Part shown: one piece after another, positions 1-53,682 of the stretch
How positions within the stretch are numbered: the first letter of the stretch is position 1
Layout of the letters: every line of letters starts with the position of its first letter
Source of the DNA: a virus
IMG/VR virus record: IMGVR_UViG_3300034407_002160
Location: 1 to 53,682 of that record
Length of the DNA: 53,682 bases
Direction: 5' to 3' (one strand)
Position numbers and translations under genes: made by a program
Notes under the pieces: model-generated
The model's database searches: none
Told to the model about the DNA's origin: nothing
The model's input: only the letters and a program-made list of their open reading frames with translations

Positions 1-227
1 CTGAACTCATCTGATGAAAAGTTTGAGTCATAAAATTCTGAAATAGCGTACGGTGCGGCTATAAGATTTGACCTTGCGGTTGTTTGAGCTCCACTACCAT
101 CCACAATAGAACCTGAAGCAAATGTTTCTGATTCAGTTTTGAGTGATATATCAGTACCAGTAGAACCTGCTCTGTTAGTTCTGATATCACCTAAAGATAT
201 TTCACCTGAGGATGTTAGGTTAGCCAT
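1..227 (-). CDS. Virion structural protein, N-terminal part (runs off window)
   Basis: Only about 75 N-terminal residues are inside the window; the gene continues beyond base 1. The start ATG at 227 shares one base with the stop of the tail-fibre gene (TAATG), and a GAGGAG Shine-Dalgarno lies in the end of that gene, so it is translationally coupled. The N-terminus begins MANLTSSGEISLGDIRT; the pattern of a short polar start followed by GxISLxDI is one I associate with minor tail or fibre-region proteins of many phages. That family link is from memory of the pattern, not a search. Position directly after the tail fibre supports a structural role. Confidence 0.7.
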   Translation of the reverse strand, partial: MANLTSSGEISLGDIRTNRAGSTGTDISLKTESETFASGSIVDGSGAQTTARSNLIAAPYAISEFYDSNFSSDEF

Positions 228-3200
228 TATAACTCCTCAAGTTTTTTCTTTAATTCATCAATCTGTTTTTGTTGTTCTTGAATTGCACCTATCAAGTATG
301 TTGTTAATTTTGAATAATCAACAGTTTTGTGAGTATCTCCACCTAAAAACTTTTTAGTTTTACCGATAGATATAGTTTCTTTCACTATCATCGGAATAAC
401 TGATTCTACTTCTTGTGCAATTAAACCTACATCGTCTTGTTTATCTTGTACTTTCCAAGTAAATGAAGATGGTTTTAATTCTAATATTTTATCTAAATTA
501 TCTTCTAATGATTTTATATTTTCTTTTAGTCTTACATCTGAAGCGACTGTGGATGAAAATGCAGTTATATCAGCATCAGCATGAAAGTTACCAGCTGATG
601 CAAATCTAAATTCTTCTGTACCTCCTGATGCAACTCCTATTGAGTTGGCCGCTGCCCAAAAAAACCCTGTGTCTCGGTCAGCTAAAAATGTGTATCTTGG
701 CTCAGTTGCTGAACCAGTACCGACAGCTATACAACCACCAGTATCTTCTATTCTCAAAGCTTGACTTGAGTTTAGTTGTGCACTTCCTAATATATTTTTA
801 TTTGAACCAGATATATGTCTTATATGTATACCTATTGCATCACCAATAGAAGCCTTGACTTCGTGTACTTTTATACCTGTTGGTAAGAGTGCTGCAAAAA
901 TACCTGGATTTGGAACTGGTCCTGGGAAATCACCATTTCTACCAACAGTTTGACCACCTATTTCTAACCCAAGTGCAGAACCAAAACCATTATTTATTGA
1001 TTGTATTCTCATACCTTTTACAGCATTATCTGCACCTGCAGTGCTTAATAAAACACTACTACTTACTCTTAAATCTGCTAAAAGAACACCTGCTCCTGCA
1101 AAATTAATTGACGGGTCTTGTTGTGCATGCATGAAAAGTTTACCACCCTCAAGATGAGTTGTGGTTAAATTATCATCAAATTCTGCCTTGATAGAACCAG
1201 ATATTGAAAGTCTACCAGCTTGCATTTGAACAAGTGAAGCTTTTTCAGTTTGATTTGAAACTGAACCATTGGCTATCACATACGAAGTTGTTTCTGTTTG
1301 TGTTTTTAATCTTAATCTTTCATTATCATCACTATTGTGAAATGATAATTCACCACTTGAACCTGATATTGCAACTCGTTGTTCATCTGCTGTACCTATC
1401 ATTAGTGAACCACCATTAGCAGAACCCATTACTAATGTTGTGGCGTCTAAATCAAAGGTATTTGATTTCATTGTTAGTGAACCACCATCTAATCTAAGTA
1501 AATTATTAGCATCACCCACAACATTAAATGCACCACCACCGTCAAGATAAATACCAGCAGTATTTGAAGTAGGACTATTCGGTCCCCCACTCCCTCCTAA
1601 TCTTATAACACCGTTCCCACTATCTGCTGAACTGTCTATAATAACACTTGTTGCATTTAAATCAAATGCATCTGATTTCATTGTTAGTGAACCACCATCT
1701 AATCTAAGTAAATTATTAGCATCACCCACAACATTAAATGCACCTCCACCATCCATATAGATACCAGCGGTATTTGAAGTAGGACTATCTGGTCCAGCAC
1801 TTGCTCCTAATCGTATAACACCATTCCCACTATCTGCTGCACTATCTATAATAACACTTGACGCGTGTAAATCAAATACATCTGAAGATAAAGTAACACC
1901 AGAACCTGACACTACTAATGTCCCAGGGTTAGCAGTCCATACAAATGCATCACTTAAACTAAAATCACCACTTTGACTTGCAAAGAAACCTGTATCAGTA
2001 TCTCCGTGACCTCCACCCCCTGTAAATATTTTTTCATTACCCATACTAATACCACCAATAGAACCACTATTAGCTCGTATCATACCAGATAAAAATACAT
2101 TTTCACTAGCAAGTCCAAAACCTGGGTTATCTGATATACCAACTTCTCTACCAAATCTTGACTTTATTAAACCACTTAAATCACCTAAACGTGTTTTTAA
2201 TCTTACATCATAAACACCACTACCTGTTCTCTCTGCAAAATCCATAAATGGTGTATCACCTGTGGTTGGATTTGCATTTAATAACATATAACCACTACCT
2301 GTTGTGTTAGTACCTTCACCTCCTAAAAAACGACCTGTTGATACTAAAACTTGACCTGGTGTATATGTTTCTCTTGGTGATAAGAAACTTGCTACCATAG
2401 CAGCATCTCTTGATAATTGTCCAATAACTGCATTATCTGAATGAGCAGCTTTTTGACTACCATCAGCACCTCTGAGAACTTGTATTTTTGTTGTACCTCT
2501 TGAACCAGTGACTTTCATATATTCAAAATCAACTTTAATGATTGATTTATCAAGCTCATTTGCATTATCATCAACTGTTAATTCAGTTTGAAATGCGTTT
2601 ACTGCTCCATCTAAATTTGTAATAGATGATGTGAATGAACTTGATAATTCATTCGTGTCTCTATCGACAAATAAAGTACCAACAAAATTAGTATCTGATG
2701 AGGCGTCTTCTCTACTTGAAGAAGTTATTGTCATAAATTCTTTAGTGAACCCTTGATTAGCTACTTTTTTAGCAAATATCACTTCACCTGGTTGAAACCC
2801 ACTTACATTCTCACATACTATCTCATTATCAGAAGCAGCTACAGATTTGGTTACTGCTGTAGAGTTTGCTACCCATACTTGACCACCTACTGCGTTTACT
2901 GTTTCTTTTTCAAAAGTTGTTGTTCGTAATGTACCTCTAATTCTTATATTTTCAAATTCAGCAAATCCACCTTCTTTTGGTGTGATTATCCACCCAGCGA
3001 ATTGTGGGTCGTAATCATTTGTTCTTAGTTCACCTGAACTATCTATTATGAGATTATTACTTGATATCGTTGATGAACCTAAAGTCCAACCACCAATTGT
3101 ACCTGATGTTGCTTTTATCGCCCCTGCTGGTGTTACACTAAATGGTGCACTTGCAAATGTAGCGTGACCTAATTGTATACCATCATCAGCGTCTGCAATA

Positions 3201-5875
3201 AATACTGAATTACCACTTCCCATAGTAAGAGATTTATTAGTTGTGTTTAATACAAAATTAGTTGCAGTTAAATTATCTGTACCTATACTAAACCCACCAA
3301 TTGTACCACCAGCCTCTGCTGTGATAGTACCTTGCATCACTACATCACCATCTGGTTGTAAATGAAAGTTACTTGATGTTATTTCAATATTACCATTTGA
3401 ACCACTAATGAAACTACTGTCACCACCTAAAAAGAATCGTGATGAACTCATTACTAAATTACCATTTGAACCACTTATAAATTGACCTGATGTTTTATTA
3501 CCAAAAAAGAAACTATCAGTTTTAACTCTAAATTCTGATGGGTTCGTTCTGAATTTAAAGAAACTCTCATCATCACCAACTGTACCATCGTGTATCTCTA
3601 AACCTGCACCCGCATAATTGTCTGGTGCGTCTGGTAATACAGAACCACTAAATATCATAAATCCACCTTGACCAGCTGAAGCACTTACAAACCCTTCATA
3701 ACCAATTGAACGCATATAAGCAGAGTTTGCACCTGCCATCTCGATACCTTGACCTTGTAGATTACCAATAAACAATGAACCTGTCAATAAGTTATCACCA
3801 CCCTCAACAACTAATGCTGAACCTGATATACCAACGTTATTTACGAACGTTGTGGCTTCTGCCGTGTTACCATTTATATCATAATACTCAAGAAAGAAAT
3901 CATAATTATCAGGTCTTTGTGTATTAGGTGGTAATGGTATACGAATTTTCATCTCATCAGGTGAAAATCCAGTATCTCTTGCGGGTTTCAATGATACATC
4001 ACTAATATACCATTCACCAGCCTCAATTCTAAATTGAATTATTGTATCGTCATTTTTTACTGTATCTAATTTAAACTTTGGAAAGAACGTATGACTTACT
4101 CTAGGAAAATCATAACTAGTATAAGGTTCATCAGTTTTTAATTCTAAACCTACTTTTTGATTTGTTGCGTTTGTTAATGACTGGCCAAATGAACTAGCAT
4201 GTGTTATATCTAATCTACTATCAGCTGATAAATTAGAGCCACTTAAATGAATCATCAACTTTGCGTATGATTCAACTTTACCACCACTATTAACCACTTT
4301 TTCAGTTTTTTTAGCTGTTGCTTGAAAACTAAGTGTATAGGGTATATCTTTTTTTACTGTAAAGGCATAATCTTGGTCTAACTCAAATCTACCAACTTCT
4401 TTATAACCTCTATAAGAACCCGATATATATAAACCATCTACATATACTGTACTTGTTGATACCGTATTGATTGTGCCAGTATTATTATCACCACCAAAAC
4501 TATTCCAATATTTGTCAATATGGTCTTGGTCTAAAAAATAACCAGTTCTTAATGGAAACTTTAAAATATCATTATCAACTAATGTTTCTGGTGACTCTAC
4601 AATCGTATCAAGTAAAACTGGAAACTCACCTTGAGCACTATCACTAGCACCATAAACTTTCATTCTATAGACATCACCACTAAACGTTCTTAAATTAGAA
4701 ATATCTAAATCAACAATTGTGTCGAATCTATAACTACTCGTTGTTGGTACTGCCCAATCAAGATATGATGCTGAATAGCTAGCATACAAATTATCACTAG
4801 GTGATGATGAACCTATATCACTATACATTCTAAGTTCACCTACTGATGGACTTTCGAATTGTAATGAGTATGGTTTTGAAGTTGTGAGTTGTTTATCACT
4901 AATTACACTTTCAACTCTAGCTTTATAAGTTGGAAATGTAAACATTTCATTTATATCTTCTTGAGATACAGCACCTACACCATCATTACCAAAACCACTT
5001 AAAGTACTTTTTTCACTATCAGTTAGATTTATATTTGTAACTGTAATTTCACCACCTACCATTTTTGAGTTGAACGCTGGTGTTGTTGAGTATAATCTCA
5101 TTTGGGGTGGTTCTGGTGATTCTCTTTCCTCTGATATACCTCTTCTTGTTAATACAGTGCGTTTAGAATATAAACCTGACTTATATTTCCACAAATTTGT
5201 TTCTGTTTTTACATCACCTGACGGTGTATCAGATTTACCACCTTCATCAAAATTTTCTTGTACATTTACCGCAGAACCAGTTTCAAATCTTTTACTTTTT
5301 AATTCTTTATTAACTATACCATATAAATTAGTACCTGCTACAAAAGCATTTGCTGGTGGGTCTGATTTCTTTTGTGCTACTGTTGTTGATGTGGCTGAGA
5401 CTGTTGGTTTTTTATAAAATAATATTGGTTGTGTATTGATAACTGTTGCAGTATCAATATTTACTTTTTTTAAATATCTTACATTATAAGTACCTATGAA
5501 TTCATTTGGAATATTAAAAGGTACTTTTGTTTCATCAAGTTCACCTAATATAACGAGTTCTGCTTCACCTGGAACATTAAATGGTGGTGGGTATACTTCT
5601 ACACTAATATATCTGTAAGGTATTTTTGGTGATATACCTTGACCATATTTTACTGGTTGTACATAAACAGTATTACCACTTTTATCTAATATTTCTATTT
5701 TTAATGGTACATTTTTTTTTAAGAATTGTGAACCAAATACTTTAAAAGCAGACCTACCTTGCACAAAGGTATCTGGTATATCTTGTACTATGAAATATTC
5801 ATTTTGAGTATCTTGAACAAATACTTGAGTTGTATTTAGATTTTCGATTATTCTTCTACGTGGAATAAATCCCAT
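227..5875 (-). CDS. Large tail fibre / receptor-binding protein with C-terminal S74 chaperone domain
   Basis: A protein of 1882 residues, the largest in the window. The last ~110 residues carry the intramolecular chaperone (Peptidase_S74) signature: SDVRLKENI, the conserved GLIAQEVE segment, and a C-terminal coiled coil rich in K, E and L. In this family the domain trimerises the fibre and usually cleaves itself off before the Ser of the SDxRLKENI motif. The middle is rich in G, S, T and N and contains two near-identical 70-residue repeats plus part of a third (DNA 1441-1885). The N-terminal part is probably the baseplate attachment. RBS GGAG lies 8 bases before the ATG, and a variant of the recurrent late-type element lies at 5896-5904. 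It most likely binds the host surface. Confidence 0.9.
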   Translation of the reverse strand: MGFIPRRRIIENLNTTQVFVQDTQNEYFIVQDIPDTFVQGRSAFKVFGSQFLKKNVPLKIEILDKSGNTVYVQPVKYGQGISPKIPYRYISVEVYPPPFNVPGEAELVILGELDETKVPFNIPNEFIGTYNVRYLKKVNIDTATVINTQPILFYKKPTVSATSTTVAQKKSDPPANAFVAGTNLYGIVNKELKSKRFETGSAVNVQENFDEGGKSDTPSGDVKTETNLWKYKSGLYSKRTVLTRRGISEERESPEPPQMRLYSTTPAFNSKMVGGEITVTNINLTDSEKSTLSGFGNDGVGAVSQEDINEMFTFPTYKARVESVISDKQLTTSKPYSLQFESPSVGELRMYSDIGSSSPSDNLYASYSASYLDWAVPTTSSYRFDTIVDLDISNLRTFSGDVYRMKVYGASDSAQGEFPVLLDTIVESPETLVDNDILKFPLRTGYFLDQDHIDKYWNSFGGDNNTGTINTVSTSTVYVDGLYISGSYRGYKEVGRFELDQDYAFTVKKDIPYTLSFQATAKKTEKVVNSGGKVESYAKLMIHLSGSNLSADSRLDITHASSFGQSLTNATNQKVGLELKTDEPYTSYDFPRVSHTFFPKFKLDTVKNDDTIIQFRIEAGEWYISDVSLKPARDTGFSPDEMKIRIPLPPNTQRPDNYDFFLEYYDINGNTAEATTFVNNVGISGSALVVEGGDNLLTGSLFIGNLQGQGIEMAGANSAYMRSIGYEGFVSASAGQGGFMIFSGSVLPDAPDNYAGAGLEIHDGTVGDDESFFKFRTNPSEFRVKTDSFFFGNKTSGQFISGSNGNLVMSSSRFFLGGDSSFISGSNGNIEITSSNFHLQPDGDVVMQGTITAEAGGTIGGFSIGTDNLTATNFVLNTTNKSLTMGSGNSVFIADADDGIQLGHATFASAPFSVTPAGAIKATSGTIGGWTLGSSTISSNNLIIDSSGELRTNDYDPQFAGWIITPKEGGFAEFENIRIRGTLRTTTFEKETVNAVGGQVWVANSTAVTKSVAASDNEIVCENVSGFQPGEVIFAKKVANQGFTKEFMTITSSSREDASSDTNFVGTLFVDRDTNELSSSFTSSITNLDGAVNAFQTELTVDDNANELDKSIIKVDFEYMKVTGSRGTTKIQVLRGADGSQKAAHSDNAVIGQLSRDAAMVASFLSPRETYTPGQVLVSTGRFLGGEGTNTTGSGYMLLNANPTTGDTPFMDFAERTGSGVYDVRLKTRLGDLSGLIKSRFGREVGISDNPGFGLASENVFLSGMIRANSGSIGGISMGNEKIFTGGGGHGDTDTGFFASQSGDFSLSDAFVWTANPGTLVVSGSGVTLSSDVFDLHASSVIIDSAADSGNGVIRLGASAGPDSPTSNTAGIYMDGGGAFNVVGDANNLLRLDGGSLTMKSDAFDLNATSVIIDSSADSGNGVIRLGGSGGPNSPTSNTAGIYLDGGGAFNVVGDANNLLRLDGGSLTMKSNTFDLDATTLVMGSANGGSLMIGTADEQRVAISGSSGELSFHNSDDNERLRLKTQTETTSYVIANGSVSNQTEKASLVQMQAGRLSISGSIKAEFDDNLTTTHLEGGKLFMHAQQDPSINFAGAGVLLADLRVSSSVLLSTAGADNAVKGMRIQSINNGFGSALGLEIGGQTVGRNGDFPGPVPNPGIFAALLPTGIKVHEVKASIGDAIGIHIRHISGSNKNILGSAQLNSSQALRIEDTGGCIAVGTGSATEPRYTFLADRDTGFFWAAANSIGVASGGTEEFRFASAGNFHADADITAFSSTVASDVRLKENIKSLEDNLDKILELKPSSFTWKVQDKQDDVGLIAQEVESVIPMIVKETISIGKTKKFLGGDTHKTVDYSKLTTYLIGAIQEQQKQIDELKKKLEEL
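1441..1885 (-). repeat. Tandem 210-bp repeat inside the tail-fibre gene
   Basis: Bases from about 1463 onward recur from about 1673 with a period of 210 bp (70 codons), nearly identical over the first ~75 bases. A decayed third unit can be followed to about 1885. Each unit encodes a G/N-rich segment ending GGGAFNVVGD and LRLDGGSLTMKS. This looks like recent in-frame duplication that lengthens the fibre shaft. Confidence 0.85.
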
Positions 5876-5895
5876 TAAATTATCTCCATATACTT

Positions 5896-5904
5896 ATAAA
5901 TATT
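5896..5904 (-). promoter_or_regulatory. Late-type element (variant AATATTTAT) before tail fibre gene
   Basis: One-base variant of the recurrent TATATTTAT 9-mer, 20 bases before the fibre start and just upstream of its GGAG ribosome site. Read on the plus strand the same bases contain TATAAATA (5895-5902), the T4 late promoter octamer, so direction is not certain. Confidence 0.4.
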
Positions 5905-5922
5905 TTATTTAAAAATAATGAA

Positions 5923-5958
5923 TAAAAAGTATGTATTTTTTAATTAAAAAGTATGTAT
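5923..5958 (+). promoter_or_regulatory. Candidate operator: two direct copies of a 14-mer before RHH gene
   Basis: The sequence TAAAAAGTATGTAT occurs at 5923-5936 and again at 5945-5958, 22 bp apart, about two helical turns. The second copy overlaps a TATAAT-like -10 (TATAAT within 5956-5961), 13 bases before the start of the ribbon-helix-helix gene. Tandem half-sites at this spacing are typical of RHH repressors that control themselves; binding is inference. Confidence 0.5.
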
Positions 5959-5973
5959 AATATACTTATTGAT

Positions 5974-6129
5974 ATGGAAGACAAATTTGTAAATATTAAG
6001 ATAAGAAAAGAATATCGTGATATGTTGAAAGATTATTCAAAGAATCACGGATATAAGATGTATGCTCTTATTGAAGAACTTATAAAAGAGAAGTGTACGA
6101 AAAGAATATTATATTCTAATCAAACATAA
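5974..6129 (+). CDS. Small ribbon-helix-helix-like DNA-binding protein
   Basis: An open frame of 51 codons on the plus strand, one of only two convincing plus-strand genes in the window. The protein starts MEDKFVNIKIRKEYRDMLK, the layout of a ribbon-helix-helix (MetJ/Arc) protein: a short beta strand with alternating polar residues (KFVNIKIR), then two helices. There is no clear Shine-Dalgarno, as is common in FCB phages. It converges on the MRE11-RAD50 gene and overlaps its 3' end by 14 bases. Two 14-bp direct repeats lie just upstream, which fits an autoregulated repressor sitting between the structural and the replication genes. Family assignment is from pattern only. Confidence 0.65.
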   Translation: MEDKFVNIKIRKEYRDMLKDYSKNHGYKMYALIEELIKEKCTKRILYSNQT

Positions 6130-9100
6130 TGTTACTATAATCTTTTTCTTTTTTAATTTCTAATAACGTATCTACTGCATCTCTCATTGAATCTATGTGA
6201 GATACGATTAATGTAAATTGAAATTGTGATTTGAGATATTGAAATAAACTATATACTGAATTAAGGTTATCTGAATCCATTGTACCCCAACCCTCGTCAA
6301 TAGCTAAGAAGTTACTTCGTGGTAAGTTACTAACGTTTATTAGTCCAACACGAACAGCCAAACTTGATATAAATCTTTCCATACCACTACTTAGTTCTAA
6401 TGGCCAGATATTATCATCATCATATACAATATAGTTATTTATATTTTTACCATCCATTTCAAATACCATCTGAAAATCTACAAGTTGAGAAAGTATATTA
6501 TTTACTTCACCTTCGATAGTAGGCAAAGCTTTTGAAATTAAATCATAAGGTACACCATCACGTTTGACTGCATCAAGATAATATTGATATGCCTCATACT
6601 TATCTTCAAGTTCTTCTACTTTTTTAATATTATCTAATATACTACGTCTTTTTGTATCTACAACTTTAATTTCACCAAATATATTATTTGTATTATCTGT
6701 AACCATATCAAGACTGTTATTTATATCATCTAATTCAGATTCAACTTTTTGTATTTCATTTTCTATTTGCTGATTAAACATAATATCATTTTCTTGTTCA
6801 TAATACTTAACTATTTTTTCTTCAATAGTTGTTAATTGATGCAATACATTTTTTCGTTTCTCATCAAGTAGAACTTTACTACTATTAGTTTCACTCATCA
6901 AAGTTGATACTTGTTGTAGTTTATTGATATTATCATCTAAATCTAACTTTGCTTCTCTTAACTCAGATAGATTTTTCATCTCATAAGATATTTCATCCAT
7001 CTTCTGTAAATGTTCTTTTACTCTTTGTTTATCTTTATCAACAGATTTTTGAGTCTCTATAGCGTCGAGTGTAAACGGATTTTTCATACAGTAATCACAA
7101 TCTTCATCATACTCTAATATACCTAATTTTTCAATCTTATCTAATTTATTACGAACTTCTATTTTGAGTTTAGATAATTCTTGATTCAGTTTATCGTGTT
7201 CTGCATTTAATTTTTCACCTTCAACAAATTTTTCATTTGTATTTTGTTCTTCGTGATACTTTATTTTTAATCTTATTTGTTCTTCTAATATATTGACTTT
7301 TTCAGTTTTTGAAATAACCTCACCTAATTGATTGTCAATATTACTAAGTGTAGTGGTCAATACTTCTTTATTTTCTTTTAAGTTGTTTATATCACCGATT
7401 GATTTATCAGTTGGTTTTAATTTTTTTGTTAATGTTATTATTTGACTTTCAATTAATTTCTTTTTAGATTGAATTTCATTTTTTTCATTTAATAGTTTTT
7501 TATGTGTCTTTTTAAATTCTTCTTTCTGTTCTTTAATGTCAGCTAAATCTTTTTCCCAATCATTTTGTTTAAAGTTTTTTAATACAGCAGATACGTCTTT
7601 TATTTCTTCTGAAGCTGTTGTCCATAATCTATCAAATATCTCTAACCCCATAAACTGAGCAAGAAGTGTTTTCTTTTCTTTTTGAGTTTTTTCAATAAAG
7701 ACAGAATTTTTAATTTGAGAAGAAAGAGCTGTTAGAATAAAATCATCATACGACCCTATAACTTTTTTAATATTATTTTGAGTACTTCTTCTTTGGTCAC
7801 CATTCATTGATACTTTTTCACCAGTATCATCTATTGTGTAGAAATCAACATCTACTTTGACATTACCTCTTCTTTGTTTCTTTGCAACTCGTTCAATATA
7901 ATAGTCTTGACCATCTATTTCAAAATTTACTTTACAGAAAAAATCTTTCTTTTTATTATTAAGAACGTTTTCAGCTTTAAATGCTCTAGCACACGTATCA
8001 AATAAACAAAATGATAGAGCATCTAGGAGTGATGATTTACCTGCTGCATTAGGAGCAAACATACCAACAATACCATTTAATTTAGTAAAGTCTACTTTAT
8101 TGTTTTCACCATAACTAAACATATTAGAAAACTCAAAATGTTTAAGTTTCCAATTTACATTTCTATAAACTTCTTCTTCTGGTATAATCTGATTTAATGA
8201 TTCATTAATATTTTTTATTTTTAATAAAACATCATCACTCACAATATGATTATTACTAAGATATTCTCTTATTAAGTTGAATTGAACATCAGTGCTATTT
8301 ATATCTCCTACTGATATTTTATCGTTTCTAACTCTATCGTTATTATAAATTGTATCAGTTCTGGTAACTGACATTTCTTCTACACCATATCTATCGTGAA
8401 TCACTGCAAGAGCTTTTTTAAGTTCTGTTGCTGATGTGTTTGCCACACGAACTCTAAGTCTTGCCTTAGTTGGCATATCATCTACATCTGGTACGATACC
8501 TTTATCTATATCTAAAGTGTAATAACCATAATCATTTTTTACTTCAATATATTCAGATGTTCTCTTTGGTACATCCCATAAAAGATATCCATGAGATAGT
8601 CCTTCTCCGTGATTTTGTTGAACTAGAGAACCGCAGTAAGAAATAGTTTCTTCTTTATTTAAATGTTGTCTTTTATGAATATCACCGAGTAACCCTAAAT
8701 CATAACCTTTAAACTTTGTAATCTTCACATCCGAGGGTAGTCTAAAACCTAAATCAGTTTCACATCTATCTACTGTACCGTGAAACAAAACAACTTTAGT
8801 ATCACCTTCTACTTGGTCGGCTGTGATAAAATCTTTCTCATCAGTCCAACAATCCCATACTACAAATGTTGTATCAGCACATTTATATACACCACTATCT
8901 TTTAGATAATGTAAGTTAGGGTGATTTAAATTATTAACAATTGGTGTCAATACATCAAGTCGAGAGCGATTATTTAGATTACAATCGTGATTACCTGCTA
9001 TAATAATAGTAGGTACAATATCTGCTAGATTTTTAAATAACCTTGATAATTGGTCAACCAATTCTGGTGACATATCAGTTTTAGAGTGAGCTATATCACC

Positions 9101-9271
9101 ACCGATATAAGCTACTGCGTTGTCTTTATTTTTTCGTACTTCCTCGTAAGTTCTTTCAAACACTTGTTCATATTCTTTATGACGTTTTAGATTACGAATC
9201 TGTATATCTGAAATGTGGTGTATATGTTTTAATTTACGAAATGGAACTTTTACGATATTTTGTTCTATCAA
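6116..9271 (-). CDS. MRE11-RAD50 (gp47-gp46/SbcD-SbcC) single-chain fusion nuclease-ATPase
   Basis: One chain of 1051 residues holds both subunits of the recombination nuclease. Residues 1 to about 340 are the MRE11 phosphoesterase: SDIQ at 21-24, GGD at 57-59, GNHD at 93-96 and a later LGDIHKRQ, the metal-binding motifs. From about 380 the RAD50 half begins, with Walker A (PNAAGKSS, near 407), a long coiled coil with a zinc-hook CDYC near 725, the ABC signature LSSGMERF near 960, and Walker B FLAIDEGWG near 990 followed by the SHID switch. In T4 gp47 and gp46 are separate and process DNA ends for recombination-dependent replication. The fusion fixes a 1:1 ratio. It is coupled to the 74-residue gene upstream by a 4-base overlap. 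Confidence 0.95.
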   Translation of the reverse strand: MIEQNIVKVPFRKLKHIHHISDIQIRNLKRHKEYEQVFERTYEEVRKNKDNAVAYIGGDIAHSKTDMSPELVDQLSRLFKNLADIVPTIIIAGNHDCNLNNRSRLDVLTPIVNNLNHPNLHYLKDSGVYKCADTTFVVWDCWTDEKDFITADQVEGDTKVVLFHGTVDRCETDLGFRLPSDVKITKFKGYDLGLLGDIHKRQHLNKEETISYCGSLVQQNHGEGLSHGYLLWDVPKRTSEYIEVKNDYGYYTLDIDKGIVPDVDDMPTKARLRVRVANTSATELKKALAVIHDRYGVEEMSVTRTDTIYNNDRVRNDKISVGDINSTDVQFNLIREYLSNNHIVSDDVLLKIKNINESLNQIIPEEEVYRNVNWKLKHFEFSNMFSYGENNKVDFTKLNGIVGMFAPNAAGKSSLLDALSFCLFDTCARAFKAENVLNNKKKDFFCKVNFEIDGQDYYIERVAKKQRRGNVKVDVDFYTIDDTGEKVSMNGDQRRSTQNNIKKVIGSYDDFILTALSSQIKNSVFIEKTQKEKKTLLAQFMGLEIFDRLWTTASEEIKDVSAVLKNFKQNDWEKDLADIKEQKEEFKKTHKKLLNEKNEIQSKKKLIESQIITLTKKLKPTDKSIGDINNLKENKEVLTTTLSNIDNQLGEVISKTEKVNILEEQIRLKIKYHEEQNTNEKFVEGEKLNAEHDKLNQELSKLKIEVRNKLDKIEKLGILEYDEDCDYCMKNPFTLDAIETQKSVDKDKQRVKEHLQKMDEISYEMKNLSELREAKLDLDDNINKLQQVSTLMSETNSSKVLLDEKRKNVLHQLTTIEEKIVKYYEQENDIMFNQQIENEIQKVESELDDINNSLDMVTDNTNNIFGEIKVVDTKRRSILDNIKKVEELEDKYEAYQYYLDAVKRDGVPYDLISKALPTIEGEVNNILSQLVDFQMVFEMDGKNINNYIVYDDDNIWPLELSSGMERFISSLAVRVGLINVSNLPRSNFLAIDEGWGTMDSDNLNSVYSLFQYLKSQFQFTLIVSHIDSMRDAVDTLLEIKKEKDYSNIMFD

Positions 9272-9492
9272 CTAAAATCCTTGATGTGTTTCTTCACATC
9301 GCTTATGTATGTATTTGATACTACAATATCCCAACCTATTGGTTTAGAAAAACTTTTATCATAGTACTTAGTACACGTATCTATTTGGTTCATAAGATTA
9401 AATGTTTGGCATACACTTTCCATAAGTTTAGAGTCTGTAATGTGGACTTTCCAATCATCATAGTATTTCCATATGTTTTTTTGTTTTGCCAT
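9268..9492 (-). CDS. Hypothetical protein, 74 aa
   Basis: Not recognised. A small, basic, soluble-looking protein with several W and Y in its N-terminal part (KNIWKYYDDWKVH) and two Cys. It overlaps the primase 3' end by 35 bases in another frame and overlaps the start of the MRE11-RAD50 gene by 4 bases (ATGA). The tight coupling suggests it is translated and works with recombination or priming, but nothing more can be said. Confidence 0.65.
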   Translation of the reverse strand: MAKQKNIWKYYDDWKVHITDSKLMESVCQTFNLMNQIDTCTKYYDKSFSKPIGWDIVVSNTYISDVKKHIKDFS

Positions 9493-10405
9493 TTAATTTT
9501 AACCTCATTAAATCTGAGAACTTAGTTTGTTTTGTCTTACTTATTAAATATAACAAACTTTTAAAACCAGTCTCACTTGGGTCTTTTTCTTCAAATTTCA
9601 TCATTTTGACTTTTATACCATTATTAATGAAATGTTCTGAAATCTTTGTAGCTTCTATCATTGCATCATTGTCTAAAGCTAAGTATATAGTTTTTACTCT
9701 TGATTCAATTATTTTTTTCTGTAGAGTTTTCATAACTGTTTTACCGAATAAAGGGATTGCATTTCTTTTAAATGCCATAGCATCAAACACACCCTCACAT
9801 AATATAAGTGGTTCATCCCAATTAATAAATAAATCAAATCCAATAATATCTTTAGAAGTAGGTGAATTACGATATTTCATCTTACTACTATAAAAGTCTC
9901 TACCTACAAAAAAATTTAACGTACCATCTAAATCATATGATGGAATGATAATACGATTAGAATATAAACCCGAATCACAATAACCAATGTTATATTTTAA
10001 AATATCTTCATCTGTTATGTTTCTTTTATATAGATAACTTAATGCATGTCTTTTAACAATACTATCATTACCATTCCATAGTGGTTTAAACTCTTTTGGT
10101 AATTCTACTACTTCAGTTTTTTTTCTATCTTCTTTTTTATATTTATATGAATCACCGACTAATTCATTAAGTTCTTCAAAATGTTGATGTGAAGCATTGA
10201 CTTTTTTAAATAACTGAAACAATGTACGACCACCTGTATTAGATACCCAACAATGCCAATTTTGATTCTTAATATTAATCTGTAACTTTTGTTTATGATG
10301 AGATACGAAAGGACTCCAATACATAAACTCATTTTCTTTTTTTAACTTAGTTCCATTACTACTAAGAACTCTGTTAATAAGATTTACAATTTTATTTTGA
10401 TTCAT
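9458..10405 (-). CDS. DNA primase, T4 gp61/DnaG type with Toprim domain
   Basis: 315 residues. The N-terminal part has the shape of a primase zinc-binding/CHC2 region (HHKQKLQINIKNQNWHCW, then SNTGGRTLFQLF) but lacks the usual four zinc ligands, so the zinc fold may be degenerate. The Toprim core follows: PLILCEGVFDAMAF with the catalytic Glu, then TIYLALDNDA with the DxD-type acidic pair. It would make RNA primers for lagging-strand synthesis with a gp41-type helicase, which is not in the window. The start ATG overlaps the stop of the nuclease gene upstream by 14 bases. Confidence 0.82.
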   Translation of the reverse strand: MNQNKIVNLINRVLSSNGTKLKKENEFMYWSPFVSHHKQKLQINIKNQNWHCWVSNTGGRTLFQLFKKVNASHQHFEELNELVGDSYKYKKEDRKKTEVVELPKEFKPLWNGNDSIVKRHALSYLYKRNITDEDILKYNIGYCDSGLYSNRIIIPSYDLDGTLNFFVGRDFYSSKMKYRNSPTSKDIIGFDLFINWDEPLILCEGVFDAMAFKRNAIPLFGKTVMKTLQKKIIESRVKTIYLALDNDAMIEATKISEHFINNGIKVKMMKFEEKDPSETGFKSLLYLISKTKQTKFSDLMRLKLNGKTKKHMEIL

Positions 10406-10733
10406 TTAATAATTCTAATAACTTGTCAAATTCTAAAACAGCATATGTTTTAGTTCTGTTTCTTTTAAATATCAACAATGGTGTGTGAACACCACTATTA
10501 TTTTCTGCTTGTTCTAATGAAGACCAGATATTTAGTTTTTCTTGATTTTTACATTCTACTGAGAAAGGAAATAGTTTTCTTGCAGCTGGTGATAAAAGAA
10601 TATCTTCTCCACTATCACCCATAGTAATAGAACGAACATCATCTTGTTCTAATGTTTCAAATTTCTCGAGGATTAAATCTCTAACGTCATTCTGTAACCG
10701 TTTACCTTTATTCTTTGCCGAACGAGGTTTCAT
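10392..10733 (-). CDS. PD-(D/E)XK-family nuclease-like protein
   Basis: 113 residues. Motifs in order: KNKGKRLQNDVRD helix, MGDSGEDILLSP with the metal-binding Asp, then SVECKNQE, the ExK element of the PD-(D/E)XK fold, then a basic strand. This layout matches small phage and archaeal Holliday-junction-type or VSR-like endonucleases. It is the first gene of the primase and MRE11-RAD50 operon, which fits recombination or repair. Exact substrate is unknown; a purely structural relative that lost activity is possible but the catalytic residues look intact. Confidence 0.7.
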   Translation of the reverse strand: MKPRSAKNKGKRLQNDVRDLILEKFETLEQDDVRSITMGDSGEDILLSPAARKLFPFSVECKNQEKLNIWSSLEQAENNSGVHTPLLIFKRNRTKTYAVLEFDKLLELLNESK

Positions 10734-10770
10734 CTATATATTCTTCTCTTTTACTTTTATAAAATAGTCT

Positions 10771-10797
10771 ATTATAATTATAATTGTAAAACATCAA
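10771..10797 (-). promoter_or_regulatory. Weak sigma-70-like promoter before recombination/replication operon
   Basis: On the minus strand TTGATG (10792-10797) is followed after 15 bases by TATAAT (10771-10776), about 38 bases before the nuclease start. The spacer is short, so this is a candidate only. The intergenic gap 10734-10813 holds no gene. Confidence 0.35.
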
Positions 10798-10813
10798 ATT
10801 ACATTTTATTTTT

Positions 10814-12013
10814 CTACTTTTCATAGTCGAGTGAAAAATCTTTATAACCATACTTATCCCAACTAGCTACTTCGTCTTCAAAACCTTCATATTTATCACT
10901 TGTATTTATAATTTTTTTAATTACTTGTACTATAGGTGTCTTTTCATCTTTATCGTCATAAATGTTATCAGCTTGTGGAAAATCTTCTTGTGTATAACCA
11001 CCTTTTTCAAACCAAGGTTCTGGTTTATTATCACTAATACCTAAAATTCTAGGTAATCCTGTAGATAGAAATCCTGTATCTGGTTCACCACCATCTGCTG
11101 AATAACTATTATTATTAGAACTACTTTCCGTAACCACCTCTATTATTTTATTTTTCCATTTACGATATTCTCTCTTACCCCACTTTTCAGCTATCTCTTC
11201 AAACTTATTATCATCGTGAAAGTCACCACCTTTTTGTACAGCTAGTTCACCTGCTACAGTATAAAACTTCTCATATTTTTTAGCACCCATTTTCTTTCTA
11301 TCTAATGCGTGTTTAATTTCGTGTAAAACTGTTATTAAAAATTCTTTGACACTCGAATAACTTTTTCTTAAATTTATAGTGTCGGTTATCCAATCATAAT
11401 CTGCCATATTATTACCACTTGTAAATCTTACTTTTGATTTTAATCCATATTTTTTTACCAATTTTTCAGCTGTATCTAAAAAGTCAATTCTTTCCAATAA
11501 CAGATAACCTGTTGTGTTTTCTATTGATTTTTTTAATGATTTCTTTTTTGCTTCCCATTCCTCTGGTTTAATAAAACCTGTGGCACCTTTTAGACCTTTT
11601 ATATTCGCAGTTCGTGATGCCTCATCTATATTGTTTATTACTTTAATAACTCTTTTATCAAATGGTTTTGGTAATTCATCTATAGGAAAATAACCCCAAT
11701 CAGTATGTTCGTGATTTATACGGGGTACAAATTGTTTATCACCTTTACACATAAAAACGTGAAATTGACCACCTTTGTTTTTAGGTGATTTATGTGAAAA
11801 TTTAATTGGTTTATTAAGTATGATTTGAGTCTCTTCAGAAAACTCTCTGTAAGCACCTTCTTCAGGTGTTTCATCGATATGAATATGACCTTTAGGTATA
11901 CCCCACAAACCTTCAGTGCTTAAACAACAAAGCAAAGTATTATTATAAAAGTAAGCTATACCAGCTGCGTCTTTTGAATCTTTACTTTCTATTATTTGTT
12001 TTAATTTAATCAT
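10814..12013 (-). CDS. Nudix hydrolase fused to HEXXH metallopeptidase-like domain
   Basis: 399 residues from the ATG at 12013; a GTG four codons further upstream (12025) is the alternative, but the ATG overlaps the stop of the previous gene in the usual manner. Residues 1-140 are a Nudix hydrolase: the box GHIHIDETPEEGAYREFSEE (42-61) fits GX5EX7REUXEE exactly. Residues ~150-310 hold a second domain with LHEIKHALD near 231, a zinc HEXXH site, and a downstream E-rich helix (FEEIAEKWGKREY) that could give the third ligand. The C-terminal ~90 residues are low complexity and acidic. Nudix enzymes cleave nucleoside diphosphate derivatives; the peptidase target is unknown. The pairing in one chain is unusual. 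Confidence 0.8.
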   Translation of the reverse strand: MIKLKQIIESKDSKDAAGIAYFYNNTLLCCLSTEGLWGIPKGHIHIDETPEEGAYREFSEETQIILNKPIKFSHKSPKNKGGQFHVFMCKGDKQFVPRINHEHTDWGYFPIDELPKPFDKRVIKVINNIDEASRTANIKGLKGATGFIKPEEWEAKKKSLKKSIENTTGYLLLERIDFLDTAEKLVKKYGLKSKVRFTSGNNMADYDWITDTINLRKSYSSVKEFLITVLHEIKHALDRKKMGAKKYEKFYTVAGELAVQKGGDFHDDNKFEEIAEKWGKREYRKWKNKIIEVVTESSSNNNSYSADGGEPDTGFLSTGLPRILGISDNKPEPWFEKGGYTQEDFPQADNIYDDKDEKTPIVQVIKKIINTSDKYEGFEDEVASWDKYGYKDFSLDYEK

Positions 12014-12215
12014 TACATATCTCACAAGAACAATTTTTTAATTCTTCAGGTAATTCTGTTCTTGTTATTTCATTCCCGTCTTTGTCTTTTATAGTTAAAT
12101 CAGAAGGTTTTTTTACCATAATATCTTCTACAGCTAAGTCATCAATATGACAGCCACAATGATTACATACTTTAGAAATTTGTTGACCACTTGATGTAAA
12201 CTTTACTCGTATCAT
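12006..12215 (-). CDS. Small zinc-binding protein, 69 aa
   Basis: Contains CNHCGCH in its N-terminal third and CSCEIC near the end, enough Cys/His for a zinc ribbon or knuckle. No enzyme motif is visible. Its start overlaps the stop of the 50-residue gene by 4 bases (ATGA), and its stop overlaps the start of the Nudix fusion by 8 bases, so the three are translated together. Possibly a nucleic-acid-binding or adaptor protein; function unknown. Confidence 0.7.
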   Translation of the reverse strand: MIRVKFTSSGQQISKVCNHCGCHIDDLAVEDIMVKKPSDLTIKDKDGNEITRTELPEELKNCSCEICND

Positions 12216-12364
12216 CTTCTACCATATACTGGAAATTGAGGTCCTTTTTCTGCTTGTTTAGCTAACCACTTTTTGTGTTGTTTAGCTGTTCTACCTTCAG
12301 TAGCCCATTTTTCGTTTAATGCCGCTTTTTTCTTTTTTCTATTTTTAGCTTCTTTACTTGGCAT
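12212..12364 (-). CDS. Hypothetical basic protein, 50 aa
   Basis: A short frame with ATG at 12364, coupled at both ends: it overlaps the 3' end of the holin-like gene by 11 bases and the next start by 4 bases. The product is strongly basic (MPSKEAKNRKKKKAALNEKW, then GRTAKQHKKWLAKQAEK), helical and without Cys. A nucleic-acid-binding or scaffold role is possible. Support is the tight overlap chain and the continuous basic composition. Confidence 0.6.
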   Translation of the reverse strand: MPSKEAKNRKKKKAALNEKWATEGRTAKQHKKWLAKQAEKGPQFPVYGRR

Positions 12365-12587
12365 CTTTTCCTCCCATAACTTTTTCAACACCAGCTATTC
12401 CAAAACAACCAAGTGTTATATATAAAAAACTATTATAAACAAAATCATTTATAGGTAAATCTAAACCCATATAACCAGTAACTAAATCTACTGCACTATA
12501 CATACCCATAATTGTAAATGATAAAAATCCTATAATTGTTTTTTCATTAAACTCATTTTCATCTTTAAAAATATCTTTGAAAGCCAT
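12354..12587 (-). CDS. Small membrane protein, holin-like, 77 aa
   Basis: A short charged N-terminus (MAFKDIFKDENEFNEK) is followed by two hydrophobic segments (about residues 17-37 and 48-68) and a charged tail (EKVMGGKDAK). Size and layout resemble class II phage holins. It lies at the downstream end of the envelope module, next to a single-anchor coiled-coil protein that resembles an inner-membrane spanin. No endolysin lies next to it, so holin is a hypothesis. Confidence 0.6.
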   Translation of the reverse strand: MAFKDIFKDENEFNEKTIIGFLSFTIMGMYSAVDLVTGYMGLDLPINDFVYNSFLYITLGCFGIAGVEKVMGGKDAK

Positions 12588-12588
12588 T

Positions 12589-13311
12589 CTATTTCCAATC
12601 CCAAAGTTTTATGAGATTATAAGTAATACCTATACCCCATATTGGTTCTGTTAAACCTGTTATTTGATTATATGTTACACCTAACATAGGTCCTATTGAA
12701 ATTTGATTTCTTGGTGGTTTGATTTTAATCACCTCACTTTTACCACCTTTTATTTTCAAATTCAAGAATTGATTATCAGGGTATATTGCTTGAAATTCGT
12801 ATCTATCTAATTGTTCTATTTCAGGTGGCCCTAAACTAAGTTCACCTTCAAAATCAGTTATGGTTTCAGAATCTATAATCTTATTATCTTTTATTCGTAA
12901 ACCAGTGCGTCCAAACACTTTTATATAATTATCTTGTTTTCCAAATTCCTTTAAAAAAGGAACCGTAGATGCTTCAACACTTAATAACTCTAATCGCATT
13001 AACTCTAACGTGTCTTGAAGATTCTGTATTTTTTGTTCGTATTCTTTACTCCAACGAACTATGTCATATAAATCTTTAGATAATGTTTTAAATTTTTTAT
13101 CTTGAGTATCATTATCTTTTTGTAATTTTTTTGTTATAGTTGATAAACTATCTATAGAACTTTCATTTGTGACTATTAATTGTTCTTGTCTATCACTATC
13201 ACTTTTAAGAAAATCAACTTCTTGTTTAGCATAAAAGTAACGAACACCTATTATTGTTAAAACTGTAATTATGTTTATTAAGTTTATACCTATTACGTAA
13301 CTTTTTTTCAT
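12589..13311 (-). CDS. Membrane-anchored coiled-coil protein, spanin-like
   Basis: 240 residues. One N-terminal transmembrane helix (about 5-27), then a long coiled coil (30-115, many K/E/D/L heptads), then a beta-rich C-terminal domain ending in a G-rich, aromatic strand pattern (ISIGPMLGVTYNQITG). Anchored in the inner membrane with the rest in the periplasm, it could span towards the outer membrane. The C-terminal strands look like part of an outer-membrane or periplasmic beta fold. Spanin or envelope-linker function is inferred from topology and from the holin-like neighbour; no family is recognised. Confidence 0.6.
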   Translation of the reverse strand: MKKSYVIGINLINIITVLTIIGVRYFYAKQEVDFLKSDSDRQEQLIVTNESSIDSLSTITKKLQKDNDTQDKKFKTLSKDLYDIVRWSKEYEQKIQNLQDTLELMRLELLSVEASTVPFLKEFGKQDNYIKVFGRTGLRIKDNKIIDSETITDFEGELSLGPPEIEQLDRYEFQAIYPDNQFLNLKIKGGKSEVIKIKPPRNQISIGPMLGVTYNQITGLTEPIWGIGITYNLIKLWDWK

Positions 13312-13448
13312 TTTGATAACTCCTTACTTGCATAATCTTTTAAGACATCAGGTAACCAAGCGTGAATAAAAAGAGCTCCACTCAATTTCATTGCTCTCAA
13401 CCAATGTGACCAATACCCAATGTTATTTTCTTTTAAATGTTTTATCAT
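13308..13448 (-). CDS. Small protein resembling DUF6356, 46 aa
   Basis: ATG at 13448 overlaps the CsgG-like gene stop (ATGA) and the stop overlaps the next ATG (ATGA), so it is wired into the operon. The sequence starts MIKHLKENNIGYWSHWLRAM and continues with a hydrophobic ALFIHAWLP segment, resembling the small phage/bacterial family I know as DUF6356 (HLxENxxxYxxHxxxA). Function is unknown; it may be membrane associated. Confidence 0.65.
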   Translation of the reverse strand: MIKHLKENNIGYWSHWLRAMKLSGALFIHAWLPDVLKDYASKELSK

Positions 13449-14050
13449 TTTAAATCTTTTGTTGCTATATCAATTGCTTTTCTTACAGCTCCTCCTAGTT
13501 CACTTTGATTAAAAGGTAAACTCTCTTCTATTTGTAAAGCTGTTGCTGTAATGTTTGTCTGTATTGTACCTGTACCTCGTCCTGTCATCACTCTACCTGT
13601 AGCTACTTCTTGGACCATCACGTTCATACGAACTTCTGTTTCTGTTTTTCTACGATTAAATATACCTATAATACTAAAAGCCTCATCAGGTCTACCGACA
13701 TAAACGATTTCTGCTGTCACAACAAAATTAGCATTGTCATCAGCTACTAGGTTATATTTACTTTCAGAAAATGTTTCTTCTAACAACTGACGAACTCCCA
13801 TTGTTACTCTGTCGTCTTGTATACCAACTCTATCTGCTACTCTTACAAACTCACTAATCTTTAGTGTAGGTACAACTAAGTCCTCACCTAAGATAGCTGG
13901 TTGTGGTAGTGCAGATTCTTTTTGTTCTTGTAATTTTTTTTCACGTTCTTTATCACGTTCTAATCTTGAACGCATTATCTCACCTTGACCTGATGCTATT
14001 TCCATCATAGCGAATCCTAGTAGTAAGAAAATTAAGAATCTACGTTTCAT
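13445..14050 (-). CDS. CsgG-family-like secreted envelope protein
   Basis: 201 residues with an N-terminal signal peptide (KRRFLIFLLLGFAMMEIASG) and no lipobox Cys. The mature part has the layout of the CsgG/LpoB-type periplasmic alpha-beta domain: RVGIQDDRVTMGVRQLLEE helix, SKYNLVADDNANFVVTAEIVYVG, an EVRMNVMVQEVATGRVMTGRG strand pair, and a C-terminal AVRKAIDIATKDLK helix. CsgG forms the outer-membrane export pore for curli; related phage proteins are known in marine T4-like phages. A second CsgG-like protein lies at 15049-15684. Either pore formation or an accessory periplasmic role is possible. Confidence 0.65.
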   Translation of the reverse strand: MKRRFLIFLLLGFAMMEIASGQGEIMRSRLERDKEREKKLQEQKESALPQPAILGEDLVVPTLKISEFVRVADRVGIQDDRVTMGVRQLLEETFSESKYNLVADDNANFVVTAEIVYVGRPDEAFSIIGIFNRRKTETEVRMNVMVQEVATGRVMTGRGTGTIQTNITATALQIEESLPFNQSELGGAVRKAIDIATKDLK

Positions 14051-14059
14051 TTTTGTCTC

Positions 14060-15043
14060 CTAAAAATAAGTCCCAAATAATACTGAAAATGTTTTGTTTC
14101 TATCCCCATAATCATTTACAACTGTATTGTACCCCATTGATATACCCACATTAAATGTAAATGCTGTACCTACTCTCCAATCAAATGAAATAGTAGGGAA
14201 GAAGATTATAGGACTTCTCAAGAATAAATATCGACCACCTTCAATATTTCCTTCATAATATCGCAGTAGAGTATATGCTATATAACTTGAAAATGTTACC
14301 TCACCAAAATTAAATTTGGCAGGATATCTAATAGCGTACATTCCTGTTACATTTCCAAATCCAACACCACTTACTCTACCATAACTCATTGTCAATACTG
14401 CAGCTTCAGGGTTACTTTTAACAAGTGATTTAGCTGCTGAAGCACTTAACAACCAATCCCAACCTTCAAACGTTTTATAAGTCAATCCACTTGATGATAA
14501 TTGTAAACTTTGTTTTTTAGCTTTAAATCTGAATCCTCGTCCATACGTCAAAGATGTTTTTCTGAAATCATTTGTAAAGTTAAAGTTACCATCGTGTCTA
14601 CTACTACCATCAAATGATGTAGCGGTATAAACACTATTAAACTGAGTTATCCATCTATCTTCTCCTTGTGTAGAACGAATAGCATAGTTAACCTGAGTTG
14701 GGTCATTACTAATATCACTTTTACTAAATTGTTCAGTAACGTTATCAGCAATGACTGAAGATAATATTTCTTCAGCTACTTTAACGGCACACGGAAAAAG
14801 TCTTTCAAAATCATTATAAACTTTTTCAGTCCAAGATTCTAACTGACCTTCTAATACTTCTTGTAATGTAAAAAACTTAGTACGATTGTAATAAGTAACT
14901 TGAAATCCTTGTTGACCATCACCACCTATAACGGTGTTTGTTCTAATAACGGTTTGTTCACAAGGGTCTACATAACTATAAAAGAATGATTGGGCAGAGA
15001 TACTACTCAATAAAAATAAAAAACTAAATAACCTCTGCCTCAT
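14060..15043 (-). CDS. Secreted outer-membrane beta-barrel-like protein, 327 aa
   Basis: Signal peptide at residues 1-17 (ending SSISAQ), then a ~130-residue region with two Cys, then a C-terminal half made of alternating amphipathic strands with many Y, F, G and S (TSLTYGRGFRFKAKKQ, FGEVTFSSYIAYTLLRYY) that ends FSVLFGTYF. The terminal aromatic residue and strand periodicity fit an outer-membrane barrel. It lies between the two CsgG-like genes, so it may be their partner. No named family is recognised. Confidence 0.6.
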   Translation of the reverse strand: MRQRLFSFLFLLSSISAQSFFYSYVDPCEQTVIRTNTVIGGDGQQGFQVTYYNRTKFFTLQEVLEGQLESWTEKVYNDFERLFPCAVKVAEEILSSVIADNVTEQFSKSDISNDPTQVNYAIRSTQGEDRWITQFNSVYTATSFDGSSRHDGNFNFTNDFRKTSLTYGRGFRFKAKKQSLQLSSSGLTYKTFEGWDWLLSASAAKSLVKSNPEAAVLTMSYGRVSGVGFGNVTGMYAIRYPAKFNFGEVTFSSYIAYTLLRYYEGNIEGGRYLFLRSPIIFFPTISFDWRVGTAFTFNVGISMGYNTVVNDYGDRNKTFSVLFGTYF

Positions 15044-15048
15044 TCATA

Positions 15049-15684
15049 TTACCAACCTCGTTTGTCAATAGCTTTTATAACATTGACTACGGCTGTCTCC
15101 ATAGCTTTATTTGATGCAGAACTAAGTGAACTTTGATTCCAATCCATATTTGGATTCATTAAAAATCCTTTACCTATGGTTGAAGCAGTTCCTCTTCCAC
15201 TACCTACAACATATTGTGTGTTTTCATTGTTGATGAGTTTTACTTGTATACCAACAAATGTTTCGTTGATTGTTTCAACTTTACCAGCTTTGATTTCTTC
15301 TTTTAGATTTACACCAAAGTCATAAATACTTACACTAGCAGAATACTTTGCTTTTGTAATCTTGGCTTTGTTAGCTTTTAAATCATTCATAATCAAAAGT
15401 TGCATATCTCTTTCAGCTTCAACTAAATTAAATCTACCAACATAAGAGATTACATTTTGAAGTTCTTGAACAAGACCCATAGAAACTCTCTTCTCAGCTA
15501 GTTCAGGGTATCTTTCTTCTAACTCTTTATTAAACTTCAAATCATAAAGTTTCAATCCATCAACTTTTGTTACTTCAATCTCATCTAATGATTTTTGTTT
15601 TTCATATTCACCAACGTATTGTTCTGTTGATACTGATGCAGCACAACCAAAGAATACTAATAGTAAAGGTAATATTTTAATCAT
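15049..15684 (-). CDS. CsgG-like outer-membrane lipoprotein
   Basis: The start is taken as the ATG at 15684, which overlaps the previous stop (ATGA); four codons upstream is another ATG. The N-terminus is a lipoprotein signal (MIKILPLLLVFFGCAAS) with the acylated Cys at residue 14. The mature protein resembles CsgG: MGLVQELQNVISYVGRFNLVEAE helix and strand, then KYSASVSIYDFGVN, VGIQVKLINNENTQYVVGSGRG and a C-terminal AMETAVVNVIKAIDKRG helix. CsgG itself is an outer-membrane lipoprotein exporter. Two CsgG-like genes, one acylated and one with a plain signal, bracket the barrel gene. Confidence 0.68.
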   Translation of the reverse strand: MIKILPLLLVFFGCAASVSTEQYVGEYEKQKSLDEIEVTKVDGLKLYDLKFNKELEERYPELAEKRVSMGLVQELQNVISYVGRFNLVEAERDMQLLIMNDLKANKAKITKAKYSASVSIYDFGVNLKEEIKAGKVETINETFVGIQVKLINNENTQYVVGSGRGTASTIGKGFLMNPNMDWNQSSLSSASNKAMETAVVNVIKAIDKRGW

Positions 15685-16052
15685 TTGTCTCTCCATATAA
15701 TTGGTTTTTTACCACCATCTTTTTTCTTATCTTTCCAAGAATCTTCACCGACTTTATATCCGATGTAATATGAAACACCTGCAACAACTAATGTATGAAT
15801 CATACGACGTGTTCTCATCTTCTGACGAGCTTGTCTTACCACTATTTGTTTATTTCGAACACCTTGTTTCTGATTCATTTTCATATGTGCCCTTTTATGA
15901 GCTGCTTCATACTTTTTAAAATCCCAATCTTGAATTGTTTTTACTACTTTCTCACCTGTAGTTTCTTTAACATCTTGTGCTACTAATTGTGTACCTACAG
16001 ATAACGCTATTATTATAGCAAATAGTATCCAAAACTTTTTATTATTTTTCAT
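15681..16052 (-). CDS. Secreted or membrane-anchored basic protein, 123 aa
   Basis: N-terminal signal or anchor (NKKFWILFAIIIALSVGTQLVAQ) with an AQ cleavage site of the type seen in the neighbouring exported proteins. The mature part is very basic (KRAHMKMNQKQGVRNKQIVVRQARQKMRTRRM) and includes a second hydrophobic stretch (LVVAGVSYYIGYKVG). The leader closely resembles that of the PorV-like protein at 16842 (NKFWILFSLAILLSLSSQLLAQ), suggesting a shared origin of the signal. Function unknown. Confidence 0.65.
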   Translation of the reverse strand: MKNNKKFWILFAIIIALSVGTQLVAQDVKETTGEKVVKTIQDWDFKKYEAAHKRAHMKMNQKQGVRNKQIVVRQARQKMRTRRMIHTLVVAGVSYYIGYKVGEDSWKDKKKDGGKKPIIWRDK

Positions 16053-16387
16053 TATTCTCTCCTCGTGGTTCTTCTACCACCTCTACTTTTACCACCTTTG
16101 TGACCACCTTTGTTATTACCTCTACGATATTCACCACTTCTTTTTTTCTTTGGTTTGATGTAAACATATTTAGGTGTGTCTACATAATAATTTACACCAT
16201 AGTAATAATCCCTATAGTTTTTGTTCCAATATAGGTCTGAGTATGAGTTTCTAAAATGTACATCATAATATACGTTGTAGTACGCTTGAGAAACTCTTGT
16301 ACTATCGTTTGGTATGACAGGTTCTCTGTCGAAACTACCAATCGAAATGCCGATAATTAAACCGGTTATGAGTTCTAATATTCCCAT
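16052..16387 (-). CDS. Tyr-rich protein with GR-rich basic tail, 111 aa
   Basis: Starts with a short hydrophobic helix (LELITGLIIGISIGS), followed by a region unusually rich in Tyr and Asn (YYNVYYDVHFRNSYSDLYW) and a C-terminal tail of G, R, K. The stop and the next ATG (16052) share a base. Such composition suits an extracytoplasmic, surface-sticking or nucleic-acid-sticking protein. No family recognised. Confidence 0.6.
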   Translation of the reverse strand: MGILELITGLIIGISIGSFDREPVIPNDSTRVSQAYYNVYYDVHFRNSYSDLYWNKNYRDYYYGVNYYVDTPKYVYIKPKKKRSGEYRRGNNKGGHKGGKSRGGRRTTRRE

Positions 16388-16394
16388 ATATCTC

Positions 16395-16784
16395 CTATCT
16401 AAAATCTGATAAAGGGTCTTTAAGTAGTTCTTCTAGCTTCTTGATTTCTCTTTTTAGATTTTTGATTTCATTGTTTAAGTTAGCTACATCTTTATCATAA
16501 GATTTAACTTTAGGTGTTTTTAAGTTATCAAGTTTATCACGAAGATATTTAATATCCTCATCATACCCATCTAACTTAGATGTTACTAATTCAATATCAC
16601 TTGCTTCCGCGAAACCCTCTACAACTTCTTCTAATCCATCAATACGACCAGTAAACGAATACCAACCAGCAATACCAGTTGATAATACAGTTACAAGTGC
16701 TATGATATTTTGGATTGATAATCCAAACTTTTTATTTTTTATTTCTTCTACTGCTGCTTCAGCATCGACTATATTTTTTGCCAT
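16395..16784 (-). CDS. Single-TM coiled-coil protein, 129 aa
   Basis: About 20 polar residues, one transmembrane helix (IQNIIALVTVLSTGIAGWYSF), then a long coiled coil (YDEDIKYLRDKLDNLK, DVANLNNEIKNLKREIKKLEELL). It would be anchored in the inner membrane with the coil facing the periplasm. Strong RBS (AAGGAGATAAG) lies in front. It might be a periplasmic linker in the envelope module. Confidence 0.65.
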   Translation of the reverse strand: MAKNIVDAEAAVEEIKNKKFGLSIQNIIALVTVLSTGIAGWYSFTGRIDGLEEVVEGFAEASDIELVTSKLDGYDEDIKYLRDKLDNLKTPKVKSYDKDVANLNNEIKNLKREIKKLEELLKDPLSDFR

Positions 16785-16795
16785 AACTTATCTCC

Positions 16796-16840
16796 TTAAT
16801 TACAACAACCGCATTCGCAGTTATCTTGATAATTTTTCAT
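16796..16840 (-). CDS. 14-residue Cys-rich micropeptide
   Basis: ATG at 16840, preceded by TTGGAG with 7 bases spacing; encodes MKNYQDNCECGCCN and stops. Four Cys in seven residues (CECGCC) could bind metal. It fills the gap between the PorV-like gene and the coiled-coil gene almost exactly. Evidence is the good ribosome site, the operon position and the striking composition; it is too short for statistical support. Confidence 0.45.
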   Translation of the reverse strand: MKNYQDNCECGCCN

Positions 16841-16841
16841 A

Positions 16842-17762
16842 TTAAAACTCCAAGTTTATTGTTAATCTAATTGTGTTACTTAATGGTAACGTCTTGTCTC
16901 CATAAATATAACTCATACCAATAAGATACTTATCATATTTAAAATCTAATCCAAATGTAGGGTAGGTTAATTTGTGCATATTATCTATGTAATATCCAGT
17001 TTTTCCCCATAACATATTTTTATAATTGTAACCTGTTCCTATACCAAATGTTTGATGTTTTTTCATTCTATTAAATTGACCATAAAACATCCATTCTTTA
17101 TATGGGTATGTTCCAGCTACATTTACACTTGTAGGTAGTTCTGATTTGTATTCACCAAACTTAGGTGCAAATCCAAAGTTACGAACCATGACATCTAAAT
17201 CTAAATCTTTATATACTTTAGGAAAATACCATCCTAATCCGAGTATTAATCCTGTGGCTTTTTCTGAGAATAAATCGTGATGTACTATCTTACTTTCAAT
17301 ACCCCAATAATAATCTTTTATCAAACCTCCAAAAGCTGTTCCTGGAGCTTTACCTCCCCAATTGAATCCCCATACAGAACTCAAAGGAGTAAATTGTCCT
17401 AAAATTATTCCGTATTCATCAGCTTGATTCTGTTCTCCATAATTAAAAAACAAAACATCAATTCCATATTGTTGACGTTCAACTCTTATATAGTTGTAGT
17501 TCATATCATTAACAATACTCGTCATCCAATTCACTCTACTAAAACTGAAATGGTCTTTATCAAAAAGATTACGAGCTGGATTCATCATTGGTAACATTAC
17601 ATTACCAATAGAACTTACTTGAGCAGTTGGTGCTAACGTAAGTATTCTATTTGCTTGTGCTAATAGTTGACTACTTAACGATAATAATATCGCTAAACTG
17701 AATAATATCCAAAATTTATTTTTTTTCACGTTTTTCTTCCATTTTTTCTGAAAACCAAACAA
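16842..17762 (-). CDS. PorV/PorQ-like outer-membrane beta-barrel (T9SS-associated type)
   Basis: 306 residues with an N-terminal signal (FWILFSLAILLSLSSQLLAQ, cleaved near 36). The mature start (LAPTAQVSSIGNVMLPMMNPARNL) has the feature of PorV/PorQ and other FadL-like proteins: an early alpha/NPA segment that plugs the barrel. The remainder alternates amphipathic strands and ends TIRLTINLEF with terminal Phe. In Bacteroidota PorV carries T9SS cargo from the translocon to the attachment complex. The gene lies in the same operon as the T9SS cargo at 17832-20663, two genes downstream. Function as a cargo shuttle is inference from fold pattern and context. Confidence 0.6.
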   Translation of the reverse strand: MFGFQKKWKKNVKKNKFWILFSLAILLSLSSQLLAQANRILTLAPTAQVSSIGNVMLPMMNPARNLFDKDHFSFSRVNWMTSIVNDMNYNYIRVERQQYGIDVLFFNYGEQNQADEYGIILGQFTPLSSVWGFNWGGKAPGTAFGGLIKDYYWGIESKIVHHDLFSEKATGLILGLGWYFPKVYKDLDLDVMVRNFGFAPKFGEYKSELPTSVNVAGTYPYKEWMFYGQFNRMKKHQTFGIGTGYNYKNMLWGKTGYYIDNMHKLTYPTFGLDFKYDKYLIGMSYIYGDKTLPLSNTIRLTINLEF

Positions 17763-17832
17763 TAAGTTTCATCGTATAATATAATGCTGGTAACATCAGT
17801 GCTACTGCTAAAAAGAATTGTCCTTCATTCAT
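17716..17832 (-). CDS. Single-TM microprotein, 38 aa
   Basis: ATG at 17832 shares a base with the stop of the T9SS cargo gene (TAATG), and the frame overlaps the PorV-like 5' end by 47 bases. The product MNEGQFFLAVALMLPALYYT continues with a short amphipathic tail ending EEKREKK: one membrane helix, then charges. Likely translationally coupled. Role unknown. Confidence 0.5.
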   Translation of the reverse strand: MNEGQFFLAVALMLPALYYTMKLIVWFSEKMEEKREKK

Positions 17833-20663
17833 TATTTCACCACCGTAAATTTATTTGCTTTTATTTTATTGTTTGTTTGCATTACAAATATATAAACACC
17901 TGGTTCAAGTTTTTGATGATTTTCATATACGCTCATCTCTGGTATCCAAACACTTGGTTCGTTTGTAAAATCAAAAGTATGTAATCCAGCCATTACGTGT
18001 TCATTTAGTAATGTCCCTACCTTCTGTCCTATTGAATTTAAGATATATAATTTTACATCTTTTGATTCGGGTAGATAGAATTGGAATGTAGTATTTTCTT
18101 TGAATGGATTCGGATAGTTGTAAGTAATACCATCACCATCTGGTTCTGAACCTCCGAATGCCCAATACTTATTCCATACTAATACTTGTCCGTCATTTCG
18201 TTTCATCAATAAGTCTCTACCCGCTGGTGTACCTGCTGAATACTTACCAGTAAATCTTATTGGAGCTGTTGTCCACTCTCTATCAGGAAAATCAGCTTCG
18301 AATAATAAATTCAACCCTGTAATCTCTTTGTCAATCCAATACGTTTCAGGTTTATTACTAGGTGAATAATCAACACCTCCAAATGATACTTTTCTCCAAC
18401 CATCTACTGCTTCGTGAACATTTACATACGTCATCCAAGGGCCTGGTAGAACGTCAGTTTTCATATCTATAAATTTTAACTCGTCTTCTTTATACTCAAC
18501 TTCAAATTCAAATCCTGCTAACAAAACTTCGTCTATTGGTGTGATAGTCAAAGGAACTTCTATTTGATTACCAGATTGAACTCGTACGGTTGAATCAGCA
18601 GGTAACGATAAAGTTACGTCAGGATTTATTGATTGATTGTTCGTAATTACTTTGTTTACATAATTAGAAGGAGCACTACCACCTTTCCATCTATGAAACA
18701 TTATATTGGAGGCTATATCATTTTGATAACCATCTCCTCCACTCTCTGATACTTTCGTACCCGTATTGTTTATGTCACCTGTAAAGTAATATCCAATGTC
18801 TGGTATCAAGTAATCTGGGTTACCTACTTGACCAGTTCTTTCATATAATCTATCTTTATGCCACGAAGAATATCCACCACCTAATATTAAGTGAAGTGTA
18901 TCTAGTCCTGTTTGATGGTCATCCATCAGAGGGTTGATAGTTTCTATCTGACCAAATGTTAAAGCCTTTTGATTTGTGGCTAAAGCTCTTGTTGTTGTGG
19001 TTGGAGATTTAAAACCATTATTATCACCCGAACTTCTATCACCAGCTGTACCTGATTCTGCTGTTGTGGTCTCATCCCAATATACCGTGAACTCATATTT
19101 TTGTGGTCGTGATTGTCCGTTCACCGTTTGATAATAAGTGTAATCATTAGCATTACCACTTTCTTTAAAAACCTCGATAGTCGCCCAATCTTCGTAAGAA
19201 TTTCCATTATGATGAGTATAGTTGTTTAAGATACCTGAAACATAAGCCCATAAAATATAAGTGTCGTTTAACTGATACACATCGTCACCATCAACATCAC
19301 CAACTAAATATTCGATAGCTGTTAAAGTATCTATTCGACCACCACCACTATTGTAGTTATGATGTTTACCTGATTGGAAATTGAATGAAGCTATAGCATC
19401 ATTAGCATTTGTAATAGCCGTTCTGTCTAACTCAAGTTGTGTATGTGCTTCAATATTATCACTTGCATCGGGTGGCCAAAATGATATACGATATCTATTG
19501 TTTCTTGGTAACTGAATATTATAATATCCTTTATCATCGGTATAAGTAGAATCATAATAACTTATACCAAGAAATCCCTCTTTGGGTAATGCTTGTAAAG
19601 CAGTTGTTGATTTGTTATCATAATAAAATGTTGCTGTGTGGTCTCCGATAATATCATCAGAATTATCCTCATCAACTAAATTAGCTTCGTTTGTAGTAGT
19701 CTCAAAGTTTAACCAGTTAGTTATTCTTGGACTGAAGTTAGCTTCATTGTGGTCTAACTCAAATTTTACTTTCCAATATGGATATGTATTCTCCGCTGGT
19801 GCACTCCAAGCCGCTCCAAGAGCTCTATCTTTACCTTGAGCATATCTGAAGTATCCTTCAACATCTAGTAGTTTTGGGTGTAGTGTTATATCACCTCTAG
19901 CTCCACCTATACCAACTTGTTCTGTACCAGTGTTACCATCAATGTAAACTTTGTAATTAGAACCATAAAGACCGTTTGTAACGTATGTGTAATACCCTAT
20001 ACTACCATCATATTTTGTAGCAACTCTAAAAGCTTTCGGAGCAAAGTTATCAGCTACATCATTGACCTTAAAATGTAATTTCAATAACTCTGTTTGTGTA
20101 CCGTTACCATTACCAAAAGTTTTCACATTACCATTGTGAGATACCATTGTTATTCTCAACCAATCATATCTTGTATCAGTAACGGATAGTTCATCATCTG
20201 CGTCAGCTAATGAATCGGTATATCCCACATTCTCATATCTGACGACTTCGTATGAATAATGTGCTCCGGCTGAACTATCACCTTCTGTCCAACCTGAAAT
20301 GTAAGCTCCTTTTTCAACGTGAGTTGAGTCGTGTCCCCAAGTAAATAAATCATTGTCGAAAGCTAAATCTAAACGAAAGGCAGTAACACTAGCTCCGTTA
20401 TCATCAAGAGTAACAGCTAAAGTCATTACTGAATCTCTCCAGGCATCGAAGTTATTGTTCTTATATGCAACACCTACTGCGGCATTAGATGTGTTCATAC
20501 CGGTAGTGTCATCTGCCAAGTAACCTCTTAGTTTAAAGGTTTCTGAGTCTCTCCACCAAAACTTAGGTGTTTTATATTCTCTTGATTGCATAAGTCTAAT
20601 TATTGGTGTTTGAGTATAAGAAAAACTCATCAACAATATTAAACTTAATAAAAATTTACGCAA
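17832..20663 (-). CDS. Secreted T9SS cargo with cohesin-like, dockerin-like and type A sorting domains
   Basis: 943 residues. The start codon is TTG at 20663 (GAGGAG 7-8 bases upstream; no in-frame ATG fits better); the signal peptide is RKFLLSLILLMSFSYTQ. Near residue 450 a dockerin-like calcium motif (VGDVDGDDVYQLNDTYILW) is seen. About 690-830 resembles a cohesin-like fold (DSTVRVQSGNQIEVPLTI, AGFEFEVEYKEDELKF). The last ~80 residues are a textbook type A T9SS sorting domain: NYPNPFKENTTFQFYLPES, then VKLYILNSIGQKV, AGLHTFDF, LEPGVYIFVMQTNN, and the final KANKFTVVK. In hosts with a T9SS such proteins cross the outer membrane and stay on the surface or are released. Sampled GC is about 40 percent against 22-33 percent in core phage genes, suggesting acquisition from a cellular genome. 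Confidence 0.88.
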   Translation of the reverse strand: MRKFLLSLILLMSFSYTQTPIIRLMQSREYKTPKFWWRDSETFKLRGYLADDTTGMNTSNAAVGVAYKNNNFDAWRDSVMTLAVTLDDNGASVTAFRLDLAFDNDLFTWGHDSTHVEKGAYISGWTEGDSSAGAHYSYEVVRYENVGYTDSLADADDELSVTDTRYDWLRITMVSHNGNVKTFGNGNGTQTELLKLHFKVNDVADNFAPKAFRVATKYDGSIGYYTYVTNGLYGSNYKVYIDGNTGTEQVGIGGARGDITLHPKLLDVEGYFRYAQGKDRALGAAWSAPAENTYPYWKVKFELDHNEANFSPRITNWLNFETTTNEANLVDEDNSDDIIGDHTATFYYDNKSTTALQALPKEGFLGISYYDSTYTDDKGYYNIQLPRNNRYRISFWPPDASDNIEAHTQLELDRTAITNANDAIASFNFQSGKHHNYNSGGGRIDTLTAIEYLVGDVDGDDVYQLNDTYILWAYVSGILNNYTHHNGNSYEDWATIEVFKESGNANDYTYYQTVNGQSRPQKYEFTVYWDETTTAESGTAGDRSSGDNNGFKSPTTTTRALATNQKALTFGQIETINPLMDDHQTGLDTLHLILGGGYSSWHKDRLYERTGQVGNPDYLIPDIGYYFTGDINNTGTKVSESGGDGYQNDIASNIMFHRWKGGSAPSNYVNKVITNNQSINPDVTLSLPADSTVRVQSGNQIEVPLTITPIDEVLLAGFEFEVEYKEDELKFIDMKTDVLPGPWMTYVNVHEAVDGWRKVSFGGVDYSPSNKPETYWIDKEITGLNLLFEADFPDREWTTAPIRFTGKYSAGTPAGRDLLMKRNDGQVLVWNKYWAFGGSEPDGDGITYNYPNPFKENTTFQFYLPESKDVKLYILNSIGQKVGTLLNEHVMAGLHTFDFTNEPSVWIPEMSVYENHQKLEPGVYIFVMQTNNKIKANKFTVVK

Positions 20664-20685
20664 TGTAAATCTCCTCGTTTAGTTA

Positions 20686-20719
20686 TATAGGTTAAAAGTC
20701 GATTAGACTTCTACCTATA
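20686..20719 (-). promoter_or_regulatory. Stable stem-loop in 5' leader of T9SS cargo gene
   Basis: Outer arms TATAGGT (20686-20692) and ACCTATA (20713-20719) pair perfectly, and inner arms AAGTC (20696-20700) and GACTT (20706-20710) pair around a 5-base loop. No T-run follows in the direction of transcription, so it is a leader structure rather than a terminator. It begins where a transcript from the 20721-20729 element would start. Confidence 0.6.
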
Positions 20720-20720
20720 C

Positions 20721-20729
20721 ATAAATATA
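20721..20729 (-). promoter_or_regulatory. Late-type element TATATTTAT before T9SS cargo gene
   Basis: Exact copy of the recurrent 9-mer, 57 bases before the TTG start. The upstream flank (CAATATATATTA) is shared with the copy at 52609-52617. Confidence 0.5.
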
Positions 20730-20751
20730 ATATATATTGCGAAATAGTGGG

Positions 20752-21843
20752 TTAGTTTGTGTCGAATCTCACAACAAATGCAAGTGACATTTCTTTGTCG
20801 TTTTTAACTGGTTTTGCTAATTTACCTAGAGCTAGTAGTTCGTTTTGGTCATTATATAAACCAATATTCGTGACATATGTGGCAAAGTTTGAATGAGAGG
20901 CCTCACCTATAAGTTGTGTACCGATTTCATATCCAGAAGTACTCCAAGAACTTGTTGAATAACCAACAACATTATAATTGAAAGTATCATATATACTATG
21001 ACCCTCTAATGAATGCTGAAAACCTTCTATCGCTACACTACTACTGAAACCTTGTTTTATACTTTTGTTATTAGTGTGTTGAAAATCATTTTCATCTACT
21101 CTACATACATACTCTCGTTCATATATAGTTTGAGTTGAATCAAATTCTATAGTGAATCCATCAGAACCATTACCAGTACTTATATCTTTGTATGACCCTG
21201 TGTTTGTTACTACAGCTAGACCATCATTATAAAAAAAGTTACCTACTACACTACCACTACCCTGAGCTGTAACTGCTTTGTTTGCGTAGCTTGAAGAAAA
21301 GTCTGTATCGTATAAATTACCTCTACCGTCATCTTTTAATATAATAGTTGAGTCGGTACTATTGTCTGTAATTGTGACAGAACCTGGTCTTACTCTTTCA
21401 CCGTATAGTTTTTGTGATATTGAAATAACGTTAGCTGTATCGTGTAGTTGTCTTGTATATGGTCTACGTAAACTATATGTTCTTCTTCTTGTAGAGTTAT
21501 CTAAAGTGGATAATGGTTCAGTATATGTATATGATAAAACTGCATCTGAAGCTGAAGGTACACCTCGAATATAATCGATACTACCTCTCATTTGTGTTAT
21601 ATCTCTATAATATAATTTATAAATAGTTTGATATGTTGGTACACTATAAAACACACTAGAAGAAATTGTTTTAGTAGTTGCTGAACTAATATCAAAGTCG
21701 TGAAGATTTGAATCAGTAGGCTTAATTAAATTTATAGCATAAACACCACTACCACTATCAGCCTCTGTTAAAGCAAATGTTTTATGTGTTTCAAATGAGG
21801 ATATTAAAATATCTTCTGGTTCAAGATTTTTCTTGAATGACAT
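20752..21843 (-). CDS. Tail/baseplate-region structural protein, 363 aa
   Basis: Starts MSFKKNLEPEDILISSFETHK and is rich in S, T, Y and D with little charge clustering, as expected of a virion protein. Its C-terminal ~60 residues (ATYVTNIGLYNDQNELLALGKLAKPVK) match the same region of the next gene (ITTVGMYNADNELLAIAKLSKPI), so the two share a C-terminal module. Last gene of the tail operon. Could be a fibre or decoration component. Confidence 0.75.
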   Translation of the reverse strand: MSFKKNLEPEDILISSFETHKTFALTEADSGSGVYAINLIKPTDSNLHDFDISSATTKTISSSVFYSVPTYQTIYKLYYRDITQMRGSIDYIRGVPSASDAVLSYTYTEPLSTLDNSTRRRTYSLRRPYTRQLHDTANVISISQKLYGERVRPGSVTITDNSTDSTIILKDDGRGNLYDTDFSSSYANKAVTAQGSGSVVGNFFYNDGLAVVTNTGSYKDISTGNGSDGFTIEFDSTQTIYEREYVCRVDENDFQHTNNKSIKQGFSSSVAIEGFQHSLEGHSIYDTFNYNVVGYSTSSWSTSGYEIGTQLIGEASHSNFATYVTNIGLYNDQNELLALGKLAKPVKNDKEMSLAFVVRFDTN

Positions 21844-21855
21844 TTTTTACCCCTT

Positions 21856-22881
21856 TTAGAAATCAAGTTTAACTTTTATAAGAGCTTCTCTTGATTTTGA
21901 TTTGATGATTGGTTTACTTAATTTTGCTATAGCTAACAATTCATTATCAGCATTATACATACCGACAGTTGTTATGAATGTCTTAGGGTCTTTTTGTAAT
22001 CCAGGTACAACTCTTTTTACACCTGATACCGACTCTGTATAAAAAGTTTCATTTGTTGTACTATTAAACTCTTTTGCTGTAGCTCTTACGAAGAAATGTC
22101 TTGATGTTATTTCTTCTTGTCTTTTTGCTGAGAAGTATGCACCTTCTTTAACAGCATTTGAAAAAAGTCTAGCATTTCTATCATCACTATTAGAACCACT
22201 TTTTGTAATTAAATTCAATGGTGCATTTTGTAATCTTATTGGATTAAATATCATACTACCTAAGCTTGGATAAAATAAACCATATGAACCAATTGTTGTA
22301 CCTTCACCAGCAGCTGTTGTGTTGATTGTAGTGCCACCTACGAGAGTACCACTAACAATGTTATACTCTGGTGAGAAATTTCTTTGGTCTGTATTACCAC
22401 CTTTATTAGTGCTTGAATCATCAATCAACTTAACTGTATGATTACCGTCATTAATATGTAGTTCCCAACCACCTGGTTCTAATGATTCTCTAATTCTTGC
22501 TCTATTGAATGTTAATGCATAAAATTGTTTTACATCATCTAACCCACTAAATTTAAATCTTTGTGTTTGAGGTGGGTTAATCATATTGTTGAACTGACCG
22601 AATACGGCTGCAGTTGTTCTATCACCTGCTGTACCAGGTAAACCAAGAGATGCACTACCCTCTGCGTGACCATAAGCAACACCAAATTGAACAGATGCTG
22701 ATGAGTTAGTTGCTGGGTCATATCTGTATAAATCTACATTGTAGTCACCAGTATTTGTGTATTGTGTAGATGATGTATGAAACGTAGTTATACTTGATGC
22801 TCCGTCTTGGAAAACACCCGAAGTAACTATAGCTACATCAGATACTTTATCATCTTCTGTTAATGGTTTAAACATTGACAT
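21856..22881 (-). CDS. Tail/baseplate-region structural protein, 341 aa, paralogue of neighbour
   Basis: Begins MSMFKPLTEDDKVSDVAIVTSG; soluble, S/T/N-rich. The C-terminal module (TVGMYNADNELLAIAKLSKPIIK) is shared with the 20752-21843 protein, pointing to duplication or to a common docking domain; the N-terminal parts differ. Located in the tail operon 12 bases after the partner gene begins. Function inferred from position. Confidence 0.75.
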   Translation of the reverse strand: MSMFKPLTEDDKVSDVAIVTSGVFQDGASSITTFHTSSTQYTNTGDYNVDLYRYDPATNSSASVQFGVAYGHAEGSASLGLPGTAGDRTTAAVFGQFNNMINPPQTQRFKFSGLDDVKQFYALTFNRARIRESLEPGGWELHINDGNHTVKLIDDSSTNKGGNTDQRNFSPEYNIVSGTLVGGTTINTTAAGEGTTIGSYGLFYPSLGSMIFNPIRLQNAPLNLITKSGSNSDDRNARLFSNAVKEGAYFSAKRQEEITSRHFFVRATAKEFNSTTNETFYTESVSGVKRVVPGLQKDPKTFITTVGMYNADNELLAIAKLSKPIIKSKSREALIKVKLDF

Positions 22882-22905
22882 ATTTTTATTCCTTATAATT
22901 TAAAA

Positions 22906-23562
22906 TTAAGGTGCTTCGTATTGACCAGAACCACCAGAACCTCCAGAATCTCCAGTATTACCAGTACCACTACCATTAGCAGGGTCTTGTGGTGCATCTG
23001 GAGGTGTTGTGCTACCTTCATCGGCCTTTACAGATATAGTGATTACATTTACTATACTAGAATTTTCACCTTGAACTGTAACAGTTGTTGTTGCCGTTGG
23101 GTTAATAGATTGTGCTATCAACGTAACAGTTTTAGCTGTATGTACTCGTTGTGATGGTACACTTTTAAATTTTACAATATTTGTATTTTCTATTGTAAAT
23201 ACATAATTTTCTGCTGCTCCACCAACAGTGGTTGGTGAAAGTGCTATCTCTGAGAATGCGGGGGTGTCTGGATAAGTTAACGATGCAACATTTACTTTGA
23301 CACCAGCTAAAGATTGATTTACAAGAAAACTATTGAATGCTTTTCTATTAGGTGCTGCCTCTAATAAAGACATATTCTCTATTGCTACACCATACGAATC
23401 TGTACCGTCTGGGTGTGTTACATCATAAAGTGTGTAATCTATTTCTTCATCGCTAAGTGCAAACTTAGTAATGTTAAAATTACCACCTTGTGATAAGATT
23501 TCCCTACCTCTTTTTGTTAAAATAGCATCTACTGTAATGCTCGAGTTGTCTAAAAAGCCCAT
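22906..23562 (-). CDS. Structural protein with GFLDNSSITVDAILTKRGRE N-terminus, 218 aa
   Basis: The N-terminal segment with VDAxLTxxGRExL is one I associate with structural proteins of marine T4-like phages. A middle beta-rich domain looks Ig-like (VTLIAQSINPTATTTVTVQGEN). The C-terminus is a flexible G/S/P-rich tail (SGTGNTGDSGGSGGSG). Probably a small fibre-base or decoration protein. Confidence 0.75.
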   Translation of the reverse strand: MGFLDNSSITVDAILTKRGREILSQGGNFNITKFALSDEEIDYTLYDVTHPDGTDSYGVAIENMSLLEAAPNRKAFNSFLVNQSLAGVKVNVASLTYPDTPAFSEIALSPTTVGGAAENYVFTIENTNIVKFKSVPSQRVHTAKTVTLIAQSINPTATTTVTVQGENSSIVNVITISVKADEGSTTPPDAPQDPANGSGTGNTGDSGGSGGSGQYEAP

Positions 23563-23605
23563 TGTTTATCTCCAAGATTTAAAATTTGATATAACTTTAC
23601 TGTTA

Positions 23606-23614
23606 ATAAATATA
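23606..23614 (-). promoter_or_regulatory. Late-type element TATATTTAT before 218-aa structural gene
   Basis: Exact copy of the recurrent 9-mer, 43 bases before the ATG at 23562, in a 79-bp gap that otherwise holds no gene. Confidence 0.5.
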
Positions 23615-23641
23615 TATGTTCTAAGTTTTTTAACAATTTAA

Positions 23642-26600
23642 TTACTCCGAATCTATGACGTTTAAGTTTGTATCAGTAGAATCAGTCGGTACTGCAACTG
23701 TTGGTGATGTAACTCTGATAACAACAGGGTAATCACCATCAATTGTTGTTGATATTGTGTTTTTAACACCTTCATAAAAACTATTATTTAGAGCAGTAAC
23801 GTGTTGATATTCTGGGTCTAAATCAGTTTCTACCAAAGACTTAGAACTATAGAAGTTTACATATCTATCAAGTGATGTTAATTGACTCTGTGCATAATGT
23901 GCTGAACTTGTATAGTAAAATTTATATTGTTGATTAAGTTCTGATTTTCTATTATCAAGTATAATAGAACCTGTTGGCTCACTAAATACTTTATTTGGTC
24001 CACCAAATTTAGCAGAACCGCTTATATAAAGAGTTTCATCATTTACATATTTGTGTAGTGATTGATTCAATGTATATAAAGATGGTGTTCTGAAAGTTGC
24101 AGAACTATCGATTTCACCTGTATAATTTGGATATTCAGTTTCGATTGTAATTATAGAACCACTTTGTTCTTGTTCACCGTATGCTGATGTATCTACAAAA
24201 CGTGATATATTAATATTATCTTCGTACGAAGGTTGAGTTACAGTTGGATTATTTCTTTGTACTGGTGATTTAGACCTTTCAAATATATTACCTTCAATCA
24301 ATGTACCCATTTGAGATTTTGCTCTTGCAGGTACAAGTTTTCTCAACTGTTTAAATACAGATTGGTCATAGTATTTAATAATATGCATATAGTCCCAAAA
24401 CGTAGCACTACCAGATGTGTATTTCTGAAAGTATTGTTTTGAAATATCACGTAGTCCAGAATAACTTTCATCAAATACATCTCTTGGGTCACCCAAGTAT
24501 TGATTAAAATCTAAATTAGCAAATGATGAAATTATATCTTCATTAACAACATCAACGGGTGAAAAATAAATACCAAGTTTTGGTGAATCAAGAGGAGCAA
24601 AATCATTTGAACTTACATCATATCTCTCATTTATACTTAATGATGCACCACTACCACTTAGAAAATTATTTTCAATTCTAATCTTAGTGGCATTTCTACG
24701 ATTTGGACCAGAATTAGGTATAATTGTTTTTGTTTTATCTACTACACTTTCAAACGTATTCTCACCGTCAAAACCAAAAGCACTACCTGTTTGTGTAGTT
24801 GTTTGGTTTGCCTTTACATCTCTGATGCTATCACCGTCTGATAATGTTTTATTATCATCAAACGAAAATCTTCTTGATACATTATAATATGATGAAGACG
24901 GTGTATTACCAGTGTATGATTTTGGATTTGATACGTGAAGATTAAATGACTCTTCTTTTAGTGGTTCACTTAACAATCTAAACTCCATCATCGAACCACC
25001 AAATCTATCGGCATTGAAAACACCTGATGCTGTACCACTATTGTCACCACCTATATATAAATTACCACTACCCGTCCACGAAGCGTTGTATGATTGAGAA
25101 GCTGAGCCTGTAATATGAAGTGTTGATTTTGAAGAATGTACTATTCTATCTACACCAGAGTCATATTTCTTAACATATAAATCATAGTTAAAATTATCAT
25201 TTATAGAATCTGTATTTGATGAAACTTTTCTTAACGATATATCATCCCAGAAAATGGTTGTTTGAGGTTTTAGATTTTCAAATCGTACACCCAAATTAGC
25301 AGTATTTGGAAACTTCATTGTTTTTTCAACAACGATTTGTTTCCACTCTGTTTCATTCAATCCGACTTGTTCAGATGATTTTATACCACCATCTTGTAAA
25401 CTATATTCAAATTCTTGGTCCCAATTAACGATTTCTTCATTTGAATCTAATTCAAATAAACTAAGTCTACCGACAGAATCAACTACACTCGAAGAAACTT
25501 TTGCATATGCAGAAAACATAAATGTTTCACCTTGACTTACACTCGCTGCAGATATGTTATCAGTTATATCGTTTGATGGTTTTTTATAAAATTTTGAAAA
25601 TGAAGAACCGTCATATGATGTATTAATATGACTCAAACTTTTTGTACCAGACTTAGCTACATTAGAACTACTTACTATTTGTATATCACCATTTTCTGCA
25701 TTTGATATACCTTTTATAAAAGGTGGATTAAATAGACTTGCGGTTTCAATTGAGGGAAATAAAAATAACTCAGGTTCAATTTTAGTTTTTCTCAACATAA
25801 CAGAATGATACTCACCATCGTAGATTGGTAATAAAGAAGAACTTATTTCTTGTAAACCAAAAGAACCAGTGAGCATGAATGCTACAGTACCTTTATTATC
25901 AGTAGAATTATTATCTTTTAATTTTATTGCCCAATCTGTATCTTTTTGTACGAGTATTTGGTCTGAACCCGAAACTGCTCTAAATCTAAACTCAACAGTA
26001 TCTGGTTTTCTATTCGTAGTATCATCATCATCCCAAGATGTCAAAACGTATTGAGCACCTTTAAATCTTAACGCTCTTGTAAACTTTCTAGCTATTTCAA
26101 ATTGTGCTTTTTGATTTTGTTTTTGTAAACCACCGTATTCTCTAACACGTAGTATACTACTTGGTATACCATAACAATTCAATACACCCTTCAATGCACC
26201 TAATGTACCTTTTGCTTTTAATAAGTATGGCATACTTGCTATTAATCTTTTTGTAATCTCTTTTGATATATCACCTTCAGGTGGTGAACTTAAAGAACCT
26301 GATGTGTAGAGTGAATAAGTCGAACCAGTAAGTTTTTGGCCAAAAGCAATTTGACTTAAATCTAATAAGTCTTTACCATCTTGCTGAGTCCAACCTAAAG
26401 ACTTTGCTATATTCAAAACTAACTCTTTAGAAAAGCCTTCAGATAAATCATTTTGTCTATCTGTAATTTCTGACATTGCTGTAGTGTATGACCATATCTC
26501 GTCAAACTGTTGACCAATCATATCAAGAAAATCAAAAAATTGTTTGTTCTCAATATCTTCTTTTACGTGTGTTGGTAACAAATTTACTAATCTATTTTGA

Positions 26601-27907
26601 TTATCTATATCATATAAAGAAGCACTATACAGTTGACCAGTTTTACTACCTATACTACCATACCAATCTGTAAATGTTGAATTAGATGAGCTTACTGGTA
26701 CAAATGGGTCATCATAAGTACCACTACCTGTTTTAGGCCAACTAGCATTTGGAAACTCGCCTATTGAACTTGTAACATAAGATGATTCTGTATTATAAAG
26801 ATAGTTTTCGTAACCATCGAAGTTAGTTTTTAAGTTTCTTATTTTATTATCAACAATAGTTAAGTCTCTTTGAGAATTAGATATATTAACTAATGAAGCA
26901 CTTTCAGCTGTATATGATTCAAGTAATTCAATTTTATATTTAAAGTTCTCCAATCGTTTTTTAGCAGATGAAAAATTAATAAAATTATCATAGTTTGAAT
27001 ACTCAATATTTAATTCTTTTGGTTTTTCAGCTAAAAATTTATCTTCTATTTCTTTTTGTAATCTTTCATCACTCGTAACTAAATCATTATAATTTTTAAA
27101 TTCAGTTGAACGTTTTGTAATTGGAGAATCTACTTGAGCTGAATCAGGTACTCTTAATACCAACACGTCTTCATCTTCTTGGTCGTATGGTTTTAACTCT
27201 ACTGTTTCTGTTACTTGTGGTAAAATTTCTTTAACTATATATACTTTATCTTTTTCTTCAATATCATCTGGTAAAGGTTCGTATAATTTATATACAGCTG
27301 AAAATGGTGAGTCTTCAAAGGTTTCTCTATCAGTTTTTACATTAGTAGTGAGTAACATATTATCATCACCAAAGTGTAAAAATGTATTTAAATCTCTTTT
27401 ATTGTTTATATTATATGTTATAGTAGCATTACGAAATAAATCTATTGGTGTTAATCTATCTTCTATAATTTGACTACTAAGTTTATTTTTTAATTCATTC
27501 CAAGAAGTACTTAAACTTATTTCATCATTTTTAATATCAGTAATTGATGAAACATATGGTATATAAATAGGTATTCTATCATCAACTATAGAATCTATTG
27601 AAAATAAAAACTCTTCTACAGGTAATTTTTCAGTACCTGGGTCTGCATCACCACCTTGTTTTACTTCTTTTGTTGGGGTGAGTGTAAGTAAATAATCACC
27701 ATTATTTTTAGCTTCTACTTGTAAGTAATTTGTTAGTGTGAAAACAACTTGACTACCTTGACCACTACTAACATTAATCTTACTACCATCAGGTATTGTT
27801 AACGACCAGCTATAACCGTCAGCTACAGTAGTTGTCTCAAATGAAATAGCACTATCAAGTTTACCTACATTACCACTATTTAATCCGTTGTTTGTTAATC
27901 TAATCAT
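23642..27907 (-). CDS. Large baseplate/tail protein with LamG-like domain, 1421 aa
   Basis: The N-terminal third is charged and extended. A central region (about residues 440-560: LLPTHVKEDIENKQFFDFLDMIGQQFDEIW, later SMPYLLKAKGTLGALKGVLNCYGIP) has a helical, baseplate-like character that I have seen in tail proteins of marine myoviruses. Residues ~600-1000 contain a concanavalin/LamG-like sandwich (GEYHSVMLRKTKIEPELFLF; ASGVFNADRFGGSMMEFRLLSEPL), a glycan-binding fold. The C-terminal part is beta and Y/S-rich. It probably bridges the baseplate wedge and fibres. Confidence 0.75.
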   Translation of the reverse strand: MIRLTNNGLNSGNVGKLDSAISFETTTVADGYSWSLTIPDGSKINVSSGQGSQVVFTLTNYLQVEAKNNGDYLLTLTPTKEVKQGGDADPGTEKLPVEEFLFSIDSIVDDRIPIYIPYVSSITDIKNDEISLSTSWNELKNKLSSQIIEDRLTPIDLFRNATITYNINNKRDLNTFLHFGDDNMLLTTNVKTDRETFEDSPFSAVYKLYEPLPDDIEEKDKVYIVKEILPQVTETVELKPYDQEDEDVLVLRVPDSAQVDSPITKRSTEFKNYNDLVTSDERLQKEIEDKFLAEKPKELNIEYSNYDNFINFSSAKKRLENFKYKIELLESYTAESASLVNISNSQRDLTIVDNKIRNLKTNFDGYENYLYNTESSYVTSSIGEFPNASWPKTGSGTYDDPFVPVSSSNSTFTDWYGSIGSKTGQLYSASLYDIDNQNRLVNLLPTHVKEDIENKQFFDFLDMIGQQFDEIWSYTTAMSEITDRQNDLSEGFSKELVLNIAKSLGWTQQDGKDLLDLSQIAFGQKLTGSTYSLYTSGSLSSPPEGDISKEITKRLIASMPYLLKAKGTLGALKGVLNCYGIPSSILRVREYGGLQKQNQKAQFEIARKFTRALRFKGAQYVLTSWDDDDTTNRKPDTVEFRFRAVSGSDQILVQKDTDWAIKLKDNNSTDNKGTVAFMLTGSFGLQEISSSLLPIYDGEYHSVMLRKTKIEPELFLFPSIETASLFNPPFIKGISNAENGDIQIVSSSNVAKSGTKSLSHINTSYDGSSFSKFYKKPSNDITDNISAASVSQGETFMFSAYAKVSSSVVDSVGRLSLFELDSNEEIVNWDQEFEYSLQDGGIKSSEQVGLNETEWKQIVVEKTMKFPNTANLGVRFENLKPQTTIFWDDISLRKVSSNTDSINDNFNYDLYVKKYDSGVDRIVHSSKSTLHITGSASQSYNASWTGSGNLYIGGDNSGTASGVFNADRFGGSMMEFRLLSEPLKEESFNLHVSNPKSYTGNTPSSSYYNVSRRFSFDDNKTLSDGDSIRDVKANQTTTQTGSAFGFDGENTFESVVDKTKTIIPNSGPNRRNATKIRIENNFLSGSGASLSINERYDVSSNDFAPLDSPKLGIYFSPVDVVNEDIISSFANLDFNQYLGDPRDVFDESYSGLRDISKQYFQKYTSGSATFWDYMHIIKYYDQSVFKQLRKLVPARAKSQMGTLIEGNIFERSKSPVQRNNPTVTQPSYEDNINISRFVDTSAYGEQEQSGSIITIETEYPNYTGEIDSSATFRTPSLYTLNQSLHKYVNDETLYISGSAKFGGPNKVFSEPTGSIILDNRKSELNQQYKFYYTSSAHYAQSQLTSLDRYVNFYSSKSLVETDLDPEYQHVTALNNSFYEGVKNTISTTIDGDYPVVIRVTSPTVAVPTDSTDTNLNVIDSE

Positions 27908-27914
27908 TTGTTTA

Positions 27915-29348
27915 TTATCCTACACTTATAAATGCTGGTATATGTAAAGTACTTGGTTGACCGTCTTTAGGTTCAATTGTTAATTTAACACCAACGTTTA
28001 AATGTTTTTGATGTAGTCTTATTGTTACTTCACTACCATTACTAGAGTCTATAATTAATTTTAACGGTGAGGAAATTTCTGCACTTGGTTCTACAAATTC
28101 AACATCTCCTTTTGTATTAGAAGAGCTCCATGCTGTGATTCTACTGTAATCCTTTGGATTTGAATCATAATCCCAACCAGTTAATTCCCAAGTGTATTTA
28201 GTTGCCACGTTTGGTTTACTTGAATTACTTTTTAGAGTAATAGTATTTGGACTATCTGGACCTTGCCATGTGTACTGTACACGACCTCCTTTTTTCTGTA
28301 ACTCTTGAATATTCGAAATATTTTCTTCTTTTCGTTTATATACTATATCATCATAACCACTAAATTTTATACCTTGTAAAGTATTTGCTAATTGGGTGGC
28401 CTTTTGTGCAGCAGTTGTATTTCCGATGATAGTTTTTGCAGTACCTACATCAGTTGGGTAATCAGTATCACTTAAACCTGTAAACACTTCGACTAATCTG
28501 GTAAGATTTCTATCACCATATTCATAAGAAGCCAAACTATCATTTGATATAAAGAATCGAGCTTGTATTATTGATGATTCTAATTCTTCAGTTGCACCTG
28601 GTGTTTGACTACCATCTGTAGATACTGGTGGTGGTAAAAATTCTTTTATAAATGCGTTATCAATTGAAACATAACCACCTATCATTTGTTGTGTTAACTG
28701 AGAGATGTCACCAGATAATTTCATTGTTTTACTATCACCTTTTAATGCGTCTCTATCTGCATAAAAAGAAAGAGAATTATCTTGAGGTATAGTTATTTTT
28801 TTTGAAGTTACTTGTGCTTCTAAAAAACTAGTTAAATACTCACTATCATTTATAGATTGTGGTGCTAACCTAATTTCTTTTCTTGAAGGTGAAATTTCGT
28901 GTACAAAATATTTATACTCTTTTAAAAATAATTCTTTAGAAAAATCTGTATGTGTTTCACCTGACATAATTTTACCATTATCCATTATGTGATAATTAGT
29001 ACCATTAAATATCCTACCATCTGAGTCAACTAACACCGTCTCATACGAGCCTGCAATTTTTCTCAAAAAATTATATTTCACTACATACTTACCTCTGTCA
29101 TAACCCATTTTTCTAAGTATAGTACCAGTGTTTAATTTTACACCAGTTTCATAATTATAAGAATAGTCTGAAACATCTACGATACTTGTTTCTAATAAAT
29201 TTTCGTTTGTGTCGTATATTAAAACCTCTACACAATCATTTGGATTAGTAGTGAATTCACCTCCATAGTAAGCATTTTCTACTGTAGACAAATTTACTGT
29301 TTGTCCAGTTTGTAAAAGTTCTAAATCTTTTTCGTTTAATCTACTCAT
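27915..29348 (-). CDS. Baseplate-region structural protein, 477 aa
   Basis: Starts MSRLNEKDLELLQTGQTVNLS. Mixed beta/loop sequence with an Ig-like C-terminal part (NTITLKSNSSKPNVATKYTWELTGWDYD, VTIRLHQKHLNVGVKLTI). It lies between the large LamG protein and the 180-residue protein, in the wedge cluster, with its start sharing bases with the previous stop. No named homologue recognised. Confidence 0.75.
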   Translation of the reverse strand: MSRLNEKDLELLQTGQTVNLSTVENAYYGGEFTTNPNDCVEVLIYDTNENLLETSIVDVSDYSYNYETGVKLNTGTILRKMGYDRGKYVVKYNFLRKIAGSYETVLVDSDGRIFNGTNYHIMDNGKIMSGETHTDFSKELFLKEYKYFVHEISPSRKEIRLAPQSINDSEYLTSFLEAQVTSKKITIPQDNSLSFYADRDALKGDSKTMKLSGDISQLTQQMIGGYVSIDNAFIKEFLPPPVSTDGSQTPGATEELESSIIQARFFISNDSLASYEYGDRNLTRLVEVFTGLSDTDYPTDVGTAKTIIGNTTAAQKATQLANTLQGIKFSGYDDIVYKRKEENISNIQELQKKGGRVQYTWQGPDSPNTITLKSNSSKPNVATKYTWELTGWDYDSNPKDYSRITAWSSSNTKGDVEFVEPSAEISSPLKLIIDSSNGSEVTIRLHQKHLNVGVKLTIEPKDGQPSTLHIPAFISVG

Positions 29349-29890
29349 TATGCTATAGGTTCTCCATCAGGTATAGCTAATATTTCACCATCAGTTAATG
29401 TTATTAATGTATCTAAAACATAGTCTTGACCATAGTATACTGCTAAGTCAACAAATTTTCTTTTTTGATTATTTTGAACTAACCACCTATCATAATTTGT
29501 TGGGTCATCATTTGTAATTACGTTACCATTTTGAACATTATTAGGTAATGTAGTTGCAAAACTTTCTGTAGCTAGTTCAGATATACTTCTATCGATTATT
29601 TTTTCTAAACTGTTATTTCTAATATATCTTGGATAAGACTGAATGGTAGTCGTTTTAGATAATTCTTGTTGTTCTTTTGTTATATAGTCGTGATATTGTG
29701 AACCTGGTGTTATATCTACATTTTCTATACCGTTTGATGATATTATATCTTCAAAAGAATATAGAATATTATTTCTTCTAAATCCTATTGATGCAAACTC
29801 TTGCAAGTCTTCCAAATAACTTGTTCTAAGTTTAGATACAAATTCTTGATAAAAGTCTACAGTTTCTAATTCTGTTTTTGTATATGGCAT
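29348..29890 (-). CDS. Baseplate-region protein, 180 aa
   Basis: Starts MPYTKTELETVDFYQEFVSKLR, helical and acidic in the N-terminal half. The stop shares a base with the next start, and its own start overlaps the previous stop (29890). Not recognised; position between gp6-like and large baseplate proteins suggests a wedge component. Confidence 0.7.
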   Translation of the reverse strand: MPYTKTELETVDFYQEFVSKLRTSYLEDLQEFASIGFRRNNILYSFEDIISSNGIENVDITPGSQYHDYITKEQQELSKTTTIQSYPRYIRNNSLEKIIDRSISELATESFATTLPNNVQNGNVITNDDPTNYDRWLVQNNQKRKFVDLAVYYGQDYVLDTLITLTDGEILAIPDGEPIA

Positions 29891-31020
29891 TATTGACTTA
29901 CCTTAAATGTGAATCCTTCATCATAATATTGGTCTAACTCATCAGCAGTACCTTCATCTGTCACTACTCTAAATTGTAATGTATAATATCTTTCTGGTTG
30001 ATAACCTTGTAAATCTAAATTAAAATAGTTACCTGTTGAATCACAACTTAATTTAGAACCCGTACCAAATGGTACTATGATATCATTTGTCTCCGCATCA
30101 GTAATTGAGTAGAATGAAGAACCACTTGGTAAATATTTTATTGTCAATCCTGCAGGTGTTGTTGAGTATGTTGCTGATGGGAATCTTTCTCTACCAACAA
30201 CTCTAAATCTAGCTCTTGAATTTTCTTTATATTCTGGTCGTAAACCTTTCATATAAATTACACTATCTTCTAAATTAGCAGAAGTTAATGCATCTAACGT
30301 ACCAGTAGTCCAAGTTGAATCATCCCATACTGCTTCTAATGTTGGTGGAAATATTGTGTGAGTGTTTGATGAGAAAAATGAAAAACTACCTAATCTATCT
30401 GTATTACCTTCTGATGCTGATGGGTGATTATTGCCAACACTACCACTACGCTTAACTAAAAAACCATCATTAATAACAGTACCATTTAACCAATTATTTA
30501 CTGTACCAGTGACATCTATTTTTAAATCTCTTGACTGATGATTAAGTGATGCAGATGCTGCTGGTGCTACACTAGAGCTATACCAAACTCCTCCTGCTCC
30601 ATCATTAGCACCACTACCACTTGCCCATAATGTACCATCAGTTTCACTATATCTATATTTCCAACTACAACCATCTGAAGTCTGAGGGTTATCATATGAA
30701 CGACCAGTACCCATATCCCAAGAACCACTTATTGCGTATGCAAATAAACTTTGTGATGCTGCTAATGCTTTTGGGTTTGCATCATATAAATTTAAAAAAT
30801 ACTTTGCTGCCCTACTACCAGTTTGAGGTATTAAACCTGAAGAAGAAGCTTCTTGGAAAAACGTTGTATCGAATTTTATTAAAATTCTTGAGACATCAAC
30901 ACTAGCTCCAGTATCACTAACATTTTTTCTGATTTCTAATACTTCATCTAGCCCAGAGTTTAAACTTGAACTAGCCTCAAATATTGTTGTATCTTTTTCA
31001 GGAAATATAAAATAATGCAT
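29890..31020 (-). CDS. Virion protein with DNRLRE-like beta-sandwich domain, 376 aa
   Basis: The N-terminal two thirds follow the DNRLRE/CBM-like pattern: FPEKDTTIFEASSSLNSG, LEIRKNV, SRILIKFDTTFF, YFLNLYD, DLKIDVTGTVNNWLNG and DGFLVKRSG. In cellular proteins this sandwich is often extracellular and attached to adhesins. The C-terminal ~110 residues look like a second beta domain (IIVPFGTGSKLSCDSTGNYF). It sits directly after the gp6-like gene, so it is probably a peripheral wedge or host-contact protein. Confidence 0.72.
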   Translation of the reverse strand: MHYFIFPEKDTTIFEASSSLNSGLDEVLEIRKNVSDTGASVDVSRILIKFDTTFFQEASSSGLIPQTGSRAAKYFLNLYDANPKALAASQSLFAYAISGSWDMGTGRSYDNPQTSDGCSWKYRYSETDGTLWASGSGANDGAGGVWYSSSVAPAASASLNHQSRDLKIDVTGTVNNWLNGTVINDGFLVKRSGSVGNNHPSASEGNTDRLGSFSFFSSNTHTIFPPTLEAVWDDSTWTTGTLDALTSANLEDSVIYMKGLRPEYKENSRARFRVVGRERFPSATYSTTPAGLTIKYLPSGSSFYSITDAETNDIIVPFGTGSKLSCDSTGNYFNLDLQGYQPERYYTLQFRVVTDEGTADELDQYYDEGFTFKVSQ

Positions 31021-31024
31021 TAAC

Positions 31025-33001
31025 TTACTCCACTATACCTAAATTATCACCGACAACTTTACCTTTGATGTCTGCGTTTGGAAATTTAACTTCAAAAATA
31101 CTAGGGTCAAGTGCTGGATACAAGACACCGTCAATCATACTATTTTTAATATCATAAAAATTACCAGAGTACCCTTCACCTGCTTTGTATTTGTTTTCAA
31201 TTTTTATAACGGTGTCTGAATCAATTGGCGGTACAACTGATGCAACACCTTCTACTAATGATAACTCATATGCAATATCAGCTAATACAATCGGTTGACC
31301 TATTTGCCACCTATCAATGTCAAAGAAATCTTTTACTGTTGCAACACATCTAAGTAAAACATCATTCTTTGAAAATTCAGCTTTTGTCAATATTGCAAAG
31401 TTCACAGCAATGTTAATAACGTATGCATCTTTAATATTTACTGCATCAGTCACAAGTCTATATTGTGATAAATAAGTTTTTAAGTTTTCTTTTACTGTTT
31501 GATTTAATGGTGTTAATTTTTTATTTGAATTAAATCCTAATGTATACATATTCATTGCTAAAGGATTTGGTGTTCTAACTTGTACAGATTTTATTGTTTT
31601 ACCTATGTCACTTTCTTGAATTGTTCGCTCTAACTCATCTGTACCTACAGACTTATTTAACTGGTCATCTTGTACTAAATGTACTTTTGCAATATTACCA
31701 TATTTTGATGGTAGTGAATAAGCACGTATAATATAATCTTCTTTAGTGACAGCCCTCTGTTGTGATTGAAAATACGCTAACGCATTTTCTCTAACTTCTC
31801 TAACTGATTCACCAGCTGAACCACCTGTTGCTGGTAGTGGGTTGATAAATGAGACTGAATCTTTTGACTCTTGAACTGAAGTAGTTGATAGCAAATCATC
31901 TTGTATTTCATATGAAATACTTGATATTGATGTTATATCGTTACTATTGACATTATCATCAATACCACCACCATAAGAATACTTGATAGTAAGTGTTGTA
32001 TTAGAAGGTGCTAAACCAAAAGCTTTTGTATTTAAAAAGTTACTTGGGTCGAATGCCTTTGTTAAAAAACTTGGACTACCAGGTAAAGTCGAACCTACCA
32101 TAGAAGGGTTTGGTATAATTTCTTCATCTGGATTATTAGATATACCTGCACCAAATCTTAATACCGAAGAATCATTTTGGTCAATATATCTTGTGAATCT
32201 ACGAGATGTTTTATTTAGTTTAAGAATATAAGGTGATACCTCTCTATTAATTACCGAAGTAGGGTCATTAGTTGCATTGTTTTCAATATCAGCAAATACT
32301 GTATCTCTTGCCAATGAATCAACTTCAGACCAATTGTTACCATCACTATCAGTACAAGAAATAACTTCTATAACTTTTGGATTTGATAATTTTATTTGTG
32401 TATATTTTTCTGCACTACCAAATGTAAATGTTTCAGTAACTATATTACCACTTTCTGCTTTTACTTGTTTTTTTAATAAATACTTTGTAGGTATATTATC
32501 TTCAGTTTCGAAAATTGTAATGTCACGTGGTTCATAAGAACTTGAAAACTTAAAATTAACATCTTCTAAAGTTCTAAATGTAGTACCAGTGCTAGTTGAT
32601 GTGAGTTGAGTACCCGCCTTAACATTAAGTGCATATCTTTCATCAGGTTTTTCGTTAAGTGCAGGTACAGTTTGAAATACATCTAACACTACTGAAGCTG
32701 GGGCTGTAACATTTGGCTTATAACCAAAAGATTGAGCTATGTTATACACATTTCTTTTTTCTTCTGCGTAAGCTAAAAGTGATTCTTTAAATTGTGAATC
32801 AATATAATAAGAAAGAACATCACCAACATAAGCTGCCATTTCGATGAACATCATACCAGGTGATGACTCGTTGAAGTCATTGTATGTGTTTGGAAAATAT
32901 ACTTTAGCAAATTCAATTAAATTATCTCTAAAGTCACTAAAGTCTTTATTAAGATAATTGACTTGTTTTACCATATTCTTTTTTGTACTTGTTCTAGCCA
33001 T
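31025..33001 (-). CDS. Baseplate wedge protein, gp6/J-like
   Basis: 658 residues. The N-terminus (VNYLNKDFSDFRDNLIEFAKVYFPN, then SPGMMFIEMAAYVGDVLSYYIDSQ) is the conserved start of T4 gp6-like proteins, and the middle (AGESVREVRENALAYFQSQQRAVTKEDY) is the hallmark of the baseplate J family. gp6 dimers form the inner ring of the T4 baseplate. The gp25-like gene lies 9 bases upstream, the same pairing as in T4-type wedges. Confidence 0.93.
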   Translation of the reverse strand: MARTSTKKNMVKQVNYLNKDFSDFRDNLIEFAKVYFPNTYNDFNESSPGMMFIEMAAYVGDVLSYYIDSQFKESLLAYAEEKRNVYNIAQSFGYKPNVTAPASVVLDVFQTVPALNEKPDERYALNVKAGTQLTSTSTGTTFRTLEDVNFKFSSSYEPRDITIFETEDNIPTKYLLKKQVKAESGNIVTETFTFGSAEKYTQIKLSNPKVIEVISCTDSDGNNWSEVDSLARDTVFADIENNATNDPTSVINREVSPYILKLNKTSRRFTRYIDQNDSSVLRFGAGISNNPDEEIIPNPSMVGSTLPGSPSFLTKAFDPSNFLNTKAFGLAPSNTTLTIKYSYGGGIDDNVNSNDITSISSISYEIQDDLLSTTSVQESKDSVSFINPLPATGGSAGESVREVRENALAYFQSQQRAVTKEDYIIRAYSLPSKYGNIAKVHLVQDDQLNKSVGTDELERTIQESDIGKTIKSVQVRTPNPLAMNMYTLGFNSNKKLTPLNQTVKENLKTYLSQYRLVTDAVNIKDAYVINIAVNFAILTKAEFSKNDVLLRCVATVKDFFDIDRWQIGQPIVLADIAYELSLVEGVASVVPPIDSDTVIKIENKYKAGEGYSGNFYDIKNSMIDGVLYPALDPSIFEVKFPNADIKGKVVGDNLGIVE

Positions 33002-33010
33002 TTAATTTTC

Positions 33011-33463
33011 CTATCTTCTATATTGTAAACCATCTGAACCAACAACCAAAGTAGCTCCGTATGATGCATCTAAAGTTATTGATTCCATTGTTTGTGGATT
33101 TAACGTAGTAGAAAATTTTACTTCTACAAAGATTTTATTTTTATCACCTTCTTCTGTAAGTGTGTTTACTTCTTGAATATTGATATAAGGTAACCAAACA
33201 CCAGTTGCTCTTCTAACTTCTTCTTCGAGTCTTATTGGAAGTTCATCGTTTTGTTGTTCAAAACACAACTCTCTCAATCTACTACCAAATTCAGGTTGAC
33301 CTACTCGTTCACCTACTTGAGTTAATAACAAGTTTCTTAAATTATGTCTTGATTGTTGTAATGAATTTTTAGTTAAGGCAAAGTCATTATTTATATCTCT
33401 TCGTAATGGAAAAGATAATCCAATATAAGTATTGGAATTCATATCATCTTCTCTTGCGCTCAT
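33011..33463 (-). CDS. Baseplate wedge protein, gp25-like
   Basis: 150 residues with the gp25/lysozyme-like fold signature: GLSFPLRRDINNDFALTKNSL, then QSRHNLRNLLLTQVGERVGQPEFGSRLRELCFE, where the EPR-like core motif appears as GQPEFGS. gp25 forms the wedge core with gp6 and starts sheath assembly. Its position between the 149-residue protein and gp6-like supports the call. Confidence 0.93.
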   Translation of the reverse strand: MSAREDDMNSNTYIGLSFPLRRDINNDFALTKNSLQQSRHNLRNLLLTQVGERVGQPEFGSRLRELCFEQQNDELPIRLEEEVRRATGVWLPYINIQEVNTLTEEGDKNKIFVEVKFSTTLNPQTMESITLDASYGATLVVGSDGLQYRR

Positions 33464-33912
33464 TAATTACCTTTTTTATTATTCATAGCTTTCATTAAAT
33501 CTGAATAGTCTCGTGTTAAAGCATTTGTTACGTGTTCTGGGACTTGTTCTGAATTTACACCTGCTTTTTTCATAGTATCTACAGCTACCATATCACGTTC
33601 AACTTCTTCAGGTTGACTGTAACCCATTAACTCTGCCATACGATTTGTATCAAAAGCTTTTCCAGTTACAGTAGGATATTCATTTTGTTGAGATTTAGAT
33701 AAACCAGCAGTTTCATTTAAAATGTTATTGATAGTTTCGTCTTTAGAATATTTTACTTCTTTTTTTGGTGAAGAAACTTGTTTAGTGACTTCTGGAAGGA
33801 CTTCTTCTAAAGTAGGTGAAGATTCTTCTTTTATAAATATCTTCTGTACTTCTTTTTGTACTTCTCTACGGACTACTTCTCGTATTATTTTTACAAGGCC
33901 TTTTTTAGTCAT
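33463..33912 (-). CDS. Hypothetical virion-cluster protein, 149 aa
   Basis: Begins MTKKGLVKIIREVVRREVQKEVQKIF, an amphipathic basic helix, then a long disordered acidic middle and a C-terminal helical region (NRMAELMGYSQPEEVE). Its stop overlaps the gp25-like start. Similar small helical proteins occur next to gp5/gp25 in marine T4-like phages, but no function is recognised. Confidence 0.7.
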   Translation of the reverse strand: MTKKGLVKIIREVVRREVQKEVQKIFIKEESSPTLEEVLPEVTKQVSSPKKEVKYSKDETINNILNETAGLSKSQQNEYPTVTGKAFDTNRMAELMGYSQPEEVERDMVAVDTMKKAGVNSEQVPEHVTNALTRDYSDLMKAMNNKKGN

Positions 33913-33920
33913 AATAACTC

Positions 33921-35039
33921 CTATGTATTATTTTGATTAATTTTTTTAATTTTATCTAATGAGGCTACTGTTTTTGGTACTTTAAGTGCATCTAATTTAG
34001 ATAAATCTACTTCAGGTAATTCTGGTACCTCAGGTAATTCTGGTATTTCAGGTAGTTTAAAATCTGGGTCTGCTGTCATCACTTGAAAATTTAAAAACGA
34101 CAAATTAAGTATTGAATCAGACACAGTATTAATATCTTTTAATAATTTAGCAGCATCAGTACCTACCTTTGGCCATAGTTGACTACCTGCTGAAACTAAT
34201 ATAGATTGTATACCAGTCAATACACCAACTATACTGTTTTGAAATTCTAACATTTTTTGACCATTAACTGTTGGTAACATTGGTGCTCTCGGGTCACCCA
34301 TTTTTATCGTATTAAATTTTGTAGCATTTAAACTAATTTCACCTGCTTTTAAAAATATATTTCTGTCTCCAGTAATAAATATATCATTCGATTTTATTTT
34401 AATTTTTTTATTATCAACATCAGTATTATCAATACCACCTTCTAAATATATAGATGAATCATCTTTATTTAAATTTTCTACTACATCTTTACCTCTGTGA
34501 CCTGCTACTATTTTTATTTGAGGCTTTTGTTTGTTTGAACCAAACTTTATAGAATGCCCATATCTACCTTCAAAAACAATATCACCTTCATTAATACGAA
34601 TAGGTTGAACATCTTTTCTTTCAAATGTCTTACCATATTTAGTATTTTCTACATAATTACCAGCGGCTCCTGGTATAGAGTTTTCATTAACAGAACCTTT
34701 ACGATTTATAATACCTGTATAATAGTGTTGTCCATTATATTCTAAAACCACAACGTGTTCTCCAACAAGTGGCACAGCCGTTATATTTGGTGTCAAAGAT
34801 TTAACTACGCCACCTAATATTTCTTGATTAGGATTATTTATAAAAGTACCTCTAACGCTACCACGATTACTAGGTTCATTCAATATAACCTCTGTAACTT
34901 CAAAAGCTTCACCTTCAAAAAAATCATACTGCGATGAAGCAATTAATTTTTTTACCATAGAACCTATTCTTGAAAAAGTTGGTACACCAGTATCATAAGA
35001 CGTAGTTGTATCTACTCTTCTTTTTCGTCTATAAGCCAT
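33921..35039 (-). CDS. Baseplate hub/spike protein, gp5-like OB-fold without lysozyme
   Basis: 372 residues. After a basic start, an OB-fold region (residues ~40-130: GEAFEVTEVILNEPSNRGSVRG, PLVGEHVVVLEYNGQHYYTGIINRKG) matches the gp5 N-terminal domain, and the following IKFGSNKQKPQIKIVAGHRG and repeated beta motifs look like a spike/beta-helix section. No lysozyme motif is visible between them, unlike T4 gp5. The C-terminus is a P/E-rich linker (PEIPELPEVPELPEVD). The lysozyme function is thus absent or on another protein. Confidence 0.82.
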   Translation of the reverse strand: MAYRRKRRVDTTTSYDTGVPTFSRIGSMVKKLIASSQYDFFEGEAFEVTEVILNEPSNRGSVRGTFINNPNQEILGGVVKSLTPNITAVPLVGEHVVVLEYNGQHYYTGIINRKGSVNENSIPGAAGNYVENTKYGKTFERKDVQPIRINEGDIVFEGRYGHSIKFGSNKQKPQIKIVAGHRGKDVVENLNKDDSSIYLEGGIDNTDVDNKKIKIKSNDIFITGDRNIFLKAGEISLNATKFNTIKMGDPRAPMLPTVNGQKMLEFQNSIVGVLTGIQSILVSAGSQLWPKVGTDAAKLLKDINTVSDSILNLSFLNFQVMTADPDFKLPEIPELPEVPELPEVDLSKLDALKVPKTVASLDKIKKINQNNT

Positions 35040-35434
35040 TAATTTACCTTTGTTACTGTTTCAATCTTATTATGTATTTTGTCTGATTCTTGTTGTAAAT
35101 CTTTTATTGTATCTTCCATACCAGAAAGTAATTGTTCTTTCTCTGCTTCAGATAAACCAAATTCATCTTCAGCTCCTGCTTTACCTTCAGCTGAAATTAG
35201 TCTTTGTACAACTGCTGCCATCTTGACAAGTTGGTCATCGTTTCTAACATTGATTTCTAAATACTCTTTAATCATAGGTACTATCTGAACTGCAGTATCA
35301 CCGTCTTTTATAAACTGCACAAGTTCTCTTGTTAGAACATCAAGTTGTTTTCTGTTATGTTTTGTATTGTCGTAAATGTCTTTAAATAATGATGATAATG
35401 ATTTACCATCAAAGATTTCATAATCTATTGCCAT
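35039..35434 (-). CDS. Coiled-coil structural-cluster protein, 131 aa
   Basis: First gene of the tail operon. Helical throughout, with a C-terminal coiled coil (SEAEKEQLLSGMEDTIKDLQQESDKIHNKIE). It overlaps the gp5-like start by one base. Leader contains two TATATTTAT elements. May be a tail assembly or chaperone protein; not recognised. Confidence 0.72.
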   Translation of the reverse strand: MAIDYEIFDGKSLSSLFKDIYDNTKHNRKQLDVLTRELVQFIKDGDTAVQIVPMIKEYLEINVRNDDQLVKMAAVVQRLISAEGKAGAEDEFGLSEAEKEQLLSGMEDTIKDLQQESDKIHNKIETVTKVN

Positions 35435-35462
35435 AGTTCACCTAAAATAGTTTTGTATACTA

Positions 35463-35471
35463 ATAAATATA
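35463..35471 (-). promoter_or_regulatory. Late-type element TATATTTAT before tail operon
   Basis: Exact 9-mer, 28 bases before the first gene of the large tail/baseplate operon (ATG at 35434). Confidence 0.55.
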
Positions 35472-35493
35472 GTACATATAAAAAACCTTCATA

Positions 35494-35503
35494 TATAAAT
35501 ATA
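35494..35503. promoter_or_regulatory. Two-way late-type element (TATAAATA on plus, TATATTTAT on minus)
   Basis: Plus strand reads TATAAATA at 35494-35501, identical to the T4 late promoter octamer, and points to the plus-strand small gene. The minus strand at 35495-35503 reads TATATTTAT. It lies in the divergent gap 35435-35605 and could serve either side. Confidence 0.45.
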
Positions 35504-35543
35504 TATTGGTTTATATTATTTCATTACAAAATAATTATTACTG

Positions 35544-35584
35544 AGGGTTACTCGGTTCATAAAATAATCGATGACCCTTTTTTT
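35544..35584 (+). terminator. Attenuator-like hairpin in the leader of the plus-strand gene
   Basis: AGGGT (35544-35548) pairs with ACCCT (35574-35578), with an inner TCG/CGA pair (35552-35554 with 35569-35571), followed by a run of seven T. It lies between the candidate promoter and the start at 35606, so it can only act on that gene or on stray plus-strand transcripts. Confidence 0.45.
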
Positions 35585-35605
35585 CTTAACTAACGGGAGA
35601 TAACC

Positions 35606-35827
35606 ATGAAGGAAGTCGTAACAATGGTCAAAGGATATATTGATGATTTAGCTCATCTACTTATGTCCTTTGTAGCTATAGGTGCCATTTCTGAAGTAAT
35701 ATTTGGAAGCGGTATCTTTGGCGTCAACGTTATAGGTAACCTAACATCCATCATTAACAAGTTCGGCGAGTCGGGTTTCGCTGGGCTTGTCGCCTTGTTG
35801 GTGTTGGTGGGTTTATTTCGAAAGTAG
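35606..35827 (+). CDS. Isolated small membrane protein, 73 aa
   Basis: Plus-strand gene preceded by the ribosome site CGGGAGATAACC. Protein: a short polar start (MKEVVTMVKGYIDDLAH), then two hydrophobic segments (about 18-45 and 54-70) rich in G, A and V with GxxxG-like spacing, ending LFRK. A second ATG at 35624 would remove six residues. GC is higher than in neighbouring genes (about 45 percent over the last 60 bases). Layout fits a small coat-, holin- or pilin-like membrane protein; I do not recognise a family. It has its own leader and terminator, unlike any other structural gene here, suggesting separate and perhaps strong expression. Confidence 0.75.
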   Translation: MKEVVTMVKGYIDDLAHLLMSFVAIGAISEVIFGSGIFGVNVIGNLTSIINKFGESGFAGLVALLVLVGLFRK

Positions 35828-35866
35828 GAGCGAAATAGTTCTGTATTCCTACAATTAATACAGAGC

Positions 35867-35902
35867 AAAAAAAGAGGGAAGTGTAAAAGCTTCCCTTTTT
35901 TT
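35867..35902. terminator. Bidirectional intrinsic terminator
   Basis: AGGGAAG (35875-35881) pairs with CTTCCCT (35890-35896), followed by seven T on the plus strand (35896-35902) and by TTTTTTT on the minus strand (35867-35873). It ends both the plus-strand small gene and the minus-strand tRNA transcript. A second stem, CTGTATT/AATACAG, lies at 35841-35863. Confidence 0.8.
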
Positions 35903-35911
35903 GTTTATGTG

Positions 35912-35984
35912 AGCCTGAGATTGGATTCGAACCAACGACCTGAACATTACAAATGTCCTGCTCTACCAACTGAGCTACTCAGGC
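35912..35984 (-). tRNA. tRNA-Thr (UGU)
   Basis: Acceptor GCCTGAG/CTCAGGC, D-arm with GCTCAGTTGGTAGAGC, anticodon loop TTTGTAA (anticodon TGT), T-arm GTTGG TTCGAAT CCAAT-type. CCA is not encoded. Discriminator is T. Confidence 0.93.
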
Positions 35985-36016
35985 TTTTGACTACATTCAT
36001 TTGTAACCTAATTTAG

Positions 36017-36088
36017 TAGCCCGTAGGAGAATCGAACTCCTGTTGCAGGAATGAAAATCCTGAGTCCTAACCACTAGACGAACGGGCC
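36017..36088 (-). tRNA. tRNA-Glu (UUC)
   Basis: Acceptor GGCCCGT/ACGGGCT with a G-U first pair, D-arm GTCTAGTGGTTAGGAC, anticodon stem CAGGA/TCCTG around loop TTTTCAT (anticodon TTC), T-arm AGGAG TTCGATT CTCCT. No encoded CCA. Confidence 0.92.
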
Positions 36089-36092
36089 ATTG

Positions 36093-36165
36093 TGGAGCTG
36101 ACAGGAATCGAACCTGCGACCTCCTCCGTGCAAGGGAGGCGCTCTCCCAACTGAGCTACAGCCCC
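36093..36165 (-). tRNA. tRNA-Ala (UGC)
   Basis: Acceptor GGGGCTG/CAGCTCC with the alanine identity pair G3-U70, anticodon stem CCTCC/GGAGG around loop CTTGCAC (anticodon TGC). The acceptor stem is identical to that of the tmRNA at 43179-43585. No encoded CCA. Confidence 0.94.
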
Positions 36166-36192
36166 ATACTTTGTGTCAATCACGACACAAGT

Positions 36193-36375
36193 TTACTTAG
36201 GTGAAAATATTTTCTTAGCACCCTTCATAACAGCGTCAAGAAATTTATTATTCTCTGTTGTTTTTTTTAGTCTATATATTCTTTTAGACTGTTTATTAAT
36301 TGTAGTGTAACTAGTGTCGTCTCTATAATTATTTTTATTTATTTTCTTTTTTGTCGTCTTTCTTTTTACTGCCAT
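36193..36375 (-). CDS. Hypothetical basic protein, 60 aa
   Basis: Very basic (MAVKRKTTKKKINKNNY and KQSKRIYRLKK) with a C-terminal helix ending FLDAVMKGAKKIFSPK. It follows the late sigma gene by 11 bases with RBS AAGGAGA. Position next to gp55-like suggests a transcription accessory or DNA-binding role, but no motif supports it. Confidence 0.6.
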   Translation of the reverse strand: MAVKRKTTKKKINKNNYRDDTSYTTINKQSKRIYRLKKTTENNKFLDAVMKGAKKIFSPK

Positions 36376-36386
36376 AACAGTCTCCT

Positions 36387-37118
36387 TTAAAATATACTAC
36401 CAGTGTTAGATGTATCGATACCACCTGTACCTGAAAACTCTTCTAACATATTAAAGTAGTATTTTTTCATTTGATTAATAACTCTTGTAATATGTTGAGT
36501 GTTAGAACCAGTCATTTCACGAATCATAATATACAAAGCTTTCTTGTTAAAGTTTTCTATGTTCATTCGTCTTCTAAATAATTCTAATACTGCATCAGCC
36601 ACTAAAATATCTTTTTGTCTGCGAAATATATTGGTTATGTTATTATCCCAATATTCTAACATTTGACCTACGAATTCTTGATTGAAATCATTAATTTCAG
36701 TTTGTTCATTTTCAGAGTATACATTTCTTTTATAATCAAGAGTGATTATATCATCGTGTATCTTCATCTTTTTATAATTATTGTTATTATTTAAAATTAA
36801 ATAATTTTTACCTACTATAGAAAAATAAGAAAATGCTCTACCTTTATCAGGTTGATATTTTGGTATTTGTAATACCATAAAAGATACTACTTCATGCTTT
36901 ACTTGTTCAAGTGGTACATCAAAATAATAAAACTTAAAAGTGTGAATTAAGTTTTCTGCCATTTTTACAAAAGCAGCGTGTATATGTTCACCATATATTC
37001 TGTTTTTAATCGCAGGATTAGAAGCTTCATTATATCTTATTATTGCATCTTGTACAGGTTGACCAAAATACATTTTACTTTTTTTACGTCTTTTTTTCTT
37101 AATGACTTTATCAGGCAT
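36387..37118 (-). CDS. Late-transcription sigma factor, T4 gp55-like
   Basis: 243 residues. The region FVKMAENLIHTFKFYYFDVPLEQVKHEVVSFM... with PDKGRAFSYFSIVGKNYLI is the sigma region-2-like core seen in gp55 and its marine relatives (ALxPFDPxKGRAFSYF-type motif). The C-terminal part binds core polymerase or DNA less clearly. gp55 directs host RNA polymerase to late promoters with a clamp. Its presence supports the idea that the recurrent TATATTTAT sites are late promoters. Confidence 0.88.
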   Translation of the reverse strand: MPDKVIKKKRRKKSKMYFGQPVQDAIIRYNEASNPAIKNRIYGEHIHAAFVKMAENLIHTFKFYYFDVPLEQVKHEVVSFMVLQIPKYQPDKGRAFSYFSIVGKNYLILNNNNNYKKMKIHDDIITLDYKRNVYSENEQTEINDFNQEFVGQMLEYWDNNITNIFRRQKDILVADAVLELFRRRMNIENFNKKALYIMIREMTGSNTQHITRVINQMKKYYFNMLEEFSGTGGIDTSNTGSIF

Positions 37119-37367
37119 TTAGTTATTCTCCTTTAAATTATCTAGTTCATTTGTTATTTCTTTAATTCTTTTGAATACGGAACCAACCTCATCATCTGCT
37201 TCAAAGTAACCTTTTGAGTCAACTTCTTTTAATTTTCTTTGAACTGATTCAGCTCGTTGTGAAAAATTCTCTACCCAATTTTCTAGTAGTTCAGTTTTTC
37301 TAAATAAGTTCCAAATTACATATCCTTCAGTCAATGCAACTAAACTTAATATTATTTCAACAATCAT
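37119..37367 (-). CDS. Small membrane-anchored coiled-coil protein, 82 aa
   Basis: One N-terminal membrane helix (MIVEIILSLVALTEGYVIWNL) followed by a coiled coil with many charged residues to the end. It lies one base from the sigma gene start and shares a base with the HD gene stop. No family known. Confidence 0.68.
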   Translation of the reverse strand: MIVEIILSLVALTEGYVIWNLFRKTELLENWVENFSQRAESVQRKLKEVDSKGYFEADDEVGSVFKRIKEITNELDNLKENN

Positions 37368-38185
37368 TATTTATCTCCGAATAATTCGTTAAACAAGTCT
37401 TTTGACTTATCAGATAATATTTCAGGTGTTTTATCTTCTGATATTGCTTTCTTAATATTACTTACTGACTCTTGTTCTTTCTGTTCACGTTCAACTTTTA
37501 ACTCAGGTTTCAATACTTCATCATACTTAATACCTGAATCTTTACTAAACATATACTGTTCTTTTTCCCAACGAGTAGCTAACATATCTGCAGTGTGTAA
37601 TAGATATGGTAAGTTAGTTTTTAAATTCTTTGCTTCACCATAACCCATATAATAACCTTTGTTAGCTTCTTCATACATACCATCAGTAAGTCGTAAAGCA
37701 AGATATTCTATTTCACTCATCTTGATATCAAACTGACTTAATAACCAAACAGACCTATCCGTTACTGTCATATAATGTAACCTATCATCATAATCGTACA
37801 TCTTACCTTGATTGATTCTATGCCATTCTGATTCATTTGGTTTATAATAATCATAATCTAAATTACCTACTTTACCTAAGTCGTGATGTAGAGTACAAAA
37901 TATAACTGCTTCTTTATCATATTCTGATGTATGCATACCTAACTTTTCATATAGTTCAAATATCTCTAATGCAAATTTTGTAACATTTAATATGTGACAT
38001 ATATAACCACCTGGAAATGCATTGTGATAATACACAACACCACTTGCTGGTGCAAACATCATTCTGTCTTTAAAATACTCATACATTTTTAAGATGTTAT
38101 CTCTACGTTCACCATCAAAAGTATCTGTAATTAACTGAATTACCTCATCCCATTTACCTTGTAATTGTTCAGCATTCATTTTCAT
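37367..38185 (-). CDS. HD-domain phosphohydrolase
   Basis: 272 residues with the HD signature: a His in YICHILNVTKFALE, then FCTLHHDLGKVGNLD (the HD pair), and a later HTADMLATRWE with the C-terminal Asp. HD enzymes hydrolyse phosphate esters of nucleotides or nucleic acids. The gene lies in the DNA-modification operon directly after the DpdA-like gene, so a role in nucleotide pool control is possible. Substrate cannot be told from sequence. Confidence 0.85.
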   Translation of the reverse strand: MKMNAEQLQGKWDEVIQLITDTFDGERRDNILKMYEYFKDRMMFAPASGVVYYHNAFPGGYICHILNVTKFALEIFELYEKLGMHTSEYDKEAVIFCTLHHDLGKVGNLDYDYYKPNESEWHRINQGKMYDYDDRLHYMTVTDRSVWLLSQFDIKMSEIEYLALRLTDGMYEEANKGYYMGYGEAKNLKTNLPYLLHTADMLATRWEKEQYMFSKDSGIKYDEVLKPELKVEREQKEQESVSNIKKAISEDKTPEILSDKSKDLFNELFGDK

Positions 38186-38197
38186 ATTGTTCTCCTA

Positions 38198-39379
38198 TTA
38201 GAAAAATTTATTTTCAATTGTTTCATTTTCACTTTTAACATTACTTAATCTTTTAAATAAAGGTTTGTACTTTTCAAATACATCTCTTGGTTTATCACTT
38301 TTTACCATATCATCAATAGACTGTAATAACTCATACATATCATTCGACAATATTTGTTTCTTAATATAATCGTGACTATAAACATAGTACTCAGCTTTCT
38401 CAATAGCTTCTTTAAATACCATAAAATTATGAAGTCGTATAGCCATAGTACATTGACCTTTCCATTCTACAGTATCATCCCAAGTTAATGCTTCTCTTAA
38501 ATATTCTCTATCAAACTCAGTAGTTACTGGTAGATGTTTGAATACTTGGTCTTTAAATGAATCATCATACTTAGGTACATTTATTGAACGAAATGCTGGT
38601 TTCTTAAAATCATAACTATGATAATAAGAACCAAAAACAACAGCTCTATCTGGTGATGAACTATCAGTAGTAACAATTATTTTTGAGTCAACTTCATTTA
38701 AAGATTTTTGTAATTGATTTAACATTAAGAAATCTTTAACTTTAGATATACCTAAAATATGAAAATATTTGTTTGTATCTTTTAGATGTTCTCCACCTTG
38801 TAATAATGACATTACACCTGACATAAAAGCAAATACATTTCTACCACCACCACCGACAGCCCAACCTTGAAATGGATAGTCTTTCATTTCATTATACCAG
38901 TTTATATATTCAAGGTCATTTGTACCCTGTACTACATTTAAAAAATCAGTATTACCAGATTGATTATCTGCAAAGTATTTAAAATTGTCTTTACTAATCT
39001 TTAAACACTCTTCATACATACCTTCGTATTTTATCTTAGGTGGAATATCTAAGTTCATTGCTATATCTGAATTGTGTTCTAACCATTTAAAGATTCTTTC
39101 ACGTATGGACATATCCCATTTGATAGCACCAGATGCAATTTGGTAACCACCTGAATCACCCATAACAAGATTTTTATCTGTTAATCCTAAATCATTTTTA
39201 TAGTCATCTTTTTTAAAATGATGTCCAGCTGTAATCAATATATCTGTATGTCTGTATTTTTCTGGAAACTCATCACTATAAAATCTTATAGATAAATCAT
39301 TTTTTAATTTAACATTCTTAGCTAATGAACTACCCATAGCACCTGCAGAGAATGATGGAAAGTATATAAATTTACTCAT
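38198..39379 (-). CDS. dpdA: DpdA-like DNA guanine transglycosylase
   Basis: 393 residues. Motifs of the tRNA-guanine transglycosylase superfamily are visible: LVMGDSGGYQIA (DSGG(F/Y)Q core), DFLNVVQGTND, QGWAVGGGGRNVF (glycine-rich strand) and IIVTTDSSSPDRAV with Asp near the expected nucleophile position. In phages DpdA swaps guanine in DNA for a 7-deazaguanine such as preQ0. The gene lies in one operon with folE, queD, queE and queC, which make preQ0. No queF is in the window, so preQ0 itself is the most likely base, though a reduced form cannot be ruled out. Confidence 0.85.
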   Translation of the reverse strand: MSKFIYFPSFSAGAMGSSLAKNVKLKNDLSIRFYSDEFPEKYRHTDILITAGHHFKKDDYKNDLGLTDKNLVMGDSGGYQIASGAIKWDMSIRERIFKWLEHNSDIAMNLDIPPKIKYEGMYEECLKISKDNFKYFADNQSGNTDFLNVVQGTNDLEYINWYNEMKDYPFQGWAVGGGGRNVFAFMSGVMSLLQGGEHLKDTNKYFHILGISKVKDFLMLNQLQKSLNEVDSKIIVTTDSSSPDRAVVFGSYYHSYDFKKPAFRSINVPKYDDSFKDQVFKHLPVTTEFDREYLREALTWDDTVEWKGQCTMAIRLHNFMVFKEAIEKAEYYVYSHDYIKKQILSNDMYELLQSIDDMVKSDKPRDVFEKYKPLFKRLSNVKSENETIENKFF

Positions 39380-39786
39380 TTTAAATAGTCCTGTATTTCT
39401 TGTGAGTTTTCAGTTTCCCAAGGATAAACAATCCATTTATCACCCTTTTCAACAACTGAAAAATCTGGTTTAACAATACTTTGTTCGTGTTCGTGAATTG
39501 TTACGTAAAAACTTTTTTCTGATAGAGAATGTTTTTTATATTTTTTTAATGTTTTACCTGTATCAGCTATATCATCTATAATCAGAGTATCTTGTGTAAC
39601 TTTTTCAAAACTCTCGATATAAGGTATACCTGTTTTGTGACTTAACATTACAGCTAGTATCACACCACCTCTTGGTATACCATAGATGTTATTAAATTCA
39701 ACACCTGCGTGTCTAATAGTCTCGATATAGTGTGATATATCATCTACGTATCTTTCTATAGCTTTCCAACTTACAAATTCTTTCAT
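39376..39786 (-). CDS. Phosphoribosyltransferase (type I PRTase fold)
   Basis: 136 residues. The PRPP-binding motif is TLIIDDIADTGKTL, and an upstream GIPRGGVILAVML loop matches XPRT/HPRT-type enzymes. The C-terminal KWIVYPWE is the usual hood end of small xanthine/guanine PRTases. It overlaps both neighbours (DpdA-like and FolE) by 4 bases, so it belongs to the modification operon. It may convert a purine or deazapurine base to nucleotide, or simply salvage guanine; substrate is not visible. Confidence 0.82.
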   Translation of the reverse strand: MKEFVSWKAIERYVDDISHYIETIRHAGVEFNNIYGIPRGGVILAVMLSHKTGIPYIESFEKVTQDTLIIDDIADTGKTLKKYKKHSLSEKSFYVTIHEHEQSIVKPDFSVVEKGDKWIVYPWETENSQEIQDYLK

Positions 39787-40412
39787 TTTAAATCCCTTAT
39801 AAAGTTATAAAATTCTTCTTTTGCTCTTGCAGTTTTTTTAAATGCCCCACTCAACTTAGATGTCTTCATAGTAGCATTGTGTTTGACACCACGAATAAAT
39901 GCACACATATGGTTAGCCTCTACCATCACAGCAGTACCAATATTTTGTTCACATACTCCATCTATATGACTGTGAATTTGCATTGTTAAGTTCTCTTGTA
40001 CTTGAGGTCGTCTAGCATAAAACTCAACAATACGATTTAACTTACTTAGTCCTATCACTTTACCCTCAGGTGTAGGTAGATAAGCTACGTGAGCATGTCC
40101 TGTAAAAGGTAAATGATGATGTGAACAAAATGAATGTAGTTTTATGTTACCTTGAAAAACCATACCATCATACCCATCAACATTATCAAATGCTGTAATC
40201 TTAGGAGGTTCATTATACACACCTGAAGCTAAGTCATTGACAAAAGCTTTAGTCACTCTCATCGGTGTGTCTGAAGAATTAGGGTCACTTTCCCAATCAA
40301 ATCCAAGAGCTGTCATATAACGACCGTAGTGTTTTGCAGCCTCGTTTATCATATTTAATTTTTCATCTACATTTAATGGTCTATTACCATTTGCATGTTT
40401 TAATTTATTCAT
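39783..40412 (-). CDS. folE: GTP cyclohydrolase I
   Basis: 209 residues with SFCSHHHLPFTGHAHVAYLP (zinc Cys/His) and VIGLSKLNRIVEFYARRPQVQE, the GTP-binding signature, followed by CAFIRGVKH. It makes 7,8-dihydroneopterin triphosphate, the first precursor of preQ0. It overlaps QueC by 8 bases. Together with QueD, QueE and QueC it gives a complete preQ0 pathway. Confidence 0.95.
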   Translation of the reverse strand: MNKLKHANGNRPLNVDEKLNMINEAAKHYGRYMTALGFDWESDPNSSDTPMRVTKAFVNDLASGVYNEPPKITAFDNVDGYDGMVFQGNIKLHSFCSHHHLPFTGHAHVAYLPTPEGKVIGLSKLNRIVEFYARRPQVQENLTMQIHSHIDGVCEQNIGTAVMVEANHMCAFIRGVKHNATMKTSKLSGAFKKTARAKEEFYNFIRDLK

Positions 40413-41130
40413 ATTCTATTGTGTCCTTAACTTTTAGTTTTTTGAAAGCTAACATCCTATCATTACACGCTCCACATTTACCACAAGACTTACCTGACTT
40501 AGATGGGTTATAGCAAGATAAACTATTTTTAAATATTGTTTCGTGATTTAAACCTAAGTTGTCACAACACTCAAGAGCATCTTTGACAATTAAATGTTTG
40601 TATCCATCTACATAAGGTAAGTAATAATTAATTTTATCTGATTCTACATTACCTTCTTTGAATGCACTTTCTAGTTTTTCAAAAAATATACGAGTAGAGT
40701 CTGGTGGTATAGTATGTTCACCGTCGTGTACACCTAATGCAATATCTACAGATACATTTTTTTCTTTTACTAATGATACTGCATAACCGTAAATCAAACT
40801 TGAAAATATAGCATTTCTATTTGGTACAAAATTTGATTTCATTTTAGTTTCATCAGTTTTACCTGTTGGAACATATATACCGTCACTTGTCAATGATGAA
40901 TTAAATTTACCCATAAAACTTGATAAGTTCATATAAGTGTGATGTATATTAAAGTTTTTTGATTTCAAATATTTTAAATTAGCTTCTAACTTAGTTAACT
41001 CTAATTGATTTTTTTGACCATAATAAAAACTAACTACGTGAACTCTATCATAATCTTTGTTTAATAGATGTACTAATAATGATGTAGAATCTAATCCACC
41101 ACTAATACTTAGCACTGCCTCTTTATTCAT
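40405..41130 (-). CDS. queC: 7-cyano-7-deazaguanine (preQ0) synthase QueC
   Basis: 241 residues from the ATG at 41130 (RBS GGAGTAAAG); an upstream ATG at 41160 lies inside the previous gene and is less likely. Motifs: PP-loop SISGGLDST near residue 9-17, FVPNRNAIF, and the C-terminal zinc ligands in SCYNPSKSGKSCGKCGACNDR. It converts CDG to preQ0 with ATP and ammonia. Confidence 0.95.
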   Translation of the reverse strand: MNKEAVLSISGGLDSTSLLVHLLNKDYDRVHVVSFYYGQKNQLELTKLEANLKYLKSKNFNIHHTYMNLSSFMGKFNSSLTSDGIYVPTGKTDETKMKSNFVPNRNAIFSSLIYGYAVSLVKEKNVSVDIALGVHDGEHTIPPDSTRIFFEKLESAFKEGNVESDKINYYLPYVDGYKHLIVKDALECCDNLGLNHETIFKNSLSCYNPSKSGKSCGKCGACNDRMLAFKKLKVKDTIEYE

Positions 41131-41344
41131 CTTTACTCCATTGTTTATAACCATATACATTCATACCTAATACAAATACACTTACTGCAATTTGTGGTAT
41201 TGCATTTATTAAATAACTGTAAACTAAAAATACTATGTTACCTAAACCCCAAACAATAAAACACATTTTATATTTTTGTGCGTTGAGATAATAACCTAAC
41301 ATAATTAATACAGTACCTAACCAACCTATTGTTTCAACAATCAC
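41123..41344 (-). CDS. Small membrane protein inside the preQ0 operon, 73 aa
   Basis: Three hydrophobic segments (IGWLGTVLIMLGYYLNAQ, CFIVWGLGNIVFLVYSYLI, PQIAVSVFVLGMNVYGYKQW). The last piece (MNVYGYKQW) resembles the end of PnuC-like nucleoside transporters, but the protein is only about a third of that length. It overlaps QueC by 8 bases and QueE by one, so it is tightly built into the operon. It could assemble as an oligomer and handle a base or nucleoside, which is speculation. Confidence 0.65.
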   Translation of the reverse strand: MIVETIGWLGTVLIMLGYYLNAQKYKMCFIVWGLGNIVFLVYSYLINAIPQIAVSVFVLGMNVYGYKQWSKDE

Positions 41345-42099
41345 TAAACACCTCTTTCATCTCCATAAGCTAATATGTGTAATCTGTCTGTAAAGTTATA
41401 ACCTTGTTGAGTACATATATCCATTAACCACTTACGTCTTTCATTCAACTGTTTACGTTCTAAACCTTCAGGCATCAACCATACTTTATTATTTGGTATG
41501 AACAATTTTTGTTGTAACATCTTCACTTCTTCTAAATCTTTTTCACTTGATATGACTGGTTTTAATTGATAGTCTGGATGAACATCAAGTAACATTGCCA
41601 TAGCATCGTAATTACAACGCCACTTTTCGTGTTTCTTTTTATCAGCCTCAGTAACTACTTTACCAGTGTAAGTCATTACAGTACCAGGTCTTGGAGTACT
41701 ATTCGATAACTTAGGTGATAATGAAATCATATCAGCTTCAGTATTTACATACTCACTACCCTCAGTTTCTATTGTTATGTAACTGTCATAGAGTTTACCT
41801 ATCTTACAAAGTTCTTGTAACATCTCAGCGTGTATTGTAGGACCTCCACCAGTAATCATAGTGTGTTTTATATGTGAGTGTTTTTGATAGAACTCATGCA
41901 CATCATCATATGTAAATCTACCTTTTTCAGGTTTCCAAGAGCTATATGGTGTATCACAAAACGAATCAGCAAACTGACAACGTAATCTACAACCACTTAC
42001 ACGAATCAAGATATGAGGTATTCCCATAAGTTTACCTTCACCTTGTAGGCAAGTATACATTTCATTTATAGGGAGTTTTTTATCTGACATATTCTGCAT
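41344..42099 (-). CDS. queE: 7-carboxy-7-deazaguanine synthase QueE (radical SAM)
   Basis: 251 residues. The radical-SAM cluster motif is SGCRLRCQFADSFCDTPYSSW: Cys spacing CX3CX6C rather than the common CX3CX2C, so the last spacing is enlarged. MITGGGPTIH and ITIETEGSEY follow, as in QueE. The start overlaps QueD by 20 bases. It converts CPH4 to CDG. Confidence 0.92.
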   Translation of the reverse strand: MQNMSDKKLPINEMYTCLQGEGKLMGIPHILIRVSGCRLRCQFADSFCDTPYSSWKPEKGRFTYDDVHEFYQKHSHIKHTMITGGGPTIHAEMLQELCKIGKLYDSYITIETEGSEYVNTEADMISLSPKLSNSTPRPGTVMTYTGKVVTEADKKKHEKWRCNYDAMAMLLDVHPDYQLKPVISSEKDLEEVKMLQQKLFIPNNKVWLMPEGLERKQLNERRKWLMDICTQQGYNFTDRLHILAYGDERGV

Positions 42100-42523
42100 G
42101 ATTGTTTTCGTGTTCCCAAACCTCTACTCGTGTAATCTCAACACGATTATTTGTTTTCTCTTTTATCATTGGATTTAATTTGTCATATAGATAACGACAG
42201 GACTCTTCAATACCAGGATAGTAACCATCATCAAGTACATTAAGATATATACCACCTTTACTTTCTAGTTCTTTTAAATCAGATAGTAAAGGGTCATCAG
42301 CAGCAATCAAGACTCTATGGTCCCACTCTGATTCAATCCACTTCTTAACATCTTTTAAGTCACCGAAGTCCATAACCCACCCTCGTTCATCAAGTTCTGA
42401 AGCTTCAAATGTTAAACGAACATATCTACCGTAACCGTGAACATAAGAGCAATGACCTTTATCTCGCCATTGTCTGTGACCTGTTGTGATAGGTCCAAAT
42501 CGTTTAGTTGATTTGAATTTCAT
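42080..42523 (-). CDS. queD: 6-carboxy-tetrahydropterin synthase QueD
   Basis: 147 residues. TTGHRQW supplies the first His, and CSYVHGYGRY contains the catalytic Cys with VHGY in place of VHGH, so the third zinc His is Tyr here. MDFGDLK, then WDHRVL and the C-terminal VEVWEHENN are conserved. It makes CPH4 from dihydroneopterin triphosphate. First gene of the modification operon, driven by the sigma-70-like promoter at 42561-42589. Confidence 0.9.
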   Translation of the reverse strand: MKFKSTKRFGPITTGHRQWRDKGHCSYVHGYGRYVRLTFEASELDERGWVMDFGDLKDVKKWIESEWDHRVLIAADDPLLSDLKELESKGGIYLNVLDDGYYPGIEESCRYLYDKLNPMIKEKTNNRVEITRVEVWEHENNHAEYVR

Positions 42524-42560
42524 TTATAACCTCATTTTTAATTGTATTTTTCAATGTCTT

Positions 42561-42589
42561 AATATACGACATTATTTGTCATTTGTCAA
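42561..42589 (-). promoter_or_regulatory. Strong sigma-70-like promoter before the preQ0 operon
   Basis: TTGACA (42584-42589) and TATATT (42561-42566) with a 17-bp spacer, the canonical spacing. Distance from -10 to the QueD ATG is 37 bases. Matches three other promoters of the same class in this window. Confidence 0.8.
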
Positions 42590-42592
42590 GTA

Positions 42593-43114
42593 TTATTTTC
42601 CTATATTTTCTGAACTATTAAACGTTAAATTAGTTTTTACGATTGATGCCTTTTCAAACTTATATGGTTTTACATCAATTGATTCAAGAATATCAATACG
42701 ATTAACATATCGTTTATTCATTGTATCTCTAACTTGATAAACACCATCTTTACCATCTGTACCTTTTAATAGAATGAAGTCACCGTAGTCTAACCAACCA
42801 CCCCAGCGTTTCAAAAGATTTCTACTCACCGCTATAAATTTATAATTGGACGCATCTTGTGTCCTAATTCGCGTTCCATCTGCGAGAATGTTCGGTGTAG
42901 AATCTGTTTGACGTTCGACTGGTTGATACATAGTTACAGTCACGTGCATTCCTTCTGTTTCATACTCATTCAACTTCTCTGCTAGTCTTTTATTTTCATC
43001 TACCAGAGATTGTAGTTGAATATTCTTATCGCTTAAGAATTTTGTTGATATTATACCATTAGCATATGTAATCAATACAATGGCTAATCCTAAAATATAC
43101 TTATTCTTTTTCAT
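42593..43114 (-). CDS. Membrane-anchored 3D-domain (RlpA/MltA-like) protein
   Basis: 173 residues: a short N-terminal membrane helix (YILGLAIVLITYANGIIS), a coiled coil (VDENKRLAEKLNEYE), then a double-psi beta-barrel of the 3D type: VTVTMYQPVERQTDSTPNIL, ADGTRIR, FIAVSRNLLKRWGGWLDYGD and VYQVRDTMNKRYVNRIDI with a conserved Asp. Such domains act on peptidoglycan (lytic-transglycosylase type) or bind it. It would be anchored in the inner membrane and reach into the wall. A lysis or wall-remodelling role is inferred; the stop falls 3 bases after the preQ0 promoter -35. Confidence 0.75.
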   Translation of the reverse strand: MKKNKYILGLAIVLITYANGIISTKFLSDKNIQLQSLVDENKRLAEKLNEYETEGMHVTVTMYQPVERQTDSTPNILADGTRIRTQDASNYKFIAVSRNLLKRWGGWLDYGDFILLKGTDGKDGVYQVRDTMNKRYVNRIDILESIDVKPYKFEKASIVKTNLTFNSSENIGK

Positions 43115-43132
43115 AGTTGTTTATCCTTTTCT

Positions 43133-43141
43133 ATAAATATA
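43133..43141 (-). promoter_or_regulatory. Late-type element TATATTTAT before 3D-domain gene
   Basis: Exact 9-mer, 18 bases before the ATG at 43114, followed by AAAAGGA ribosome site. On the plus strand it reads TATAAATA. Confidence 0.5.
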
Positions 43142-43178
43142 CTACAGTTTTGTAAAACAATACTTTTTTATTTTATTG

Positions 43179-43585
43179 TGGAGCTGGCGGGAATCGAACC
43201 CGCGTCCAAATGTTTTCTCGATAAAGTCATTTACAGCTTAGTTAGGTTCCAAATACAGTAGTTACCTACAACCCACTATGGTCAGTTTACAGATTGACGA
43301 CTGAAGATATTTAAACTCTATCTCACGAGTTAGTGTCTAACTTTTTTTATGACCGAGTGTTAGACAACTCAGTAACTTACGCGTAAACGTGAGTTGGTTG
43401 AGAAGTACGAGCTGGTTCAACAAAAGTATCGAACATCATCTCAGAATTAGCTAGATGCCAATCCACTTTCAACCCGTGTAGCGATTCTTCGCCATTTGAG
43501 TTTGGTGAGTTTTTTGTAACGAGACCTACTCAATCTCTGCTGCACTTTATTTTCAAATAACATCTGTCGAAACCTTGTCAGCCCC
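43179..43585 (-). ncRNA. ssrA: tmRNA (ssrA) with encoded tag ending LASS
   Basis: One-piece tmRNA of 407 nt. The 5' end GGGGCTGACAAGG pairs with the 3' end CAGCTCC as acceptor stem with G3-U70, the alanine identity pair; the T-arm is CGGGTTCGATTCCCG. CCA is not encoded. A pseudoknot (TTGAGT with ACTCAA) ends about 13 nt before a GCT resume codon at 43482, whose upstream bases AGAATC match the E. coli pattern (A at -4, TC at -2/-1). The tag reads ATRVESGLASS, with the TAA stop at 43449-43447 lying in the loop of a helix-5-like stem (CATCT/AGATG plus flanking pairs). Other frames exist but do not place the stop in this loop. tmRNA rescues stalled ribosomes and tags the nascent chain. The 5' end overlaps the stop of a 46-residue gene. 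Confidence 0.9.
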
Positions 43586-43718
43586 AATCTTCTTCGCTTT
43601 GATATTCATCAAAATCATCTATTAGAACTCTGAGAGATTCTATACATTCGTCAACTAATTCCCAATCTTCTAATTCTTTTGCTTCATCTAATTTATGTAA
43701 TATTTCTTCTAAATCCAT
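43578..43718 (-). CDS. Small acidic protein, 46 aa
   Basis: ATG at 43718 with RBS AAAAGGA. The protein MDLEEILHKLDEAKELEDWE continues to ...EYQSEEDWG and is highly acidic and helical, like several small acidic proteins of marine myoviruses. Its TGA stop is the TGA in the 5' end of the tmRNA (GGGGCTGA), so the mRNA and the mature tmRNA share eight bases. Confidence 0.6.
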   Translation of the reverse strand: MDLEEILHKLDEAKELEDWELVDECIESLRVLIDDFDEYQSEEDWG

Positions 43719-43854
43719 AACTAAATCCTTTTCTAAAAATTTCTACTATAATACACAACATAAAATAAGTTGCGAGTAAAATAGAAGCTACAAAACATAG
43801 AAATGTTAAAAGTACAATTTCAAACGGTGTCATTAATAATTTAATGTAATTCAT
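43693..43854 (-). CDS. Small membrane protein, 53 aa
   Basis: ATG at 43854; a membrane helix (PFEIVLLTFLCFVASILLATYF) followed by a short basic tail. It overlaps the acidic gene by 26 bases. No clear Shine-Dalgarno. Fills the gap after the deformylase. Confidence 0.45.
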   Translation of the reverse strand: MNYIKLLMTPFEIVLLTFLCFVASILLATYFMLCIIVEIFRKGFSYGFRRNIT

Positions 43855-43866
43855 ATAGTTAACTAT

Positions 43867-44454
43867 CTACATGCAACACTTTTTGTGTTTTTTTCCACTA
43901 CCACAATAACAAGGGTCATTGCGACCTATTTTAGTTTCATTTTTAATTGTAGTTATAACTTGTCTGTCGTGTATAGTCATACCATTTAAATGGTCTATCT
44001 CATGCTGTATACAAACAGCTTCAAGTAATCTTAATTGAGTATCATTTTCATTTTTCTTACCTTCTTCCCAACTACCTTTACCGTCACTAGGATTTTCAAC
44101 ACCACTAAAGTACCAATTACTTTCTGCTTGTTCAGTTTTTATCTCAATGTTTTTATATCGTTTAGTGTGAATACCTTTACCTTTAAAAGATAAACAACCT
44201 TCGTAATAAGGTACTTCTTCTGAAGTTTTAATTACTTTAGGGTTTATTAATATTAAAGGTTCACGAACATTAACGACAGCAACACTAGCATCAATACCAA
44301 CCTGGTTAGCCGCAAGACCAATTCCGTCTTTTCTTTTATTAAGAATCCTGAATAACTCTTCCGCAATTTTAAGTCCTTCATCTACTGTAACCTCTTTTAA
44401 TTTTTTATTTATTACAGAGTTATGTTCTTTTAAACAGTTAATTATGTTTTTCAT
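43867..44454 (-). CDS. def: Peptide deformylase with C-terminal SEC-C zinc motif
   Basis: 195 residues. All three deformylase motifs are intact: GIGLAANQ (44-51), EGCLS (85-89) and QHEIDH (150-155). An insertion of about 30 residues (108-140) separates strands. The C-terminus (176-195) is a SEC-C motif: IGRNDPCYCGSGKKHKKCC, the zinc finger best known from SecA and other ribosome- or SecB-linked proteins. Phage deformylases are known from cyanophages and pelagiphages; the SEC-C extension is unusual. It removes the formyl group from nascent proteins, and SEC-C might recruit it to ribosomes. The gene lies beside the tmRNA. Confidence 0.92.
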   Translation of the reverse strand: MKNIINCLKEHNSVINKKLKEVTVDEGLKIAEELFRILNKRKDGIGLAANQVGIDASVAVVNVREPLILINPKVIKTSEEVPYYEGCLSFKGKGIHTKRYKNIEIKTEQAESNWYFSGVENPSDGKGSWEEGKKNENDTQLRLLEAVCIQHEIDHLNGMTIHDRQVITTIKNETKIGRNDPCYCGSGKKHKKCCM

Positions 44455-44722
44455 TGTTTAATGTAACCTTATAACCTTGTAGTGAATTACAACCAACACA
44501 CCATGTTGGTTTTATAGTTTTATGTTTTGGGTGTGATATCAAATGGTCTTCCATATAACTCCGTACCGCTAGTACATCAGCAGCGTTATACTCGTAAAGT
44601 AAATCACGAGTCACTCCATCATCACCACACTCTAAACATAAAGTTTTACTTTTTTTTGTAGTTTTACTTTTTAATGTGTAACTACCTTTTTTATTTTTTA
44701 CTAAGTTATCTTTGAAACCCAT
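44438..44722 (-). CDS. Zinc-ribbon protein, 94 aa
   Basis: Two CXXC pairs: CLECGDDG and CVGCNS, about 45 residues apart, typical of a zinc ribbon; basic N-terminus. The stop overlaps the deformylase start by 17 bases. Might bind nucleic acid or the ribosome; not recognised. Confidence 0.68.
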   Translation of the reverse strand: MGFKDNLVKNKKGSYTLKSKTTKKSKTLCLECGDDGVTRDLLYEYNAADVLAVRSYMEDHLISHPKHKTIKPTWCVGCNSLQGYKVTLNNEKHN

Positions 44723-44871
44723 TAAAATAAATCTTTCATATAATTTATTATTCGTGTATAATAAAACCCAATTGTTGTAATAAACACACCACCTGATATT
44801 AATAAACTAGGGTGTGAGTGTTCACCACAAAAACCTATTATGTGTTTAAAGAAATGTAAAATCTCATTCAT
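44722..44871 (-). CDS. Small membrane protein, 49 aa
   Basis: ATG at 44871, stop sharing a base with the 94-residue gene start (TAATG at both ends). Sequence has a hydrophobic core (SLLISGGVFITTIGFYY) after a His-rich head (HFFKHIIGFCGEHSH). Coupled translation supports it. Confidence 0.5.
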   Translation of the reverse strand: MNEILHFFKHIIGFCGEHSHPSLLISGGVFITTIGFYYTRIINYMKDLF

Positions 44872-44945
44872 TAAAACCTCATATTATTATCAGTCATTTT
44901 AATAGCTATATATCCTAATAAAAAAACTACAATTAATTCAAACAT
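44871..44945 (-). CDS. Membrane micropeptide, 24 aa
   Basis: ATG at 44945 immediately after the TAG of the zinc-ribbon gene, and TAATG link to the next frame. MFELIVVFLLGYIAIKM is a single membrane helix with a short polar tail. Too short for statistical support. Confidence 0.4.
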   Translation of the reverse strand: MFELIVVFLLGYIAIKMTDNNMRF

Positions 44946-45335
44946 CTATTTACCTACTTGATGATTTAAAAAATCTTTTTGTTTCTTGATAGCTTTTTTC
45001 AGAGCTTGTTTTTTCTCGTTATGTCTATCGATAAGTATTTGTTCTTTTGTCCTACGTTTCACTCTCCTCACTTTAGCTTTAGTTATTTTAGTAGGTGGTA
45101 AAGTACCTTTTAATTTAGGCATCTCTTTTCCTTTATGAAATACATTACCATCTGCATCAACAAACTCTTTCATAAAATGCCAACCTGCAGGACGACCTGT
45201 AGGTTTATATGCTTTTGTTTTTTCTTCTGGTAAACCAACAGCCATCAAGACACATAGTGAACAAATAACTTTTTCTGTACTGTCACCTATGTTTTCTACC
45301 CAACGACCACATTTACTACATTCTAGTGAACTCAT
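44946..45335 (-). CDS. Zinc-finger protein, 129 aa
   Basis: CSKCGRWVENI...VICSLCV forms a CXXC/CXXC ribbon at the N-terminus. The rest is basic, with helical segments rich in K and R (TKAKVRRVKRRTKEQ). Likely nucleic acid-binding; position between zinc-ribbon and deformylase genes suggests a translation-linked role, which is only inference. Confidence 0.65.
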   Translation of the reverse strand: MSSLECSKCGRWVENIGDSTEKVICSLCVLMAVGLPEEKTKAYKPTGRPAGWHFMKEFVDADGNVFHKGKEMPKLKGTLPPTKITKAKVRRVKRRTKEQILIDRHNEKKQALKKAIKKQKDFLNHQVGK

Positions 45336-45352
45336 AACTTTTCCTTTAGTAA

Positions 45353-45568
45353 TTATGCTTGACCTATTTGACCAGACTCAATACCCATTTTAAAGATAGT
45401 ATCTAGTATTTTAGATTCATTAACACTTGGTGTTTCGTGAAGTTGCAAGTCATCAGCAATTATAGCGTCAATTAAATCACTTATTAATTCTTGTTCTTGC
45501 TGAGTACTTTTTTTATCTAATTTATTTTCAATATATTCAAGCTTTGATATTATTTCTCTTATTGTCAT
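45353..45568 (-). CDS. Hypothetical acidic helical protein, 71 aa
   Basis: The longer frame starting at 45619 begins inside the tRNA-Cys gene; the ATG at 45568 (MTIREIISKLEYIENKL) is the realistic start. The product is helical and acidic, without Cys. Function unknown. Confidence 0.6.
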   Translation of the reverse strand: MTIREIISKLEYIENKLDKKSTQQEQELISDLIDAIIADDLQLHETPSVNESKILDTIFKMGIESGQIGQA

Positions 45569-45588
45569 CACAATCTTTCTTTTAGTTG

Positions 45589-45662
45589 AGTGCTGGACAG
45601 GATTCGAACCTGTGAACAATGGATTTGCAATCCACCCCGTTAAACCACTCCGGCACCAGCAC
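45589..45662 (-). tRNA. tRNA-Cys (GCA)
   Basis: Acceptor GTGCTGG/CCAGCAC, anticodon loop TTGCAAA (anticodon GCA), T-arm ACAGG TTCGAAT CCTGT, discriminator T, no encoded CCA. The 5' 23 bases overlap the last codons of the 117-residue SWIM-like gene. Confidence 0.9.
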
Positions 45663-45993
45663 GGCCTCTACTTGGCTGGAATGATTCACTAATTTGTGTA
45701 ATATGTCTACACTTACGTCTATAAGTATAACCTAAACAATTACAACTGTATAAACCGTTAAATTTTACTGTATATTTATTTACCTTGCCAGGTTTTTTTC
45801 TACTAGTTGATTCAACTGTCCAAGTTTTTAGTTTATATTTTTTTATTTTAGGTGTTGTATTTATCCAATTTAAATCAGTTAATTTAGTACCTTGAGGTAC
45901 AGATACCCAATTAGAACCACTAACAGCATAAGTACCACTACTTGTAGTTACAACTGTAGGGTTCCAAGAACCTTTTACTTTTATTTTACCCAT
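45640..45993 (-). CDS. SWIM-type zinc-finger protein, 117 aa
   Basis: The C-terminal half contains YSCNCLGYTYRRKCRHITQI, the CXCXnCXH pattern of SWIM zinc fingers, which bind DNA or protein and are common in recombination factors and nucleases. The N-terminal half is beta and T/S-rich. The last residues GRAGAGVV are encoded by the 5' part of tRNA-Cys, so the gene may have been extended by the tRNA. Confidence 0.65.
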   Translation of the reverse strand: MGKIKVKGSWNPTVVTTSSGTYAVSGSNWVSVPQGTKLTDLNWINTTPKIKKYKLKTWTVESTSRKKPGKVNKYTVKFNGLYSCNCLGYTYRRKCRHITQISESFQPSRGRAGAGVV

Positions 45994-46150
45994 ATAGTTT
46001 AAATAGTTTTGTTTCTATTATATTCTCACCATCATCAAATTCTTCATTCATATCATTAATAGCATGTTCCATAGCGGCGGTGTCTGATTCAACTTCTTTG
46101 TATAATTCTTCGTCAAAACCAGTAGTAAGTAAATCATCTACGTAACTCAT
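45986..46150 (-). CDS. Small acidic protein, 54 aa
   Basis: ATG at 46150 overlaps the previous stop (ATGA) and the stop overlaps the next ATG by 8 bases. The sequence MSYVDDLLTTGFDEELYKEV is acidic throughout. Coupling at both ends supports translation. Confidence 0.6.
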   Translation of the reverse strand: MSYVDDLLTTGFDEELYKEVESDTAAMEHAINDMNEEFDDGENIIETKLFKLYG

Positions 46151-46347
46151 ATTTTCTCCTTATCAAGATAATCACGTTCTAATTCATCCATCAGGTCTAA
46201 ACGAGATTCATCAGACATATAGGATGATTTAGTAGGTTGACCACCATATATCATATCTACAATCTTAATCCCATTAGTAACAGAACTCATTACATACTCC
46301 ACCTCAAGAGGAGCTAGTTTCATTTGTTTTTTATAAACATAAGTCAT
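46147..46347 (-). CDS. Hypothetical protein, 66 aa
   Basis: First gene after the 46373-46402 promoter. Starts MTYVYKKQMKLAPLEVEYVM; a central segment includes GIKIVDMIYGGQPTKSSYM and an acidic C-terminal helix. Not recognised. ATGA overlap with the 54-residue gene. Confidence 0.65.
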   Translation of the reverse strand: MTYVYKKQMKLAPLEVEYVMSSVTNGIKIVDMIYGGQPTKSSYMSDESRLDLMDELERDYLDKEKI

Positions 46348-46372
46348 ATTTTATTCCTTTAATTAACACCCT

Positions 46373-46402
46373 AATATAACACATAAAACCAATACGTGTC
46401 AA
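46373..46402 (-). promoter_or_regulatory. Sigma-70-like promoter before 66-aa gene
   Basis: TTGACA (46397-46402), then TTATAT at 46374-46379 with 17 bp spacing (or TATATT at 46373-46378 with 18). The -35 region overlaps the last codons of the 164-residue gene. Confidence 0.7.
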
Positions 46403-46893
46403 GCCTTATTTGCAATTTTTTTGTTAAATCTTTTATACATCTTGTTAAGAGCTAGTTTTTGTTTAGGACTTAGATTACCCCATCGATGAATTCTTTCTTC
46501 TATAGAATCTAAAAACTCTTCTGAACGCCATACATATGTATCGTGGTAATTAGCTTTATGTAACGCTTCACGAACCAAGTTTACTTTAGGTATTAGTCGT
46601 TCAATCTCTAAACGTTTCTTTTCAAGTTCTGCGAATGAATTTCTTTTAATTATATTGTGAATAGCTTGTAACATCTTTTTAGTTATCTTACGACCACTAA
46701 TAATAGCAACATACATACTAACTGTAAATTCATCTGCCTTTTTGGTCTCAACGAGAAACTTTAATTCTTTATATTCTTTATTGTAAGTTTTTTTATTGAA
46801 CTCTATTAGTTTCTTTGTCTCTTCGTGTTCTTTTAATATCTTAGGACTTATAGGTTTATTATTTAACAATGGATTTAATACTACTTTATTCAT
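46399..46893 (-). CDS. Hypothetical helical protein, 164 aa
   Basis: A charged, mainly helical protein (LKEHEETKKLIEFNKKTYNK, FAELEKKRLEIERLIPKVNL) with no motif I recognise. It has its own sigma-70-like promoter and overlaps the following promoter with its end. Possibly an early host-takeover protein, given that it is a single-gene unit. Confidence 0.65.
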   Translation of the reverse strand: MNKVVLNPLLNNKPISPKILKEHEETKKLIEFNKKTYNKEYKELKFLVETKKADEFTVSMYVAIISGRKITKKMLQAIHNIIKRNSFAELEKKRLEIERLIPKVNLVREALHKANYHDTYVWRSEEFLDSIEERIHRWGNLSPKQKLALNKMYKRFNKKIANKA

Positions 46894-46898
46894 ACTAG

Positions 46899-46927
46899 AA
46901 TATACAAAATAATATAATACAGGTCAA
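46899..46927 (-). promoter_or_regulatory. Sigma-70-like promoter before 164-aa gene
   Basis: TTGACC (46922-46927), 17 bp, TATATT (46899-46904). The -35 lies over the stop region of the 227-residue gene. Confidence 0.7.
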
Positions 46928-47607
46928 GCTTTTTCTTCCTTATTTTTTGGATACACTTTTAGTGTCTTAACCTCTTCATCAGAAAACTTATCAAAGTATG
47001 ATGTCTTCAGTAGTTTTCTATGAGCTTTGTTTAAATCATCTCTACCAGCTATATTGATTAAAAAATAAGGTGAACCTTTTCTTGTTTCTTCACCAGCTGC
47101 AGTATGATGTTCAAAAGGTGAAAAACACAAAGCTTTTATATCTTTATAACCGTGTTCTTTCATTAAGCTTTGAATTGTTTTTTGATATTTTTTTCTATCA
47201 ACTTCTTCCCAAAGTATACCCTCTGTATTCATACATATAATTAATGCTGATGAGAAATTACTATCTTTAAACTTTTTTAAAATTTCTACAAAGGATGTTT
47301 CATTAGGATACCATATCTCAAACATCAACTCATCCTTTTCACGTTCTGCTTTTACAAACGGACATACAGGCATACCACCGAAGTTTTCATTTGGTTTCTC
47401 TAAATATTCAGTTATCCATTCTTTAACTTCTGTTAACGGTTTGTTATTATATTTACGTTTGATTTCTTCAGGTGTCCCACCTAATGTTTCACAAAACTTA
47501 TCATAAGAACCATTATCGATTCTTTCTTGTTTAAGTTCTTCAATTTCTTCAGAACTCATTCTAGCTATAACTTCTTTATACCATAATAAGGTATCGTATT
47601 CTTTCAC
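46924..47607 (-). CDS. Hypothetical protein, 227 aa
   Basis: No family recognised. It contains FGGMPVCPFVKAEREKDELM and FSSALIICMNTEGILWEE, then FSPFEHHTAAGEETRKG and SPYFLINIA; the conserved Cys, His and Gly pieces could be an enzyme core. ATG at 47607 overlaps the previous stop by 4 bases. A metabolic or redox enzyme is possible. Confidence 0.6.
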   Translation of the reverse strand: MKEYDTLLWYKEVIARMSSEEIEELKQERIDNGSYDKFCETLGGTPEEIKRKYNNKPLTEVKEWITEYLEKPNENFGGMPVCPFVKAEREKDELMFEIWYPNETSFVEILKKFKDSNFSSALIICMNTEGILWEEVDRKKYQKTIQSLMKEHGYKDIKALCFSPFEHHTAAGEETRKGSPYFLINIAGRDDLNKAHRKLLKTSYFDKFSDEEVKTLKVYPKNKEEKA

Positions 47608-48062
47608 CCTCTTAATCCTTTTTTAATTAAATCTTTTCTCTTTTTTCTTTCCATCCACTTTTCCCATAAATGCCACTTGAACCAACCTGTAACTTTACCC
47701 ACTACATTCTGTATTGGTTTAAGTACTTTGGTTAATATATCATCAACCTTTTCTTGTGGTGTTTCATCATACTCATCTAAGAAACTCCAGTCTAAATTAT
47801 CTGGTATAATGATATCACCCTTTTGGTGTTGAAGTAATCTTACCTCTTGACCATCAACATCAATAACTACTTCATATTTATCTTCAAAATGATGTGAGTG
47901 GTATTGGAATGCATTATCTTTTTGTTCTTGAATCTTCTGTGTTTCTTTCTCTAACACTCTTGATTCCCAACCATTATAATAATCCATAACACTATTAATT
48001 ATTAAGATTGGTAGTGCTAGAGTTATAGTAAGTTTCTTCCAGTACTCTGTTATTTTTTTCAT
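47604..48062 (-). CDS. Membrane-anchored protein, 152 aa
   Basis: One N-terminal hydrophobic helix (LTITLALPILIINSVMDYY) followed by a charged, soluble part (DKYEVVIDVDGQEVRLLQHQKG; VDDILTKVLKPIQNVVGK) and a basic C-terminus. First gene after the strong 48130-48159 promoter. Function unknown. Confidence 0.62.
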   Translation of the reverse strand: MKKITEYWKKLTITLALPILIINSVMDYYNGWESRVLEKETQKIQEQKDNAFQYHSHHFEDKYEVVIDVDGQEVRLLQHQKGDIIIPDNLDWSFLDEYDETPQEKVDDILTKVLKPIQNVVGKVTGWFKWHLWEKWMERKKRKDLIKKGLRG

Positions 48063-48129
48063 TTATTTAAGCGTCTATCGTAGTAAATATTTTGATACAA
48101 CTATATAATTTCCCAATTTGATATGACAG

Positions 48130-48159
48130 AATATACGAAATAAAACCTATACTTGTCAA
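48130..48159 (-). promoter_or_regulatory. Sigma-70-like promoter before 152-aa gene
   Basis: TTGACA (48154-48159), 18 bp, TATATT (48130-48135). The 105-bp gap 48063-48167 contains no gene. Confidence 0.7.
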
Positions 48160-48167
48160 GTGTTTTT

Positions 48168-48701
48168 TTATAATAATTCAATAATTTTTTGTACGGTATT
48201 ATCATCCGTTTTGATTGTATGATAATCTATATTATTATCATCTAATGTTTTGATACAATGTTTATCTATTTTGATTGAATCCTCTAAGTTCTGAAATCTC
48301 TCAGCGTCATTATGATTTGTTTCTGGTCGTTCCAACATTACATTTATATTATCATAATTGTTATGTAAATCTATTACCATTTGATTAAAGGCTTCTGAAT
48401 AGAACTCGGCTGGATAACCTTCACTATACCACGTCTTATATATTAATGAGAATAAGACTGGTGAATCTACAACAATGTAATCAACCTTACCATAACTTTC
48501 CGCTATACCTCTGTGTTGATTAGCACATACATAGAGTTGGTCTTTTATAGCTGGTAGATTATTATCCCAAGCTAGTCTTTTTGGAAACTCGTATGGATTA
48601 TTACAACTTATATGTTTTCTTTTGAGTTCGTAAAAAACTCCCGCGGCTATGGAGGACTTTCCAATACCAGGCCCTCCAAATAAATTTATTAATTTACTCA
48701 T
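48168..48701 (-). CDS. P-loop kinase/ATPase-like protein, 177 aa
   Basis: Start at 48701 (MSKLINLFGGPG) overlaps the previous stop (ATGA); an upstream start at 48734 adds 11 residues inside that gene. GGPGIGKSSIA is Walker A, DYIVVDSPVLF is a Walker B-like strand, and RPETNHNDAERFQNL is a lid-like segment with Arg. The fold resembles small nucleoside or NadR-type kinases. Substrate unknown. Confidence 0.72.
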   Translation of the reverse strand: MSKLINLFGGPGIGKSSIAAGVFYELKRKHISCNNPYEFPKRLAWDNNLPAIKDQLYVCANQHRGIAESYGKVDYIVVDSPVLFSLIYKTWYSEGYPAEFYSEAFNQMVIDLHNNYDNINVMLERPETNHNDAERFQNLEDSIKIDKHCIKTLDDNNIDYHTIKTDDNTVQKIIELL

Positions 48702-48916
48702 AGTGATTGATATAAACTGAATAAATAACCACAAAATCCTACTATGTTAAGTAAGGATAAATTATATTGTTTGGTTTTTTGAGTTTGAATAGTAAGTAGA
48801 GCTAAACCAATTAACATCCCTATCTTTCCTATATGTGAATTTATAAAGTAAGGTGATAACATCATAATGGCTGTACCAAGATATATCACTCCATATTTAT
48901 ATAATTTTTCGTTCAT
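48698..48916 (-). CDS. Small membrane protein, 72 aa
   Basis: Two or three hydrophobic segments (YGVIYLGTAIMMLSPYFIN, GMLIGLALLTIQTQ, LSLLNIVGFCGYLFSLYQSL). In size and position beside a kinase-like gene it recalls small PnuC-like transporters paired with NadR-like kinases, but the family call is weak. RBS GGAGTATAAA. Confidence 0.6.
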   Translation of the reverse strand: MNEKLYKYGVIYLGTAIMMLSPYFINSHIGKIGMLIGLALLTIQTQKTKQYNLSLLNIVGFCGYLFSLYQSL

Positions 48917-48927
48917 TTTATACTCCG

Positions 48928-48953
48928 TAAAAAGGGGGGAAATTAATCCCCCC
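48928..48953 (-). terminator. Intrinsic terminator after TonB-dependent receptor gene
   Basis: GGGGGG (48934-48939) and CCCCCC (48948-48953) form a perfect GC stem with loop AAATTAAT, followed on the minus strand by TTTTT. It isolates the receptor gene from the downstream genes. Confidence 0.9.
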
Positions 48954-48964
48954 TAAAATTACTT

Positions 48965-51682
48965 TTAGAAATTAACAGTCAACCCAATGTTAGCATAACG
49001 TGGTGTTCCTAAGAATACCTCAGCGTTATGTGGTAGGTGAAGTTTATCACCGTATCCATTATACTGTGAGTTGTCAACTGCATCTTGTACATAAACTGCA
49101 TCGAGTGCGTTGAATACGTGACCCGTTAGTGTCATATCGTATCCTGCAATCTTAGGTAGTTTATAAGAAGCATGTAAGTCTAAACGATTATATCCTGGAG
49201 CTTGCCATACTTGAGTTCTATCTGCATCACCAGAAAGTTCACGTGAGTCTGGACTCCAATCTGCGTAGTTCTTATCATACATCTTAAAGATACCTTGCAA
49301 TCTAAGACCATCCATCGGTGTAAGTGTTGTGCCTAAGACATAAGCTGTCTGTGGTTGGTCACCTACATATAATCCATCAAGTGTGTATGTGTAAGGTGTT
49401 TGTACTGGTGCATCTTCAGCATACTCTGTATAAAGACCATCTGCATCACCATCAAACTTCCACTTACCAAATGATACTGCTCCGTCTAAACGAATCATAT
49501 CATTTAACTTCATTGAACCTTCGATTTCAAGACCTTGGTGTTTTTGACCGATACCTTTTAAGAATATCACATCAGTATCACCTGAGTCACCTTGTCCAGT
49601 AGTTACAGCTTTTGTAAGGTTTCTATCTTTCCAATCTGTATTGTAAGCACTTACTTTAACTGCTACATTCTCAGTAGAGAAATTAATACCAGCCTCTGAA
49701 CTAATGAATGATTCATTAGATGGGTCTGATGCAACTGTACCATCATAGTAGATTACGTTATCCATAATCGGTGGTTTCTCAACGTATCCTGTGTTAGCAA
49801 ATACACTAACGTTATCATCCACGTCATACATAGCTCCACCCTTAACTTGGAAAGTCGAGATAGCGTCTGCTTTAACTACTTCGTTAGCTACTGTAAAGTG
49901 GTCTTGGTAAGAATACTTGATACTTGATAATCCACCCATACCATATAGGTTAATCTTATCTTTAGTATATTTACCTTGTAAGAATCCACCAATCCAATCA
50001 ACTGTGGTACTATTATGATATGCGATGATATCACCTAGTCCCTTCATTTTACTTTCGTTAGTTGTGTTATTCTTATTAGATGAGTTAACAAAGTAATCTC
50101 CACCTAATAAATCACGAACTTCACGAGCGTGTTCTATACCAGCAGTTCTCCAATCTAAACCAACTTGAACTTCAAGTTCGTCTGATACGTTATAGTTTAA
50201 TTTAGAAATCAAACCGTAAGTATCTTGTCTATTGATTGAGTTACGAAGAATACCTTTTGAACGATTCTGAGTTGCATGGTAATCAGTATCTACGTTATTG
50301 GAGTTAGCTGCAATAGCACCATTCCAATCCCAAGTCCACGGGGAACTTCTATACCACTTTTCACCATCTACAGCAGGAGTTCTGAAAGAACTACCATAAG
50401 TTCCTGTACCACCACCTGAACCACCACTCCAATAAAGAACTGAACTCAAACGAGTTTTTTCATTTATTGTCATAAAGTGATTTAGATTAACCAATGGTTT
50501 ATGAAAGAAGTTTTCTCTTTCATTTAGGAAGTTAGAGTTATATCTAGCAGTTGTTCTTGCTCCATACATATACCAATACTGTTTACCTGTATAGTCTGAA
50601 CTAACGGGTGCCCAATTTTGACTAAATGTACGACCAGCTTCTGTTTCGAATTTATTACCCTCTGCAAATGCATCAGTATCATATCCGTCAATACTACCTG
50701 CTAACTCTTGTGAGTAAGTAGCAATATTCTGTTTGTATAGATTCTGTCCGTGACGTTGTGGAGCTCCGATTGCATATAATTCAAATCTGTTCTTTTTATT
50801 TAATTGATATGAACTACCTAAATACCAAGCCCAAGCGTCTGTCCAGTTTCCATCAATAATACCATCACCAGTCTTACGAACTAACGTTCCACTAAGTGCT
50901 AGTTTATCACCAATCAAACCTGTATTGTAATTAACAGTAGTTTTAAGAAAACCACCAGCACCACCTTCTTGTTTGAACTTTCCACCTTTTGTCATTGCCG
51001 CAGGGTCGGTGATTATGTTCATGGTTCCACCAATTGATGGTGTAGCTAAGTTAACAGCACTTAAACCACGTTGCATCTGAATTGATTGAGCTGCATCTGC
51101 AACACCATCCCAATTAGACCAATATACCCAACCATTCTCCATATCATTTTGGGGAACACCGTTAATCATTACAGCCACATTACGTTGGTTAAATCCACGA
51201 ACATTGATACGAGCATCACCCGCACCACCACCTTGTTGAGTTGCATATACTGTTGGTGTAGTGTTTAGAGCCATTGGAATATCTTGACTACCAAGACGAA
51301 TTTCCATATCCTCTTTACTAACCGTTGTGTAAGCAACAGGTGTTTTTTCATCTGCCCTTGAAGCTAAAACCTCAAGTGCCGACATTGTAAGAGCATCAAT
51401 TGCCAAAGCAAAATCAACCTTTACATCTTCTCCACCCATAACAACCTCTTGAGATTGAGATGAGTAACCAATGAATGTAACTGTAACAGTATAAGTACCA
51501 GAATCAAGTTTAATAGAGTAGAAGCCACTTTCATCGGCTACTGCTCCCAAGTCTGTTCCATTTACTACTACATTTGCTCCACTCAAAGGATTTGTGTCGG
51601 CATCAGTTACGAGTCCAGTTATAGATTGTGCAAACAATCCACTAACCATCATAAGTGATACCATTAGATTACGTATATTCAT
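48965..51682 (-). CDS. TonB-dependent outer-membrane receptor with CarboxypepD-regulatory-like N-domain
   Basis: 905 residues with a signal peptide (NIRNLMVSLMMVSGLFAQ). Residues 21-105 are a carboxypeptidase-regulatory-like sandwich (GLVTDADTNPLSGANVVVN, GFYSIKLDSGTYTVTVTFIG). The plug follows (DIPMALNTTPTVYATQQGGG, DARINVRGFNQRNVAVMING, GGTMNIITDP), then a long barrel ending YANIGLTVNF with terminal Phe. This is the architecture of FCB-group nutrient receptors (iron chelates, vitamins, glycans). It looks intact and has its own RBS (GGGAG) and terminator. Sampled GC is about 42 percent, well above core phage genes, so it was probably acquired from a host. Its ligand is not visible. Confidence 0.93.
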   Translation of the reverse strand: MNIRNLMVSLMMVSGLFAQSITGLVTDADTNPLSGANVVVNGTDLGAVADESGFYSIKLDSGTYTVTVTFIGYSSQSQEVVMGGEDVKVDFALAIDALTMSALEVLASRADEKTPVAYTTVSKEDMEIRLGSQDIPMALNTTPTVYATQQGGGAGDARINVRGFNQRNVAVMINGVPQNDMENGWVYWSNWDGVADAAQSIQMQRGLSAVNLATPSIGGTMNIITDPAAMTKGGKFKQEGGAGGFLKTTVNYNTGLIGDKLALSGTLVRKTGDGIIDGNWTDAWAWYLGSSYQLNKKNRFELYAIGAPQRHGQNLYKQNIATYSQELAGSIDGYDTDAFAEGNKFETEAGRTFSQNWAPVSSDYTGKQYWYMYGARTTARYNSNFLNERENFFHKPLVNLNHFMTINEKTRLSSVLYWSGGSGGGTGTYGSSFRTPAVDGEKWYRSSPWTWDWNGAIAANSNNVDTDYHATQNRSKGILRNSINRQDTYGLISKLNYNVSDELEVQVGLDWRTAGIEHAREVRDLLGGDYFVNSSNKNNTTNESKMKGLGDIIAYHNSTTVDWIGGFLQGKYTKDKINLYGMGGLSSIKYSYQDHFTVANEVVKADAISTFQVKGGAMYDVDDNVSVFANTGYVEKPPIMDNVIYYDGTVASDPSNESFISSEAGINFSTENVAVKVSAYNTDWKDRNLTKAVTTGQGDSGDTDVIFLKGIGQKHQGLEIEGSMKLNDMIRLDGAVSFGKWKFDGDADGLYTEYAEDAPVQTPYTYTLDGLYVGDQPQTAYVLGTTLTPMDGLRLQGIFKMYDKNYADWSPDSRELSGDADRTQVWQAPGYNRLDLHASYKLPKIAGYDMTLTGHVFNALDAVYVQDAVDNSQYNGYGDKLHLPHNAEVFLGTPRYANIGLTVNF

Positions 51683-51710
51683 TTACGTTCTCCCTTGTTT
51701 TTTATTTAAA

Positions 51711-51734
51711 GACACATTTTTATTCAGGTGTGTC
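51711..51734 (-). terminator. Weak hairpin after the DUF4407-like gene
   Basis: GACACA (51711-51716) pairs with TGTGTC (51729-51734) with a 12-base loop, and T-rich sequence follows on the minus strand. It lies in the 79-bp gap between the DUF4407-like gene and the receptor and could reduce read-through. Confidence 0.4.
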
Positions 51735-51761
51735 GACTGCCTGTTTGAGGTATGCGAAATT

Positions 51762-52604
51762 TTATCGACCAACCCTACCACCTTTACCTATCGAAGAATC
51801 AATTTTTTGTTCTATGATTGGTAGGTCATCTGGGTTTGGTACTATATCTTCTTTTATTAAATCTAATTTTTTTGCAATCTTTGGTAAAACTTTTATTGTA
51901 TCACCATCATCCTCTAGTACTCTATTATAAGCTATAACTAAAGCAATTGCCATCGGGTCGAATACGAATATAAGAATGAATATAAAAAACTTTACAATTG
52001 TATCTACGTCTGTATCGAATACCTTAGCCAAATAAATAGCGGGTCCCACATCAACACCTGTCTCTACCAACTCAACCTTTAAATCACCTATCTCACCTTT
52101 GAGTGTCATCATATCGGTATTGATTTGATTTATCTTTGGTTGATACTCTTCTCTTAATTGTCTTTTTGCTGTTCTATAATTGTCTGGTAGTTCTGCGACT
52201 GCAGCTTCTAATTCTTCTTTCAAAAATCCTTTATCTTCAGTAAGTTGTTCTAACCTATCCTCTTTATATAATAAAGCTGTAGATTGTTTTTCAAAGTTAA
52301 CAGTTGCACCTTGATATGCATTTGATAAATAACCAAATATACCAGCAGATGTTATACCAACTAAAGTAACAACACCAACTGTCATATAGATTTTTAATAA
52401 CTTATTTATTTTATTCCAGTAACGATATAAAAAAGATGCTCCGACTAGTTTACCAAACTCAAGTGAACCAGCCATAATAATTACAGATAAAGCTGCACCT
52501 GAAAATAATTTTGATAAGCCAAATACACTAAAGAATGCAGCACTCCCTGCAATCAGAAGAGCAGACAAACCAACATATGTTTTAAAGTTTTTTACTCGTT
52601 CCAT
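51762..52604 (-). CDS. DUF4407-like four-TM membrane protein with coiled coil
   Basis: 280 residues: three N-terminal membrane segments (YVGLSALLIAGSAAFFSVF, ALSVIIMAGSLEFGKLVG, YMTVGVVTLVGITSAGIFG), a periplasmic or cytoplasmic coiled coil (residues ~100-190), and a last hydrophobic segment (FFIFILIFVFDPMAIALVIAYN). The FDPMAIALVIAYN end is one I have seen in marine T4-like phages. Membrane function in infection is unknown. Confidence 0.7.
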   Translation of the reverse strand: MERVKNFKTYVGLSALLIAGSAAFFSVFGLSKLFSGAALSVIIMAGSLEFGKLVGASFLYRYWNKINKLLKIYMTVGVVTLVGITSAGIFGYLSNAYQGATVNFEKQSTALLYKEDRLEQLTEDKGFLKEELEAAVAELPDNYRTAKRQLREEYQPKINQINTDMMTLKGEIGDLKVELVETGVDVGPAIYLAKVFDTDVDTIVKFFIFILIFVFDPMAIALVIAYNRVLEDDGDTIKVLPKIAKKLDLIKEDIVPNPDDLPIIEQKIDSSIGKGGRVGR

Positions 52605-52608
52605 GCCT

Positions 52609-52617
52609 ATAAATATA
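52609..52617 (-). promoter_or_regulatory. Late-type element TATATTTAT before DUF4407-like gene
   Basis: Exact 9-mer only 5 bases before the ATG at 52604. If it is a -10 element, the transcript would be nearly leaderless. Confidence 0.4.
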
Positions 52618-52628
52618 ATATATATTGC

Positions 52629-52835
52629 TTAAACTGTACTATCATTTTGCTCTATATCGATAAACTCTGCGTTGATAATTTTCATACATAAGTAGAATTT
52701 ATCACCGTTCCGCAGAACGGTATCAGCTAAGTGATACTGATTTTTTAATTCTTCAGTAGATTTGTTTGTAACCTTTTGAGCTAATACCGTTCCACAGATA
52801 ACATACCTATCATCATTTACATTGATGATTTTCAA
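52629..52835 (-). CDS. Hypothetical protein, 68 aa
   Basis: Begins MKIINVNDDRYVICGTVLAQKV and is a small mixed alpha/beta protein with an acidic tail. It follows Hsp20 by 2 bases, probably in one transcript. Not recognised. Confidence 0.65.
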   Translation of the reverse strand: MKIINVNDDRYVICGTVLAQKVTNKSTEELKNQYHLADTVLRNGDKFYLCMKIINAEFIDIEQNDSTV

Positions 52836-52837
52836 GA

Positions 52838-53311
52838 CTATCCAATCTTAACAGTATGTTTTTTCGGTTTCTCTGGTTCGATTTTAGGGACATCAACAGA
52901 TAAAATTCCATCTTTGAAATTAGCTTTGATATTCTCACCATCTAATAAATCACCTAATTCAAATTGACGTTTGAATGATGATTGTTTTAATTCTCTACGA
53001 AGAACCTTAGCACCGTCATCATTGAATGCACTATGCTTATCTCCTGAGATAGTTAAAACACCTTCTTCAACTGATACTTCCAATTGCTTTTTATCCAAGC
53101 CAGGAATCTCAGCAATGATACCAACCTTATCATCATACTCATATACATTAACCTTTGGATAAGCAGAACCTTGCATTGGATTTACTCCAACGGATTTTGT
53201 TATCTCTGGATAATGTTGTGAGACCATTTGGTCAAATATTTTATCGAACGGTGTTAGAAAGTCATCCCTATTGATAAAAGGGATATTGCGATTAAAAACA
53301 ACTTTAGTCAT
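52838..53311 (-). CDS. Small heat-shock protein (Hsp20 family)
   Basis: 157 residues with an alpha-crystallin domain at ~50-145: PKVNVYEYDDKVGIIAEIPGL, LEVSVEEGVLTISGDK, FKRQFELGDLLDGENIKANFKDGILSVDVPK; the GILSVDVPK strand matches the family. Common in T4-like marine phages. It prevents aggregation of unfolded proteins during infection. Start ATG has RBS AAGGAG. Confidence 0.93.
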   Translation of the reverse strand: MTKVVFNRNIPFINRDDFLTPFDKIFDQMVSQHYPEITKSVGVNPMQGSAYPKVNVYEYDDKVGIIAEIPGLDKKQLEVSVEEGVLTISGDKHSAFNDDGAKVLRRELKQSSFKRQFELGDLLDGENIKANFKDGILSVDVPKIEPEKPKKHTVKIG

Positions 53312-53416
53312 TGTATTTCTCCTTGTTTACTTTTAGTCAAACTGAGATAGATTCTTACGACATCTAATCTCTTTACATTATCGACCTCACTTGAGCGTCG
53401 AATTTTTATTACAATA

Positions 53417-53425
53417 ATAAATATA
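53417..53425 (-). promoter_or_regulatory. Late-type element TATATTTAT in hsp20 leader
   Basis: Exact 9-mer, 105 bases before the hsp20 ATG, overlapping one arm of the inverted repeat at 53423-53485. Confidence 0.45.
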
Positions 53426-53485
53426 AGGGATACTCATTTTTAAGTTGTTTATATCGTGAGAACTAAAAATTGTTGTATCCCTTAT
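53423..53485. other. Long inverted repeat, extended stem-loop
   Basis: ATAAGGGATAC (53423-53433) pairs perfectly with GTATCCCTTAT (53475-53485). Inside, ATTTTTAAGTT pairs with AACTAAAAAT with one bulge, giving one long stem-loop with a 14-base apex. It lies upstream of hsp20 in the 272-bp gap 53312-53583, which contains no gene. Confidence 0.6.
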
Positions 53486-53544
53486 TTAAAGGTTTTGGAA
53501 ATTTAAATTGTCAAAAAACTATTATCTCATTTAAGAGACATAAA

Positions 53545-53553
53545 ATAAATATA
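53545..53553 (-). promoter_or_regulatory. Late-type element TATATTTAT upstream of hsp20
   Basis: Second exact copy in this gap, 31 bases beyond the 3' end of the partial gene. Confidence 0.4.
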
Positions 53554-53583
53554 ACTAAATATCTCAAAGTGGATTTTATTTTC

Positions 53584-53682
53584 CTAATCAAAAATATTGA
53601 TTGCGTCACCTAATTGATTAATCAATAAAGTTATTGAAACTCCTAAAGCAGAACCATAACCGAAGTATAACCATTTGTTTTC
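53584..53682 (-). CDS. Membrane protein, C-terminal part (runs off window)
   Basis: Only the last 32 residues are inside: ENKWLYFGYGSALGVSITLL and a short end INQLGDAINIFD, then TAG. One hydrophobic segment is visible. Nothing further can be said. Confidence 0.55.
   Translation of the reverse strand, partial: ENKWLYFGYGSALGVSITLLINQLGDAINIFD

Follow-up and report, generated by a model that had tools for sequence, protein, structure and literature searches.

A pseudoknot-led TonB-dependent receptor gene in marine T4-like phages and its possible role in nucleic-acid uptake

The window analysed here, a linear IMG/VR contig of 53,682 nucleotides, carries an intact gene for a TonB-dependent receptor (TBDR) that has many relatives in other phages. 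Our best explanation, held tentatively, is that the receptor is a host-derived accessory (auxiliary metabolic) gene of marine T4-like phages that imports nucleic-acid breakdown products under the control of an RNA pseudoknot. As far as sequence can speak for such a role, the points that argue for it are the intact receptor, purifying selection, a single origin, a position within the replication block in most relatives, and a dedicated pseudoknot. Derived from a host and preserved intact in genomes that bear phage hallmark genes, the receptor gene fits the definition of an auxiliary metabolic gene, its metabolic effect here being predicted.

The receptor gene and its surroundings

The initial annotation had described a complete TonB-dependent receptor in a phage genome, with a ribosome-binding site and terminator of its own, and each of these elements was confirmed (Table 1). 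The reading frame runs from ATG to TAA without a frameshift and begins with the signal peptide MNIRNLMVSLMMVSGLFAQ (assigned by inspection). Its regulatory domain and plug, the latter preceded by a conserved LEVLASR stretch that is a candidate TonB box, are followed by a beta barrel (PF00593, 2.2e-19, above the family cut-off), and the protein ends in ...LTVNF, the terminal Phe being common to 127 of 132 homologues. Plug, barrel, signal and C-terminal aromatic residue together place the protein among the TonB-dependent transporters, with transport itself predicted. The AlphaFold model (mean pLDDT 70, pTM 0.67), in which the plug is poorly resolved, also predicts a large C-terminal beta barrel. 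In fold searches this model matched the solved TBDRs FhuA, Fiu, FecA, PqqU and BtuB; the matches were chiefly to siderophore receptors, and comparison with the PDB, whether by sequence or by fold, was uninformative as to the substrate.

Table 1. Features at and around the receptor gene, in window coordinates
Feature	Position	Strand	Basis
TonB-dependent receptor gene, intact, 905 aa	48965..51682	(-)	ORF, Pfam domains, AlphaFold model, fold matches
CarboxypepD-regulatory-like domain codons (residues 21-101)	51380..51622	(-)	CarbopepD_reg_2, PF13715, 5.4e-18
Plug domain codons (residues 112-220)	51023..51349	(-)	PF07715, 1.7e-14, above cut-off
Ribosome-binding site AAGGGAG, just 5' of the receptor ATG	51690..51696	(-)	sequence
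Intrinsic terminator 3' of the receptor gene, GGGGGGATTAATTTCCCCCC + TTTTT	48935..48953	(-)	sequence
Phage-specific H-type pseudoknot leader, 45 nt modelled	51705..51749	(-)	97 distinct viral sequences, compensatory changes
Pseudoknot helix P1 (outermost pair unformed in the window copy)	51740-51744 pairs 51724-51728	(-)	
Pseudoknot helix P2	51729-51734 pairs 51711-51716	(-)	
c37, 72-aa small membrane-like protein after the receptor, window and several relatives	48698..48916	(-)	no Pfam family
c63, P-loop, thymidylate-kinase-like protein	48168..48701	(-)	PHROG 2107 'thymidylate kinase' 7.5e-12; PF13521 1.9e-9
c110, 280-aa membrane-like protein directly upstream of the receptor	51762..52604	(-)	no family found

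A shift in base composition had also been reported, and the gene is indeed richer in GC than its surroundings, although the values are 38.3% for the gene and 31.4% elsewhere in the window, not the 42 and 22-33 percent first given. The receptor recurs, preceded by the upstream gene seen in the window, in the diverged contigs L009 (88%) and L012 (85%; both best-segment identities) and in the near-identical contig L002, which makes an assembly error unlikely. We rejected an assembly chimera or a decayed gene on the basis of the intact reading frame, the independent diverged contigs and purifying selection on the receptor (dN/dS 0.09-0.27).

Since the window encodes tail-fibre, baseplate-wedge, SbcC-like and primase proteins, we regard it as a fragment of a T4-like myovirus. 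The receptor is displaced here relative to its usual position between a ribonucleotide reductase and the DNA polymerase: in this partial genome it does not adjoin a reductase, and c110 takes the place of that gene upstream, as it does in L002, L009 and L012. A small-heat-shock-like gene is likewise upstream in those c110 loci whose contig reaches far enough. On the other side, c63 accompanies the receptor and c37. Both small genes also follow the receptor within the reductase-polymerase slot of L018, L020, L021 and L024, and thus the three have probably moved as a unit.

Elsewhere in the window we noted several further features, all on the minus strand. Positions 13445-20663 encode a series of proteins whose starts resemble secretion signals; several of them may be envelope proteins that the phage exports. 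Within this run, a 943-aa protein has weak cohesin-domain and T9SS C-terminal sorting matches (PF18962 2.5e-4, below cut-off), and two proteins are CsgG-like by eye, with no Pfam or PHROG match. Genes judged by eye to be folE, queC, queE, queD and DpdA/Tgt-like lie at 38198-42523 and probably serve 7-deazaguanine DNA modification; the DpdA-like protein has a weak match only, to a PHROG of unassigned function. A 73-aa protein (41123-41344) matches the C-terminal third of PF04973, the nicotinamide-mononucleotide transporter family (7.5e-6, slightly below cut-off), and would be a partial PnuC-like protein. Lastly, a tRNA gene is found at 45589-45662 (Rfam RF00005, 64 bits).

Distribution, origin and RNA leader

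That a phage should encode a TBDR had been called remarkable, but the gene is far from singular: our IMG/VR scan recovered at least 318 stretches encoding relatives of the receptor, and a TBDR had already been reported in the phage Mar_Mega_1. The viral loci studied are the best 80 of the 318, and remoter viral copies may behave otherwise. In receptor-bearing records 130 kb long, the T4 major capsid gene gp23 is present as well. Among GenBank phage records, all matches were distant (24-30%), and several lay on short human-gut contigs.

The usual viral order is gp32, UvsX, RNase H, gp41 helicase, class II ribonucleotide reductase, receptor, DNA polymerase, clamp and clamp loader, where the labels gp32, RNase H and clamp were read from sequence without a family-library test. 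The class II (B12-dependent) reductase is present in 75 of 81 viral loci, usually directly upstream of the receptor with the DNA polymerase downstream, and its score of 348.8 against TIGR02505 (curated cut-off 340) identifies it as adenosylcobalamin-dependent. As for the six loci without it, the contigs of L014 and L043 end at the receptor, and in the window, L002, L009 and L012 the receptor lies elsewhere. The receptor is missing from roughly half of the phage loci that have the reductase, which implies that it is dispensable. Its phage neighbours include thymidylate synthase (L059-L061 and L077) and glutamine-synthetase genes and, in the window, the thymidylate-kinase-like c63. The reductase-polymerase slot can also hold the glutamine synthetase GlnII, either by itself or preceded by the receptor (L144, L146, L183, L184, L196, L200-L202, L205, L212, L215 and L217), and may for this reason be a simple insertion hotspot.

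Phylogenetic analysis of 132 receptors grouped the viral copies, together with two mis-binned phage contigs, in a single clade (support 100) that is nested within receptors of Neomarinimicrobiota (SAR406). The phylogeny thereby supplies a donor for the capture from a host that the initial annotation had proposed, and the simplest reading of a single nested clade is one old capture followed by descent with the phages. Phages carrying the receptor probably infect Neomarinimicrobiota. Presence of the receptor on the reductase tree requires 8 changes, 2 of them forced by well-supported branches, so losses or exchanges of the gene are also probable. Viral and cellular receptors show near-fixed differences at only 4 positions, which suggests that the function is probably unaltered. 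One short contig of a Neomarinimicrobiota MAG, L083, is placed within the viral clade on a long branch. The two mis-binned contigs, L082 (NZWA01000089.1) and L130 (PBHZ01000014.1), were assigned to Flavobacteriales and Euryarchaeota MAGs; their phage gene order and pseudoknot mark them as binning errors in public genomes.

Every viral leader examined has the form ACAGG-CAGNN-GACACA-CCTGT-NNAAAAA-TGTGTC. We aligned 97 distinct sequences, gathered with a search pattern in which some of the sequence is fixed but pairing is not imposed, and found that 98.1% of pair cells are standard, compared with 18-56% when the pairing is slid. Helix P2 is paired in 100% of cases. Changes on both sides were observed in 6 of the 11 pairs, in both helices, and amount to 70 cells, where shuffling gives a mean of 13. 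A pattern scan blind to the receptor returned at least 120 viral stretches with the pseudoknot; among the 80 matches listed, the receptor was next in all 75 with enough downstream DNA, and the reductase was upstream in 72 of 79. The covariance model R1 matched the window copy at 2.1e-14, the window sequence being among its inputs, and gave one strong match apiece in 17 of 18 phage records, many of which had contributed sequences to the model. G019 yielded no strong match; at the locus retrieved from it, the reductase is present and the receptor absent. The other two matches in phage records were weak (E = 0.03 and 0.08).

Outside phages, the pattern was not found in the loci of cellular receptor homologues except for the mis-binned L082 and L130, and the covariance model gave a single weak match, antisense to an apparent coding sequence, in 199 Neomarinimicrobiota genomes. 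On these grounds we rejected inheritance of the pseudoknot from the host. No Rfam family matched either: the best, PreQ1, scored 13 bits against a gathering score of 39 (E = 1.9), and we rejected known Rfam riboswitches and leaders, PreQ1 included. A shared origin with the gp32 leaders of the receptor phages was not supported, since we saw no matching element there by eye and the model, run on whole records, found none outside the receptor leader apart from the two weak matches. Taken together, these sequence comparisons indicate that the pseudoknot is a conserved, dedicated phage-specific RNA, previously uncatalogued in Rfam.

Candidate substrates and functions

We propose that during infection the receptor would be synthesised and exported, and that the TonB system of the host would supply its energy. 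The receptor would then import extracellular nucleic-acid breakdown products, either oligonucleotides or nucleotides, that could be salvaged for phage DNA synthesis together with the phage reductase and other nucleotide-supply genes. The pseudoknot, being just 5' of the ribosome-binding site, may control translation of the receptor through a ligand or a protein. That nucleic-acid breakdown products are the favoured substrate follows from the gene neighbourhood of the homologues and from the nucleotide-supply neighbours in phages.

Among the best Bacteroidota homologues, a gene for a secreted lamin-tail-domain (LTD) protein lies directly upstream in 16 of 18 (L394-L396 and L398-L410), and in 13 of 18 a secreted nuclease, either Endonuclease I or of the PLD type, is encoded no more than three genes downstream (it is absent in L396, L399 and L405). 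All ten of the lamin-tail/nuclease-locus proteins scanned in Bacteroidota carry T9SS tails, and the locus is possibly an uncharacterised system for extracellular-DNA utilisation. Reciprocal searches returned the phage-type receptor as best match in six of six Neomarinimicrobiota genomes, and in nine Neomarinimicrobiota loci an S1/P1 nuclease is 1.8-6.0 kb from the receptor. A transformation screen in Riemerella names an outer-membrane protein with a carboxypeptidase-regulatory domain, at most a candidate member of this family, as needed for transformation (PMC8459023). Bacteroidota copies score far under the Neomarinimicrobiota ones (about 450-625 vs some 1700 bits); nuclease neighbours are missing for L393, the nearest of the Bacteroidota copies, and for the copy from Opitutales, and neither a lamin-tail protein nor a secreted nuclease was found adjoining the phage receptor.

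Because the phage reductase needs adenosylcobalamin, import of cobalamin (vitamin B12) as the cofactor of this adjoining enzyme suggested itself first. The enzyme passes its family cut-off and stands directly upstream in most viral loci, and the predicted receptor fold matches BtuB, among many other TBDRs. However, exactly one cobalamin riboswitch is present in 27 of 32 Neomarinimicrobiota genomes, and it adjoins a different receptor-like gene, which is about 20-26% identical in its N-terminal part only, where matched, and which has a plug or regulatory domain in four of five cases checked. No cobalamin riboswitch was found near the loci of nine cellular receptor homologues or in positions 44000-53682 of the window, and many phage loci have the same reductase without the receptor. 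The separate riboswitch-linked receptor of SAR406 hosts thus weakens the case for B12, which we now think unlikely; this receptor, the nuclease-linked homologues and the nucleotide-supply neighbours lead us to rank nucleic-acid uptake first and B12 second.

Similarly doubtful is import of another limiting nutrient (an iron complex, glycan, peptide or other vitamin), the reductase slot being merely tolerant. TBDRs carry many ligands, the fold matches are mainly to siderophore receptors, and the slot also takes glutamine synthetase. Against this, the reciprocal-best homologues are nuclease-linked. SusC/RagA identity was rejected with a TIGR04056 score of 60.8 bits, far below the cut-off of 368.25, and no adjoining SusD-like gene was recognised.

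A role in phage-host interaction, in which the receptor replaces or competes with the host receptor of rival phages or ties up TonB and so limits superinfection, appears improbable. TBDRs are common phage receptors, and the hosts carry an orthologue of this very one. Yet the whole plug and barrel are under purifying selection with so few near-fixed viral differences, as for a working transporter, and the gene lies in the replication block, away from tail or immunity genes. Of the three roles initially suggested, nutrient import is therefore best supported by the position among replication and nucleotide genes and by the nuclease-linked homologues, whereas we found no support for receptor replacement or for an effect on superinfection. 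Lastly, although the window is a linear fragment and the gene has a higher GC content, it is scarcely credible that the receptor is an assembly chimera or a functionless passing passenger, given that hundreds of contigs carry it in intact form, that its gene order is conserved, and that it is under purifying selection and has an RNA leader of its own.

Returning to nucleic-acid uptake, one could speculate, with little confidence, that the pseudoknot senses replication demand by way of a nucleotide or of a protein of the phage (its single-strand binding protein, for example), and would switch on an importer that scavenges extracellular DNA for phage genomes. An importer kept across an ocean phage lineage with an RNA leader would let infected cells alter their uptake from seawater, and if the substrate is nucleic acid, dissolved ocean DNA would directly feed virus production. 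The pseudoknot itself is a compact, strongly conserved RNA outside Rfam that is open to in vitro testing, and the LTD-TBDR-nuclease locus is a lead toward a DNA-uptake receptor in Bacteroidota.

Relation to known systems

The marine megaphage Mar_Mega_1 encodes a SusC-like TBDR that was proposed to raise nutrient uptake (PMC9723777), so a TBDR coded by a marine phage is common to both cases. In a viral structure library, only one of the strong matches to our receptor was named as a TBDR, at 12% identity, and its name suggests that it is the Mar_Mega_1 protein. Linkage to a reductase or to an RNA leader is, by contrast, established only for the present lineage. In the literature searched, whose coverage was limited, we did not find a lineage-wide, reductase-linked, pseudoknot-led phage receptor, nor any publication joining Marinimicrobia, phage and TonB-dependent transport, subscription literature being little covered. 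A phage TBDR as such is already known, and the lineage-wide form with reductase and pseudoknot is new as far as this literature goes.

The closest cellular clade comprises the TBDR orthologues of Neomarinimicrobiota (e.g. L086 and L101), which belong to the same family, share the domain order and are about 60-68% identical to the window protein. They differ in being chromosomal, in having SRAP, S1/P1 nuclease or primase genes as neighbours, depending on the genome, and in having no pseudoknot leader. The Bacteroidota LTD/TBDR/secreted-nuclease receptor is a reciprocal best homologue with the same domain architecture, but L403 is only ~39-45% identical to the Neomarinimicrobiota copies over the aligned part, and the phage gene lacks the nuclease and lamin-tail partners. 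BtuB shares the predicted TBDR fold with the phage receptor; the riboswitch-linked receptor of the hosts, however, is of a different family, and no cobalamin riboswitch lies near the genes tested.

For the leader, the nearest parallel is the translational operator of T4 gene 32, in which an H-type pseudoknot and then an A-rich stretch precede the ribosome-binding site. The receptor leader likewise consists of an H-type pseudoknot and an A-rich stretch before the ribosome-binding site; it differs in that the gp32 leaders of these phages show no match to it by eye and the model places the pseudoknot, two weak matches apart, at the receptor.
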